In this document: one piece after another, positions 1 to 64,000 of the stretch
Position numbering within the stretch: position 1 is the first letter of the stretch
How the letters are laid out: each line of letters opens with the position of its first letter
Source: Cymodocea nodosa
Lineage: Eukaryota > Streptophyta > Magnoliopsida > Alismatales > Cymodoceaceae
Reading direction: 5' to 3'
NCBI GenBank assembly: GCA_036874045.1
Contig: CM072347.1
Location: 4,714,501 to 4,778,500 of the forward strand
Length of the DNA stretch: 64,000 nt
Notes under the pieces: model-generated
Database searches by the model: none
What the model saw: the letters and a program-made list of their open reading frames with translations, nothing else
What the model was told of the DNA's origin: nothing
Position numbers and translations under genes: made by a program

Positions 1-2398
1 CATAGATCAAATGCTAGAAAAATTAGCAAGGCAAGAATATTTTTGTTTCTTAGATGGGTATTCAGGATATAACCAAGTCCTAGTAGCATTAGAGGATTAA
101 GAGAAAACAACTTTCACCTGTCCTAATGGAACTTATACTTTTAAGAGAATGTCATTCGGATTATGCAATGCACCAGCTACCTTTCAAAAGTGTATGTAAG
201 GCATATTCACTAGAATGATTGAAGATTTTTTAGAAATATTTATGGATGATTTTACTATTTATGGAACTTCATATGAAGTGTGTTTAAACAATTTAGACCA
301 AGTATTAAAACGCTGTGTGGAAAAAAGTATGGTTCTAAATTAGGAAAAATGTCACTTCATGGTTAAATAAGGAATAGTCTTGGCACATGTTTCAAAGAAG
401 AGGTTGGAAGTAGATAAAGCTAAAATAGAAGTAATTTCTAATCTACCAGAACCTAAATCAGTAAAAGATATTAGATCATTTCTAGGACATGCTGGATTTT
501 ATAGAAGATTTATTAAAGATTTTAGCAAAATAGCTAGACCTTTAACTAATCTATTAAAAGATGTCTCATTCAACTTTGATAAAAATTGCAAAGAAGTATT
601 TTTCAAGCTTAAAACTAACTTTATTTCAACTCCTATAATTCAAGCACCTGATTGGAGCCATCCATTTGAATTAATGTGTGATGCATCTGATTTTGCTGTA
701 GGAGTAGTGTTGGGACAGAAGATAGAAAAATATCCTAGAGTGATTCATTATGTAAGTAAAACCTTAAATGATGCTCAAGTTAATTACACAACTACTAAAA
801 AAGAGTTGTTAGCTGTTGCGTTTTCCTTAGAAAAGTTTAGATCATATCTGATTGGAGCTAAAGTGATAGTATACATGGATCATTCAACTTTAAAACACCT
901 AATAGTAAAGAAAGAGACCAAAACTAGATTGATCCGATGGATATTATTATTACAAGAATTTGATCTAGAAATTAAAGATAAAAAAAGTTGTGAGAATGTA
1001 GTAGCAGATCATTTATCAAGATTACAAATAAAAAATCAAATATTAAAATTAAGGATAATTTTCCTGATGAACAATTAATGACCATCAACACGATGCCTTG
1101 GTATGCAGACATAGTTAATTACTTAGTTACTGGTTTAACACCTAAGGATTGGAATAGACAGGATAAGAAATTGTTCTTTTCAAGAGTAAAGTATTACTAT
1201 TGGGAAGACCCATACTTATTTAAGAAATGTCCTGATCTGGTTTTAAGGAGGTGTGTTCCAGAAACTAAATATCAAAGCATATTGTCTTTCTGCCATGACC
1301 AAGCATGTGAAGAGCATTTTGGTTTAGGGAAAACTGCTACTAAAATTCTGCAATGTGGATTTTATTGGCCAACACTATTCAAAGATGCTCATAAATATTG
1401 CTTAAGTTGTTTAAGATGTCAACAACTAGGAAGAATATCAAAGAGAAATATGATGCCTCTTAATCCTATTGTTGAGGTTGAAATATTTGATGTGTGGGGA
1501 ATAGATTTTATGGGTCAATTTCCTATGTCTAATCAATTTAATTATATATTGTTGGAGGTGGATTATGTATCTAAATAGATAGAAGCTATTCCTACAAAAA
1601 CTAATGACAACAAAGTGGTAATACATTTTATAAGAATTAATATAATTACTAGATTTGGAATACTTAAAGCTATTATTAGTGATAAAGGAACTCATTTCTG
1701 TAATAGAAGTATTGAAGCCTTAATGAAGAAATATGGAGTAAATCACAAAATTGCAACATCATATCATCCGCAAACAAGTGGACAAGTAGAAAATGCAAAC
1801 AAACAAATTAAGTTAATCTTAGAAAAAGTAGTAAATTCTACTAGAACAGATTGGGCTAATAGATTGATAGATGCACTTTGGGCTTATAAAACTGCTTATA
1901 AGACAAGCTTAGGTATGTCACCTTTTAGGCTAGTATATGGAAAAAGTTGTCATTTACTACTTGAAATTGAACATAAAGTTTATTGGGCATTAAAAACTCT
2001 GAATACTAATTTAAATCAAGTTGTTTAGAATAGAAAAATACAATTGATTGAATTAGAAGAATTTAGGAATGTAGCTTATTCGAAAACTATAAGAGAAAAA
2101 GAGAAAATGAAGTTTTGGCATGACAAAAAGTTATTCCAAAAACCTTTAAAATAGGACAAGAAGTATATCTTTACATGACTAGACTCCATGACCATTTAGG
2201 AAAATTAAGATCTAGATGGACATGACCTTACATAGTTCGAAATATTTATCCCTATGTAGCTATTGAAATTGAAAATCCTAAAAATCAGAATATATTTAAA
2301 GTAAATAGACAAAGACTTAGATCTATTTTAAAGATACCAAAAAGTTCTTTTGGAATTATAGAAGAAGTAAGAACAGAGGACTACTTGAGCTTTAGTTA
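1..2398 (+). pseudogene. Athila-type pol fossil (RT, RNase H, integrase)
   Basis: Polyprotein that in the living family copies the RNA into DNA and inserts it into the host genome. RT begins at the window edge; the catalytic FMDD box is at about 239-250. RNase H follows from about 660 (LMCDASDF motif near 672). The integrase zinc finger (HHCC type, CHDQ...CLRC) lies at about 1290-1425. The core domain starts near 1495 with DVWGIDFMG, continues with ISDKGTHF near 1675, and has the [13 protein letters not shown] helix near 1770. The C-terminal part ends with the RLRSIL-like strand and an acidic tail. The wording of the integrase ([20 protein letters not shown]) is typical of Athila. The 5' end is outside the window. 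Broken, roughly ten breaks. The same gene is seen inverted at 28097-31650. Confidence 0.88.
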
Positions 2399-2439
2399 GT
2401 AAGAAATTTTCTAAATATATATATATATAGATATAAACC

Positions 2440-2760
2440 TTATTTAAACATAGTCACGGTTCAACCGAAAGAAATTATCAGTTTTATCGAAACATATATT
2501 AAAAGAAAAAAATCATTGCGATTCAACAGACAAGATCTATCAATTTGACTGAAACATAAAAACATAAAAAAATCTATATATATTAAGTAAAAATGTCAAT
2601 GTTACCGAAGTTTAGTATCGATTCAACTGATAGAGAAAAAAAGAAAATATTTAATTTTGGTTCAATCAAGGAATATAACGGTTTGACCAAAAAATTTTAA
2701 AATGTTGAAAAATTAAGAATCGATTAGACCGAAAATTCTTCGGTCTTGACCGAGGTAAAA
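2440..2760 (+). repeat. Degenerate CGGTT-GACCGAA motif array after integrase
   Basis: About ten loosely spaced short motifs of the kind CGGTTCAACCGAA, CGGTTTGACC and TCGGTCTTGACCGA, many of them partly palindromic, in AT-rich spacer between integrase and ORF3. The same array, inverted, occurs in element C at about 27740-28060, so it belongs to the family and is not a local accident. No coding capacity is seen. Confidence 0.6.
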
Positions 2761-2807
2761 AGTATTATTATATGTATTTTTATTAGATATAACTTTATGG
2801 AAAGTCT

Positions 2808-2956
2808 GTTGAGTTACACTTAATTCAACGAACTTATTCTGTTGAGTCTAGGATAAGTTAACGAACTTACCCCATTGAGTTAACTATAACTCAACAGAGT
2901 AGCATAGTTAAGTCCATGGACTTAGTCCGTGGAGTTAACCATAATTCCACGGATGA
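2808..2956 (+). repeat. Inverted-repeat array (GAGTTA/TAACTC type) upstream of ORF3
   Basis: Cluster of short inverted repeats: CTGTTGAGTTA, TTCAACGAA, CATTGAGTTAACTATAACTCAACAG, and CCGTGGAGTTAACCATAATTCCACGG. Several pairs could form hairpins with arms of 9 to 13 bp. The matching array in element C is at about 27540-27690. The remaining stretch 2957-3113 is a short leader with no feature I can support before the ORF3 start. Confidence 0.7.
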
Positions 2957-3113
2957 GAGAGCGAGAGTTTTGTGTGGGAAATAACCCGATTACCCACCTA
3001 AACTTAGAGCTTATTTATACTTAACTTAGGGTTTGGGGGCATTATCTGCAGAATCATTTAGAACTTAGACCAGTAGAGATCAGAGCGATTCCATTCCGTT
3101 GCGTAACTCCACG

Positions 3114-5360
3114 ATGAGGAAGATGACACCCAAGTTCTAGGAAAATGTAGTTGACACGTCAGAATTTCTTAAAGATTTAGAGAAATGGAACACAAGACAG
3201 AAAATAAGGAATACAACAAGGGAAAAAGTACTACAAAAGGTAGAATCTGACATTTTCTACTAGAGGAAAGTGTTAGTAGATTTGGGTATACAAATACCTC
3301 AGATTATGGAAACGAGAATAAAAGTAGCTATGGAAGTTGTTGTAAGTAGAGAGAGAAGAATCAGGCCAAATGACGAAGTTGCCCTAGAGCTAATCCAATG
3401 CAAGGCTAGATTATAGTTTTTATGAGAAATTGCTGGTTGTGCAAGGGGTGAAATTAGGCAGCAGCAACAAAGGAAAGAAAATGAAGAATAGGCAACTGAA
3501 GAACAAGAGAAGCCGATTCTTGAAAGACCTGTCCTTGAGGAACAACAGCCTAGACCTTTTGTTCCACCACTAAGGCCGTTAGAAAGAGCAGCAATTTTGG
3601 GGCCTTCTATTGAGGAAGAAATAAGAGAATTTCAAGAACTGATTCAAATTGGAAAAGACCAAGGAGAACTAGAAGAGTTGGCAGTAGCTATAGCACATCT
3701 GGTGTTTGATGTATGGTGCAAAAATAGGGCTATAGAAAAGTTGAAAGCCCAATACAAAATTAAAGTTGAACAGCATCAAGAAGCCACTACTAGACCTACT
3801 GCAAGAGGAGCTGAAGCTAGTCCTTCGAGACCAGTAATTATGGAAAAAGTTAAATAGGAAAAGCCAGTACCTGTGGCTCAAAGGCCTGTAGAGCCTATTT
3901 TTGTAGATTTAATCTCAAAAGAAGAAGAGAAAGACTAGGCACAATTAATCAAAAGAAGGAAAGGAAAAGAGATAGTGCTTGAACATCAAGAAGAGATTAA
4001 ATCTAAGATGCAAATATCAATAGGGCTTGTAGAGCTGATTTTTGTAAACCTACTACCCGATTCTGAGGATGAGCAGGAGCAGCAGCAGCAAGAGCAAAGA
4101 GAAGAAGAAAATCAAGTTGAAACTAATATGCAACCTGTACAAGCAGAAGAAACAGAAATTAGGGTAGAAGCTCATTTACCTATGACTCCATCCCAATCTG
4201 CCACAGAATTAGAAAGAACAGTGACAATGCAGATTGGTAGTCAGGAGGATGAAGAAAGAGAAGAAGCTGGACAAGAGCATATGGAACAAGGAAGGAATGA
4301 CACAACAGATTCCACTGAAGAGGGAGAAACTCTTCAGCAAATTTTGGAAAGCATTCAAGATAGAGTGGAGAGTTCTGCCAACTCTCCACCGTAGATAGAA
4401 GTAGAAGTAAAAATGCAGGAATCTTCGGAGCATTTTTAGCAAATTCAAGTTCAGCACACGGAAGAGGAAGTTCAAGAACAAACCCCTCTAGAGCAACAAA
4501 TTCACATTCCTGACCCGATTGAAACAATAGTTTTAAATGAAGTACACTTTTGGAGTTAGGAAGCATATAATAAATACCAAGAGATTAGGAGTTATGATAT
4601 CATTTATAGTAGACCAGTAAATTGGGACGGGATGCAAGAAATTAAGGATATATTTGAGTTCCAAGGTCTACTACAGTTTATTTCTCAACAGAGAGGGCAT
4701 GCAGTATATGAGAATCTAGTACCCTACTTTTATGCAAACTTAAGAGAAGGAGAAAGTGGATTAATTTCTAACGTGGAGCAAGCTGATGTACAGATAACAC
4801 CAGAGCTTCTCCACAACATTGTAGGATTGAAAAATGAAGGACTAGAAATTCTAGAAAGCACAACTGCAGTCGAGTGGATAGAACAGATCATAAAAGATTA
4901 TTTAGCTATCAATCCTGGTGTGCCATTATTAAATAGACTAAAGCACTTAAATGATAAAGCACACATGATAGCTCACATTTTAATTAAGAATGTCTACCAA
5001 CGACAAGGCCATGATATTGAATTAAGTCAGTTTGTCAAATGGGCCATATATGCAATTGTGAATAGAATTCAGATAAATTAGTCTGTAGTTTTTATCTCCA
5101 AGCTGAGAGCAGTAAAGAAGAAACTATTTTATAGAGATCTAATTCCATTGCTGATGGTGGATAGTATGGATTTCACGAAATGGACATCCAAAAGGATAAG
5201 ATCTAGAGCCATTTCCGTGAAAGAATATAGAAATTATGCCGCTGCAGAGATTGCTGAACCTTTTGGAAACATTATTGGAGCTATAGAGAGGACAAATCAA
5301 TTAGAGGAACAATTAGAAAAACTCTAGAAGGAAGTAGATGAACTTAGGAGAAAAGACTAA
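3114..5360 (+). pseudogene. Third ORF (ORF3, env-like slot) of Athila-like G1
   Basis: Large gene downstream of pol, opening at an ATG at 3114 and closing at 5360 (about 750 codons in length). The N-terminal half is charged and probably coiled coil, followed by a Glu/Gln-rich acidic stretch near 4060-4380. The part at about 4632-5240 is a conserved globular domain with FQGLLQF, ITPELL, GLKNEG and NRIQIN motifs. I see no signal peptide or transmembrane segment, so the name env-like describes position only. The domain resembles what databases call a putative plant transposon protein, a label I recall but could not check. The domain matches ORF3 of the copia elements D and E in this window. Broken, about ten breaks. 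Element C carries the other copy at 25124-27373. Confidence 0.75.
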
Positions 5361-5814
5361 ATTGTATTGTTCGTCTACATGTATATATTTGTATGAAAAA
5401 TATCTGATTGATTGTAATGTAAACTATTCATATAAATGAATGTATGTTTTTCAGATGTTTTTGCATTCGTGTTTGAGAATGATGTAATGGATGAACTATC
5501 TTGAATATTATATAATTGTTTGAACAAGATGCAAGATTGTTTAAAAGATATACAAATTTGCTGAATGATAGGATTAAATGCAAAATAACTGGTTAATGCC
5601 TGAAAATATCTACATGCTGCAAAGTAAAATGTAAATTCTGCATAACATGAAATGAACTGCAAGTTAAATATTCATATAATGTTCAGATTTAAATGATTTT
5701 TAAATAGAACACTTCATTAATGACATGTATTTAACTTAATTTAAGTTGACAAAATGCAGGAGAGAAAAAAATATAGAAGTTAATACGAGGAGTAAGTTTT
5801 AGAAATTTTCTTAA
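5361..5814. other. AT-rich spacer between ORF3 and unit 1
   Basis: No gene, LTR end, primer site or convincing polypurine tract could be recognised. There is one purine-rich run at about 5757-5785 (GGAGAGAAAAAAATATAGAAG-like), which might be a decayed polypurine tract. This stretch is the only observed link between the Athila ORF3 and the gag plus F-box unit, so it matters for deciding whether the two form one element. Confidence 0.5.
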
Positions 5815-6010
5815 TGTTAACTCAACGAAGTAAGTTTGTTGAGTTAACCTTAACTCCATGAGGTCAATAATATAATATAAGGTCATTCCGTTGAGTTATA
5901 GATAACTCAACGAAGTTAGTCTGTGGAGATAGCAACAGTAACCGAAGCTAGTCCATTGAGTTAATTGTAACTCAACGAGGTTAGTTCATGGATTAAGCTA
6001 AACAGTTATT
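5815..6010 (+). repeat. Inverted-repeat array upstream of the unit 1 gag
   Basis: At least six GAGTTA/TAACTC half-sites, for example TTAACTCAACGAAG with TTGTTGAGTTAACC, CCGTTGAGTTATAGATAACTCAACG, and CCATTGAGTTAATTGTAACTCAACG. The right end of the same array is kept in unit 2 (from 56424). Confidence 0.7.
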
Positions 6011-6083
6011 CTTTAAGCCACAAACGAAACTTTGTGGGTTTAGCGATTACTGAAAATTTGAAATTAGAAGTGGCACACTTACC

Positions 6084-6093
6084 TATAAAAATA
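6084..6093 (+). promoter_or_regulatory. TATA-like box upstream of the unit 1 gag
   Basis: TATAAAAATA inside the conserved stretch ACCTATAAAAATAGGAA, about 260 bp before the gag ATG. It is kept in unit 2 at 56542-56551 although surrounding bases have drifted. This is a candidate core promoter for the gag/F-box transcript. No transcript evidence is available here. Confidence 0.45.
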
Positions 6094-6298
6094 GGAACCA
6101 CACTACACGCTACAAGACATGTTCTTGCAACGAGATTCATATACTTTATGGACGTGCATTATAAATATAGAACAGAATGTTACTTACGAGTTACTAGTAC
6201 TTGTGGAAGAAAAGGAAATTCGTTGGGGAACTGGAAGGAGAAGCAGCTGATTCAACTTCATCTATCACCAACTATTTACTGAATATAAAGCTTCAGAT

Positions 6299-6307
6299 TG
6301 GTATGTA
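6299..6307 (+). promoter_or_regulatory. Candidate 5' splice site before gag
   Basis: G|GTATGTAATTAAT, a good plant donor with GT at 6301, 44 bp upstream of the gag ATG. Unit 2 has the same element with GT at 56759. Paired with the acceptor-like site at 7880-7881, it would remove gag as an intron of about 1.6 kb and place the F-box ORF first on the mRNA. Spliced expression of a downstream gene is known for LTR elements with a third ORF; here it is inferred. Confidence 0.4.
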
Positions 6308-6344
6308 ATTAATCTTCTGCTATTTTACTTTATGTTAAGAGTTT

Positions 6345-7690
6345 ATGAGCACATGGATTCGTTCTCCTAGCACTAAACGATTAGTAAGAACACCTACATA
6401 GGATTATTCAACATAGAGATGTACTGAAATATTTTCTGAATTGGACTTTAACAAAATCCTTAGGGGTGTAGCTAACCTTTCTTTAAAAGAGAGCGAAGAT
6501 ATGGCTGCTCTAGTAGAGAAACCATTAGGGGAAATTTTGTATCCTGAATTAGTTGATGAACCTTCATGTATTCGATTGCCAAACTTTGAGGGAGATAGGT
6601 TTGAATTGAAATCTAATTATATTAGTCAATTGCCACATTTTCATGGATTAGAAAGAGAGGATGCCTATTATTTCCTTAGAGAATTTAACGAAGTTTGTCA
6701 AATGATGAAAATGTCGAACATAAACTTAGATATATCCCTTTTGCTTTAAAAGACACAGCTAAGAGATGGTTATATACTCTATCGCTTCATTCAATTTCTA
6801 CATGGACTAAATTTTACCCTATTTTTCTGGAAAAATATTATCCAACACATCAAACAATTAAAAAGAAAAAGGAAATATTAATGTGTAGCAAAAAACAGGG
6901 AGAATCATTCTGGAAATATTTTGAAAGATTTAAAGATTTACTAACTCAATGTCCACATCATGTAATGATTACAACACAATTAATAGGTATAATTTATGAA
7001 GGCATAGATGTTTCAACGAAATCTTTATTAGAATCTACTTATCAGAATGGATTTTTAAAACCATGTAGTGAAGAAGCATATGCATATTTAGAAAACTTTG
7101 CAAAAAGAACAACACAGTGGGAAAACTCAGCTAAAGCTATTATAGATAAAAGAATATTGCCAAGGGGAATGCATGAAATAGATTCAAGCACTATGCTTGA
7201 AGTTAAATTAACTGAATTAACAAAGAAAATAGAAGAGTTATCATTAAATCAAAAGCTAGTAGAAAAGAATGTAAACTTTAATGATCTAGATATTATTTAT
7301 GCTACAAACTAGAAAGATAACTTTGGAAATTCTTATAACCCTAATTAGAGAAATCACCCAAATTTATCTTGGAGAAACAACAATTTCCAAGGAGGAGAAA
7401 ATATAAATGAGAAAAATATAAGTTATGAAGCTTTAATTGAACAAGGATCTAGAATAGAGAAATTAGAAAAGATAATGCAATAATTAAACAACCATCTAGA
7501 TCTTGTATTTGGAAATGCTGCAATTCAAAATCAAAATATAAATAGAAATATACCCCCTAGACAAAAGGAATCAATGGAAGTTAGACCTACTGGAGGATTG
7601 CCAATGCAAGCAGTACCTAACCCTGTCAACAAAACTGTTAATGAAATTAATACCTCCTCTAGGAGGGTAGCTGAATTAAATAGTATAATT
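6345..7690 (+). pseudogene. Athila-type gag fossil of unit 1
   Basis: Capsid/nucleocapsid polyprotein gene. It opens with ATG at 6345 (MSTWIRSPSTKR). The family signature LPNFEGDRFELKSNYISQLPHFHG is at about 6576-6650, followed by the ED-YYFLREFNEVC helix. The retrotransposon gag domain runs through about 7240 (WTKFYPIFLEKYYP, FWKYFERFKDLLTQCPHH). The tail carries an FGNSYNP and LSWRNN-type segment near 7320-7380, a short coiled coil (SRIEKLEKI), and a GGLPMQAVPNP segment near 7590. No CCHC knuckle is seen, nor the CITLRSG gag-pol linker found in element C. The best match in the window is unit 2 (56803-58140). Broken, a few breaks. Confidence 0.85.
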
Positions 7691-7780
7691 GAAGTAATTA
7701 TGAATTATATAGTAAGTAGAAAAATATTAAAAAAAATAGTAAGTTTAATTATAGTTTGTAGTATCGTAGAGTTATTACTT

Positions 7781-7807
7781 AACTCAACGAACTTAGTCCG
7801 TTGAGTT
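7781..7807 (+). repeat. Hairpin between gag and F-box ORF, unit 1
   Basis: AACTCAACG and CGTTGAGTT form 9-bp perfect arms around a 9-nt loop. The unit 2 counterpart at 58254-58280 has perfect 12-bp arms. Followed by a second pair (TAACTCCACGAGG). Confidence 0.7.
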
Positions 7808-7849
7808 ATGACCTAACTCCACGAGGGTGTGAAGTAGCTATGTTAATTT

Positions 7850-7881
7850 TGACTCTGTTAATTTTTGTTTATGTTATACAG
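7850..7881 (+). promoter_or_regulatory. Candidate 3' splice site before the F-box ORF
   Basis: A T-rich tract ending in GTTATACAG with AG at 7880-7881, 11 bp before the F-box ATG at 7893. It is identical in its last bases in unit 2 (AG at 58353-58354). Its distance to the ATG and conservation in both copies fit an acceptor that exposes the F-box ORF as the first ORF of a spliced mRNA. This is inference. Confidence 0.45.
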
Positions 7882-7892
7882 AATCACAACTG

Positions 7893-9027
7893 ATGGAATT
7901 GATGAAATTACCACTAGATGCACTGAGGGAAGTACTGAGTAACCTGTCAGCTAAAGATCTATGCAGATTGTGTTGTGTATCAAAGGAAATCAAAGACTAT
8001 GTCAGAGAAAAATATTTTCATAGACTACAAGCTGCAAAAATGACTAAGATTAGAGATGGATTTTTATGGAAGTCATTTAATCGTAGTTCAATCAGCTATG
8101 AATATTTGAATATGAAAGAAACTGTTGGAATTCCACCTAATACATTAGAAGGAATAGATCATATTATGGGGATGGATGAAGGATTAATTATATACAGAAC
8201 CAAACCAAGGTATGCAATTCTATTACCAGACATTTTGATTAGAAATCCTATCACAAGAGAAGAATGAAACATAGGAAGGCCTAATAGATATGAAGTACCA
8301 ATTGAAAATTGTGGGTTAGCTTTAATATTTTATGATAAAAATTTGACCATTCCTAAAAAATTATATTATTGGAGACCAACTGGAAATTGGGATGAAGATT
8401 TATGCTTAAGTGTATAATTTTTTGAATTGATCTTGGACTGAAAATACTATGATATATCTAGGACAGAAAGCATTAATTAAAAGCATACATGTCATACTTG
8501 ATGGATATATATATCTAGTCACAGATATATCAATTGCATTTAGATATGATTTATACATAGTAAGCATAGACAATTATGATGACTTTGTAGAAATATTGCC
8601 TATACCGAGTGATATAGCTAAACCACCATCTTCAGAATATGATCAAATTCAGTTAGGAATGTGGTATAATGAATATGATGATCCTACTTTATGTCTGATA
8701 AGATAGTGGGATGAATTGAGGACATTTCAAATATGGATTATGAAAGACCGAAATGAATGGAAGTGAGAAGAAGAATATATTGAAATAGATGTAGAAATAG
8801 AAACAGCTACATTATCTTGAAATAGAAGAGGATCCCTTTTTGCATTTCATTTCATTAATGGTAATACACTTATATTTAGTATTGATAACATACTATAAGT
8901 TTACAAGCTAAAAAGGAAAGCAAACTGCATTAAAACAGAATTAATAGCAAGAAGAATTATGGCTAAAAAGTTTGCATGGACTGACATGTTTATTCCATTT
9001 GTTATTACTTTTCAATCATGTTTTTAA
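7893..9027 (+). pseudogene. F-box protein ORF carried by unit 1
   Basis: F-box proteins are substrate receptors of SCF ubiquitin ligases; the F-box binds SKP1 and the C-terminal part selects the target. The ORF opens MELMKLPLDALREVL and continues SNLSAKDLCRLCCVSKEIKDYV, a clear F-box over residues 5-45. A C-terminal F-box-associated-like region follows: GIDHIMGMDEGL, ILIRNPITREE near residue 118, DGYIYLV near residue 208, and a VYKLKRK strand close to the end. The full length is about 378 residues, usual for plant F-box/FBA proteins. It lies between a retroelement gag and the element's 3' purine tract and LTR, and unit 2 has a second copy in the same place, so it is cargo of the element. This copy is broken, with several breaks. 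The host parent gene is not in the window. Confidence 0.8.
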
Positions 9028-9480
9028 ACTATGATTCTATGCTTTTAATGTTGTGTGTATTCTACATTTTTTTAGAAAAAGGAAAAGAAAAAAAAAATTT
9101 GTTTTAGTTTTATTCTATAAGAAAAACAAAATATCAATCCAGTTTATTGGTATCTATTCTGGGAAACCAATTGGCTTGCTTGTGAGCCACCAAAGGCATA
9201 GAAGCCTAGGTTCCACACAAGACACTGATTTAACAAGTTATGTTGTTATATATTCTGCTTTTATTTGTGAATGAAAAGTTTTTCAGAATCAAAAATTGGA
9301 AGATATTGAAGGAGATACAAAAGGACAAGGTATGTAATTGATTACTTATCTTGAATTTACATTTAAACTCAGTTCTTGGAGTTATTCATTAACTCTACAA
9401 ATTAAGTTTGTTGAGTTAGGTGCTAAGTCAACGAAACAATATTCATGCCTGCTACAATTACTATATTTATTGTAAAATCT
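9028..9480 (+). other. 3' flank of F-box ORF, noncoding
   Basis: AT-rich noncoding DNA also present in unit 2 (59503-59907). It holds a short conserved block (GGCTTGCTTGTGAGCC and AGGTTCCACACAAGACAC, about 9172-9225), a donor-like GGTATGTAATTGATTAC near 9329, and GAGTTA/TAACTC half-sites at about 9383-9440. I see no gene in it. Confidence 0.5.
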
Positions 9481-9522
9481 TTTACATTGAGGACAATGCA
9501 AAATGTAGGTATGGGGGGGAGG
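9481..9522 (+). promoter_or_regulatory. Athila-style internal purine tract
   Basis: ACATTGAGGACAATG followed by TAGGTATGGGGGGGAGG. A GAGGACAATG block plus a G-rich purine run is a familiar mark downstream of the coding region in Athila and related plant gypsy elements, where it may act as an additional polypurine primer. It is conserved in unit 2 at 59908-59950. Here it follows the F-box ORF, which therefore sits where pol and later genes would be in an autonomous element. Confidence 0.6.
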
Positions 9523-9814
9523 TAATTAAAGTAACAGCCATGTAATTTTGTTAATTAGAGGAATTAGAATGGTACTACAAAAGTTCTGTGGAAATTGAAA
9601 ATTTTTTTTATGAATTTGGTGTAACTATCCGATAATTGAAACTGTAAAATTTTTAAAAACTGTAACTGCTTGAATGTTATATAAGATGCTATAGAATTTT
9701 ACTATTCACACAAATCTAGATATAGTATCTTATGTTTTTGCTGAATTTTATGAGTTTAACATTTTCACAATTTTAAAAAGAAATCAAAATGCTTAACTAA
9801 AACTCAGTAAATTA

Positions 9815-10670
9815 TCTAAAATCCTAGAAGAGCTGAAATGTTGATTTTTGGATTAAATGAAATACATATGATCAAGGATACATTTAATTTGAGTGATTAA
9901 ACTTGTAGAATGATTTATGTGTAGATCTTATTAAACTACAGAAAAAGTATGAGCTTATTGATATGGATTCATATTTTTAGTAAATAATAGAAGCAGGACT
10001 ATATGAGATTTTTGTTTTATTGCATTTGTATTATTGAAATACGTATATATACTGTGAATGTTTGAAAAAAAAAAAAAAAAACTTTGAGAGTTTATTGACT
10101 TGTTTAATCACGAGCCTTTTGTACTTGAGTAGATAAGTATGTAAGGATTGTTGACTTGAAAAAGGACTCTTTAAATCTAGCAACCTAAGATCTTGATCAG
10201 ATTTGGGATTGTTGATTGAAAGTTCGATACATGGGTACACTAGAAAGCTCTTGTATGATTCAAGCTTGTCAAATTAACTTTTAAAGTACAAATATGCATA
10301 TACTGTTCTGAAAAGATACAAGTGTTTTGTGAAATACAGATATCTTTTGAATCAAGTATATTTTCTGTTATCTAAAATTGCTGAAGTATGAATCTAGAAT
10401 AGACTTTTGAAGTTGTTTATTTGAGATACAATTCTTTATTCTACTTGTCTTAATCATATTGAATTGGATTGTGTTTTGATTCGTATGTAGTTGAAATTTA
10501 TTCTGGAAATCATATTGGAAAATTTAGGATGACAGATGCTGAAAAGAAGAAAAAAAATGATAATATAATTAACACCTATGTGATGCTGATGTATTTTGTA
10601 TGTAATTTACATATGTTCTAAATATATTTGCAGTTTGAAGAGGAGAAAATAATGTTAAAACAGATTACTG
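9815..10670 (+). other. Conserved noncoding module, unit 1 copy
   Basis: Noncoding block of about 0.85 kb that recurs in unit 2 (60270-61110) and, in the same sense relative to its host element, between pol and ORF3 of the copia elements D (37280-38125) and E (48340-49185). The best conserved core is at about 10083-10275 and includes CCTTTTGTACTTGAG, AGATAAGTATGTAAGGATTG, CATGGGTACACTAGAAAGC and TTGTATGATTCAAGC. An A-tract of 17 bases at 10064-10080 sits just before the core. No ORF of note in either strand. Bases 9523-9814 and 10671-10795 on its sides are AT-rich, with nothing I recognise. Confidence 0.75.
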
Positions 10671-10795
10671 AAACATATAGAATATCGATATAGTTATCTA
10701 AATTTATGTATTCTAAAGAAGAACGAAGTGAAGAATTAATTCTAGCACTTTAGAAAGACCAACTAGTTAGATCTTAGTTTGCTAAGGGACTAGCA

Positions 10796-10815
10796 AAATT
10801 TAAGTATGGGGGAAG
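10796..10815 (+). promoter_or_regulatory. Polypurine tract of unit 1
   Basis: AAATTTAAGTATGGGGGAAG directly before the LTR start TGTTTAG. The TTTAAGT-TGGGGG form is typical of Athila-group 3' polypurine tracts, the primer for plus-strand DNA. The same tract occurs at 61236-61255. Confidence 0.75.
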
Positions 10816-12950
10816 TGTTTAGAATGAAAAAGTGTATAATATTAAGGGTTAAATGATGGTTAATTGCATAATATTTAGCTTATCATATGAGAATTAAGCC
10901 ATTATGTTATAATTACACTATTATATGCCTTAATGAAAGAATCTACATAAGTTTTGGGAATTAATGTTAATTTAGTACATTTTTGAACTGTCAAAAAATT
11001 GCAGGTTGTGAAATTCTTAAGTATCTGAATTTTCTGTTATTTCGAAGAGTTATAATGCATGTACCGGACAGTTATGTTTTTAACAATAGAAGAATATTTT
11101 ATTATTTCCTAGAGTACATGTGTTGAAACCATAATGCATGACTTAAGTGGATTTTCGATAGGTTATCTGTTAACTATCCGAAATGTATTTGGGCATCGGA
11201 TAGTTAGGTTCTTAAGTGTCCGAAATATCTTAACTTGTTAAGTTAGAATTATGTACGTGTTGAATTTGAATGCTTTAGTATATCACGTGAGCTGCACATG
11301 TTTAACTCGTTAAGTTAGCATAATTGTACGCGTTGAGTTACATGAATACACACTAAGGTAACACGTTATGTTAGTAGCTTATTTCTCTATTACACATGTG
11401 TTTTTAATGTTTTAAGTTGTCACGTATTTTCCATGTGCGTTCAATAATGAAAATCGAAGAGTTAGATAACTGTTCGAGTTTTATAAAATGACTAATGAAC
11501 AGATAAGTTTTCTTGTTCAGTCACGTGTTTTGCAGGTGTAAAAACTCGAAGAGTTACAAATAAGTGTTAGAGTTTTTACAGGACTTAAAGGATAAGTGTT
11601 CGACTAAAAAAAAGACTAATATGCCATTATAGCAGTTACAGAAACAGGACATTCAAAGGAAAACTACGATTGCATATATCACGTAGGAATTTGCTCATGG
11701 AATGAAGAAGAAATCACCATCGTTGATATGAATGAAGGAAATCCAACCGATCATCGAAGCAGAAGCAATTACTATTGAGGAAACATAAAAGAAGAGGAGA
11801 AAAAATGAAGGTGTGTGTGTAGAGGTGGAGGACCGTGCTAACTATAGGAAGCGTCGGAAGTTCCCTAAAGCTCCACACCAACACCACCATAATCACCAAC
11901 CATCAGAGGTCTGTGAGGATACTTTCCTGATGTTAGGTCGATTCTGATCCAAACACGGTGCCTGACAACCACTGTGAGGAGTGATCGCGTCGAGAGAAGG
12001 GAAGCCATTTTCACCAAGCACTGACTCATATCTCAGGAGATCGTAAAGCTTCTAGCCTTGGTTTTGGGTTTATGCTAGTATGCTGAAGAGGAGATCATCT
12101 TACAATTCTAGAGTCGCGATTCTATAGGGAGAGGAGGCAGGATTGTAAGTGATTAAGTTTTCAGTGGTGTAATCGCATCGCATGTAGTGACAGAAGTATT
12201 TACTATCGATAGAGATTTTTACATTTTACCTTTTGCCCATTTTCATGAACATATCAAAACAAAAATACCAAAAACAACAACTTATTTGTGTTTACATTTA
12301 GTATTTAAGTGTTGTACTGTTTGTTTTGTATCGTGATTAATGTTATCATTATCAATATTGTGAATGTTTTATGTTTGTTTGATTCAGAAAATAGAAAATA
12401 GTTTTACAGTTTACTAAAATTGATTTGTTCTAGATACTTAAAGATTTAATGGTTACTATTTGAAATATCTGAATGTTAGTGTTTCTTAATGATAAATCTA
12501 ATATTAACTAGCATTAAATAGCTTAATTGATGTTATTTACAATTTGTGGAACTACCCAACGGTTAGTTGAATTCCTCTATAAATAGCAGTATTAAACTGG
12601 AAAGATAGGCTCGTGGAGTTAACTCAAGTCCATGAGGTTAGTACGTTGAGTAAGCCATAACTCCATGAACTTGGTTTGTTGTGTTAACTGTAACTCAATG
12701 GAGTGCTTACTAAACACATAAATTTTATTATTAAAATCGGAATAGTACACAATTCTTACTCAATCTCTATGAGATCGACCTATGTTTGCACAATAATACA
12801 ATATACACTGTGTACTTGTAGTTAAAATACAAATTGGAATTATTGTCTTATTTGTGTGAAAGGTTGTTTGTTTACTTCTAAAAGAAGTTATTGAGAATAT
12901 AAGCAAGTTTAAGATTTAACTTTTTACAACCAAACAGAAATTAATAAAAC
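10816..12950 (+). repeat. LTR of unit 1 (3' LTR)
   Basis: Starts TGTTTAGAATG after the polypurine tract and aligns with the LTR of unit 2 (61256-63140) over nearly its whole length, ending at about 12950 where the alignment stops. It contains inverted repeats (about 11270-11360 and 12610-12700), CACGTG-containing segments, a GC-richer island (about 11690-12200), and a TATA-like TATAAATA at 12578-12585. The region is noncoding apart from a short His-rich ORF shadow. It abuts Sirevirus B remnants on the right. Confidence 0.7.
11690..12200 (+). other. GC-richer island within the LTR
   Basis: Visibly richer in G and C than its surroundings and conserved in unit 2 (61830-62400). It includes CACCAACACCACCATAATC-like His codon runs and TGTGAGGATACTTTCCTGATG, and ends in AGGAGGCAGGATTGTAAGTG (a donor-like GTAAGT at 12145). 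It could be an untranslated leader or a captured host fragment. A short reading frame exists in unit 2 (61974-62159), but I do not call a protein. Confidence 0.4.
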
Positions 12951-13083
12951 CCTAATAGTCAATTTCTTATCTCCCTTAGTAAAGTCTCCTAGTTTGAACT
13001 TTAGTCTACCAATTTCTTGTTCTAATTTATCTATATCAAAATTAGAACTAGATTTTTCTACACATTATTTTATAAGTTTTTCG
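12951..13083 (-). pseudogene. Sirevirus B gag scrap left of element A
   Basis: On the minus strand this short piece reads as charged coiled-coil sequence ending in a GDFTKGDKKL-like motif, which corresponds to the linker after the gag coiled coil in element A (FTQGQKGLNKIIGSQ near 18660). It is therefore the continuation of the B gag region interrupted by A. Fossil fragment. Confidence 0.55.
13079..13083. repeat. Target site duplication of element A (left)
   Basis: TTTCG directly before the LTR start. The identical TTTCG follows the right LTR at 21871-21875. A perfect 5-bp duplication is the usual mark of Ty1/copia integration. Confidence 0.9.
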
Positions 13084-13618
13084 TGTTAGGATCGGTAGAC
13101 TCACCAGAGGGGGGGTGAATGGTGAAATTGTGTAACTTTTTATGTTCTTTTAATTGTTGAAACAAATGATTCAAATAGTAGTGAAATGAGATGAAATTAA
13201 ACGAATGCAAAGTAGTAAAGAAAGATAATACACAACAAGTTTTAGGTGGTTCACTAACTTGGCTAGTCCACCCCCAAGATTCACTTGGGCTTCACTAAGT
13301 GTTTCAACACTTACACACTTGCTTTCAAGTCAAAGCAAGAACCAACAACACAGAAGTTTTCAAGTATAAACTTCAGTAAACCAACCTCTAAAGTTTTCAG
13401 GTAAAAACTCAAACCAACAATTGAATGTAGCTTTTAGGTTGAAGCCACGAACCAACAGCTTGAATCTTTCAATCAGAGTTATGGTGCACAAAGCTTTTTC
13501 TGCAGTATGTCTTTAGTGTATGCTTCACTATTTGCAGACTTGAGTGTATTTGAAATTGGGGTGTAGCTCATTGTATGTAGTATATCTATTGTCTGTATTT
13601 TCCTCTCTTAAACCCCTC

Positions 13619-13629
13619 ATATTTATATC
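13619..13629 (-). promoter_or_regulatory. TATA box in the 3' LTR of A
   Basis: On the minus strand TATAAATATGAGGGG, kept identical in the 5' LTR at about 20559-20569. In the 5' copy it would drive the element's transcript leftwards. Likely core promoter by position and conservation. Confidence 0.55.
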
Positions 13630-14010
13630 AATGGTATAATGATCATATTTTTCTTGCAACGGATGTATTCTGTTGTACTTGGTAAATAATCAGACCTAAA
13701 TTTGGTAAGTTACCATTCTGTCTGAAGTTCAATAAGAAACCTTCCGAAAATCTTAGCCTTTCGGATGGTTATAAAAATAACTTACCGAAAAGCATCCATA
13801 ACTAGCTGATTCATCACTCATGTTCTGTTCTCTAAGTCACGTGAGGATTTTAAGTTGCTCACGTGTAAAGTCAAGTATTCAGAGTCTTGTATTTAACTTA
13901 TCGAAAGAGTTCCTGACTTTCGGATAGTTAACTACTGTAATTTTCCGAACTTTCATTTAAGTCTCCGACAGTTGTTCCTTCACAACTGCACGTGCATAAA
14001 AATGTAACTT

Positions 14011-14400
14011 AAGTTTTGGATAGTTAAGCCATAACTCACCGAAATTCTCTTGAGATTTCGGATAGTTATCTTTCTAACTCTCCGAAAAACCCATTTGAAT
14101 ATCTGTCTAGAATTCTGCACGTGGGAAATTCACTAACTTAAGTTTCGGATAGTTAAACCATAACTCACCGAAATTCTCTTGAGATTTCGGATAGTTATCT
14201 TTCTAACTGTTCGAAAACTTAAAAGATCTTCTTTTTGGAATTCTACACGTGGCAATTTCAATAACTTAAGTTTCGGATAGTTAAACTGTAACTTACCAAA
14301 ACTCTCTTTGAAATTTCGGATAGTTATCTAACTCTCCGATTTTTCCTTTTAAGTTTTCAACTACCGGCATCTCCATTTTGCACATGCGTAATAAAATGAC
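14011..14400 (-). repeat. Three tandem units of about 129 bp in the LTR of A
   Basis: Units start at about 14011, 14141 and 14269 (AAGTTTCGGATAGTTAAAC on the plus strand). Each contains two GATAGTTA/TAACT inverted pairs and a CACGTG or close variant near its end. The other LTR has the same three units at about 20950-21340, so they predate the insertion. Confidence 0.75.
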
Positions 14401-14928
14401 TTAAGTTCTAGAAAGTTATGCTTGTAACTTACCAAAAAACTCAAATAGTTATCTAACTCTCTGAAAAGAAAACTCGGATAGTTATCTAACTCTCCAATAA
14501 GTCCTTTAAGCTTCTGTTCTATATTTCTGCACGTGATTTATTAAATGACTTAAGTTTCGGATAGTTAGCCTTTCTAACTTTTCGATTTTCCTTTTTCTTT
14601 CGGATAGTTAACTCCATAACTCTCCGATCATTCAACCAACTTAACTGTCTGATTTAATAACTCTCCGAAGGCTTTGTAAAATTCGAATAGTTATCCTTCT
14701 AACTGTCCGATAGTCTTGCTTCTGTTTTACTCTTCGGATGCTTGAACCTGTAATTGTCCGATTTTACTGTAACTTGAAAGTATTATCATCTGGAACCTTC
14801 TCAATCTATTCGTCTGCTTGGAATTTGTTCTAACAGCCTTCTGATCTAATGTAGTACAGACTTAACTGTGAAATACAATATGTTTCCTCACATAGGTTTT
14901 GCATTATCAAAATACTCGGGTTCTAAGA

Positions 14929-14943
14929 ATCTCCCCCTTTTTG
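14929..14943 (-). promoter_or_regulatory. Polypurine tract of Sirevirus A
   Basis: On the minus strand AAAAAGGGGGAGAT, directly adjoining the 3' LTR. Further similar tracts lie at about 15069-15080, 15089-15100 and 15186-15198; several polypurine tracts before the 3' LTR are a reported habit of Sireviruses. Confidence 0.85.
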
Positions 14944-15326
14944 ATAATGACAAAAACCTTTACAATTATTTACATGTATTTCACTCCCTAGTGTATTACT
15001 ATACATTCAGTCACACAGAGAAAAATAAAACAAGAATTTATCAATACTATACTAACGTGGAGGGATTCCTCCCCCTAACTTTGAGCTAACTTCTCCCCCT
15101 ATCTGTGTGCTGATTTTTTCTTCTCTTTTAATAATTCTCTTTCAGTGCTTGCTGGAAATACTGTAAGTGACCAAATTTCCAAATTCTTCTCCCTCTTTTT
15201 GTCATTATATAAAAAGGTAATGACTGTAAAACTAAGTTTCTGTAAAACTGATATTGACTGTATCTTGCACGAGTAGGTTAGGAGAAAACAAGCTCCCATA
15301 TGGTGAGCTTGATAAAGAAAAAATAT
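14944..15326 (-). other. Spacer between polypurine tract and pol of A
   Basis: AT-rich, noncoding, with the extra G-rich purine tracts just described. No third ORF is present here, unlike elements D and E. Confidence 0.7.
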
Positions 15327-18300
15327 TTAAAGATCTTGTAAAGAACATATTCCTAGATTTCGTCTAATATGATTAAAAGTTGATTCATTTAAAGGTTTGG
15401 TGAAAATATCTGCAAGTTGATTTTCTGTTGGCACAAACTTAAGTGAGATGTCCCCATTTCCCACATGATCTCTCAAAAAATGATGTCTGATCTCAATATG
15501 TTTGGCTCTGGAATGAAGTACTGTATTCTTAGATAGATTGCATTGTTGTTGTCACAAAAAATGATTGAATTTTGAATTTTTAGTCTATAATCTGCTAGAG
15601 TTTGTTGCATCCAAAGGATTTGAGCACAACATAATCCTACTGCAATATACTCAACTTCAGTAGTAGATAAAGCTATACAATTTTGTTTCCTACTGAACCA
15701 TGAGATTAAAGAACATCCAAGTAGTTGACAAGTACCACTAGTGCTTTTTCTATCAGATTTGCTGCCTGCATAATCTACATCACTATAGCTTGTTAAAATC
15801 AAACTACTGTTAGCTGAGTAGAATAATCCGAAATCTTTTGTTCCTTGTAGATATCTGAAAATCCTTTTGACTGATTTCAAATGTGATTCCTTTGGTGATG
15901 CTTGAAATCTAGCACATAAGCATACACTGAACATAATATCTGGCCTGCTAGCTGAAAGGTATAACAGGGATCCAATCATACCTCTATATTGCCTTTGATC
16001 CACTACAACACTTGAATCATCCATTTCTATTTTAATGCTTGAACTCATTGGAGTATTTGCAGATTTGATGCTTTCATAACCAAATTTCTTCAACATCTCT
16101 TTGCAGTATTTTTCTTGGTTGACAAAGATACCATTATGCACTTGATGAATCTGTAATCCCAAGAAAAACTTCAATTCTCCCATCATGCTCATTTCGAATT
16201 TATTTTTCATCAAATTCTGAAATTCATGACAGAGATCTTCTAAAGTGACTCCAAAGACTATATCATTAACATATATCTGAACAATCAACATTTGCACATC
16301 AAAAGTTTTGATAAACAAAGTGTTGTCCACTTTGCCTATAGAAAAATTGTTTTTAGTTAAAATTTTTTTCAATTTCTCATACCAAGCTCTAGGTGCCTGT
16401 TTCAAACCATATAGAGCCTTTCTTAGTTTGTAGACATGATCCGACTTGAGTTCATCTTCAAATCCAGGAGGTTGTTTAACAAACACTTCTTCTTAAATTT
16501 CTCCATTTAAGAAGGCACTTTTCACATCCATTTGAAACAATCTTATCTTCATACTACTTGCAAAGGCAAGCAACATTCTGACAGCTTTAATCCTGGCTAC
16601 AGGAGCAAAAGTTTCTTCATAGTCAATACCTTCCTACTGATTGTAGCCTTGTGTAACTAATCGAGCTTTATTTCTGAGAATGTTACCTTCTTCATCTAAT
16701 TTGTTTTTGAAAATCCATTTAGTTCCAATGATGGATTTTCCTACAGGTTTTTCTATTAGTTCCCACACATTGTTTTTCTAGAACTGATTTAATTCTTCCT
16801 ACATAGCCATTGTCCAGTAGGTATCCTTACAAGCTTCATCTACTGATTTTGGCTCTATTTTTGACACAAATGTACAAAAATTGCAGATATCTTGTGCTTT
16901 GCTTCTAGTTTGTACCTCTTTAGATATATTTCCAATAATTTGTTCCTCGGGATGATCAGATCTAAACTTTCAACTGTTATGATTCTAATATCTATGGTTG
17001 AGATTCTGGTCTAACACTTGTGAATTGGTATTCTGCTTGCATTTATCATCTTCAAAGTATTCGTTTTCACTATCATTATTAATCTTCAGCTTTTTGAAAT
17101 TCTGGAACAGATCTTCATCAAACTGAACATTTATACTTTCCTCCACTCTTATATCTTCAGCAAAATATACTTTGTAAGCTTTGCTTCTAGAGGAGTAACC
17201 AACAAGTATGGCAGGTTCAGACTTTGCATCAAACTTGTCTTTAGCATTTCCTGTATTTAAGACAAAATATTTGCATCCAAAAGTCTTAAAATAGCCAACA
17301 TTTGGAGTTTTGTCAAACCAAATTTCAAAGGGTGTCTTATACAACATGGATCTAATATGAGTTCTATTGGAAATGTGACAAGCTGTTCCTACAGCTTCTG
17401 CCTAGAGAAATTTAGGTAGATCCGAGGCATTTAACATAGTTCTAGCCATTTCTTGTAATGTCCTATTTTTCCTTTCCACAACCCCATTTTGAGTAGGAGT
17501 TCTAGGACAGGAGAATTCATGCAGAATTCCAAATGAATTGCAAAGGTTTTCAAATTCATAGTTTTCAAATTCTCCTCCATGGTCACTTCTGATTTTCTTC
17601 ATTATTAGTTCCTTCTGATTCTAAACTCTTATGTAGAAATTCCTGAACTCATTGCAAGTTTCATTTTTATGTGTCAAAAATATTACCCAAGTTAATCTGG
17701 AGAAATCATCAACAATAACAAAGGTATATTTTCGACCCCCAAGACTTGATACTTGAGAATGACCAAACAAATCTAGATGTAGCAGTTCTAATGGCCTTTT
17801 GGTGGAAACAACATTTTTGCTGAGAAGAGCAGTTCTCTTCTACTTCCCTAGCATACACTCACTACACACTCTATCTTTCTTAAAAGTGAGTTTAGGCACA
17901 CCCCTAACAAGATCACCCATGGATAGTTTTTTGATTTTCTTCATATTGATGTGACCAAGTCTTCTATGCCACACCCAATCATCTTCACCAGTTGCTACCA
18001 AATAGGAATTGCTTGTAAAATTTTCACATGGAAAGTTTAATGTATATATTGAGTAATTTCTAATACCAGTAAATTTTGTTTCATTTGTGGCAGGATCAAT
18101 AATGTAGCAGTTTTTAGCATTAAAAGAAATAGTATAACATTTATCACATAATTGTCCTACACTTAACAAATTTTGTTTTAATCCATTTACATGCAAGACA
18201 TTCTCAATTATACCATTTTCAGATGTAATATTTCCTATTGTAGTTATTTTACACTTTTCATTATTTCCAAACTTAATAGATCCTAAACTTAAGTTTTTAA

Positions 18301-18360
18301 CTAAGTCAAGAAAGCTTTTCTTACCTGTCATGTGCTTTGAGCATCCACTGTCCACAATCT
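15327..18360 (-). pseudogene. Sirevirus A pol fossil (protease, integrase, RT, RNase H)
   Basis: Reading leftwards: protease with DSGCSKHMTG near 18350; the integrase HHCC finger (WHRRLGHIN...CSECMLGK) at about 17965-17840; the integrase core with SDHGGEF near 17590 and TPTQNGVVERKNRTLQEMARTM near 17500; the GKTP-type domain after it (FGCKYFVLNT, ILVGYSSRSKAYKVY) to about 17000; reverse transcriptase at about 16850-15950 with KALYGLKQAPRAWYEKL near 16415 and the IYVNDIVFG box near 16280; RNase H with the SYSDVDYAGSKSDRKSTSG segment near 15780 and LADIFTKPLN near the end. The stop is at 15327. The domain order protease-integrase-RT-RNase H defines Ty1/copia. Broken, several breaks. Confidence 0.9.
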
Positions 18361-19974
18361 ATTTAGTTGAACATTCTTGAAACTCCTTGTCACCCTGCAA
18401 ATCATACTGAAATTAAAGCTTTTGGTACCCAAATCTTCTTGGGTCCAGTAGAGTTAGTCCTTAAATCATTAAATCTATTGCCTCTTGGCAGCCACATATG
18501 ACCTGATCTTCGTTTGATGGCAAACACAGTGGTGCCATCTCTATAAGATCGAATCACTCCACCACAATAAGGTATTTCTTGTGGTGTAGCATACCCTAGG
18601 CCATATTTATTCCCATTTGATCGTTGAGATCCTATTATTTTATTTAATCCTTTTTGTCCTTGAGTAAATTTACATATAGTATCTTTCAAATCTGATATAG
18701 TAGTTGATAGATTTTTATTTCATCTTTTAATTCACAGTTATCACAACTATACTTATCTAAATTTGATTTTAGATTCCTATTTTCAACTATAGTTGATTCT
18801 AATTCAGCAAATGAATTTTCTAAGCAATGATTTAATCTTTTAATTTCTTTCTTAAAATCTCTACACTTCACATATAAATTATCTATAGTAGATAGAAGAC
18901 TGTTTATGTCTAAATCATCATGCTTATTTTCTAAACTAGAGGAAGTAGAGCATACCTCTTCTACTGCAAAACAAACATTGGCTACAGCTTCATCTTCTGA
19001 ATCTGATAAACAGCTTAAAGAGCTACTGTCATCCCACATAGCTTTGAGAGCCATCTTCTTTTTGTCCTTCAACCTCTTCTTCTTATCTCCTTGATCCTCT
19101 TCTTCTTATCTCCTTGATCCTCTTCTATCTGAAATGGATAGAAGGTCTGTATGTGCCCTTGCCTTTTATATTTGAAACATGTAGGAACAAATCTTTTAGA
19201 GTAGCTGGGCTTATTCTTTTTCTTCATGAACTTTTTGAAATTTCTTGCCAGCAACATGATCTCATCATCATCTGAGCTTGTAACTTCTTCTATAGATGGA
19301 AATGCTATTTCCTTTTTCTTTTCAACTTTCTTTACAACAGTTCCTTCTTGCTCTTTCCAGTCCTTCATCTGAACTTCGTAGGCCAGAAGATTGCCCAACA
19401 ATTCTTCAACTGTGTAGTTGTTAAGATCCTTGGAATCTTGAATAGATGCGGACTTCTGTTTCCACTCAACAGTTAAGCTCCTTAGGATCTTCTGTACATG
19501 TTCACGTGAAGAGAACTCCTTTCCCAAGCCTTACAGACTGTTAATGATTTCAGTAAATCTAGAAAACATTTCAGTTATGTTTTCATTATCATTCATTTTA
19601 AATAGTTCTAGTTTTCTTAAAAGAATACTGATTTTTGTATCCTTAACTTGGCTTGTACCTTCATGAGTAACTTGAAGGATTTTCCAAGCCTCATGAGCAG
19701 ATTTACATGTAGATACTTTATTATATTGATCAGCAGTTAGTGCACAATAAATGACATTCAACCCTCTAGCATCCAACTAGATGATTTTCTCATCCTCCTC
19801 AGACCAGTCCATAACATCACTAGTTGGAAGTGTAGTTCCAAGAACAACAATCTTCCAGAGTTTAACATCAGAACTCCTAAGGAAACACTCCATTCTATTC
19901 TTTTAATAGTTATAATTGGAGCCATCGAATAGGGGAGGTCAGTGGATGTTTTGTCCCTCAGCAAATTGAGTCAT
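18361..19974 (-). pseudogene. Sirevirus A gag fossil
   Basis: Capsid/nucleocapsid gene starting at an ATG at 19974, about 40 bp downstream of the primer site. Near the start it has a PPLFDGSNYNY-type motif. The UBN2-type gag domain (NVIYCALTADQYNKVSTCKSAHEAWKIL) is near 19750-19680. The central segment is a charged stretch. A zinc-knuckle-like segment (FVPTCFKYKRQGHIQ) lies near 19180, and a long acidic and coiled-coil tail (DSEDEAVANVCFAVEEV, EIKRLNHCLENS) at about 19070-18690. A linker with NKYGLGYATP near 18600 leads into pol. Long gag tails with coiled coils are typical of Sireviruses. Broken, a few breaks. Confidence 0.88.
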
Positions 19975-20011
19975 AAATCCAGATGGTTAAATCTTATGAA
20001 GGATTAACCAA

Positions 20012-20023
20012 GCTCTGATACCA
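20012..20023 (-). promoter_or_regulatory. Primer binding site of Sirevirus A
   Basis: Minus strand TGGTATCAGAGC, complementary to the 3' end of initiator methionine tRNA, two bases from the 5' LTR. Standard for Ty1/copia. Confidence 0.92.
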
Positions 20024-20025
20024 AT

Positions 20026-21870
20026 TGTTAGGATCAATATACTCACCAGAGGGGGCGTGAATGGTGAAAGTGTGTAACTTTTTATGTTCTTTTAATTGTT
20101 GAAACAAATGATTCAAATAGTAGTGAAATGAGATGAAATTAAACGAATGCAAAGCAGTAAAGAAAGATAACACACAACAAGTTTTAGGTGGTTCACCAAC
20201 TTGGTTAGTCCACCCCCAAGATTCACTTGGGCTTCACTAAGTGTTTCAACACTTACACACTTGCTTTCAAGTCAAAGCAAGAACCAACAACATAGAAGTT
20301 TTCAGGTATAAACTTTAGTAAACCAGCCTCTAGAGTTTTCAGGTAAAAACTCAAACCAACAACTGAATGTAGCTTTCAAGTTGAAGCCACGAACCAACAG
20401 CTTGAATCTTTCAATCAGCGTTATGGCGCACAGAGCTTTTTCTATAGTATGTCTTTAGTGTATGCTTCACTGTTTGCAGACTTGAGTGTATTTGAAATTG
20501 GGGTGTAGCTCACTATATGTAGTATATCTGTTGTCTGTATTTTCCTCTCTTAAACCCCTCATATTTATATCAATGGTATAACGTTCATATTTTTCTTGTA
20601 ACGGATGTATTCTGCTATACTTGGTAAATAATCAGACCTAAATATGGTAAGTTACCGTTCTGTTTGAAGTTCAATAAGAAACCTTCCGAAAATCTCAGTC
20701 TTTCAGATGGTTATAAAAATAACTTACCGAAAAGCATCCATAACTAGCCGATTCATCACTCATGTTCTGTTCTCTAAGTCACGTGAGGATTTTAAGTTGC
20801 TCACGTGTAAAGTCAAGTGTTCGGAGTCTTGTATTTAACTTAACGAAAGAGTTCCTGACTTTCGGATAGTTAACTACTGTAACTTTTCGAACTTTCATTT
20901 AAGTCTCCGACAGTTGTTCCTTCACAACTACACGTGCATAAAAACATAACTTAAGTTTCGGATAGTTAAGCCATAACTCACCGAAATTCTCTTGAGATTT
21001 CAGATAGTTATCTTTCTAACTCTCCGAAAAACCCATTTGAATATCTGTCTGGAATTCTACACGTGGGAAATTCATTGACTTAAGTTTTGGATAGTTAAAC
21101 CATAACTCACCGAAATTCTCTTAAGATTTCGGTTAGTTATCTTTCTAACTATTCGAAAACTTAAAAGATCTTCTTTCTGGAATTCTACACATGGCAATTT
21201 CAATAACTTAAGTTTCGGATAGTTAAACTGTAACTTACCGAAACTCTCTTTGAAATTTCGGATAGTTATCTAACTCTCTGATTTTCCCTTTTAAGTTTTC
21301 AACTACCGGCATCTCCATTTTGCGCATGCATAATAAAATGACTTAAGTTCTGGAAAGTTATGCCTGTAACATATCGAAAAACTCAAATAGTTATCTAACT
21401 CTCTGAAAAGAAAACTCGGATAGTTATCGAACTCTCCAACAAGTCCTTTAAGCTTCCGTTCTATATTTCTGCACGTGATTTATTAAATGACTTAAGTTTC
21501 GGATAGTTAGCCTTTCTAACTTTTCGATTTTCCTTTTTCTTTCCGATAGTTAACTCCATAACTCTTCGATCATTCAACCAACTTAACTGTTTGATTTAAT
21601 AACTCTCCGAAGGCTTTGTAAAATTCAGATAGTTATCCTTCTAACTGTTCGATAGTCTTGCTTCTGTTTTACTCTTCGGATGCTTGAACCTGTAACTATC
21701 CGATTTTACTATAACTTGAAAGTATTATCATCTGGAACCTTCTCAATCTGTTCGTCTACTTGGAATTTGTTCTAATAGCCTTCTGATCTAATGTAGTATA
21801 GACTTAACTGTGAAATACAATATGTTTCCTCACATAAGTTTTGTATTATCAAAATACTCGGGTTCTAACA
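20026..21870 (-). repeat. 5' LTR of Sirevirus A
   Basis: 1845 bp, TGTTAGGATCAAT...GGTTCTAACA. Matches 13084-14928 end to end. Contains the TATA box (about 20559-20569), the 129-bp tandem units and the GATAGTTA inverted-repeat array (about 20860-21700). The target duplication TTTCG follows at 21871-21875. Confidence 0.92.
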
Positions 21871-21875
21871 TTTCG

Positions 21876-23302
21876 TTCAATTCTACAGTTTTATTTCGTA
21901 GCTTTTTGTTTTCTAAAAATTTATCCTTTAGTTCTTTAATAAGTTCTGAGTTATATTTTTCATGTTCAGAAATTTTATCATGCATATCAAAACTATCAAT
22001 AACAAATTTATTTTTCTTTAATGTAGAATTTTCAGTTTTTAATGCATGCAATAATTTCTTTTTCTAACTTAGCAGCAGTTTTATTACTATTAGATAATTT
22101 CCTTTTTAAAATAGAATTTTCTAGACTAACATTTTTTAGTTCTTCCAATAATTTATTATAATCATCTTGATTTATATCAGACACATTAGAATCATTATCA
22201 GAAATTATTTCATCAGCTATATTAGAATCAGAATGTACCTCATTAGTGTTAGCCATAAAATAGACATTGGCTAGTTCTTCAATCTCAGACTTAGTCTGTG
22301 TACCATCAGTACTGGTACCTTCAGATACTTCAGATTCTATAGAGTCATCCCGTGTAACTTGGAATGCTTTCTTCTTTCCTTGATTAAATTTTCTTTGATG
22401 AAACTTCTATTTTCCATGAGATTTCTTCATGTCAAAATTCTTTCTTTCATCCTTCTTTTGATATCTGCATTAGCTCTGAAAATGCCCATATTTGTTGCAG
22501 TTGAAGCATTTTATAGCAGATTGTTTCCCTTTGTCATAGCTTTTTCCTTTCTTCTAGAGTTTTCTATATTTTCTAATAATATAGGCCAATTCTTCTAGAA
22601 ACTCATTAGCAAGCTCCTTAGATGGTTGTTGAGCCTTCAGTGCTAGTTCCTTTTTCTTTTCAACCTTCCTTGAGGTTTCTCCTTCCTCTTCTTTCCAATC
22701 TTTTAGTTGAGTCTCATAGGCTTATAGATTGCTAGTGAGATCTTCCAATGTAAAGGTCCTCATATCCTTTGAATCTTGAAGTACTGTAGCCTTAGCTTTC
22801 CAATCTTTATTCAGGCTCCTCAAGACTTTGATAACCTATTCTTTCATGGGAAATTCTTTCCCAAGATTTTTCAATCCATTTATAATCTCAATGAAACAAG
22901 ATATGAGATCAGTGATATTCTCATTCTCTTTCATTTTGAACATCTCATATTTTCTCAGTAGGATGCTTATTTTTGTATCCTTCACCTCATTAGTTCCCTC
23001 ATATGTAATTTCTAATGCATGCCAAGCTTCATGTGCAGTAGAACATGCAAAAATCTTGTTGTATATATTAGTAGTGATTGCACAAGTTAGTGCATTCATT
23101 CCTTTTGCATCCATTTGTATTTCTTCTCATCTTCATCATTCCATATATCTTGAGGAACGTTTGGAAGTTGTATTCCATAAACCACTACTCTCCATACCTT
23201 CACATCCATAGATTTTAAAAAGTTAGTCATTTTGTTTTTCCAAAAACCATAGTTATTGCCATCAAACAATGGAGGTCGGTGTACATGCTGACCCTCTACC
23301 AT
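21876..23302 (-). pseudogene. Sirevirus B gag fossil
   Basis: Starts at an ATG at 23302 (MVEGQHVHRPPLFDGNNYGFW). The UBN2-type capsid domain is near 23110-22840 (NALTCAITTNIYNKIF, STAHEAWHAL, ISILLRKYEMFKM). A CCHC zinc knuckle (CFNCNKYGHF) is near 22510, an acidic tail near 22250-22150 (DSNIADEIISDNDSNV), and then a coiled coil reaching the border with element A. Distinct in sequence from the gags of A, D and E, so B is a separate Sirevirus family. Broken, several breaks. Confidence 0.82.
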
Positions 23303-23340
23303 TGATCTCAGATTGATTAAATCTATTACAAAGATAACCA

Positions 23341-23352
23341 GTTCTGATACCA
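23341..23352 (-). promoter_or_regulatory. Primer binding site of Sirevirus B
   Basis: Minus strand TGGTATCAGAAC, one base from the iMet consensus, two bases from the LTR edge. Confidence 0.85.
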
Positions 23353-23354
23353 CT

Positions 23355-25082
23355 TGAAAGGATCGAATGACACACTAGAGAGGGGGTGAATAGTGTTCTA
23401 ATAAAATTTATTTTGTTTTTAAATTTTTCAAAAGCTATTGACACTAATGAACCCTAATTAATTGATTTTGTAATTATAAAATGCAGTCCAAAAAGTAAAT
23501 GATACAAAGGATTTATAGTGGTTCCCCAAACTAGGTAGTCCACTCCTAAAGGTTTCAACCTTGAGAATTCCACTAAGTGCTTTTAAGACTAAGCACAAAC
23601 CTTAATCAAGTTGCTTTTGCAAGCTAAGCAACAACTTTACATATGTTTTTAAAAGGCTAAACAAAAACCTTACACAAAGCACCAACTTTTTGTACTCAAG
23701 ACCCCAATCTTGAGTAAGTGAAGAATCACACTTCACTCTCTTCACCAAGGCCTCGACCTAATGAAGGTATACTCACAACACTCTTGTGAGTTAGGGTTTT
23801 GAAGCAAACAAGAAAATAGTTTAAAACCAGGAGTCACTCACTCAAAATGAAGAAGACACACAACATAAGGTCAACTCCTATGAAGAGTTGATTTATGAAG
23901 CTCTGAGGAGAAATCCTGATTGATCTATAGCCTTTTAATCTTCTAAACCTTGTTGCAGATGAATCTCCAGAGTGTTTGCAGAATTGTAAAAATTTCTCCT
24001 TTCATGTGCTAAAAAATCTATATGTATTTGTTTCAGTTTTCTACAAATCCTTTTTGTTCTTCCTTCGAGATTTGCATAGATGGAAAGAATTTTGAAATGG
24101 TCAAATGCCTTATGCAGCAATTCATTTCCAGCAACATTCAATCATAATAAAGTCAAGATCTGCAATCAAAAGGTATCTTGCCAAAATAGTTAGTCAATCA
24201 ATTATAATTGCAGATTTTGTAAAAATAAAATCTTCAAAGGATTTTAGAAAATTGGAGACTTAGAAGGCTAACCATCCGAAATTCAAAAACATTTCCGATA
24301 ATTAAAGCTAACAATCCGAAAGATCACTTAAGTTTTGCATTTAAATAAAGACATGTGTCCTTCCAAAGTAGTTGCATAAAATATTAAGAATAAACTATCC
24401 GATTAAGAAAATGTGTTTCGGATACTTACAAAAATGACTCTCCAAACCTTAAAGCATTTCGGATAGTTACACATGTAACCTTCCGAAAAGTCACTTAAGT
24501 CAGAAATAATAAAAAAATTAACTATCCGAATCTTAAAACAAATATCGGATACTTACAAAAGGTAACTCTCTGATTCTTAAGAGTTTTTGGATAGTTACAT
24601 TGTAACCTGTCGAAAAGCCACTTAAGTCAAGCGACGAGAGCATAACACATGTTTTTTAGAAGAAAGTAACCGAAAATACATTAAATCAAAAAAATAGTTA
24701 ACTATCCGGAATGTAAACCCATAACTATTTGAAACTGAAGGGATTTCAGATACTTACCATAAAAAAATATATCCAGACATAAAAAGCTTAACTCACCAAA
24801 GATAAATACTTTTCAAATAGTTATTGATATAACTATTCGAAAAATCAGGAGAGAAGATTAACCATCTGATTTGTCCTGTTTTGTTTGGTGACTTATATAT
24901 TACTCTCCAATCAATCATTGTATAGAAATAACAACCTGCCAAAATCTAATTTAAAAAGTTCTAAGTACATAGTAGTTAGATAATTTTCATTTTAGTAAAA
25001 TGACTACTAAAATTATTGCAAAAATAATTAAACTACATGCTTTTCAACATCAAAATTAACTGATAAAATAATTGAACTAACA
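23355..25082 (-). repeat. 5' LTR of Sirevirus B
   Basis: 1728 bp, TGAAAGGATCGAATGAC...TTGAACTAACA, with the Sirevirus AGAGGGGGTGAATAG run near its edge. An inverted-repeat array of the CGGATAGTTA and AACTATCCGAA kind fills about 24270-24860. The partner LTR is not in the window. Element C resumes at 25083. Confidence 0.82.
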
Positions 25083-25123
25083 GTAATCAAATATTTTAAG
25101 TACAAGTAGATGAATAATACATT

Positions 25124-27373
25124 TTAATCCTTCTTCCTTAGTTCATCTACTTCCTTCTAGAGCTTTTCTAGTTATTTTTCTAATTGTTTAATTCATTCTA
25201 CAGCCCTTGTAAATTCTCTAGAAGGTACCGCTATCTCAACAACAATAGCAGCATAATTCCTGTATTTTTTCATTAAAATGGTTCTTGATCTCATACTTTT
25301 AGATGCCCATTTTGTGAAATCTATTCCTTCCACCATCAGTAGTGGAATTAAATCTCCATAAAATAACGTTTTTTTTACTAATTTGAGGTTTGAGATGAAT
25401 ACTTTAAACCAATTCACTTGTATTCTGTTAACAACTGCATATGTGACCTACTTGACAAATTGACTTAGTTCAATGTTGTAGTCATGCCTCTGATAAATAA
25501 TTTTAACTAAAATGTTTGCCACCATGTGTGTTGTCCCATTTAAATACTTCAGTCTGTTCAATAATGGCACACTTGGATCGATGGCCAAACATTGCGTGAT
25601 TTCTTATTCTATCCATTCAGTTGTAGTTGTATTTTCCAAAATTTCAATCCCTTCATTTTTTAGTCCAAAAATGTTGTGGAGAAGCTTAGGTGTTACCTAA
25701 AAATTAACTTCTTCCACATTTGCAATTAAATTTCCTTCTTCTTCTCTCAAATTTGCATAAAAACAAGGCACTAAATTTTCATAAACTGCATGCCCTTTTG
25801 TCTTTGGAATAATTTCCAATAGGCCTTGGAATTCAAATAATTTTCTAATATCCTCCATTCCAATCTAGTCTATTGGCCTACTGTAAATTATATCATACCC
25901 CTTTATTTCTTGATACTTGGTATATGCCTCTTGACTCCAAAAGTGAACTTCATTTAGAATTGTTGTTTCAGACGGATTAGGAATTTGTTGCTCTAGAGGG
26001 GTTTATTCTTGAATTTCTTCTTCAAGTTGTTGAGCTTGTTGTTGTACTTGTTGCTGAAAATAATTCAGAGATTCCTGTCTTTCAATTCTAAAATGTGGTG
26101 GAGAGCCTGCAGAACTTTCCGCACTTTTATCTTGTATTTTCTCTATAAGTTACTGAAGAGTTTCATTCTCTTTAGAGGAATCTGTTGAATTTTTTTCTTT
26201 CTATTCAGCTTCTTGCTCAACTTCTTCTTTCTTCTTCCTCCTCACTACCAATATGCATTGTTACTATTCTATCTGATTTTGTGGTAGATTGGGATGGAGT
26301 CTCGAGCATAGTATATTCTACCTTAACTTCTTTTTCTAATTCTTCAGGCTGTAGACTAATTTTAGCCTATTTTTCTTCTCTTCTTTGATCCTGCTCTTAA
26401 TCTTCTTCTTCTTCTAATAGAAAATCTACAAAAATGGGCTCTTTATGCCCTACTGTAAATACTATAGGCTCAGATTTAATTTTTGCTTGAGCCTCAAATA
26501 CTATTTCTTTTCCTTTTCTTCTTCTTAACAGTTGTGTATGCTCTTCTTCTTCAGATAACAAATCAACAAAAAGAGACTCTTTAGGCACTCAAGCCATAGT
26601 TATTGGCTTTTCCTGTTTCACTGCTTGCTCTATATTTACTAATCTTAAAGGTCCAGCCTCATATTCTTTTATAATAGGTATGGAAGTGGCTTCTTGATAC
26701 TTTTCAACTTTAACTTTGTATTGGGACTTCAACTTTTTTGCAGCCTTTCTTTTGTGAAGTGCATCAAACACCAGATGTGCTTTAGCTATTGCCAAATCTT
26801 CTAACTCTCCTTGGCTTTTCCCCACTTGAACCAATTCTTCAAACTCTCTTAATTCTTCTTTAGTAGATGACCCCATAACTACCACCCTTTTTAGTGATCT
26901 AAGTGGTGGAATTGAAGGTCCTACTTGTTCTGCTGCTGCTGCCACATTTCAACTTCTTCTCTTTGTTGTTGTTGATGTGAGGGTTCCAGTTGCTGCTCTT
27001 GTTCTACAAACATTTCAGCTTGCTCTTTTCTTTGTTGCCCTTTGTGTTGCATTCTTGCATATGCAACTATCTCCCTTATAAACCATAGTCTAGATTTTCA
27101 TCTTATAAGTTCTAGGGCAACTTCATTGTTCAACCTGATTCTTCTTTCTCTACTTACAATAGTTTCAATTGCAACTCGTATTCTTGTCTCCATTAATGCA
27201 GGTATTCTGACATTCAAATCTACTAAAACTTTTGTAAAGAAGAAGAGGTCTTCCTCTACCTTTTCTAATTGCTTCTCTCTAGTGGTGTTTCTAATCTTCT
27301 ATCTTGAATGTCATTCCTCCGATTGTTTGAGGAATTCTATAGTGTCAATTTGATCCTAGAAGTTTTGCTTCAT
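25124..27373 (-). pseudogene. Third ORF (ORF3) of Athila-like C
   Basis: Counterpart of 3114-5360. Starts at an ATG at 27373 and closes at 25124 with the same ELRKKD-type end as G1. The N-terminal half is charged (ELREFEELVQVGKSQGELEDLAIAKAHLVFDAL near 26860). Three short motifs of the form IFVDLL/F plus a run of acidic residues are in the middle (about 26570, 26430 and flanking). The conserved domain lies at about 25860-25190 (FQGL, GLKNEG, NRIQVN WFKVFISNL, LFYGDLIPLL). Homologous to ORF3 in the copia elements D and E. No membrane segment seen. Broken, several breaks. Confidence 0.75.
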
Positions 27374-28096
27374 CTTTGTCTTTGTTGCGTTAAAGAATGA
27401 AATGGAATCGCTTTGATCTTTACTATTCTAAGTTCTAAATGATTTCTACAAATAATGCCCCAAAATCCTAAGTTTTAGTATAAATAAACCCTAAGTTTTT
27501 TGCAGGTAATCAGGTCATTTCCTATGCAATCTATCACTACTTACACATACTACTCTGTGGAGTTACGGTTAACTCCATGGACCTACCTTAAATACTTTGT
27601 TGAGTTACAATTAACTCAATGGAGTAAGCTCGTTAACTTATCCTAGACACAACGGAATAAGTTCATTGAGTTAAGCTTAACTCAACGGACTTCTCGAAAA
27701 GTTATAATTAATAAAAATAATTACTATAATAATTTTTAATTTGGTCTAAACCGAAGAATCTTTGATCTAACCGACTCTTAATTTTTCTATTTCCTTCAAT
27801 CAAACCGTTGCATTTCCTCGGTTGAATCGAAATTATACATTTTTTTTTCTTTTTTCTTTTTTTTTTCCTAATTGAATCGATACCATGCTTTAGTAAAATT
27901 GATACTTTTACTTCATTTAATATATATGTATATATTATATTTTTATGTTTCGATCAAACTAATGGGTCCTTTCTATGTGACCGTAACAATATTTTTCTTT
28001 TAATATATGTTTTGGTAAAATTGATAATTTCTTTCAGTTAGACCGTTACTATATTTAAAATACATTTTTTTTAACTACAAACTTGTTTATATTTTC
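27374..28096 (-). repeat. Repeat-rich gap between integrase and ORF3 of C
   Basis: Noncoding. It contains the GAGTTA/TAACTC inverted-repeat array at about 27540-27690 (for example GTGGAGTTACGGTTAACTCC and GTTGAGTTACAATTAACTCAA) and the degenerate CGGT...GACC array at about 27740-28060. Same layout as 2399-3113 in G1, inverted. A T-rich run is at 27838-27868. Confidence 0.7.
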
Positions 28097-31000
28097 TTAC
28101 TTAATAAAGTTTAAGTAGTCCTCTACTCTTACTTCTTCTATAATTCCTAAGGAACTTTTTGGAAATTTCAGAATAGGTCTAACTCTTTGTCCATTTACTT
28201 TAAATATATTCTGATTTTTAGGATTTTCAATTTCTATAGCTCTATAGGAATAAATATTTCGAACTATGTAAGGTTCTGCCCATCTAGATCTTAATTTTGC
28301 TGGATGGTTATGAAGTCTAGTAATGTAAAGATATACTTCTTGTCCTATTTCAAAAGTTTTTAGAATAATTTTCTTGTCATGCCAAAACTTTATTTTCTCT
28401 TTTACTTTTATAGTTTTTGAATAAGCTTCATTTCTAAATTCTTCTAACTCAATTAATTGCATTTTTCTATTTTCAACAGCTTGGTTTGAATTAGTGTTTA
28501 GAGTTTTTAATGCCCAATAAGCTTTATGTTCAATTTCAACTAGTAAATGACAACTTTTTCCATAAACTATCTTAAAAGGTGACATACCTAAGCTTGTCTT
28601 ATAAGCAATTTTATAGGCCCAAAGTACATCTATTAATCTATTAGCCCATTCTTTTCTAGTAGGATTTACTACTTTTTCTAGGATTAACTTAATTTGTTTG
28701 TTTGCACTTTCTACTTGTCCACTTGTTTGTGGATGATATGATATTGCTATTTTGTGATTTACTCCATATTTCTTCATTAAGGCTTCAAAACTTCTATTAC
28801 AGAAATGAGTTCCTCTATCACTAATAATAGCTTTAGGTATTCCAAATCTAGCAATTATATTAGTTCTGATAAAATGTATTACCACTTTGTTGTCATTAGT
28901 TTTTGTAGGAATAACTTCTATCCATTTAGATACATAATCCACCCCCAACAATATATAATTAAATTGATTAGACATAGGAAATGGACCCATAAAATCTATT
29001 CCCCACACATCAAAGATTTCAACCTCAATAATAGGATTTAGAGGCAACATATTCCTCTTTGATATCCTTTCTACTTGTTAACATCTTAAACAACTTAAGT
29101 AATATTTATGAACATCTTTGAATAGTGTTGGCCAATAGAAACCACATTGTAGAATTTTGGTAGCAGTTTTCCCTAAATCAAAATGTCCTCTACATGCTTG
29201 GTCATGACAAAAAGACAATATACTCAGTCGTGGTAGAAGGACAATATGCTCTGATATTCAGTTTCTGGAACACAACTCCTTAAAACTAGATCAGGACATT
29301 TCTTAAATAAGTATAGATCTTCCCAATAGTAATATTTCACTCTTGAAAAGAATAATTTCTTATCCTATCTATTCCAATCCTTAGGTGTTAAACTAGTAAC
29401 TAAGTAATTAACTATGTCTACATACCAAGGCATTGTGTTTATGGTCATCAATTGTTCATCAAGAAAATCATCCTTAATTTCAATATTTGATTTTTCTATT
29501 TGTAATCTTGATGAGTGGTCTGCTACTACAGTCTCACATCCTTTTTTATCTTTAATTTCTAGTTCAAATTCTTACAATAACAATATCCACCATATTAACC
29601 TAGGTTTAGTCTCTTTCTTGGATATTAAGTGTTTTAAAGCTAAATGATCCATGTATACTATCACTTTAGCTCCAATCAAATATGATCTAAACTTTTCTAA
29701 GGCGAACATAACAACTAATAGTTCCTTTTCAGTAATTGTATAATTAACTTGAGCATCATTTAAAGTATTGCTTGCATAATGAATCACTCAGGAGATTTTT
29801 CTATCTTTTGTCCCAACACTACTAAAGCAAAATCAAATGCATCGCACATTAATTCAAATGAATGGCTTTAGTTAGGTGCTTGTATTATAGGAGTTGAATT
29901 TAAGCTAGTTTTAAGCTTGAAAACTACCTTGCAATTCTTATCAAAGTTAAATGGAACATCTTTCAATAGATTAGTTAAAGGTATAGCTATTTTGCTAAAA
30001 TCTTTAATGAATCTTCTATAAAATCCTGCATGTCCTAGAAATAATCTAATATCTTTTACTGATTTAGGTTCTAGTAGATTATAAATTACTTCTATTTTAG
30101 CTTTATCTACTTCCAACCCTTTCTTTGAAACAACATGTCCTAAGACTATTTCTTGTTTAACCATGAAGTGATATTTTTCCCAATTTAAAACTAGATTCTT
30201 TTCCACACAACGTTTTAATACTAGATCTAAATTATTTAAACACACTTCATATGAAGTTCCATATATAGTAAAATCATCCATAAATATTTTTAAAAAATCT
30301 TCAATCATTCCAACGAATATGCCCTACATACACCTTTGAAAGGTGGCTAGTGCATTGCATAATCCAAAGGACATCCTCTTAAAAGCATAAGTTCCATTAG
30401 GACATGTGAAAGTTGTTTTCTCTTGATCCTCTAATGATACTGAAACTTGGTTATATCCTAAATAACTATCTAGGAAACAAAAATATTCTTGCCCTACTAA
30501 TTTCTCTAGCATTTCATCTATAAAATGTAAGGGAAAATGATCTTTCCTAATCATAGCATTCAACTTTCTATAGTCTATACACACTCTCTAGCCTGATTGA
30601 ATTCTAGTAGGTATCAAGTCCTAACTTTCATTCCTAATAACTATTAATCCTGATTTTTTGAGAACTACATGGATTGAATTAACTCATAAGCCATTAGAAA
30701 TCAAATAAATTATGTCATTATCTAACCATTTCACTATTTCTTTCTTAACTACCTCTTTAAGGTTTGGATTTAATCTCCTCTCAGGAATTCTAGTTGGTTT
30801 AGCATTCTATTCTAAATATATATGGTGACATCATAAAGTTGCACTTAACCCTTTTATATTAGCCATAGTCCATCCTATTGCTTTTTATAAGTTTTTATTA
30901 CATCTTTTAATTTAGAAATTTGATCCTCTTTTAAATCTAAAGTAATAATGATTGGACATATTCATTTTTCTTCTAGAAATATATAGGTTAATTCAAGAGG

Positions 31001-31650
31001 TAAAGGTTTTAAATCTAAATGTTGACCATCAAAAGCTAAAGCTCCTAATCTAACATTTTCATCTTCAATATTAAACTTTTCTTGATCTCCTTCTAAATCT
31101 ATGCTTTCACTTCTAAAGTTTCAGAATCTAATTGCCTATTTAATTCTTCTTGAATCACCTCATCTAGCATATCTCCTTCATCCTCTAAAAAGTTTATAAT
31201 AGGTAAGGATATTTCTAACTCCTTAAACTCTTCTGGTTTGAAAATATTTAATTGAGTATCCTCATTACCATATGCTAATTTCATCACTCCATTTTTACAA
31301 TTTATAATAGCCCCTAATGTTGCTAAAAATGGTCTTCCCAAAATTAAAGATGTATCATGATTTTGATACTTAATTTGTTGGGAATCCAAAATCACAATAT
31401 CAATAGAATATATGAAGTTTTTGATTTTAATTAGGACATCTTGTATTTTTCCTCTAGGGTATCTTTTACTTCTATCTGCTAATTGAATGTTAGTCCTAGT
31501 AGGGATTAAGCCTTCTAATCCTAAAGATGCAAATATATCACTAGGCATAACATTTATACCTACACCTAGGTCTATTAAGGTTCTCTCTAGAATGGTATTT
31601 TCTATGGTACATGATATAACATGGATTTCTAGATCAGATAACTTTTTAGG
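28097..31650 (-). pseudogene. Athila-type pol fossil of C (PR, RT, RNase H, integrase)
   Basis: Fuller than the G1 copy. The protease is at about 31550-31260 (IQLADRS, PRGKIQDVLIKI, LILGRPFLATLGAIINC). RT begins upstream of 30584 (MCIDYRKLNAMIRKDHFPL), with CPNGTYAFKRMSFGLCNA near 30405 and the FMDDF box near 30284-30270. RNase H is near 29880-29550. The integrase finger is near 29210-29060. The integrase core starts near 29020 ([12 protein letters not shown]), with [13 protein letters not shown] near 28830 and [13 protein letters not shown] near 28730. The C-terminal [12 protein letters not shown] strand is followed by [10 protein letters not shown]. Protease-RT-RNase H-integrase order defines Ty3/gypsy. 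Broken, about ten breaks, mostly in the RT half. Confidence 0.9.
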
Positions 31651-32527
31651 AATTTGAGGTAGAAATAGAGAACTACTTTCTCAGCTAAAAAGACTTTCCT
31701 TAAAACTTTTCACTATCTTTTCTTAGTACATTAATCCTTAAGAAATTTAGCATAAGGTGACATTTTCTATAATAAGTCTAACAAAGGAATATTAACTTGT
31801 ACTTTTTCAAAAATTTCTCTAATTTTTTCTTATTTTTCAAGAAATGTTTGTTATAATCTTTCAGGATAGAGTGCCAATGATTGTGACTTACAAGGTTCTT
31901 TTTCTTTCATTTCATTCTTTTGATCTTTTTAGTCTCATTTTTAGATTCAAATCTTTCATCATTGATTTCTAAGTTTTCAAATATTATTTGTTCATTGTCA
32001 TTTTGAATTTTGTTCTTACTTATCTCCACTTTTCTTTCTTTTTGAATTCTTAGTGGTATATTAGTTCCGGATCTTAATGTTATACATACATCTTCTAGAT
32101 TTTCATTACTTTCATGATGTTCTTGTATTTCATTTTCTTGATTTTGATTTTCTATTGTTTCTAGTTTTAAATTACATTCTTTAACTACTATTTCATTGGT
32201 ATTTTCTTTTGTCTGTATGTTTTGCAAATTATGTAAATCTTCAACCTTAAAGTTTTCATTTGTGTTTTCCTATTGCATAACTTGAAATTTCATAGTTAAT
32301 TCATCCAATGCTTTTAACTTTCTTTCCAGGTCATCTAGTCTCATTTCATTCAATTTTCATTATGGTTTTTTTCATTTCATATATGATATCAATTTTAGGT
32401 TTTAAATATTCTTCTCTATAATTTAATTGATTGACTTCTTGTTGCTAATACATGTATTGTTTCAGTTTGCCTATGTTTCACTCTAAACTACACTCAAGTC
32501 TATCATACCTATTCCAAACTTCCTTGC
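31651..32527 (-). pseudogene. Athila-type gag C-terminal end and linker of C
   Basis: Charged, Asn/Glu-rich tail of gag with the CITLRSG linker motif near 32085, which in Athila elements marks the passage from gag to protease. Upstream a predicted coiled coil (RLDDLERKLKALDELTMKF) lies near 32350-32280. The N-terminal capsid part is cut off by the LTR of Sirevirus D. Differs from the gags of units 1 and 2, which lack the CITLRSG motif. Confidence 0.7.
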
Positions 32528-34174
32528 TGTAGGATCGTATGGCTACACAAGAGGGGGGTGAATTGTGTTTTTCAACATTTTCGAATATAATTGAAACTTC
32601 AAAATTAAAAACAAGTCATCGAAACACTATTTTCATAAAATCATTTTTATCCAAGGTTTCAATTACAATATACAATTCAATTCTACTTAGAAATTGTAGA
32701 TGCAATTATATATCGATACTATGTTTCATCTATACAATTTCATAACTACAAATAAAGAAAACTAATTTGCAGAATTTAAAATATTTCTCCATGTTTGAGA
32801 TTTTTATTCCTCTTCTTCTTTTTCTTCTTTAGCAATTCTTCAGTGACGAATATCTTGTCTTTCTCTGCTTTATCGAATTTGCTTTCTTCTGATACTTTAG
32901 ATCTTCAGTGACATAAATTTGACCTTTTCTGCTTCACTGAATTTTCTTTCATTTGATACTTTAGATCTTCAGTGACATAAATCTAATTTTATTTGCTTCA
33001 CTGGATTTTCTTTCATCTGAGAGCTTTTCCCCAAAAGGTGTTTTTGATCCCTGAAAAGATTTTTCATTTGGTGTGCAAGGATAACTTGATCAACGAGAAT
33101 TCTATGCCTTTTATACTGTATCTTCATTTCATGCATATCCTCCACATTTAATCACTACCAATTTTCCACTTCTTCACGTCTTTTCTTTTTCCTTCATCAA
33201 AATACACACGTTCTAACCCACGTTTACATTTCGAATTTTCTTTAATCATCAATCCGGGATCTCTAAAAATTTTCCTACAAAATAAACTTTCTCGTCCAAA
33301 AATTTTTTCATCAAGTGTAATAAGAAGTCGTTACTTTAATGTTAACTAAATGAGTAAAACAAGTAGATATATAACTTAACGTATCTAACTCAACGAGTTC
33401 ATCATGTGCTAAATCACGTGACAAGTACTGTAGCTAACTCATCGAACTAACTCTGTTGTGTTAGAGATAACTCAACGAATTAGCTTCGTGGTGTTACGCT
33501 AACTCAACGAACCAACTTCGTTGTGTTACGCTAACTCAACAAATCAGTAATAAACAAATACTTTTATAATAAGAATTTACCATGTGCAAGAATAATAACT
33601 TTAGGTTTATAACGCTAACCTAACGTGTTGCCTTAGTGTTCAATATAACAACTCAATGTGTTTAGTTATGTTAACTTAACGAGTTAAACATGTGCAACTC
33701 ACGTGATACAATATAACATTCGTAACCTTTAATTTCACCACGTGTACAATACTAACTTAACGAGTTCGTCTCTTCTTTTACTTACTAACTTAGCGAGTTC
33801 TCACATGACCTATTTTAACCTTTAAGCCTCTAACTTAACGAGTTCTCACGTGACTTCTATACAAATAACACTCTAACTCAATGAGTTGTCTAAACGTGCA
33901 CTATTCATGATATAGAAAATATAACTTTAAAATATATCATGCTTTTCAATAAAAATACATGTTAACTTAACGTTTAGTTAAATGAGAAATTACTGCAATG
34001 AAATGACTAGTTATTTAACTTAGTATAATTTCAGATCCAATACAGACAATTATTTATATTAGTAAACTTTTTCTGTATAAATTGATGTTCTTAATTTCCT
34101 TTCACAAGCAATGGTAATTGAGCAAATATGATTACTTTCATTCAGCACACATCATCAAAACAAAATACTCAACA
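32528..34174 (-). repeat. 3' LTR of Sirevirus D
   Basis: 1647 bp, TGTAGGATCGTATGGC...TACTCAACA, same family as the two E LTRs but clearly more diverged from either than they are from each other. The AGAGGGGGGTGAATTG run is near its edge. Inverted repeats of the AACTCAACGAA type and CACGTG-bearing segments occur at about 33355-33870. The minus-strand TATAAAAGGC box is at 33106-33115. Confidence 0.9.
33106..33115 (-). promoter_or_regulatory. TATA box in LTR of D
   Basis: Minus strand TATAAAAGGC, conserved exactly in both LTRs of E (44035-44044 and 55323-55332). A textbook plant TATA box, so a likely core promoter. Confidence 0.65.
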
Positions 34175-34189
34175 ATCTCCCCCTTTTTG
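34175..34189 (-). promoter_or_regulatory. Polypurine tract of Sirevirus D
   Basis: Minus strand AAAAAGGGGGAGAT adjoining the 3' LTR. Additional similar tracts at about 34444-34458 and 34469-34484. Confidence 0.85.
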
Positions 34190-34676
34190 ATGATGACAAA
34201 ACCATATTAAATCAATTATGAAATATATATAACTCAACAAAGCACCTTCGTTGGGTTAATTTTTAATTCAACAAACAAGTTTGTTGACTTAAATTCACTT
34301 AAGCTTATTTCTATTGTTTATGTAAAATTCACCTCTCAAAAATAAAACTTTCAAATGTCAATAATTACAAAAGTATCTTTCAAATTTTAATAACCACATA
34401 ATTATCTTTTCCCTTTATAATATATGCAATTAAACTTATAATCATCTCCCTCTTTTTGAATTTATAATCATCTCCCCTTTTTTGTCATTAATCAAAAAGA
34501 TGATTACACAATATATAAATCGAGAGATATATTTACAATGAAGCTTTCTATAAACATAAATAAGAATTGAACCATTTATATTTATAGAAAAAATGTATTG
34601 TTCAAATAATCAAACAATAAATACAAACATTACATTTTGTATTCAGAAACAAGCAAATAGACAAATGACAATACAT
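34190..34676 (-). other. Spacer between polypurine tract and ORF3 of D
   Basis: AT-rich, noncoding, with two further polypurine-like tracts and a few GTTGA/TCAAC half-sites near 34230-34290. Nothing else recognised. Confidence 0.6.
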
Positions 34677-36824
34677 TTATCTATTCCTCCTAAGGATATC
34701 ACTAATAGCATTACATATTTTATCTCCTAGATGTCTAATATCATTTCTAATTTCGTTAAGCACATCATCTAGAGAAGGAGGTAGTTGGGGTTGTTCTACT
34801 CGAATTGAATAACTTGGCTGTATAGGTGATTGTATCTGTTCTGTACATTCTGGTTGTTGTTGTTGTTGATGAGGTTGAGGTTGATGCATGGTTTGGAATC
34901 TTTGTAAATCTTTGACACTAAAAGCTCTCACACCTTTAGTTTCAGAGGGCCAATTGGATAAATTTAATTGGTTTGTAAGGAGTCTACATATAGCATCACC
35001 AAAAAATAACTTTAAACTTATATACTGTAGGTGAGAAATGAAAACATCAAACCAATTGATTTGAATTCTATTCAAGAGGCCATAATTTGCATATAAACAA
35101 CTTCTGCTAACTTCCTGATTATGTCCAATTCTCTGAAATAAATTGGCATGCAATATATTTGCAATAAACCTTGCTTCTACATTCAAATTTTCCATTAACC
35201 TCATTTCACTATATACATCTAGAATCTTTGATAGCGAGTGAATGTCTCATTCTAGTTGTCTGACCATGTCAAATCTATTTGTAACAACAATACCTTCATT
35301 TTTTAATCCCAAAACTTCAAAAATTAATTTAGGAGACAATGTGAGCTCCTGTTGATTTATTTGAGTTGTTAGTATGTTGTCATTCTTGACCAGATTGCTA
35401 TTAAAGGCTGTAATAAGCTCTTTATATTGTTTCCATGTTCCAACTGGTAAGAATTGAATTAGGCCTTGAAACTCAAATAGATATGTTATTTCCATCAAAT
35501 TTCTAAACTTTATTAGATGAGCATGGAGAATCTGACATATAATCAGAGTATTGTATTTTTGCAATGCTTCCTCAGATCTAAAATGAATTGAATTACCTTG
35601 AATGTGTAATACATTATACAAAGAAGGCGATATCTGAAGCCTTGATTCAGAATTTAATTCATCTTCAAGAACCTCTTCTTCAAAATGAATGTCATGTTTT
35701 TCCTCTAAGAAATTATTTTCTTGAAGCTACGTATGTAAGCTTGATTCTCTAGCTTCAATAGTGTAAGGAACATTTTCAATATACTCTACATTCATTAGTT
35801 CAGTCTCTATAGAATGTTTAGAGTTCGATTGTTCCACAAATTCTATAGTCGGTGTATCTGTCTGTAATTGTTCATTTTGTTCAACAGATATCTCCATTGA
35901 TATATGATGTGAATTCTCAAACTCTGCTTCTATAGATTCTGAAGAAGGCTGATTGACATTAAGCTCTTCTAGAGTCTTAACTTTTTCAATATCCGCTACT
36001 CCAAATAATTCATCCTTTGAACTAGTTACTGCCTCAACATTTTCAAGTATATCTACAATAACTTGTTCAATATCAGTTGCCTGATGCTTTGATTGTTTAA
36101 TTTCCTTATCATCAAGGCTTGAACCAATAGAAAAACTTGAACTAATATTTGTCTTTGATTTCTTTTCAAGTTTTCTAGAAAGAGAGAATAAAGTCTCATT
36201 ATCATCATCAGTTTCAATGTGTTCGAAACTGATGAGATTGTCAGATGCATTGTAAGGTACAATGTCTAGACATACATTGTCTTTTGAAAATAAATGTTCT
36301 TTTGATTTTTCTTTTCCAACAAACTTTGTTTCCTTAGACATAATTTTCCTGACTTTTCTTCTTCTATAACAAGTCAGCTTCTCTTCTTCAAGTATTGCTG
36401 TTTTCTTCTGAATTTGTTTCATAAAAGTTTTCTGGTTTAATTCTTCTAAGGCACTTTCTATTGCTATTACCTTTCGAAGACTTTCAACTTTCTTTTGATC
36501 AACAACAATATTTGTTTGTTTTTCCTTTGAAAATAAGGGTGTAGGTATTGTAGAGTCATGTTCTTCCTTAAATGGTTGTAGTCATGTACCATTGATAGGG
36601 GTTTGAGGAATTCTATTTAAGAAGTATTTACTATATATTTTTGCTAACCTTTGGTCAACTTGAAGTATTTTCTTAAACCAAGCTCGTGGAACTTCATGTT
36701 CATCTATTTCTTTTCCTTTTCCATTTCCTTTACCTTTTCCTTTTCCTCTGCCATGACCTTTGTAGAACTTGGAGATCATCGTCGTAGGTTGTAACAAGAA
36801 CGAGCGAGAAAGATTTTCAGACAC
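34677..36824 (-). pseudogene. Third ORF (ORF3) of Sirevirus D
   Basis: Gene downstream of pol in the position of the env-like ORF of Sireviruses. It begins at an ATG at 36824, with a basic Gly/Lys repeat (GRGKGKGKGNGKGK) near 36760-36710 and then VPRAWFKKIL. A long acidic, Ser/Glu-rich middle follows (about 36420-35640). The conserved domain is at about 35560-34900 (FEFQGLIQFL, LSPKLIFEVLGLKNEG, NRIQINWFDVFIS, LFFGDAICRLL). A Gln/Pro-rich tail leads to the RNDIRHLGDKICNAISDIL helix. The domain is homologous to ORF3 of gypsy elements G1 and C. I see no signal peptide or membrane helix. Broken, a few breaks. Confidence 0.78.
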
Positions 36825-37279
36825 AAAGTTTACGAATAACCTAAGTTCCCATGTAATAAGTGTCTAAATAGGGTTTTAGTCGACTAACTCAACTAGTATA
36901 ATAGTCGGGTTTGGATTTTAAATGAATATTGAATACAATTTATTCAATCAAGGTACCCGAAATATTTAAGCATAACTCGTTGAGTTAACTAACGTAACGA
37001 GTAAAATGTTGTCTAGAGGCAATTTTACATGTTACCTTACATAACATAACATTTAGTTAGAACACTTTACCAAAAAAGACAAGTTTCGGATGCTTTCAAC
37101 TGAAACCTTCCAAAGACAACACACAAGCTATAATTAACATATATAAAATATCATCTTGAGAGCATTGTAAACTATTCTAATATTCTTTTTATGAATCTAA
37201 AAATAGTTTGTTTGTCTTTTAAATTATTTCATCAAGATCTTAAGAAGACTAAAATCAGATTAACCAAGATTTATATTCT
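36825..37279 (-). repeat. ORF3 upstream region of D with inverted repeats
   Basis: Noncoding. It includes inverted half-sites ATAACTCGTTGAGTTAACTAACGTAACGAG at about 36974-37005 (split here only for position) and a CGGATGC...CCTTCC pair near 37085-37115. The same block precedes ORF3 of E at about 47886-48330. Confidence 0.55.
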
Positions 37280-38125
37280 GAATTATATTAATCTGTTTTG
37301 GACATTGTTATTCCTCCCACTATAAATATACTTCAAATATATTCAATAACATACAAAATATACTTGTATAACAATAGATGTTAATTATAACTATACTTTA
37401 AATTTTCTTTTTAGAAGATTTCTGTCATCTTGAATTCATCAAAAATTGATTTCAAGAATCAACTCCAACCGTATATGAATCAAAACATAAACTTAATATG
37501 ATTAACTCAAGGAGAATAAAAGAATGTATCTCAAATAAAAATTTTCAAAAGTACTAATGTTAATTCAATAAATCAACAGTCATATTGGTAGAAACTATAT
37601 TCGATTCAAAGATATCTGTATTTAATGAAACAACTTTTATCTTTTCAAAACAGTAAATATTGATAATTTTCTTTAAAAGTTAGTTTGAAAAGCTTGAATC
37701 ATACAAGAGCTTTCTAATGTACCCATGTAATGAGCTTTCAGTCAACAATCTCAAGCCTAATCAAGACCTTAGGTTGCTAGATTTAAAGAATCATTTTCCA
37801 AGACAACAATCCTTACATACCTATCTGCTCAAGTACAAAAGGCTTGTGATCAAACTGATCAATAAACTCTCAAAGATTTTCACTTTGTAAGCACTTTTCA
37901 TTTTAAGCACAGTATATACGTATTCCATTAATACAGATGCAACAAAACACAAATCTCATACAATTTTTATGTCTATGATTTTACTAAAAATATGAATCAG
38001 TTTCAATAAGCTCATACTTTTAATTGGTAGTTTAAGATGATTTACATATAAATTATTCTACAAGTTTAATCAATCAAGTCAAACTTATTCTTGATCATAT
38101 GCACTTTCATTGATCTAATGAAAAT
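37280..38125 (-). other. Conserved noncoding module, D copy
   Basis: Reverse-complement sense of the module seen in units 1 and 2. The core at about 37690-37885 contains, on the minus strand, CCTTTTGTACTTGAG, AGATAGGTATGTAAGGATTG, CATGGGTACATTAGAAAGC and TTGTATGATTCAAGC. It lies between the end of pol and ORF3. A polypurine-like GGGAGG near 37315 aligns with the purine-rich end of the module in unit 1. Bases 38126-38375 continue AT-rich and noncoding up to the pol stop. Confidence 0.75.
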
Positions 38126-38375
38126 CACTTAATCAAAATTTTAGGATTTCATAAGAATTTAACGTTTTTCATTGACGCTTCCATTTAAAATTTTGAAAAC
38201 CATTAAAATTGACAAAATATGTAAAATCAATAAGACACTATTATAATTTTACAATAAATACATAGTATCCTATGCAGCAATTTAGATATTACTCAGATAT
38301 TTATAATAAGTATATAATATCTATGAGGTAAACAACATCATCAATATTATTTATCTTTTATGGAGTTTAAGCATT

Positions 38376-41300
38376 TTACACATCACATAGCCTACAAATA
38401 CCTAAATTTAATCTTATGTTGTAGAATACATTTTCATCTAGAGGTTTTGTTAAGATATCAGCTAATTGATTTTTACTCGACACAAATCCTAATTTAAATT
38501 TTTCTTTAATTACATTGTCTCTTAGAAAATGATGTCTAACCTTTATATGCTTTGCTCTAGAATGCAATACAGGATTTTTGGAAAGATTTATTGTAGAACA
38601 ATTGTCACAATAAATCTTAGTAGTATCATAAGATAATCTAAAATCTTCTAAAGTTTGCCTTATCTACAGAATTTGAGTGTAACACAATGCAGCAACAACA
38701 TATTCAGCTTCAGTGGTTGAAAGTGCTTCATAGTTTTGCTTTTTACTAAACCATGACACCAAATTATTTCCCAATAATTGACATGTGCCACTAGTACTTT
38801 TTCTATCAGACTTAGATCCTACGTAATCAGCATCAGTATATCCTATAAGATCTATTGAACTATCCTTGGAATAATACAATCTGAAATTTTTAGTTCCTTG
38901 TATATATCTAAATATTCTTTTAACAGCAATTGAGTGTGATTCTTTAGGATTAGATTGAAATCTAGCACAAGCATATACAGCAAACATAATATAAGGTCTA
39001 CTAGCTGTCAAATAAAGTAAAGAACCAATCATACTTCTGTATTTTCTTTGATCTATTGATTTTCCTATGTCATCAATATCTAACTTTAAAGAAGTACTCA
39101 TAGGAGTTCCTCGAATCCTTATATCACTAAAATTAAATTTCTTAAGCATTTCATCTGCGTATTTTTCCTAATTTAAAAATATACATTTATCCATTTGCTT
39201 AATTTGAAGTCCTAGAAAATATGAAAGTTCTCCCATCATACTCATTTCAAATTAACTAGTCATCTCTTCAGAAAATATTTTTATCAGTTTATCAAAAGTT
39301 GCTCCAAAGATTATATCATCCACATATATTTGAACAACAATCTAATCTTTATCATCTTTCTTGATAAATAGAGTATGGCCTACTTTTCTCATGATATATC
39401 CTTGTTCTATTAGAAAAGTAGATAACCTTTCATACCACGATCTAGGCGCTTGCTTTAAACCATATAAGGCTTTTTTCAATTTATACACATAGTTAGGATT
39501 TCTAATATCTTCAAATCCAAGTGGTTGTTTAACATAAACTTCTTCATTAATTAAACCATTTAGAAATGCACTCTTAACATCCATTTGATATAGTTTAAAA
39601 TCCATATAACAAGCATAGGCCAATAATATTCTAATACTTTCTAACCTAGTCACAGGAGCAAATGTTTCATCATAATCTAGTCCTTCTTCCTGTGTATACT
39701 CTTGTGCAACTAATCTAGCTTTGTTTCTTATAACTTGACCAATCTCATTAGTTTTGTTTCTAAAGATCCACTTTGTACATATTATGGATTGATGTTCTAA
39801 TGGAGAGACTAATTCCCAAACATCGTTTTTGATGAATTGATTTAGTTCTTCTTGCATTGCCACTATCTAATTTTCATCAGATAATGCTTCTTCTATATTC
39901 TTTGGTTCCACTATAGAAACAAACATACACATACTATTTAAATTTACTAAAGCTCTAGTTTTAACTCCCTCATTAATATTACTAATGACTTGAGTGATGG
40001 GATGTGATGAAGAATAATGCCAATTTCTATGTTTTTCCTCAATATTCTCATCAACATCTAAAGGTACATCACTATGATCATTAGTTTGATCATTTAAGTT
40101 CATATTTTTTATTTTCTCAGATAAATCTTCAATCTCTCTATTGATCTCTAATTCTTTTGGAAAATTGATCATATCATCATTATCAGCTTTAGATTTAGAT
40201 TCTCTAAAAGAATTTTTATTAAAGCTTACATGGAGGTTTTCTTCAATAGTTCTAGAAGTCTTGTTAAATACTCTATAGGCTTTACTTCTAGTAGAGTAAC
40301 CTACAAAAATTCCTTCATCCACTTTGGCTTGAAATTTATCCCTTTTATCCTTAGTATTAAGAATAAAACACTTGCAGCCAAATGGTTTCATATAGGAAAT
40401 TTTTGAAACCCTATAAAACATAATTTCAAAAGGAGTTTTATTAACAAGAGGTCTTAAGTGACTTCTGTTAATAATATAACAAGCTGTATTTACTACTTCA
40501 GCCCAAAGATTTTGAGGTAAATTATGTTCATTTAACATAGTTCTGGCCATTTCCTGAAGTGATCTATTCTTTCTCTCAACAACACTATTTTAAGAGAATG
40601 CTCTTGGAAAAGAAAATCTATGATCAATGCCATGATCTTTACAGAAATTATCTATTTGATTATTTTCAAATTCAGTACCATGATCACTCCTAAGTTTTTG
40701 AACAGAGACACTTTGTTCATTTTGAACAAGATTGCAAAACATTTTAAACTTTTCAAAAACTTTTGTCTTAGATGCTAGAAAATATACCCAAGTGTATTTA
40801 GAGAAGTCATCTACTAAAACAAATACATATTGTTTACCACCAAGACTCATGATTCTTGTTGGTCAAAATAGATCCAAATGTATAAGTTCTATAACTCTCT
40901 TGCTTGATATATCAATTTTGGATTTAAAAGAGTTTTTGTGAAATTTACCTAACTCACATGCATCACACATAAAGTCCTTTGAGTATTTAATCTTTGGTAA
41001 ACCTCTCACTGAATGTTTTCTAGATAATTTATGCAATAATTTCATATTTATATGCCTGATCCTTCTATGCCACAGATATGCATCACTAGTTTCAACTAGC
41101 AAACATGAATTTAAATTAACTGCACTAGAAGGTAAAGATAAAATACATACAGAACCTTTTCTTTTAGCAATAAACTTAAGTTCATCTATACTTTTATCAA
41201 TAATTTTGCATACATCATCTTCAAATAATACATAATATCCATTATCAGTTAGTTTTATAACACTCAGCAAATTAAATCCTAGGTTTTCTACATATAGTAC

Positions 41301-41522
41301 ATTCGAAATAACACAAGTAGGAGTTATTTGAACATTGCTCATACCTATGATTTTATCCTTGCTTTTGTTTCCAAATGTAACATTTCCTTTCTTGGTATTT
41401 GTAAAATTTTTCAGTAGGCTTTTCTGTCCGGTCATGTGACTTGATGCTCCACTATCTAAGATCCATTTTGATGTTTTTCCTCCTACAAAATAAATTAAGA
41501 AGAACTGTTTCTTGGTACCCAA
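38376..41522 (-). pseudogene. Sirevirus D pol fossil
   Basis: Protease with WILDSGASSHMTG near 41470. Integrase finger (WHRRIRHINM...CDACELGK) near 41080-40950. Integrase core with LVDDFSKYTWVYFL near 40815 and SDHGTEF near 40685. Downstream MARTMLNEHNLPQNLWAE and GYSTRSKAYRVF near 40550-40270. Reverse transcriptase from about 39860, with YTQEEGLDYDETFAPV near 39690, MDVKSAFLNG near 39580, and KKALYGLKQAPRSWYERL near 39475. RNase H with SDRKSTSGTCQLLGN near 38800 and NQLADILTKPLDEN near 38460. The stop is at 38376. Ty1/copia domain order. Moderately preserved, several breaks. Confidence 0.9.
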
Positions 41523-43473
41523 TGTTGTTGAGGACCAAGTTCATTAAACACATATTTCTTCTTTTTGTTTAAAAACAGTTTAACATTATCATTTACATTC
41601 TTATTAGTTGTAAGTACTAATAATTTATCATTAGCATCATACTTACTTATAACATTATTGCTCTTATAATCATTCTTTTTGTTTTCAGATGTAGTATAAC
41701 CAAGACCAAATCGATTTCTATCAGATAATATATTTTGGTCATGCTCATATATTTCAATAAGTTCATACTAAGATTTTGTACTTGTATTTGAATTTTCAGT
41801 ACATACAAAATCTTTTTCTACACAAGAATTTTCAGATAACGAACATGTAGAAACAGTAATTGGTCTAATACTAGTATTTTGAATTTCATGCTCAGGTTTC
41901 TAAATTTTCAGTTTACTACTATTGTTTGAAATTTTAGAAACATTAGTAACTGAATTTCTAGAACAAGAAACAAGATTTTTAGAACCAATGATAGTCATGT
42001 TAGAAGTACATTTAGAAAAATCACATTGGTTTATATTATTACTACATGATTCATCCCTTGAAGTACCTACTTCTACATATTTATTACCTTGTTTCATGAT
42101 AAAAGGAATTTTAGTCTTAGATTTACTTAAACTGCAATTAATAAATCCTTTGTTGGCTTGAGATTCAGGATAATCAAATCCTAAGCCATATTTATATGAC
42201 ACCGCAGGGGTACTAGTTAGTTTGTCTAACTTAGTTTGACTTAAATTCCATTTCTTAATGGTGGAATTTAAATCTAGTTCTCTTAGTTTTAATCTATCAA
42301 TCTCTAACTCAAAATCATTTATATTCTTCTTCAATTTTTCATTTTCCGATTATATCTTTAATTTTTCAGCATTTATATTCTGTATTTGTTCATGCAAGAC
42401 ACATTCATTAAATCTAAATTTATGCAAATCTCTAGCATGATTTTCATTATCAAATTTAAACTTTTCTAAAGTAGTAGACAGGAAACAATTTTCTTCTTCC
42501 ATTATGCGCAAAGAGTTTCTGATATTCTTATTTTCTAGTTTACAAACTTTAAGTTTCTGTAATAATGCATGATAAGCACATAATAATTCATCAAAGTTAA
42601 AATCTGAATGACTTTCAGGATCAGATATTACCTCAGACTCATCTGCCATGAAGCACACATGAGCAACGTCTTCTAACTCTTGTTCTTCTTTTGAATGTGA
42701 AGATTTTGATGATAATTCCTTAGATTCAAACTCTTCTGACGTGTCATCCCAAGTGACATTCAAAGCATTTTTCTTGTAAAACTTTTTTTGAGTTTTCTAA
42801 GCCATCTTCTTCTGATTTGTCCTACTTTGCTTTTCAGTTTTCCTTATAGGACAATTGGAAGAAAGATGTCTAGGTTTCTTGCAGTTGTAACATACATACT
42901 TTCTCGATGAAGAATTATTTTCATTTAGTAACTTTAATGTTGGGGGTTTGTCATTTCTATTCCTTTGCTATTTCCTAGCTTTCCATGCTTTCTTAAATTT
43001 CCAAGTCAACAAAATCAAATCCTCATAAAAATCAGTAGATATTTCAGAATCTAAATTAATTTTGAAGGCTATTTCTTTCTTTAGTTTTAATTTATTGTGA
43101 CTCAGTGAATCATTTAATTGAACTTCATAAGCAGTTAAGTTTCCTATAAGTTCATTTATGGTATAAACACTTAAATCTCATGATTCCTTAATAGATGTTA
43201 TTTTCTGAGACCATTTAGAACTTAGGGATCTGAGAATTTTTCTCACCAAATCCTTCTGTTCAAAATTCTTTCCTAAGAATTTTAAAGAGTTTATTATATC
43301 TAGGAATCTGGAAAACATCTCAAAAATACTTTCGTCTTCATGCATCTTAAAGAGTTCATACTTATGAATTAACATGTTAATCTTAGTCTTTTTAACTTGA
43401 GAAGTACCTTCATCTGAAACTTCTAATGCATGCCACACCTCATAAGCAGATTTATATGCTGACACTTTACTAA
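41523..43473 (-). pseudogene. Sirevirus D gag fossil (C-terminal two thirds)
   Basis: UBN2-type capsid segment (VSAYKSAYEVWHALEV, INMLIHKYELFKM) at 43470-43260 next to the E LTR. The zinc-knuckle region is near 42880. The acidic stretch and coiled coil (LEDVAHVCFMADESEVISDPESHSDF, ENKNIRNSLRIMEEE) lie at about 42760-42350. The KYGLGFDYPESQANKGFI linker is near 42200. Closely matches E gag (52340-54562), which retains its start. Broken, several breaks. Confidence 0.83.
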
Positions 43474-45176
43474 TGTAGGATCGTATGGCTACACAAGAGG
43501 GGGGTGAATTATGTATTTTTAATATTTTCTGAAATATAATTGAAACTTTAAAACTCAAAAACAAGTCGAGATATTGTTTTCATAAAATCATTTTTATTCA
43601 AGGTTTCAATTACAATATACAATTCAATTCTCCTCAGGAATTGTAGATGCAATTATATTTCGATACCATGTTTCATCTATACAATTTCATAACTACAAAC
43701 AGAGAAAACTAATTTACGGAATTTAAAACATTTCTCCCTGTTTGAGATCTTTCTTCTTCTTCTTCTTCTTTCTTCTTCAGTAATTCTTCAGTGACGAATA
43801 TCTTGTCTTTTTATGCTTCACCGAATTTACTTTCTTCTGATACTTCAAATCTTCAGTGATGAAAATCTTACCTTTTTATGCTTCACTAAATTTTCTTCCA
43901 CTTGAGAGATTTTTCCCGAAGAGGTGTTTTTGATCCCTGAAAAAGATTTTTCTTTTGGTGTGCAAGAATGGTTTGATCCTTGAAAAGATTTTTCGTTTTG
44001 TGTGCAAGGATGGTTTGATCAACGAGAACTCTATGCCTTTTATACTGTATCTTCATTTCATTTTCCTTCATCGAAACACACATGTTCCAACCCACGTTTA
44101 TAATTTGAATTTCCTTTAATCATCAGTCTTGGACCTCTAAAAAATTTCCAGCAAAATAAACTTTCTCGTCCAAAAATTTTTCATCAGTGTAATAAGAAGT
44201 CGTTACTTTAATGTTAACTAAACGAGTAACACAAGTATATATATATAACTTAACGTTTCTAACTTAACGTGTTCCTCATGTGCCATTTCACGTGACAAGT
44301 ATTGTAGCTAACTCAACAAACTAAGTCTGTGTTGTTATGCTAACTCAACGAACCAACTTAACCTTTCTTTCGGAAGGTTAAACAATAACTCACCGAAAAC
44401 AGTTTAAGTTTCGGATAGTTACGGATGTAAGTCACCGAAAAACTCTTTATATATTATAAAACTAGTGAGACACGTGTCAATACCTGAAAACATGACCTAA
44501 GTTACCTTTCGGATAGTTACGACTATAAGTCTTCGAAAAACTTTAACTCACCGATTCAGTAATAAACAAATGTTTTTATAATAAGAATTTTACCACGTGC
44601 AAAAATAACAACTTAAGTTTATAACGCTAACCTAACGCATTGCCTTAGTGTTCAATATAGCAACTCAACGCATTTAGTTATGTTAACTTAACGAGTTAAA
44701 CATGTGCACCTTACGTGATACAATACAACATTCGTAACTTATAATTTCACCACATGTATAACACTAACTTAACAAGTTCGTCTCTTCTTTTACTCACTAA
44801 CTTAACGAGTTATCACGTGACCTATTTTAACTTTTAAGCCTCTAACTTAACGAGTTCTCACGTGACCTCTTTACAAACAAAACTCTAACTTAATGAGTTG
44901 TCTAAACGTGCACTGTTCATGATACAGAAGATATAACTTTAAAACATATCATGCTTTTCAATAAAAACACACGTTAACTTAACGTTTAGCTAAATGAGAA
45001 ATTAATGCAACGAAACGATTAGTTATTAACTTCAGATCCAATACAGACAAGTATTTATATCAGTAAGCTTTTTCTATATTAATTGATGATTTTAATTTCT
45101 TTTCACAAGCAATAGTAATTGAGCAAATATGATTATTTTCATTCAGCACACATCATCAAAACAAAAATACTCAACA
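43474..45176 (-). repeat. 3' LTR of Sirevirus E
   Basis: 1703 bp, TGTAGGATCGTATGGC...TACTCAACA. TATA box TATAAAAGGC (minus) at 44035-44044. A CTT-rich microsatellite near 43750-43785. AACTTAACGAGTT-type and CGGAAGGTTA/TAACTCACCG inverted repeats fill about 44215-44900. Confidence 0.9.
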
Positions 45177-45191
45177 ATCTCCCCCTTTTTG
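45177..45191 (-). promoter_or_regulatory. Polypurine tract of Sirevirus E
   Basis: Minus strand AAAAAGGGGGAGAT next to the 3' LTR, with a second tract AAAAAGGGGGAGAAA at 45404-45418. The spacer 45192-45593 otherwise shows AT-rich noncoding sequence. Confidence 0.85.
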
Positions 45192-45593
45192 ATGATGACA
45201 AAACCATATTAAATCAATTATGACTTAAGCTTATTTTTATTGTTTGTGTAAATTTTACCTCTCAGAACTAAAACTCTCAAATGTCAATAATTATATAAGT
45301 ATCAGTTTTCTAATTATCATCTATCAGATTATAACCATTTAAATAGCATCTCCTTTTATAATATATATATGCAATTAAGATCATAATCATCTTTTTATAA
45401 TATTTCTCCCCCTTTTTGTCATTAATCAAAAAGATAATTACAGAGAATATATATACATATATAAGAGAATTACAACAACGATTTCTGTAAACAAGAATAA
45501 TAATTGAACACATTTACAGAAAAATGTATTGTTCAATGAATCAAACAAGTAATACAAACATTACATTTTGTATTCAGAAACAAACAAAAACAG

Positions 45594-47885
45594 TTATCGA
45601 CCCCTCTTAAGTATATCACTTATAGCATTACATATTTTATCTCCTAGATGCCTAATATCATTTCTGATGTCGTTAAACACTATATCTAAGTCAAGAGGTA
45701 GCTGCGTTTGCTGTTCTGCTTGAACTGAATAACTTTGTTGTTATTGTTGTATATGGTCTGTATTAGGTTGTTGTTGTTGTTGTCGTTGAGGTTTATGCAT
45801 GGCCTAGAATTTTTGCAAATCTTTGACACTAAATGCTCTCATGCCTTTAATTTCAGAGGGCCAGTCAGATAAAGTCAATTGGCTTGCAAGGATTCTACAT
45901 ACAGCATCACCATAAAATAACTTTGAACTCATATGTTGTAGTTGAGACATAAAAACATCAAACCAATTTATTTGAATTCTATTCAGCAGACCATAAGTTG
46001 CATATAAACAGCTTCTGCTGACTAAAAAATTGTGTCCAACTCTCTGAAATAAATTTGCATGCAATATATTTGCAATAAACCTTGCCTCTACATTCAGATT
46101 TTCCATTAATCTCATTTCAGAATATACATCTAGAATTTTTGATAAAGACTGAATGTTCCATTCTAGTTGTCTTATCATGTCAAATCTGTTGGTAACAACA
46201 ACACCTTCATTCTTTAATCCTAAAACTTCAAAAATTAACTCAGGAGACAATATAAACTCCTGTTCATTTATTTGAGTTTTCAAAAAATTTCCATTCTTGA
46301 CCAAATTGCTATAAAAAGTTGCAATAAGTTCTGTGTATTGCTTCCATTTCGTTCCTACTAGCAAGAATTTAATGAGGCCTTGAAACCTAAACAGATCTCT
46401 TATTTCCATCAAATTTCTAAATTTTATTGGACAAGCATGCAGAATCTGACATGTAATCAGATTATTGTATTTCTGCAATACTTCTTCAGATATAAAATGA
46501 ATTCCATTACCTTGAATTTTTAATATTGTATACAAAGAAGGAGATACCTGAAGCTGTGATTCAAAGTTTAATTCATCTTCAGGAACCTCTTCTTTAAAAT
46601 GAATGTCATGTTGTTCCTCTTCCAAAATATTATCTTGAAGCTGCTTAGGTAAGCTTGATTCTTCAGCTTCAATAGTGTTAGGAACATTGTCAATATGCTC
46701 AACATTCATCTGTTCAATCTCTATAGAATGTTCAGAGTTCAATTTTTTCACAAATTCTACAACCGGTGTATCTGTCTGTAATTGTTCATTTTGTTCAATA
46801 GATAATTCCATTGATTCATGTTGTGAATTCTCAAACTCTGCTTCTATAGATTCTGTAGAAGGCTGGTTAACTTTTAGCTCTTCTGGAGTCTTAAGATTTT
46901 CAATATCTGCTACTCTAGACAATTCAGCCTGTGAACTAGTTACTACTTTAACATTGTCAATTATATCTGCAATAACTTGTTCAATGTCAGGTGCCTGATG
47001 CTTTGATTTGTTAATTTCTGCATCATCAGGACTTGTACTAATAGAAAAACTTGAGCTCATATTTGACTTGTATTTCTTCTCAAGCTTTCTAGCAAGGGAA
47101 AATAAAGTCTTATTATCTTCATCAGTTTAAGTGTGTTCAAAACTGATGAGTTTATCAGATGCACAATAAGGTACAATGTCTAGACATACATTGTCCTTTG
47201 GAAATAAATTTTCATCTTATTTTCCTTTTTCAATAGACTTTGTTTCCTTAGACATAATTTTTCTGACTTTCCTTCTTCTATGACATTTCTATTTCTCCTT
47301 TTCAAGTATTGCTATTTTCTTTTCAAATTGCTCCATAAAAGTTTTCTGCTTCAATTCTTCTAAGGCACTTTCTATTGCAACGGCCTTTCGAAGACTGTAA
47401 ACTTTTGTTTTTTCTACAGCAATATCTGATTCTACTTGTTTTGAATATAAAGGAGTAGGGATAGCTGATTCATGCTCTTCCTCAAATGCATGTAGTCTTG
47501 TACCATTTATAGGAGTTTGAGGAGTTCTATTTGATGAACCTACACCTTTTTCCAAATATTTTGCATACTGTTCCAAAAATACAATCTCAGCACATTTCAT
47601 TCTGTATTCTCTATCAAATTTACTATGAATACCCATGTATGTAATACTAGCATCAGTATTTTGGAGTTCTTGTCTAACTTCATTTAGTATACCTTCAGGA
47701 AAGAAATATTCACTATAAATTTCTGCTAACCTTTTGTCCACTCGAAATATTTTCTTGAACCAAGTACATGGAACTTCATCATTCTCTATTTCTTTTCCTT
47801 TTGCATCTCCTTTGCTTTTGCCTTTTCTTCTGCCACGACCTTTGTAGAACTTGGAGACCATCGTCACAGGTTGTAACAGCAACAA
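45594..47885 (-). pseudogene. Third ORF (ORF3) of Sirevirus E
   Basis: Better preserved copy of the D ORF3. N-terminal MVSKFYKGRGRRKGKSKG basic segment near 47858. VPCTWFKKIFRVDKRLAEIYSEYF near 47780. A helical ALEELKQKTFMEQFEKKIAIL segment near 47360. An acidic middle follows. The conserved domain is at about 46470-45804: FRFQGLIKFL, YSNLVKNG, LSPELIFEVLGLKNEGVVV, ARFIANILHANLFQRVGH, NRIQINWFDVFMS, LFYGDAVCRIL, and FSVKDLQKF. A Gln-rich tail ends with RNDIRHLGDKICNAISDIL. About 760 codons in all. Homologous over this domain to gypsy ORF3 (G1, C). A nuclear or nucleic-acid role is possible from the basic N-terminus, but the function is unknown. A few breaks. Confidence 0.8.
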
Positions 47886-48339
47886 GCGGGAAATATTTTC
47901 TTGACAAAGTTTACAAATAACCTAAGTGCTCGTGTAATAAGTGTTAAAATAGGGTTTTTAGGCGTATAACTTAACGTGAAGAGAAGTCGTGTTTAGAAAT
48001 TAAATAAATATTGAATAAAGTTTATTCAATCAAGGTACCCGAAATATTCAAGTATAACTCGTTGAGTTAACTAACCTAACAAGTAAAACGTTGTCTAGAG
48101 GCAGTTTTACACGTTACCTTATCTAACATAACGTCTAGTTAGTACACTAAACAATTTTCAGATGCTTCCAACTGAAACGTTCCGAAAACAACACACATGC
48201 TAAATTTAACATTATCTTGAGAACATTGTAAACTATTTAAACATTTTGTCCTTTGAATCTAAAATCGTTTATTTGTCTTTTTAAATTATTTCATCAAGAT
48301 TTTAAGAGGACATTAATTCAGATTAACTAAGATTTGTAT
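47886..48339 (-). repeat. ORF3 upstream region of E with inverted repeats
   Basis: Noncoding, parallel to 36825-37279 in D. Inverted half-sites ATAACTCGTTGAGTTAAC at about 48054-48071 and a CTTCCAACTG...GTTCCGAAAAC segment near 48165. No gene seen. Confidence 0.5.
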
Positions 48340-49185
48340 TCTAAATTATATTAATCTATTTTCGACATTGTTAATCCTCCCCCTACAAATATACTTCAAA
48401 TATATTCAATCAACATACAAAATATACTTGTAGTGACAATAGATGTTAAGTATAACTATACTTTTAAATTTTCTTTTTAGAGACTTCTGTTATCTTGACA
48501 TCATCAAAAATGATTTCCAGAATCAATTCCTACAATATATGAATCAAAACACAACTTTGAACTCAATGTGATTAATTCAAGGAGAATAAAAGAATGTATC
48601 TCAAATAAACGTTTTCAAAAGTACTAATGTTGATTCAATAAATCAGTAGTCATATTGGTAGAAACTATATGCGATTCAAAGATATCTATAATTAATGAAA
48701 CAACTTTTTCTTTTCAAAACAATAAATATTGATAATTTTCTTTAAAAGTTAGTTTGAAAAGCTTGAATCATACAAGAGCTTTCTAATGTACCCGTGTAAT
48801 GAGATTTCAGTCAATAATCCCAGATCTGATCAGGACCTTAGGTTGCCAGATTTAAAGAATCTTTTTTCAGGACAATAATCCTTACATACCTATCTGCTCA
48901 AGTACAAAAGGCTCGTGATCAAACTGATCAATAAACTCTCAAAGATTTTCACTTTGTAAGCACTTTTCATTTTAAGCACAGTATATATGTATTCCATTAA
49001 TACAGATGCAATAAAACACAAATCTCATACAATTTTTACTTCTATGATTGTACTGAGAATATGAATCAGTTTCAATAAGCTTATACTTTTGATTAACAGT
49101 TTAAGATGAGTTACATATAACTTATTCTACAAGTTTAATCAATTAAGTCAAATTTATGCATGATCATATGCATTTTCCTTGATTC
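48340..49185 (-). other. Conserved noncoding module, E copy
   Basis: Core at about 48765-48960; minus-strand motifs GATCACGAGCCTTTTGTAC, TTGAGCAGATAGGTATG, AAAGCTCTTGTATGATTC. A purine tract TAGGGGGAGGATTAAC (minus) near 48365-48380 lies at the module's far end and looks like a Sirevirus polypurine tract. Bases 49186-49411 are AT-rich noncoding DNA up to solo LTR F. Confidence 0.75.
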
Positions 49186-49411
49186 AAAGAAAACATTTAT
49201 TCAAAATTTCAGAATGTCAGAAGTATTTAATGTTTTTCATTTACATTTCCACTTAAAATCGTAAAAACCATTAAAATTGATAAACTACTTAAAATCAATA
49301 AGATACTACTATGATTTTACAATAAATACATAGTATCTTAAGTAGTAGTTTAGATATTACTTTAGATATTTATAATAAGTATATAATATCTATGAGGTGA
49401 ACAACATCATC

Positions 49412-51203
49412 TGTTAGGATCGATAGGCTCACCAGAGGGGGGGTGAATGGTGAAAGTGTGTAGTTTTAAAATTCTTTTAATGTTGAATCAAATGATTCAA
49501 CAAAAATGTAATGAGATGAAACTAATAATGCAAATCAATAGAGATAAGAAACACACAGCAAATTTTTAGGTGGTTCACCAATTTGTCTAGTCCACCCCCA
49601 AGATTCACTTGGGCTTCACTAAGTGTTTCAACACTTACACACTTGCTTTCAGGTTAAAGCAAGAACCAACTACATAGAAGTTTTCAAGTAAAAACTTCAG
49701 TAAACCAACCATTATAGTTTTCAGGTCAAAACTCAAACCAACACTGTATGTAGCTTTCAGGTTGAAGCCACGAACCAACAACTTTAAACCTTCAATCAGA
49801 GTTTTGCGCAAGAGCTTTTTCTACAGTAGATCTTCTGAATATTCTTCACTGTTTGCAGACTTGAGTGTAATTGGAATTTTTAATATAGCGCACTATGTAT
49901 CTCTGTATATCCGTTGTCTGTATTTTGAATATATACTTGATATGTACAACGATCATATTTTCCTCCAACGAGTGTATTCTACTGTACTTGATTAGGATCA
50001 AGTCCCAATACTACAAGTGACCATTCAGAAAAAATCGTTTCAAGATATCTTACCAATTTTCCTGTTCTTTCGGATGGTTAGCTATGCAACTCTTCGAAGA
50101 ATAACTGTAACTCACTGAAATATCACTTAACCTTTACTGCTAGGTAGGATTCCAGAATATTTAAATGTGAGCTGTCATCCAATCAGATACTTATAACTGT
50201 AACTCACCGAACAGTTATATACTTGTCAGATAGTTTGTCTCTGTTAACTTTCCGATTGCTTTAATTCAGCACGTGCATAAAGGCTGACTTAAGTTTTGGA
50301 TGGTTATCCCTGTAACTCACCGAAACACTTTAGGATTTCAGATAGTTATCTTTTTAACTCTCCAAAAACTTATTTGCACTTCTTTCTGAAATTCTGCACG
50401 TGGGAAATTCAGTGACTTAAGTTTCGGATGGTTAAACTGTAACTCATCGAAACTCTTTTGAAATTTCGGATAGTTATCTTTCTAACTCTTTGAAAACCCA
50501 TTTGAGCATCTGTTTGGAATTCTACATGTGGGAAATTCAATGACTTAAGTTTCGGATAGTTAAATTGTAACTCACCGAAACTCTCTTGAAATTTCAGATA
50601 GTTATCTTTCTAACTCTCCAATTTTCCCTTTTAAGCTTTCAACTGCCAGCATCTCCATTATTGCACATGCATAATAAAATGACTTAAATTTCGGAAAGTT
50701 ATGCCTATAACTTACCGAAAAACTCTAATAGTTATCTAACTCTCCGAAAAGAAAACTCGGATAGTTATCTAACTCTCCGACAAGTCCTCTAAGCTTCCAT
50801 TCTGTATTTCTGCACGTGGTTTGTTGAATGACTTAACTTTCGGATAGTTATACCTGTAACTCTCCGAAAAGTCCTTTAAGCTTCTAGATAGTTAACTCCT
50901 TAACTATCCGATCATTCAATCCCCTTAACTGTCTGATAAAATAACTCTCCAAAGGCTTTACAATTTCAAATAGTTATTTTTCTAACTGTCCGATAGTATT
51001 GCTGTTGTTTTAAACTTACTCTTCGGACCTGTAACTGCCCGATTTTCCTGTAAGTTTAAGACAATATTATCTGGAAACTTCTCCATCTGTTCATCTGCAT
51101 GGAATTTGTTCTATCTACCTTCTGATCTAATGTTGCACTGACTTAATTGTGAATATGTTTCCTCACATAGGTTTTGCATTATCAAAATACTAGGGTCCTA
51201 ACA
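49412..51203 (-). mobile_element. Solo LTR F (Sirevirus, family of A and relatives)
   Basis: 1792 bp, TGTTAGGATCGATAGG...GGTCCTAACA, flanked by the perfect 5-bp duplication TCATC (49407-49411 and 51204-51208). Same general LTR family as element A by its edges and its GATAGTTA/TAACTCTCCGA array (about 50060-51010), but not a close copy. No internal domain is present, so this is the product of LTR-LTR recombination of an element that had inserted in E. Orientation by similarity to the A LTRs is minus. Confidence 0.92.
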
Positions 51204-52335
51204 TCATCAATAATAATTATCTTTTTATGTGGAGTTTAAGCATTTTACACATCACATAGCCTACAAATACCTAAATTTAATCTAATGTTGCAGAATGTAT
51301 TTTCGTCTAGAGGTTTTGTAAATATATCAGCTAATTGATTTTTATTAGACACAAATTCCAATTTAATTTTTCCTTTAATTACGTTATCTCTTAGAAAATG
51401 ATGTCTGACCTCTATATGCTTTGCTCTTGATTGTAATACAGGATTTTTGGAAAGATTTATTGCAGAACTACTGTCACAATAAATCTCAGTTGTATCATAA
51501 GATAATCCAAAATCTTCTAAAGTTCGCCTTATCCATAGAATCTGAGTGCAACACAATGCAGCAGCAACATATTCAGCTTCTGTAGTAGAAAGTGCTACAC
51601 AGTTTTGCTTTTTACTAAACCATGACACCAAATTATTTCCCAATAATTGACATGTGCCACTGGTAGTCTTTCTATCAAATTTAGATCTTGCATAATCAGC
51701 ATTAGTATATCCTATAAGATCTATTGAACTATCCTTAGAATAATACAGTCTTAAATTTTTAGTTCCTTGTATATATCTAAATATTCTTTTAACTACAATT
51801 AAGTGTGATTCTTTAGGATTAGATTGAAATCTAGCACAAACACACACAGCAAACATAATATCAGGTCTACTAGCAGTTAAATAAAGTAAAGAACCAATCA
51901 TACTTCTGTATTTTCTTTGATCTATTGATTTTCCTATGTCATCAATATCTAACTTTAAAGTAGTACTCATATGAGTTCCTCGAATTCTTGTATCATTAAA
52001 ATTAAATTTCTTAAGCATTTCATCTGCATATTTTTCCTAATGTAAAAATATATCTTTATCTTTTATGACACTCAGCAAATTAAATCCTAGGTTTTCTACA
52101 TATAGTGCATTCGAAATAACACAAGTAGGAGTTATTTGAACATTGCCCATACCCATGATTTTATATTTGCTTTTGTTTCCAAATGTTACACTTCCTTTCA
52201 TGGTATATGTAAAATTTTGTAATAGACTTTTCTGTCCGGTCATTTGACTTGACGCTCCACTATCCAAGATCCATTTTGATGTTGTTTCCTCTTGCAACAC
52301 AAATTAAGAAAAACTTTTTCTTGGTACCCAATGTT
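51204..52335 (-). pseudogene. Sirevirus E pol fossil (protease and RT/RNase H end)
   Basis: Holds a protease segment (WILDSGASSQMTGQKSLL, YVENLGFNLLSVIK) at about 52300-52070. The C-terminal RT and RNase H part is at 52018-51245 (LYLTASRPDIMFAVCVCARFQ, TSGTCQLLGNNLVSWF, CVALSTTEAEYVAAALC, LADIFTKPLDEN). Very close in wording to D pol. The domain set is incomplete compared with D. Broken. Confidence 0.85.
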
Positions 52336-54562
52336 GTTGAGGATCAAGTTCATTAAATGCATATTTCTTCTTTTTGTTTAAAAATAGTTTAACATTATCA
52401 TTTATATTCTTATTAGTTGTAAGTACTATTGATTTATCATTAGCTTCATACTCACATATAGCATTATTACTTTTACAATCATTCTTTTTGTTTTCAGATG
52501 TAGTATAATCAAGACCAAACATATTTTTATCAGATGTTAATTTATTTTGGTCATGCTTATACATTTCAGTAAGTTCATACCAAGATTTTGTACTTATATT
52601 AACAGTTTTTGTACATACAAAATCTTTTTCTACACAAGAATTTTTAGTTTTATCACATGTAGAATGAGTAATTGGTCTAATACCAGTGTATTGAATTACA
52701 TGCTCAGGTTTCTAAATTTTCAGTTTACTACAATTGTCTGAAATTTTAGAAACATTAGAAATTGAATTTCCAGAACAAGAAACAAGATTTTTAGAAACAT
52801 TTATAGTCATGTTAGAAGTACAATTTGACAAATCACATTGATTTATATTATTACTACATGATTCATCCCTTGAAGTACCTACTTCTACATATTTATTACC
52901 TTGTTTCATAATAAAAGGAATTTTAGTCTTAGATTTACCTAAACTGCAACTAATAAATCCTTTATTGGCTTGAGATTCAAGATATTTAGGATAATCAAAT
53001 CCTAAGCCAAATTTATAAGACACCGCAGGGGTAGTAGTTAGTTTGTCTAACTTAGTTTGACTTAAATTCCATTTCTCAATGGTAGAATTTAAATCTTGCT
53101 CTCTCAGTTTTAATTTATCTATCTCTAATTCAAGTTCATTTATATTGTTTCTCAACATTTCATTTTCAGATTCTATCTTTAATTTTTCAGCATTTATATT
53201 CTGTATTTGTTCATGCAAGATACATTCATTAAATCTAAATTTTTGCAAATCTCTAGCATGATTTTCATTATCACAATTAAACTTTTCTAATGTAGTAGAC
53301 AGGAAACAATTTTCTTCTTCCATAATGAATGAAGATTTTCTAATATTCTTATTTTCCAATTTACATACTTTAAGTTTTTGTAATAATGCATGATAAGCAC
53401 ATAATAATTCATCAAAGTTGAAATCTGAATGACTTTCAGGATCAGATATTACCTTAGACTCATCTGCCATGAAGCACACATGAGCAATGTCTTCTAACTC
53501 TTGTTCTCCTTCTGAATGTGAAGATTTTGATGCTGATTCCTCAGATTCAGACTCTTCAGACGTGTCATCCCAAGTGACCTTCAAAGCCTTTTTCTTGTAA
53601 AACTTTTTCTAAGTTTTCTGAGCTGTCTTCTTCTGATTTGTCCTACTTTGCTTTTCATTTTTCCTCATAGGACAATCTGGAGAAAGATGTCCAGGTTTCT
53701 TACAGTTGTAACATACATACTTTCTAGATGAAGAATTCTTGTCATTCAATGATTTTGACGTTGAGGGTTTATCATTTTTGTTCCTTTGCTTTTTCCTAGC
53801 TTTCCATGCTTTCTTGAATTTCCTAGTCAGCAAAATCAAATCCTCGTCAGAATCAGTAGATATATCTGAATCTGAATTAATTTCGAAGGTTATTTCTTTC
53901 TTCATTTTTAGTTTGTTTTGACTTAGTGATTCATTTAATTGAACTTCATAAGCTGTTAAATTTCCTATAAGTTCATTCATAGTATAAACATTTAAATCTC
54001 GTGATTCCTCAATTGATGTTACTTTCTAAGACCATTTAGAACTTAGGGATCTTAGAATTTTCCTCACCAAATCCTTCTATTCAAAATTCTTTCCTAAACA
54101 TTTTAAAGAGTTTATGATATCAAGAAATTTGGAAAACATCTCAGAAACATTTTCGTCTTCATGCATCTTAAAGAGTTCAGACTTATGAATCAGCATGTTT
54201 ATTTTAGTCTCTTTAACTTGAGAAGTACCTTCATGTGAAACTTCTAATGCATGCCACACCTCATAAGCAGATTTATATGCTGACACTTTACTGAACTGTT
54301 CATAACTCAATGCACAAAATAAAATATTTAAACCCTTAGCATTCAGAATTTCATTTTCTTTTTTAGTAATTGTCCAAATATTATAAGGAGTAGTTAACGG
54401 AGTATATGGTTTAGAAATCATGAACCACAACTTATGATCTATACTTTGAAGAAAAATAGTCATCCAATATTTCCAATATTCAAAATGTATTCCATCAAAT
54501 AAATGAGGACAATTAAGATTTTGGCCTTCATATAAAGAAAAATTACCATTTCGAGTAACCAT
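52336..54562 (-). pseudogene. Sirevirus E gag fossil
   Basis: Starts at an ATG at 54562 (MVTRNGNFSLYEGQNLNCPHLFDG). UBN2-type capsid domain at about 54480-54080 (LNILFCALSYEQFSKVSAYKSAYEVWHALEV). Acidic segment (INSDSDISTDSDEDLILLTRKFKKAW) near 53890. A clear CCHC knuckle (CYNCKKPGHLSPDC) near 53690. Acidic coiled-coil tail at about 53584-52712 (SESEESASKSSHSEGEQELEDIAHVCFMADE). KFGLGFDYPKYLESQANKGF linker. The end near 52340 leads to protease. Well preserved, a few breaks. Sirevirus gags are known for such coiled-coil extensions. Confidence 0.87.
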
Positions 54563-54748
54563 CTTACCTTAGATTTTTCAACCTATTTGATTTTAAACAG
54601 TCTAAAAGCTTTAAAACAACTTGAGCCTTAAATCAAGAAAGTTAAACGTATGCTCAGATATTAATTTTTGTTTAAAAACAAGGAAGGTAGAATAAGCAAT
54701 GATATTAAATAAGTTGGTATAGATTTTATATCAAAGATTATTAACAAA

Positions 54749-54760
54749 GCTCTGATACCA
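54749..54760 (-). promoter_or_regulatory. Primer binding site of Sirevirus E
   Basis: Minus strand TGGTATCAGAGC, complementary to initiator methionine tRNA, two bases from the 5' LTR. The leader 54563-54748 between it and the gag start is noncoding. Confidence 0.92.
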
Positions 54761-54762
54761 CT

Positions 54763-56419
54763 TGTAGGATCGTATGGCTACACAAGAGGGGGGTGAATTA
54801 TGTATTTTTAATATTTTCTAAAATATAATTGAAACTTTAAAACTCAAAAACAAGTTGAGACATTGTTTTCATAAAATCATTTTTTTTCAAGGTTTCAATT
54901 ACAATATACAATTCAATTGTCCTCAGGAATTGTAGATGCAATTATATTTCGATACCATGTTTTATCTATACAATTTCATAACTACAAACAGAAAAAGCTA
55001 ATTTACGAAATTTAAAACATTTCTCCCTGTTTGAGATCTTTCTTCTTCTTCTTCTTCTTTCTTCTTCAGCAATTCTTTAGTAACGAATATCTTGTCTTTT
55101 TATGCTTCACTGAATTTGCTTTCTTCTGATACTTTAAATCTTCAGTGACGAAAATCTTACCTTTTTATGCTTCACTGAATTTTCTTCCACTTGAGAGATT
55201 TGCCCGAAGAGGTGTTTTTGATCCTTGAAAAAGATTTTTCTTTTGGTGTGCAGGAATGGTTTGATCCTTGAAAAGATTTTTTGTTTTGTGTGCAAGGATG
55301 GTTTGATCAACGAGAACGCTATGCCTTTTATACTATATCTTCATTTCATGCATATCCTCCACGTTTAATCAGTACCAATTTTCCACTTCTCCACGTCTTT
55401 TCTTTTTCCTTCATCGAAACACACACGTTCCAACCCACGTTTATATTTCGAATTTCCTTTAATCATCAGTCTTGGATCTCTAAAAAATTTCTTGCAAATA
55501 AACTTTCTCGTCCAAAAATTTTTCATCAGTGTAATAAGAAGTCGTTACTTTAATGTTAACTAAACGAGTAACACAAGTATATATATATAACTTAACGTTT
55601 CTAACTTAACGAGTTCCTCATGTGCCATTTCACGTGACAAGTACTGTAGCTAACTCAACGAACTAAGTCCGTGGTGTTATACTAACTCAACAAACCAGCT
55701 TAACCTTTCTTTCGGAAGGTTAAACGATAACTCACCAAAAATAGTTTAAGTTTCGGATAGTTACAGATGTAAGTCTCTGAAAAACTTTAACTCACCGATT
55801 CAGTAATAAACAAATGTTTTTATAATAAGAATTTTACCACGTGCAAAAATAACAACTTAAGTTTATAACGCTAACCTAACGCGTTGCCTTAGTGTTCAAT
55901 ATAGCAACTCAACGCGTTTAGTTATGTTAACTTAACGAGTTAAGCATGTGCACCTCACATGATACAATACAACATTCGTAACTTATAATTTCACCATGTG
56001 TATAACACTAACTTAACGAATTCGTCTCTTCTTTTAATCACTAACTTAACAATTATCATGTGACCTATTTTAACCTTTAAGCCTCTAACTTAACGAGTTC
56101 TCACGTGACCTCTATACCAACAAAACTCTAACTTAACGAGTTGTCTAAACGTGCACTGTTCATGATACAGAAGATATAACTTTAAAACATATCATGCTTT
56201 TCAATAAAAACACACGTTAACTTAACGTTTAGCTAAATGAGAAATTAATGCAACGAAATGACTAGTTATTAACTTCAAATCCAATACAGACAAGTATTTA
56301 TATCAGTAAGCTTTTTCTGTATTAATTGATGATTTTAATTTCTTTTCACAAGCAATAGTAATTGAGCAAATATGATTATTTTCATTCAACACACATCATC
56401 AAAACAAAAATACTCAACA
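54763..56419 (-). repeat. 5' LTR of Sirevirus E
   Basis: 1657 bp, pairs with 43474-45176 (about 4% substitutions over the compared part). TATA box TATAAAAGGC (minus) at 55323-55332; inverted-repeat array at about 55560-56140. Right flank TTAGC belongs to unit 2. Confidence 0.9.
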
Positions 56420-56541
56420 TTAGCTATAACTCAACGAGGTTAGTTCATTGATTAAGCTAAATGGTTATTCTTTTAGCCACGAACGAAACTTCGTAGATCT
56501 AGCGGTTATTAAAATTTAAAATTAGAAGTGACACACGTACC

Positions 56542-56551
56542 TATAAAAATA
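56542..56551 (+). promoter_or_regulatory. TATA-like box and donor upstream of the unit 2 gag
   Basis: TATAAAAATA in the same context as 6084-6093. A donor-like GGTATGTAATTAAT follows with GT at 56759, 44 bp before the gag ATG at 56803. Conservation in two diverged copies supports function in the living family. Confidence 0.45.
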
Positions 56552-56802
56552 GGAATCGCACTGCACGTTACGAGACACGTTCTTGCAACGAGATTCATTT
56601 GCTATATGGACGTACATTATAAATATAGAACAGAATGTTTTTTACGAATTACCAGCACTTTTGAAATAAAAGGAACTTCGTTGGGGAACTGGAAGGAGAA
56701 GTAGCTGATTCAACTTCATCCGTCAACAACTATTTATTGAGTATAAAGCTTCAAACTGGTATGTAATTAATCTTCTATTAGTTTACTTTATGTTAAGAGT
56801 TT

Positions 56803-58140
56803 ATGAGCACATGGATTCGTTCTCCTAGCACTAAAAGATTAGTAAGAACACCTACAACATAAAGACGTACGAAAGTATTTTCTGAATTAGACTTTAACGA
56901 AATCCTTAGGGGTGTAGCTAACCTTTCTTTAAAAGAGAACGAAGATATGACTGCTCTAGTAGAGATACCATTAGGGGAAATTCTGTATCCTGAATTAGTT
57001 GATGAATCTTCATGTATTCAATTGCCAAACTTTGAGGGAAATAGGTTTGAACTGAAATCTAATTATATTAGTCAATTGCCACATTTTCATAGATTAGAAA
57101 GAGAGGATGCCTATTATTTCCTTAGAGAATTTAACGAAGTTTGTCAAATGATGAAAATTTGAACATGAGTATTGATGCTATTAAACTTAGATATATCCCT
57201 TTTGCTTTAAAAGATACAGCTAAGAGATAGTTATATACTTTGTCGCCTGATTCAATTTTTACATGGACTGAATTTTGCTCTATTTTTCTAGAAAAATATT
57301 ATCCAACACATCAAATGATTAAAAAGAAGAAAAAAATATTAATGTGTAGCCAAACACAAGAAGAATCATTTTAGAAATATTTTGAAAGATTTAAAGATTT
57401 ATTGACTCAATGTCTACATCATGCAAGGAGTAAAGCACAATTAATAGATATAATTTATGAAGGCATAGATGATTCAACGAAATCTTTATTAGAATCTACT
57501 TGTTAGAATGGATTTTTAAAACTATGTAGTGAAGAAGCATGGGCATATTTAGAAAACTTTGCAAAAAGAACTGCATAGTGGGAAAACTCAACTGAAGCTA
57601 TTGTAGATAAAAGAATATTGCTAAGGAGAATGCATGAAATAGATTCAAGCACTATGCTTGAAGTTAAATTAACTGAATTAACAAAGAAAATAGAAGAGTT
57701 ATTATTAAATCAAAAGCTAGCAGAAAAGAATGCAAACGTTAATGATTTAGATACTATTTATGCTAGAAGCCAGAAAGATAACTTTGGAAATTCTTATAAC
57801 CCTAATTGGAGAAGTCACTCGAATTTATCTTGGAGAAACAACAATTTTCAGGGAGGAGAAATTATAAATGACAAAAATATAAGTTATGAAGCTTTAATTG
57901 AACAAGAATCTAGAATAGAGAAATTAGAAAAGATAATCCAACAATTAAACAATCATTTGGATCTTGTATTTGGAAATGCTGCAATTCAAAATCAAAATAT
58001 AAATAGAAATATACCCCTAGATAGAAAGAATCAATGGAAGTTAGACCTACTGGAGGATTGCCAATGCAAGCAATACTTAATCCTATCAACAGAACTATTA
58101 ATGAAATTGATACCTCCTCTAGGAGGGTAGCTGAATGAAA
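56803..58140 (+). pseudogene. Athila-type gag fossil of unit 2
   Basis: ATG at 56803 (MSTWIRSPSTKRLVRTPTT). FSELDFNEILRGVANLS near 56880. Family signature LPNFEGNRFELKSNYISQ near 57023-57080. EDAYYFLREFNEVCQMM near 57105. Capsid domain to about 57600. Tail with FGNSYNPNWRSHSNLSWRNN near 57785-57845, coiled coil (SRIEKLEKIIQQLNNHL) near 57910, and a TGGLPMQ segment near 58050. No pol follows; the F-box ORF begins about 230 bp after the gag tail. Several breaks. Confidence 0.85.
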
Positions 58141-58253
58141 CAGTATAACTGAAGTAATTATGTATAATATAGTAAGTAGAAAAACATAAAAATATAAAAA
58201 GAAAAAAATGTAAGTTTAATTATATAGTTAGTAGTATCGTAGAGTTATTACTT

Positions 58254-58280
58254 AACTCAACGAACTAAGTTCGTTGAGTT
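58254..58280 (+). repeat. Perfect hairpin before the F-box ORF, unit 2
   Basis: AACTCAACGAAC, loop TAA, GTTCGTTGAGTT: 12-bp perfect arms. About 86 bp upstream of the F-box ATG and followed by the acceptor-like TTATACAG (AG at 58353-58354). Confidence 0.8.
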
Positions 58281-58365
58281 ATGACCTAACTCCACGAGGG
58301 TGTGAAGTAGCTATGTTAATTTTGTCTTTGTTAATTTTTGTTTATGTTATACAGAATCACAATAG

Positions 58366-59502
58366 ATGGAATTGATGAAATTACCACTGGATGCACTAAA
58401 GGAAGTACTAAGTAACCTGTCAGCTAAAGATCTATGCAGATTGTGTTGTATATCAAAAGAAATCAAAGACTGTGTCAAAGAAAAATATTTTCATGGACTA
58501 CAAGCTGCAAAAATAACTAAGATTAGAGATGGATTTTTATGGAAGTCATTTAATCATAGTTCAATCTGCTATGAATATCTGAATATGGAAGAAACTATTG
58601 GAATTCCACCCAATACATTAAAAGGAATAGATCATATTATGGGGATGGATGAAGGATTAATTATATATAGAACCAAACCAAGGTATGGAATTTTGTTACC
58701 CGACATTTTGATTAGAAATCCTATCACAAGAGAAGAATGGAATATAGGAAGGCCTAATAGATATGAAGTACCAACTGCAAATTGTGAGTCAGCTTTAATA
58801 TTTTCTAATAAAAATTCGGCCATTCCTGAAAAATTATATAATTGGAGACCAACTGGAAATTGGGATGAAGATTTATGCTTAAGTGTGTATAATTTTCTGA
58901 ATAAATCTTGGATTGAAAATACTATGATTTATCTAAGACAGAAATCATTAATTAACAACATGCATGTCATACTTGATGGATATATATATCTAGTCACAGA
59001 TATATCAGTTGCATTTAGATTTGATTTATACATAGTAAGCTTAGATAGCTATGATGATTTTATAGAAATATTACCTATACCGAGTGATATAGCTAAAGCA
59101 CCGACTTAAGAATACAATCAAATTCAATTGGGAACGTGGTATAATGAATATGATGATGCTACTTTATGTCTGATAAGATGGTGGGATGAATTGAAGAAAT
59201 TTCAAATATGGATTATGAAAGACCTAAATGAATGGAAGTGGGAAGAAGAATATATTGAAATAGATATAGAAATAGAAACAACTACTTTATCTTGGAACAC
59301 AAGAGGATCCCTTTCTATAATTCATTTTATTAATGGTAATACACTTATATTTAGTATTGATAACATACTGCAAGTTTACAAGCTAAAAAGGAAAGCAAAT
59401 TGCTTTAAAACAGAATTAATAGCAAGAAGAATTATGCCTAAAAATTTTGCATGGACTGACACATTTATTCCATTTGTTACTACTTTTCAATCATGTTTTT
59501 AA
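58366..59502 (+). pseudogene. F-box protein ORF carried by unit 2 (nearly whole)
   Basis: 379 codons from ATG 58366 to the stop at 59502. The F-box covers residues 5-45 (KLPLDALKEVLSNLSAKDL, CRLCCISKEIKD); family knowledge says this segment binds SKP1 in an SCF E3 ligase. Then comes an F-box-associated-like domain: GIDHIMGMDEGLIIYRTKP (about residue 87), LIRNPITREEWNIGRP (about 118), VYNFLNKSW (about 178), HVILDGYIYLVTDIS (about 205), FDLYIVSLDSYDDFIEILPIP (about 222), LCLIRWWDE (about 268) and TDTFIPFVTTFQSCF at the end. About one break in this copy. It differs by about 6% of bases from the unit 1 copy over the first 270 bases by eye. Base composition is like the host element, so capture is not recent. 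The host source gene and target protein are unknown. Confidence 0.82.
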
Positions 59503-59907
59503 ACTATGATTCTGTGCTTTTAATGTTGTGTGCATTCTGCATTTTTTTTTTAGTTTTAGTTTTATTCTAAAAAATATATATATATATCAATTTAGTTTGT
59601 TGGTATCTATTCTAGGAAACCAACTGGCTTGCTTGTGAGCCACCAAAGGCATAGGAGCCTAGGTTCCACACAAGACACTAATTTAACAAGTTAAATTGTT
59701 ATGTTGTTATATACTTTGCTTTTATGTGTGAATGAAAAGTTTTTCAAAATCAAAAATTGGAAGATATTGAAGGAGATACAAAAGGACAAGGTATGTAATT
59801 GATTACTTATCCTGAATTTACATTTCAACTAAGTTCGTTGAGTTAGATGCTAAGTCAACGAAATAATATTCATGCTTGCTATAATTACTGTATTTATTGT
59901 AAAATCT
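59503..59907 (+). other. 3' flank of unit 2 F-box ORF
   Basis: Noncoding, parallel to 9028-9480, including GGCTTGCTTGTGAGCC and AGGTTCCACACAAGACAC (about 59627-59680), and a short AT microsatellite near 59573. No gene. Confidence 0.5.
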
Positions 59908-59950
59908 TTTACATTGAGGACAATGCAAAATGTAGGTATGGGGGGGAGGT
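59908..59950 (+). promoter_or_regulatory. Athila-style internal purine tract, unit 2
   Basis: ACATTGAGGACAATG then TAGGTATGGGGGGGAGG, same as 9481-9522. Confidence 0.6.
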
Positions 59951-60269
59951 AATTAAAGTAGCAACCATGTAATTTTGTTAATTAGAGGAATTAGAATGGT
60001 ACTACAAAAGTTCTGTATGTGGAAATTGAAAATTTTTTGAACAAGAATTTGCTATAACTATCCAATATTTGAAACTGTAAATTCTTTTAAGAACTGTAGC
60101 TGCTTGGATGTTATATTTATAATCTTATATAAGATGCTACAAATTTTATTATTCATACAAATCTAGATATAGTATCTTATGTTGTTGCTGAATTTTATGA
60201 GTTTAACAATTTCACGATTTTAAAATAAAATCAGAATGCTTAACTGAAACTCAGTAAATTATCTGAAAT

Positions 60270-61110
60270 CCTAAAAGAGCTGAAATGTTGATTTTTGGAT
60301 TAAATGAAATACATATGATCAAGGATACATTTAATTTGATTGATTAAACTTGTAAAATGATTTATGTGTAGAGCTTATTAAACTACAAAAAAAGTATGAG
60401 CTTATTGACATAGATTCATATTCTCAGTAAATAATAGAAGCAGGACTATATGAGATTTGTGTTTTATTGCATCTGTATTAATGAAATACATACATATACT
60501 ATGTTGAAAAAAAAAAAAAAAGAGAAAAACTTTAAGAGTTTATTGACTTATTTGATCACGAGCCTTTTGTACTTGAGTAGATAGGTATGTAAAGATTGTT
60601 GACCTGAAAAAGGACTCTTTAAATTTGGCAACCTAAAATCCTGATCAGATCTGGGATTGTTGATTGAAAGCTCGATACATGGGTACACTAGAAAGCTCCT
60701 GTATGATTCAACCTTGTCAAATTAACTTTTAAAATACAAATATGCATATATTGTTTTGAAAAAATACAAGTGTTTTGTGAAATACAGATATCTTTTGAAA
60801 TGAGTATATGTTCTGTTATCTAAAATTGCTGAAGTATGAATCTAGAATAGACTTTTGAAGTTGTTTATTTGAGATACAATTCTTTATTCTACTTGTCTTA
60901 ATCATATTGAATTGGATTGTGTTTTGATTCGTATTTACTTGAAATTTATTCTGGAAATCATATTAGAAAATTCAAGATGACCGATGCTAAAAAGAACAAA
61001 TGATAATATAATTAACATCTATGTGATGCTGATATATTTTGTATGTAATTTACATATATTCTAAGTATATTTGCAAGTTGAAGAGGAGAAAACAAAGTTA
61101 AAACAGATTA
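60270..61110 (+). other. Conserved noncoding module, unit 2 copy
   Basis: Core at about 60530-60725 with CCTTTTGTACTTGAG, AGATAGGTATGTAAAGATTG, CATGGGTACACTAGAAAGC. An A-tract of 15 at 60506-60520 precedes the core, as in unit 1. Bases 59951-60269 and 61111-61235 on its sides are AT-rich noncoding sequence. Confidence 0.75.
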
Positions 61111-61235
61111 CTGAAACATACAGAAAATCTATATAGTAATCTAATTTATTATTTTGAAGAAGAACTAGGTGAAGAATTAATTCTAGCACTTTAGAAAGAC
61201 CAACTAATTAGATCTTAGTTTTCTAAGGGACTAGC

Positions 61236-61255
61236 AAAATTTAAGTATGGGGAAG
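61236..61255 (+). promoter_or_regulatory. Polypurine tract of unit 2
   Basis: AAATTTAAGTATGGGGAAG immediately before the LTR start TGTTTAG. Confidence 0.72.
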
Positions 61256-63140
61256 TGTTTAGAATGAAAAAGTGCATAATATTAACGGTTAAATGATGGT
61301 TAATTACATAATATTTAGCTTATCATATGAGAATTAAGACATTATGTTATAATTGTACTTTTATATGCTTTAATGAAAGAATCTACATAATTTCAGGGAA
61401 TTAATGTTAATTTAGTACATTTCTGAACTATCAGTAAATTGTAGTTTGTGAAATTCTTGAGTATCCAGATTTTCTGTTATTTCGGAGAGTTATGTTTAAT
61501 GTATCGGATAGTTATGTTTTAAAGAATATTTTATTATTTCCTGAAGTACACGTGTTGAATTTAAATGCTTTAGTATATCACGTGAGATGCACATGTTTAA
61601 CTCGTTAAGTTAACATAACTGTACGCGTTGAGTTACATGAATACACATTAAGGTAACGTGTTATGTTAGCAACTTATTTCTTTATTGCACGTGTTTTATA
61701 GTTAAATCAATGAAGTAAGTCCGTTGAGTTATCTGTAACTCCACGGACCACTTAATTTCTAATATGCCACTGTAGCAGTTACAGAAACAGGACATTCGAA
61801 GGAAAACCACGATTGCACATATCACGTAGGAATTCATTCATGGAAGGGAGAAGAAATCATCATCGTTGATCTGAATGAAGGAAATCTAACTAATCATCTA
61901 AAGCAGAAGTAGTTACTACTGAAGAAATATAAAAGAAGAGGAGAAAAAATGAAGAAGGGGTGGTTGGCGGTGTGTGGCAGTGTGTGTAAAGGTAGAGGAT
62001 CGCACTAACTATAGGCAGCGTTGGAAGTTCACTGAATCATCCACACCATCACCAACAATTCACCAACATCACCAACATTACCATAATCGCCAACCATCGG
62101 TGGTCTGTGAGGATACTTTCCTGATGTTGGGTCGATTCCGAGCCAAACACGGTGCTTGACAACCACTGTGAGGAGTGATCTCGTCGCGGGAAGGGAAGCC
62201 ATTTTCACTAAGCATCGACTCATATCTTAGGAGATTGTAAAGCTTCTAGCCTTGGTTTCGGGTTGATGCTAGTATGCTGAAGAGGAGATCATCTTGCAAT
62301 TCTGGACTCGTGATTCTATAGGGAGAGGAGGCAGAATTGTAAGTGATTAAGTTTTCAGTGGTGTAATCGCGTAGCATGTAGTGACGAAAGTATTTACTGT
62401 CGATAGAGATTTTTACATTTCACCTTTCGCCCATTTTCACAAACATCTCAAAACAAAAATACCAAAAACAACTTATCTATGTTTATATTTAGTATTTAAG
62501 TGTTGTATTGTTTGTTTTGTATTGTGATTAAAGTTATGATTGTAAGTATTGTGAATGTTTTATGTTTGTTTAATTCAGAAAATAGAAAATAGTATTACAG
62601 TTTACTGAAATCGATTTGTTCCAGATACTTAAAGATTCTAATAGTTATTGTTTGAAATATTTGAATGTTAGTATTGCTTAATGATAAATCTAATATTAAC
62701 TAGCATTAAAGAGCTTAATTGATGTTATTTACAATCTATGGAACCGCCCAATGGTTGGTCAAATTCCTCTGTAAATAATAGTATTAAACTGAAAAGATAG
62801 GCTTGTGGAGTTAACTTAAGTCCACGAGATTAGTCTGTTGAGTTAGCCATAACTCCACAAACTTAGTCCGTTGTGTTAACTATAACTCAACGGAGTGATT
62901 ATTGAACACATTAAGTATAATATAAAAAACAGAACAGTACACAATTCTTACTCAATTCTCTATGGGATCGACTTGTACTTGTACACAAATACAATATACA
63001 CTGTGCACTTGCAGTTAAAATACAAATTGGAATTAATATCTAATTTATGTGAAAGGTTGTTTGTTTACTTCTAAAAAGAAATTATTGATATAAGCATAAA
63101 GACAAATTAACCAAGTTAAAAACAGAAGTTAACAAATACA
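61256..63140 (+). repeat. LTR of unit 2
   Basis: 1885 bp, TGTTTAGAATG...AAATACA, aligned with 10816-12950. Includes the GC-richer island (about 61830-62400) with a short His-rich reading frame, inverted repeats at about 62800-62900, and CACGTG-type segments near 61550-61590. Polypurine tract on its left and primer site on its right. Confidence 0.72.
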
Positions 63141-63145
63141 AGTTA

Positions 63146-63168
63146 TTTGGTGTTGTTGCTTGGGAACC
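63146..63168 (+). promoter_or_regulatory. Athila-type primer binding site, decayed
   Basis: TTTGGTGTTGTTGCTTGGGA and following bases match the common Athila primer site TTTGGCGCCGTTGCCGGGGA except for C-to-T changes and one G/T exchange. It lies six bases after the proposed LTR end. The changes fit decay of methylated cytosines. Confidence 0.65.
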
Positions 63169-63185
63169 AAACAAGTTCTCTAGTG

Positions 63186-64000
63186 CCGCCTAAAGCAACC
63201 AAACATGGGCCTTCACATCAGCCTTCTATTGCAGGTTCTAGATATTTTCTTTCTATCATTGATTGTCATTCAAGGATGAACTGGGTTTTCTTTTTGACGC
63301 ACAAAAGTGAAGCTTTTTCTAGCTTCAAGCATTGGAAGAAGTAGGTAGAAAACCAAACAGACAGAAAGGTAAAATATCTTAGAACTGATAATGGTCTTGA
63401 GTTTTGTTCTCAAGAATTTGATAATTTTTGTAGAGATGAAGGCATTACACGGCATAACATAGTTAGATATACCCCTCAGCAAAATGGAGTGGTTGAAAGA
63501 TTGAAGAGAACACTCTTAGAAAAGGCATGTTGTATGCTGTCTCATGCAGGTTTGAGTAAGAAATTTTGGGCAGTAGCTGTTAACACAGCTTCCTATCTGG
63601 TGAACAAGTCTCCTTCTAGTGCCTTAGATGGGAAGATACCTCTTGAGGTATGGCTGAAAAGATTTGCTAGTTATTCAAAGCTTAGAGTTTTTGGGTGTCT
63701 AGCTTACTATCATGTAAATAATGGCAAGCTGGAACCACATGCAAAGAAAGACATATTTGTGGGTTATGGTGTTGGTGTAAAGGGATACAGGATATATGAT
63801 ATTGAATCTCACAAAGTAATATATAGCCGTGATGTTACTTTTGATGAGAATTCTCTTTTGCAGGCAACAGATAGACTAGCAGGTGAATCACCAGAAACTG
63901 AGCACACCATTCTTGAATAGATGGAGTTAGATGATGCACAACAGCTGCCTATCACTGATCAGGTTGAAATTAGAGAAACCTCATCTGAAATTCAGGAAAA
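63186..64000 (+). pseudogene. Tork-like Ty1/copia integrase fragment H
   Basis: Begins inside the integrase of a different copia lineage: GSRYFLSIIDCHSRMNWVFF near 63235; then YLRTDNGLEF near 63380, TPQQNGVVERLKRTLLEKACCML near 63472, WAVAVNTASYLVNKSPSSALDGKIPLEVW near 63570, FGCLAYYHV near 63690, and KKDIFVGYGVGVKGYRIYD near 63750. The SRDVTFDENS motif near 63830 marks the link toward reverse transcriptase, beyond the window. VKGYRIYD and the SRDVTFDE end resemble Tork/TNT1-type elements and not the Sireviruses here. Few breaks; less AT-rich than its neighbours. The left edge is abrupt, next to the unit 2 primer site. Confidence 0.8.

Follow-up and report, generated by a model that had tools for sequence, protein, structure and literature searches.

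Why should a gypsy element and a Ty1/copia element, members of superfamilies that are usually treated as separate lineages, carry the same noncoding kilobase? The question is raised by a stretch of Cymodocea nodosa DNA (the window; 64,000 nucleotides, positions 4,714,501 to 4,778,500 of contig CM072347.1), which has a GC content of about 30% and is crowded with LTR elements. A sequence-only reading had pointed to four related blocks in it, two in Sireviruses of the Ty1/copia superfamily and two in gypsy-like units, and had proposed that a cassette was exchanged and its core kept by selection. The explanation that we prefer, though we give it rather less than an even chance, is that a 3' linker cassette of about 1 kb was exchanged, that its centre is constrained, and that its core would be a cis-acting element of the sense RNA.

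The shared module and its host elements

The module is about 0.98 kb long. Its two gypsy copies lie at 9780-10767 (U1) and 60228-61207 (U2) on the + strand, and its two Sirevirus copies at 37206-38182 (element D) and 48267-49250 (element E) on the - strand, as delimited by blastn and nhmmer and, for U1, also by alignments. Both blastn and a four-copy profile confirm the blocks where they had first been noticed, and the sense of the module relative to its element is identical in all four, as had been claimed. Between-family identity by blastn is 76-78% over 0.8-0.9 kb: 77.2% for U1 9856-10719 and D 38111-37238 (E=3.7e-177), 75.7% for U1 9836-10717 and E 49198-48302 (E=2e-161), 76.5% for U2 60255-61147 and D 38161-37252, and 77.8% for U2 60283-61073 and E 49198-48386. 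Within families, self-comparison of the window gives 89% (gypsy) and 87% (Sirevirus) identity for the stretches that hold the module. Chance similarity might be suspected in sequence that is about 70% AT, but pairwise E values of 1e-161 to 1e-177, together with a 17-base core word that occurs at 4,547 sites (2,269 + 2,278) in the 375-Mb genome versus 0 for its reversed control, make it negligible. The core words quoted earlier are also present, and an 18-mer out of the core has four matches in the window (at most three mismatches) where 0.06 are expected.

The right edge of the module is sharp near 10767, and the sequence past this point is at the level of shuffles (p=0.90); the left edge fades, with some homology remaining left of 9780 (p=0.012). 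Alignments define a centre (9880-10279) and a gap-free core (10084-10290, + strand in U1). By the four-copy profile, the window contains only these four copies (next match E=0.51), and the copia element F (13084-21868) is without the module. An antisense gene in the core was considered and rejected: in U1, U2, and D the frame stays open over 80, 57, and 68 codons, respectively, but in E it does not, its third-position excess is slight and absent from some pairs, and the three antisense frames of the module have no Pfam match at E<5. On present evidence, the core antisense frame is not coding.

The gypsy copies had been read as separate units, 1 and 2. This reading does not hold: each is the 3' part of a giant gypsy element. 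The idea that they form a non-autonomous family is likewise overturned by genomic copies. In the window, the first element occupies 1-12936 (+), as indicated by continuity at genomic loci and by comparison of LTR ends, with its 5' part beyond the window; unit 1 runs on from the pol and ORF3 at 1-5967. Its order is pol, ORF3, gag-type ORF, F-box ORF, PPT-like motif, module, second PPT-like motif, and LTR, all on the + strand. The RNase H and integrase ORF pieces (371-2025) match PF17917 (371-1075) and then PF17921 (994-1575), which is the gypsy-type order, and the pol piece at 1579-2025 is homologous by blastn to 28100-29077 (rve). A broken ORF3 region (3481-5383), whose piece 4560-5078 matches PF20167 below the cut-off, is followed by pieces of a gag capsid-type ORF (6417-7309; PF03732 on 6689-7309) and a broken F-box ORF region (7833-9499; PF00646 and ORFs). 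A homologue search found 26 relatives of the gag-type ORF, 25 of them with PF03732, and none of the F-box ORF. Inspection of motifs places the two PPT-like sequences at 9498-9517 and 10793-10812, the second adjoining the 3' LTR (10816-12936). The putative start of this LTR is the TG after the PPT, and its end is set by where LTR copies part; an earlier candidate end, 12905, proved to be an indel when LTR copies were compared. Unit 2, with F-box ORF pieces at 58366-59106 and 59110-59499 (+), is the 3' part of another gypsy copy that ends at Sirevirus E.

The two halves of this element are joined elsewhere in the genome. Twenty loci were read around the closest gypsy-type cores in the 374.6-Mb assembly. 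In 11 of them, 5384-5967 leads into the piece that starts at 5968, and ten of these also have ORF3; the remaining nine are interrupted, deleted, or fused. An upstream pol is reached in the 10-kb stretches L033 and L035, and before L034 by way of L043. The latter has a 5' LTR 92% identical to the 3' LTR over 1,644 bp and, in order, a weak zinc knuckle, protease, RVT_1, and rve, so that reverse transcriptase precedes integrase as in Ty3/gypsy elements. These loci indicate that the host is one giant gypsy element. Its gene order is unusual in that a PF03732 gag (6417-7309 +) lies 3' of pol and ORF3. An Athila element would have a gag capsid domain 5' of protease, and at that place the one locus read (L043:4468-5613) has only the weak zinc knuckle (E=0.05). 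We take the PBS and PPT of the element to resemble those of the Athila lineage and do not claim membership. In loci L026, L037, and L040 and at 63097-63186 of the window, the gypsy 3' LTR gives way to sequence that we take to be primer-site-like, a hint of tandem elements or of a longer LTR form.

Elements D (32528-45176) and E (43474-56419), both on the - strand, were delimited by self-comparison and by LTR and motif checks. Each has both LTRs, and the 5' LTR of D is common with E; the pair (32528-56419) thus forms a tandem with one common LTR, as after unequal recombination, and its outer LTRs are flanked by different bases. Two of the pol pieces of D (38379-41540 -) match PF22936, PF13976, and rve, which are protease-side and integrase domains of copia type; the other pieces were assigned by nucleotide homology to the pol of F, where RVT_2 matches. 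A copia-type gag (PF14223) is found on E. ORF3 pieces lie at 34680-36863 (-) in D, from ORFs, and at 45807-47921 (-) in E, from ORFs, Pfam, and ORF3 comparison. A solo LTR of element F sits at 49412-51199, within the 3' part of the E pol. At 34177-34184 and 45179-45186 (-), the octamer AGGGGGAG is followed by AT and the TG of the 3' LTR. A Met-type primer site is present as an exact word by the 5' LTR of E (54760 -); D has no exact one after its 5' LTR. Element E has three PPT octamers (45179, 45406, and 48377), of which that at 48377-48384 lies within its module, and D has the terminal one only. Sirevirus is the best fit for both elements, as judged by domains and junction. The octamer is held by 9/11 Sirevirus modules and 0/20 gypsy modules, and three gypsy copies carry it at the first PPT-like motif. 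The placement of the module originally described stands: pol, module, ORF3 in the Sireviruses, and F-box ORF, module, PPT, LTR in the gypsy element.

Genomic occurrence and probable exchange

The module recurs in these same frames across the genome. Eighteen sites taken from the listed 17-mer matches, all on contig 1, comprise 11 in a gypsy frame (F-box upstream), 6 in a Sirevirus frame (pol upstream), and one in a shorter stretch (L069), a Sirevirus-type module whose upstream flank is unread. Eight Sirevirus-type cores, chosen by core similarity, all have ORF3 downstream, and seven have pol directly upstream; in L046 a Sirevirus-type module is joined to another piece. Sense agrees in 20/20 loci around gypsy-type cores (with the F-box or LTR as reference), 8/8 Sirevirus-type core loci, and 17 of the 18 listed loci, the upstream side of L069 being unread. 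The frames read at genomic loci, with the homology in the window and the 4,547 core-word sites, establish that the cassette common to the two superfamilies is real and genome-wide, and show that a noncoding 3' linker of about 1 kb has become a standing part of both the giant gypsy element and the Sirevirus, both of high copy number. Outside this genome, a 17-mer has 14 matches in 257 billion prokaryotic bases, where chance matches are expected, and four scans of viral contigs found no relative.

One alternative to exchange is that a third-party sequence, such as a SINE, a MITE, or a piece of a host gene, inserted independently in both families. Its source would lie outside both families, and the fading left edge would suit it. 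However, no solo copy occurs in the window or at the 17 listed sites with readable flanks, the sense is constant, ARAGORN detects no tRNA, Rfam gives no match at gathering scores, and the three antisense frames match no Pfam family. For the core alone, a SINE-like insertion fails in addition because homology spans both of its flanks. Independent insertion is thus very improbable.

The sequence comparisons instead give good support to exchange of the cassette between the superfamilies, which would have passed by recombination of co-resident elements. We infer this route from the existence of two fused loci, though neither proves the event. In L032 (2214-7648), a Sirevirus LTR-gag-pol runs into a gypsy module and LTR; in L024 (reverse strand, 1-4689), a Sirevirus pol-module-ORF3 runs into a gypsy gag-F-box-module-LTR. 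The simplest cause of the fusions themselves is nested insertion plus deletion.

The direction of exchange is tentatively from gypsy to Sirevirus. Two loci in gypsy frame are, in their best local match, slightly closer to the Sirevirus module than to that of U1: L063 (82.0% vs 78.8%) and L064 (81.3% vs 80.3%). In an unrooted tree of the centre from 49 copies, L064 falls within the gypsy clade and L063, whose F-box piece is 82% like that of the window, branches off between the Sirevirus clade and the main clade of gypsy copies with support 0.98. Only the centre tree was used, since another insertion right of about 10370 makes the branch of L063 meaningless in trees of the whole module or right part. 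Two deep lineages in gypsy frame against one in Sirevirus frame lean to a gypsy donor, although this rests on a single copy in an unrooted tree. ORF3 gives a weak hint in this direction too: PF20167, reported in a sunflower Athila (PMC11728184), matches ORF3 of the gypsy element better (4.5e-7) than that of the Sirevirus (1.3e-3), although neither match reaches the curated cut-off. With 31% identity over 173 residues, the ORF3s of the two elements are assigned to one family; a homologue search found one relative, and the predicted fold is unusable (mean pLDDT 39.8).

Other parts are shared as well. A segment of the gypsy LTR (11232-11374 +) is 76% like the Sirevirus LTR at 33615-33766 (-) by blastn and alignment, and this segment of about 150 bp holds G-box-like CACGTG words. 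Two related types of palindromic motif have 57 and 72 near-matches, where 0.28 and 1.05 are expected. A motif scan places these boxes at 2807-2953, 5811-5914, 7764-7824, 9408-9434, 33386-33884, 36977, and 48059 and in the LTRs of F and G; they occur in LTRs of both gypsy and copia elements and also directly before ORF3 or the F-box ORF. Those of D and E, in the LTRs and upstream of ORF3, are mostly of the type without CGG-CCG, with CGG-type half-sites at 44410, 44508, and 55752.

The better-kept centre and the fold of the core

A core of about 190 bp had been described as much better kept than its flanks. The middle is indeed better kept, but a sharp 190-bp core is not supported: the best-kept part found by a segment scan, matched by 0/300 permutations, is nearer 400 bp (9866-10268), with the gap-free 207 bp inside. 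In the four window copies, fixed between-family sites number 32/398 in the centre, against 92/452 to the right of it and 25/94 to its left; the within-family differences of the window pairs show no significant difference between centre and flanks (p=0.66). The fixed-to-within contrast between centre and flanks is significant (p=4e-4), with the boundaries of the centre set after the profile had been seen; the same contrast for the 207-bp core alone is not (p=0.13). Applied to within-family differences, the scan picks out a weaker low segment at 10228-10485 (p=0.013).

A larger sample of 20 gypsy and 11 Sirevirus copies, 26 of the 31 picked by core similarity, agrees. Fixed sites are 38/393 in the centre, 122/476 on the right (p=8e-10), 31/119 on the left, and 12/207 in the core, so that between-family differences per site are about 2.7 times rarer in the centre than on the right. 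The between-family branch is 0.165 for the centre and 0.682 for the right. A further set of 10 gypsy and 7 Sirevirus copies comes from the 17-mer list; all have the 17-mer, whose own bases do not enter the count. The ratio of centre to right is 0.53 (0.51-0.55) for comparisons between families, as against 0.77 (0.67-0.95) for those within them. L063 was left out for its other insertion, and L062 is too short to provide a right part. Since within-family diversity in this sample is also lower in the centre, low mutability could explain part of the effect. Nevertheless, the proposal that selection holds the middle is supported by the between-family deficit in the centre and the lack of one in the within-family window pairs. 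The centre is likely constrained, and the pattern fits constraint during the active life of the elements, acting on the central 400 bp or so, with decay after insertion.

The main rival to constraint is that the centre was exchanged or converted again more recently, in which case the cassette would be a passenger, free of selection. The strong contrast between centre and flanks in between-family divergence is what such an event would leave, and the fused loci L024 and L032 make repeated contact plausible. On the other hand, divergence changes without a clean step, diversity within families is lower in the centre too in the 17-mer sample, and no family-switching tracts appear at diagnostic sites. 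Of up to 213 such sites, gypsy copies show the allele of the other family at 0-9 and Sirevirus copies at 1-5, except for D, whose 18 fit an early branch. A second exchange is therefore unlikely. Conversion was also considered for the alleles shared by U1 and D and by U2 and E, and was rejected: recurrent deamination is enough to account for them, since C/T or G/A transitions make up 9 of the 11 discordant sites and most of the nine lie in a CG or CHG context.

Whether the constrained centre acts as RNA was judged from folding. Compared with dinucleotide shuffles, the sense core has z<-1 in 31/31 copies, with means of -1.89 and -1.90 in the two families (z of -2.48 and -1.58 in single core tests), while means are -0.41 for the left neighbour, -1.02 for the antisense core, and -0.79 for the right neighbour. 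The core is thus more stable than shuffles in both families, but modestly so, among copies that are related and with a gypsy right flank that is nearly equal (-1.70, against +0.85 in the Sireviruses). A window at 10366 gives -4.1 in U1 and -3.1 in U2 but -1.3 in D and -0.3 in E, and the mean of the 215-nt window nearest the core is only -1.26. Other stretches thus show the signal as well, which counts against an RNA role; that both families agree at the core favours it over the right flank as the structured part. Shuffling the columns of the core alignment gives z -3.4, an overstatement because dinucleotides are ignored. Covariation, which had been expected of a structured RNA, did not bear the idea out: 0 pairs are doubly changed in at least two of the 31 core copies, with little variation to judge from, and a four-copy fold has one doubly changed pair of 59. 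These results are no more than suggestive of an RNA element in the core.

Possible roles and relation to known systems

If the core is such an element, it would be a position-independent, cis-acting part of the sense RNA, serving, for example, the packaging, export, or processing of genomic RNA. On the folding and substitution patterns, this role is possible, if on the doubtful side. What follows the module differs, ORF3 in the Sirevirus and the 3' LTR in the gypsy element; this argues against its serving one particular downstream gene.

The position of the module also bears on a role at the level of DNA, as an enhancer or internal promoter that in Sireviruses would drive ORF3. An internal promoter has been suggested for the interval between Sirevirus pol and ORF3 (PMC2829016), which is where the module lies, with palindromic boxes between it and ORF3. 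A splice-donor-like word (10135-10142 and homologues) is present in 16/20 gypsy and 9/11 Sirevirus modules. However, the gypsy module has no ORF after it, only about 50 bp, the PPT, and the LTR, and a simple scan for TATA sequences lists no site common to the four copies of the window. We consider such a control region rather unlikely. A wider version, in which module, ORF3, and palindromic boxes form an exchangeable control kit and gypsy and Ty1/copia elements answer to one trans factor, is quite improbable. ORF3 itself might then act on the boxes, as VANC does on VANDAL motifs, and the two superfamilies would share one regulatory or anti-silencing circuit.

For the exchanged and constrained cassette that we prefer, a regular, sense-oriented, homologous kilobase in both superfamilies would show that cis-acting parts can cross the border between them and survive by function. 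It would also be a concrete case for the published suspicion that Sirevirus 3' ORFs have different sources, and the 4,547 core-word sites offer material for tests of function and history.

Sireviruses are known for the AGGGGGAG-AT-TG junction, multiple PPT octamers, and palindromic RM boxes in the linker (Bousios et al. 2010, PMC2829016). Elements D and E resemble them in the octamer junction, the Met-type primer site of E, the boxes in LTRs and by ORF3, and the octamer within 9/11 modules. The RM boxes were called Sirevirus-specific within the Ty1/copia set compared there, whereas similar boxes are found here in a gypsy element as well; a linker block homologous with gypsy is not among the features described in the available text of PMC2829016. 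A literature search likewise gave no noncoding block shared by gypsy and copia in the titles or abstract openings of the matches listed. The extra ORFs of SIRE elements are thought to be fast-evolving or of different sources (Neumann et al. 2019, PMC6317226). The weak PF20167 match of ORF3 in both hosts recalls the 3' ORFs of SIRE and Athila/Tat (PMC6317226, PMC11728184); unlike in those reports, as far as their available text extends, a concrete ORF and noncoding block are common to both superfamilies here.

Retand also has a long region between POL and the 3' LTR with extra content, but it carries antisense TRP28 ORFs (PMC11963269), while the three antisense frames of the module are without a Pfam family. 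The noncoding parts of VANDAL likewise hold short motifs at high density (PMC5735166), but this is a DNA transposon, with a binding protein, VANC, that has been tested. Chimeric sequences are known from rye, where 4 of 70 cloned sequences had gypsy and copia segments, one more had DNA transposon segments as well, and nested insertion plus recombination was proposed (PMC5632726). The rye chimeras are fragments; the block described here is regular in two full families, keeps its sense, and has a better-kept centre.
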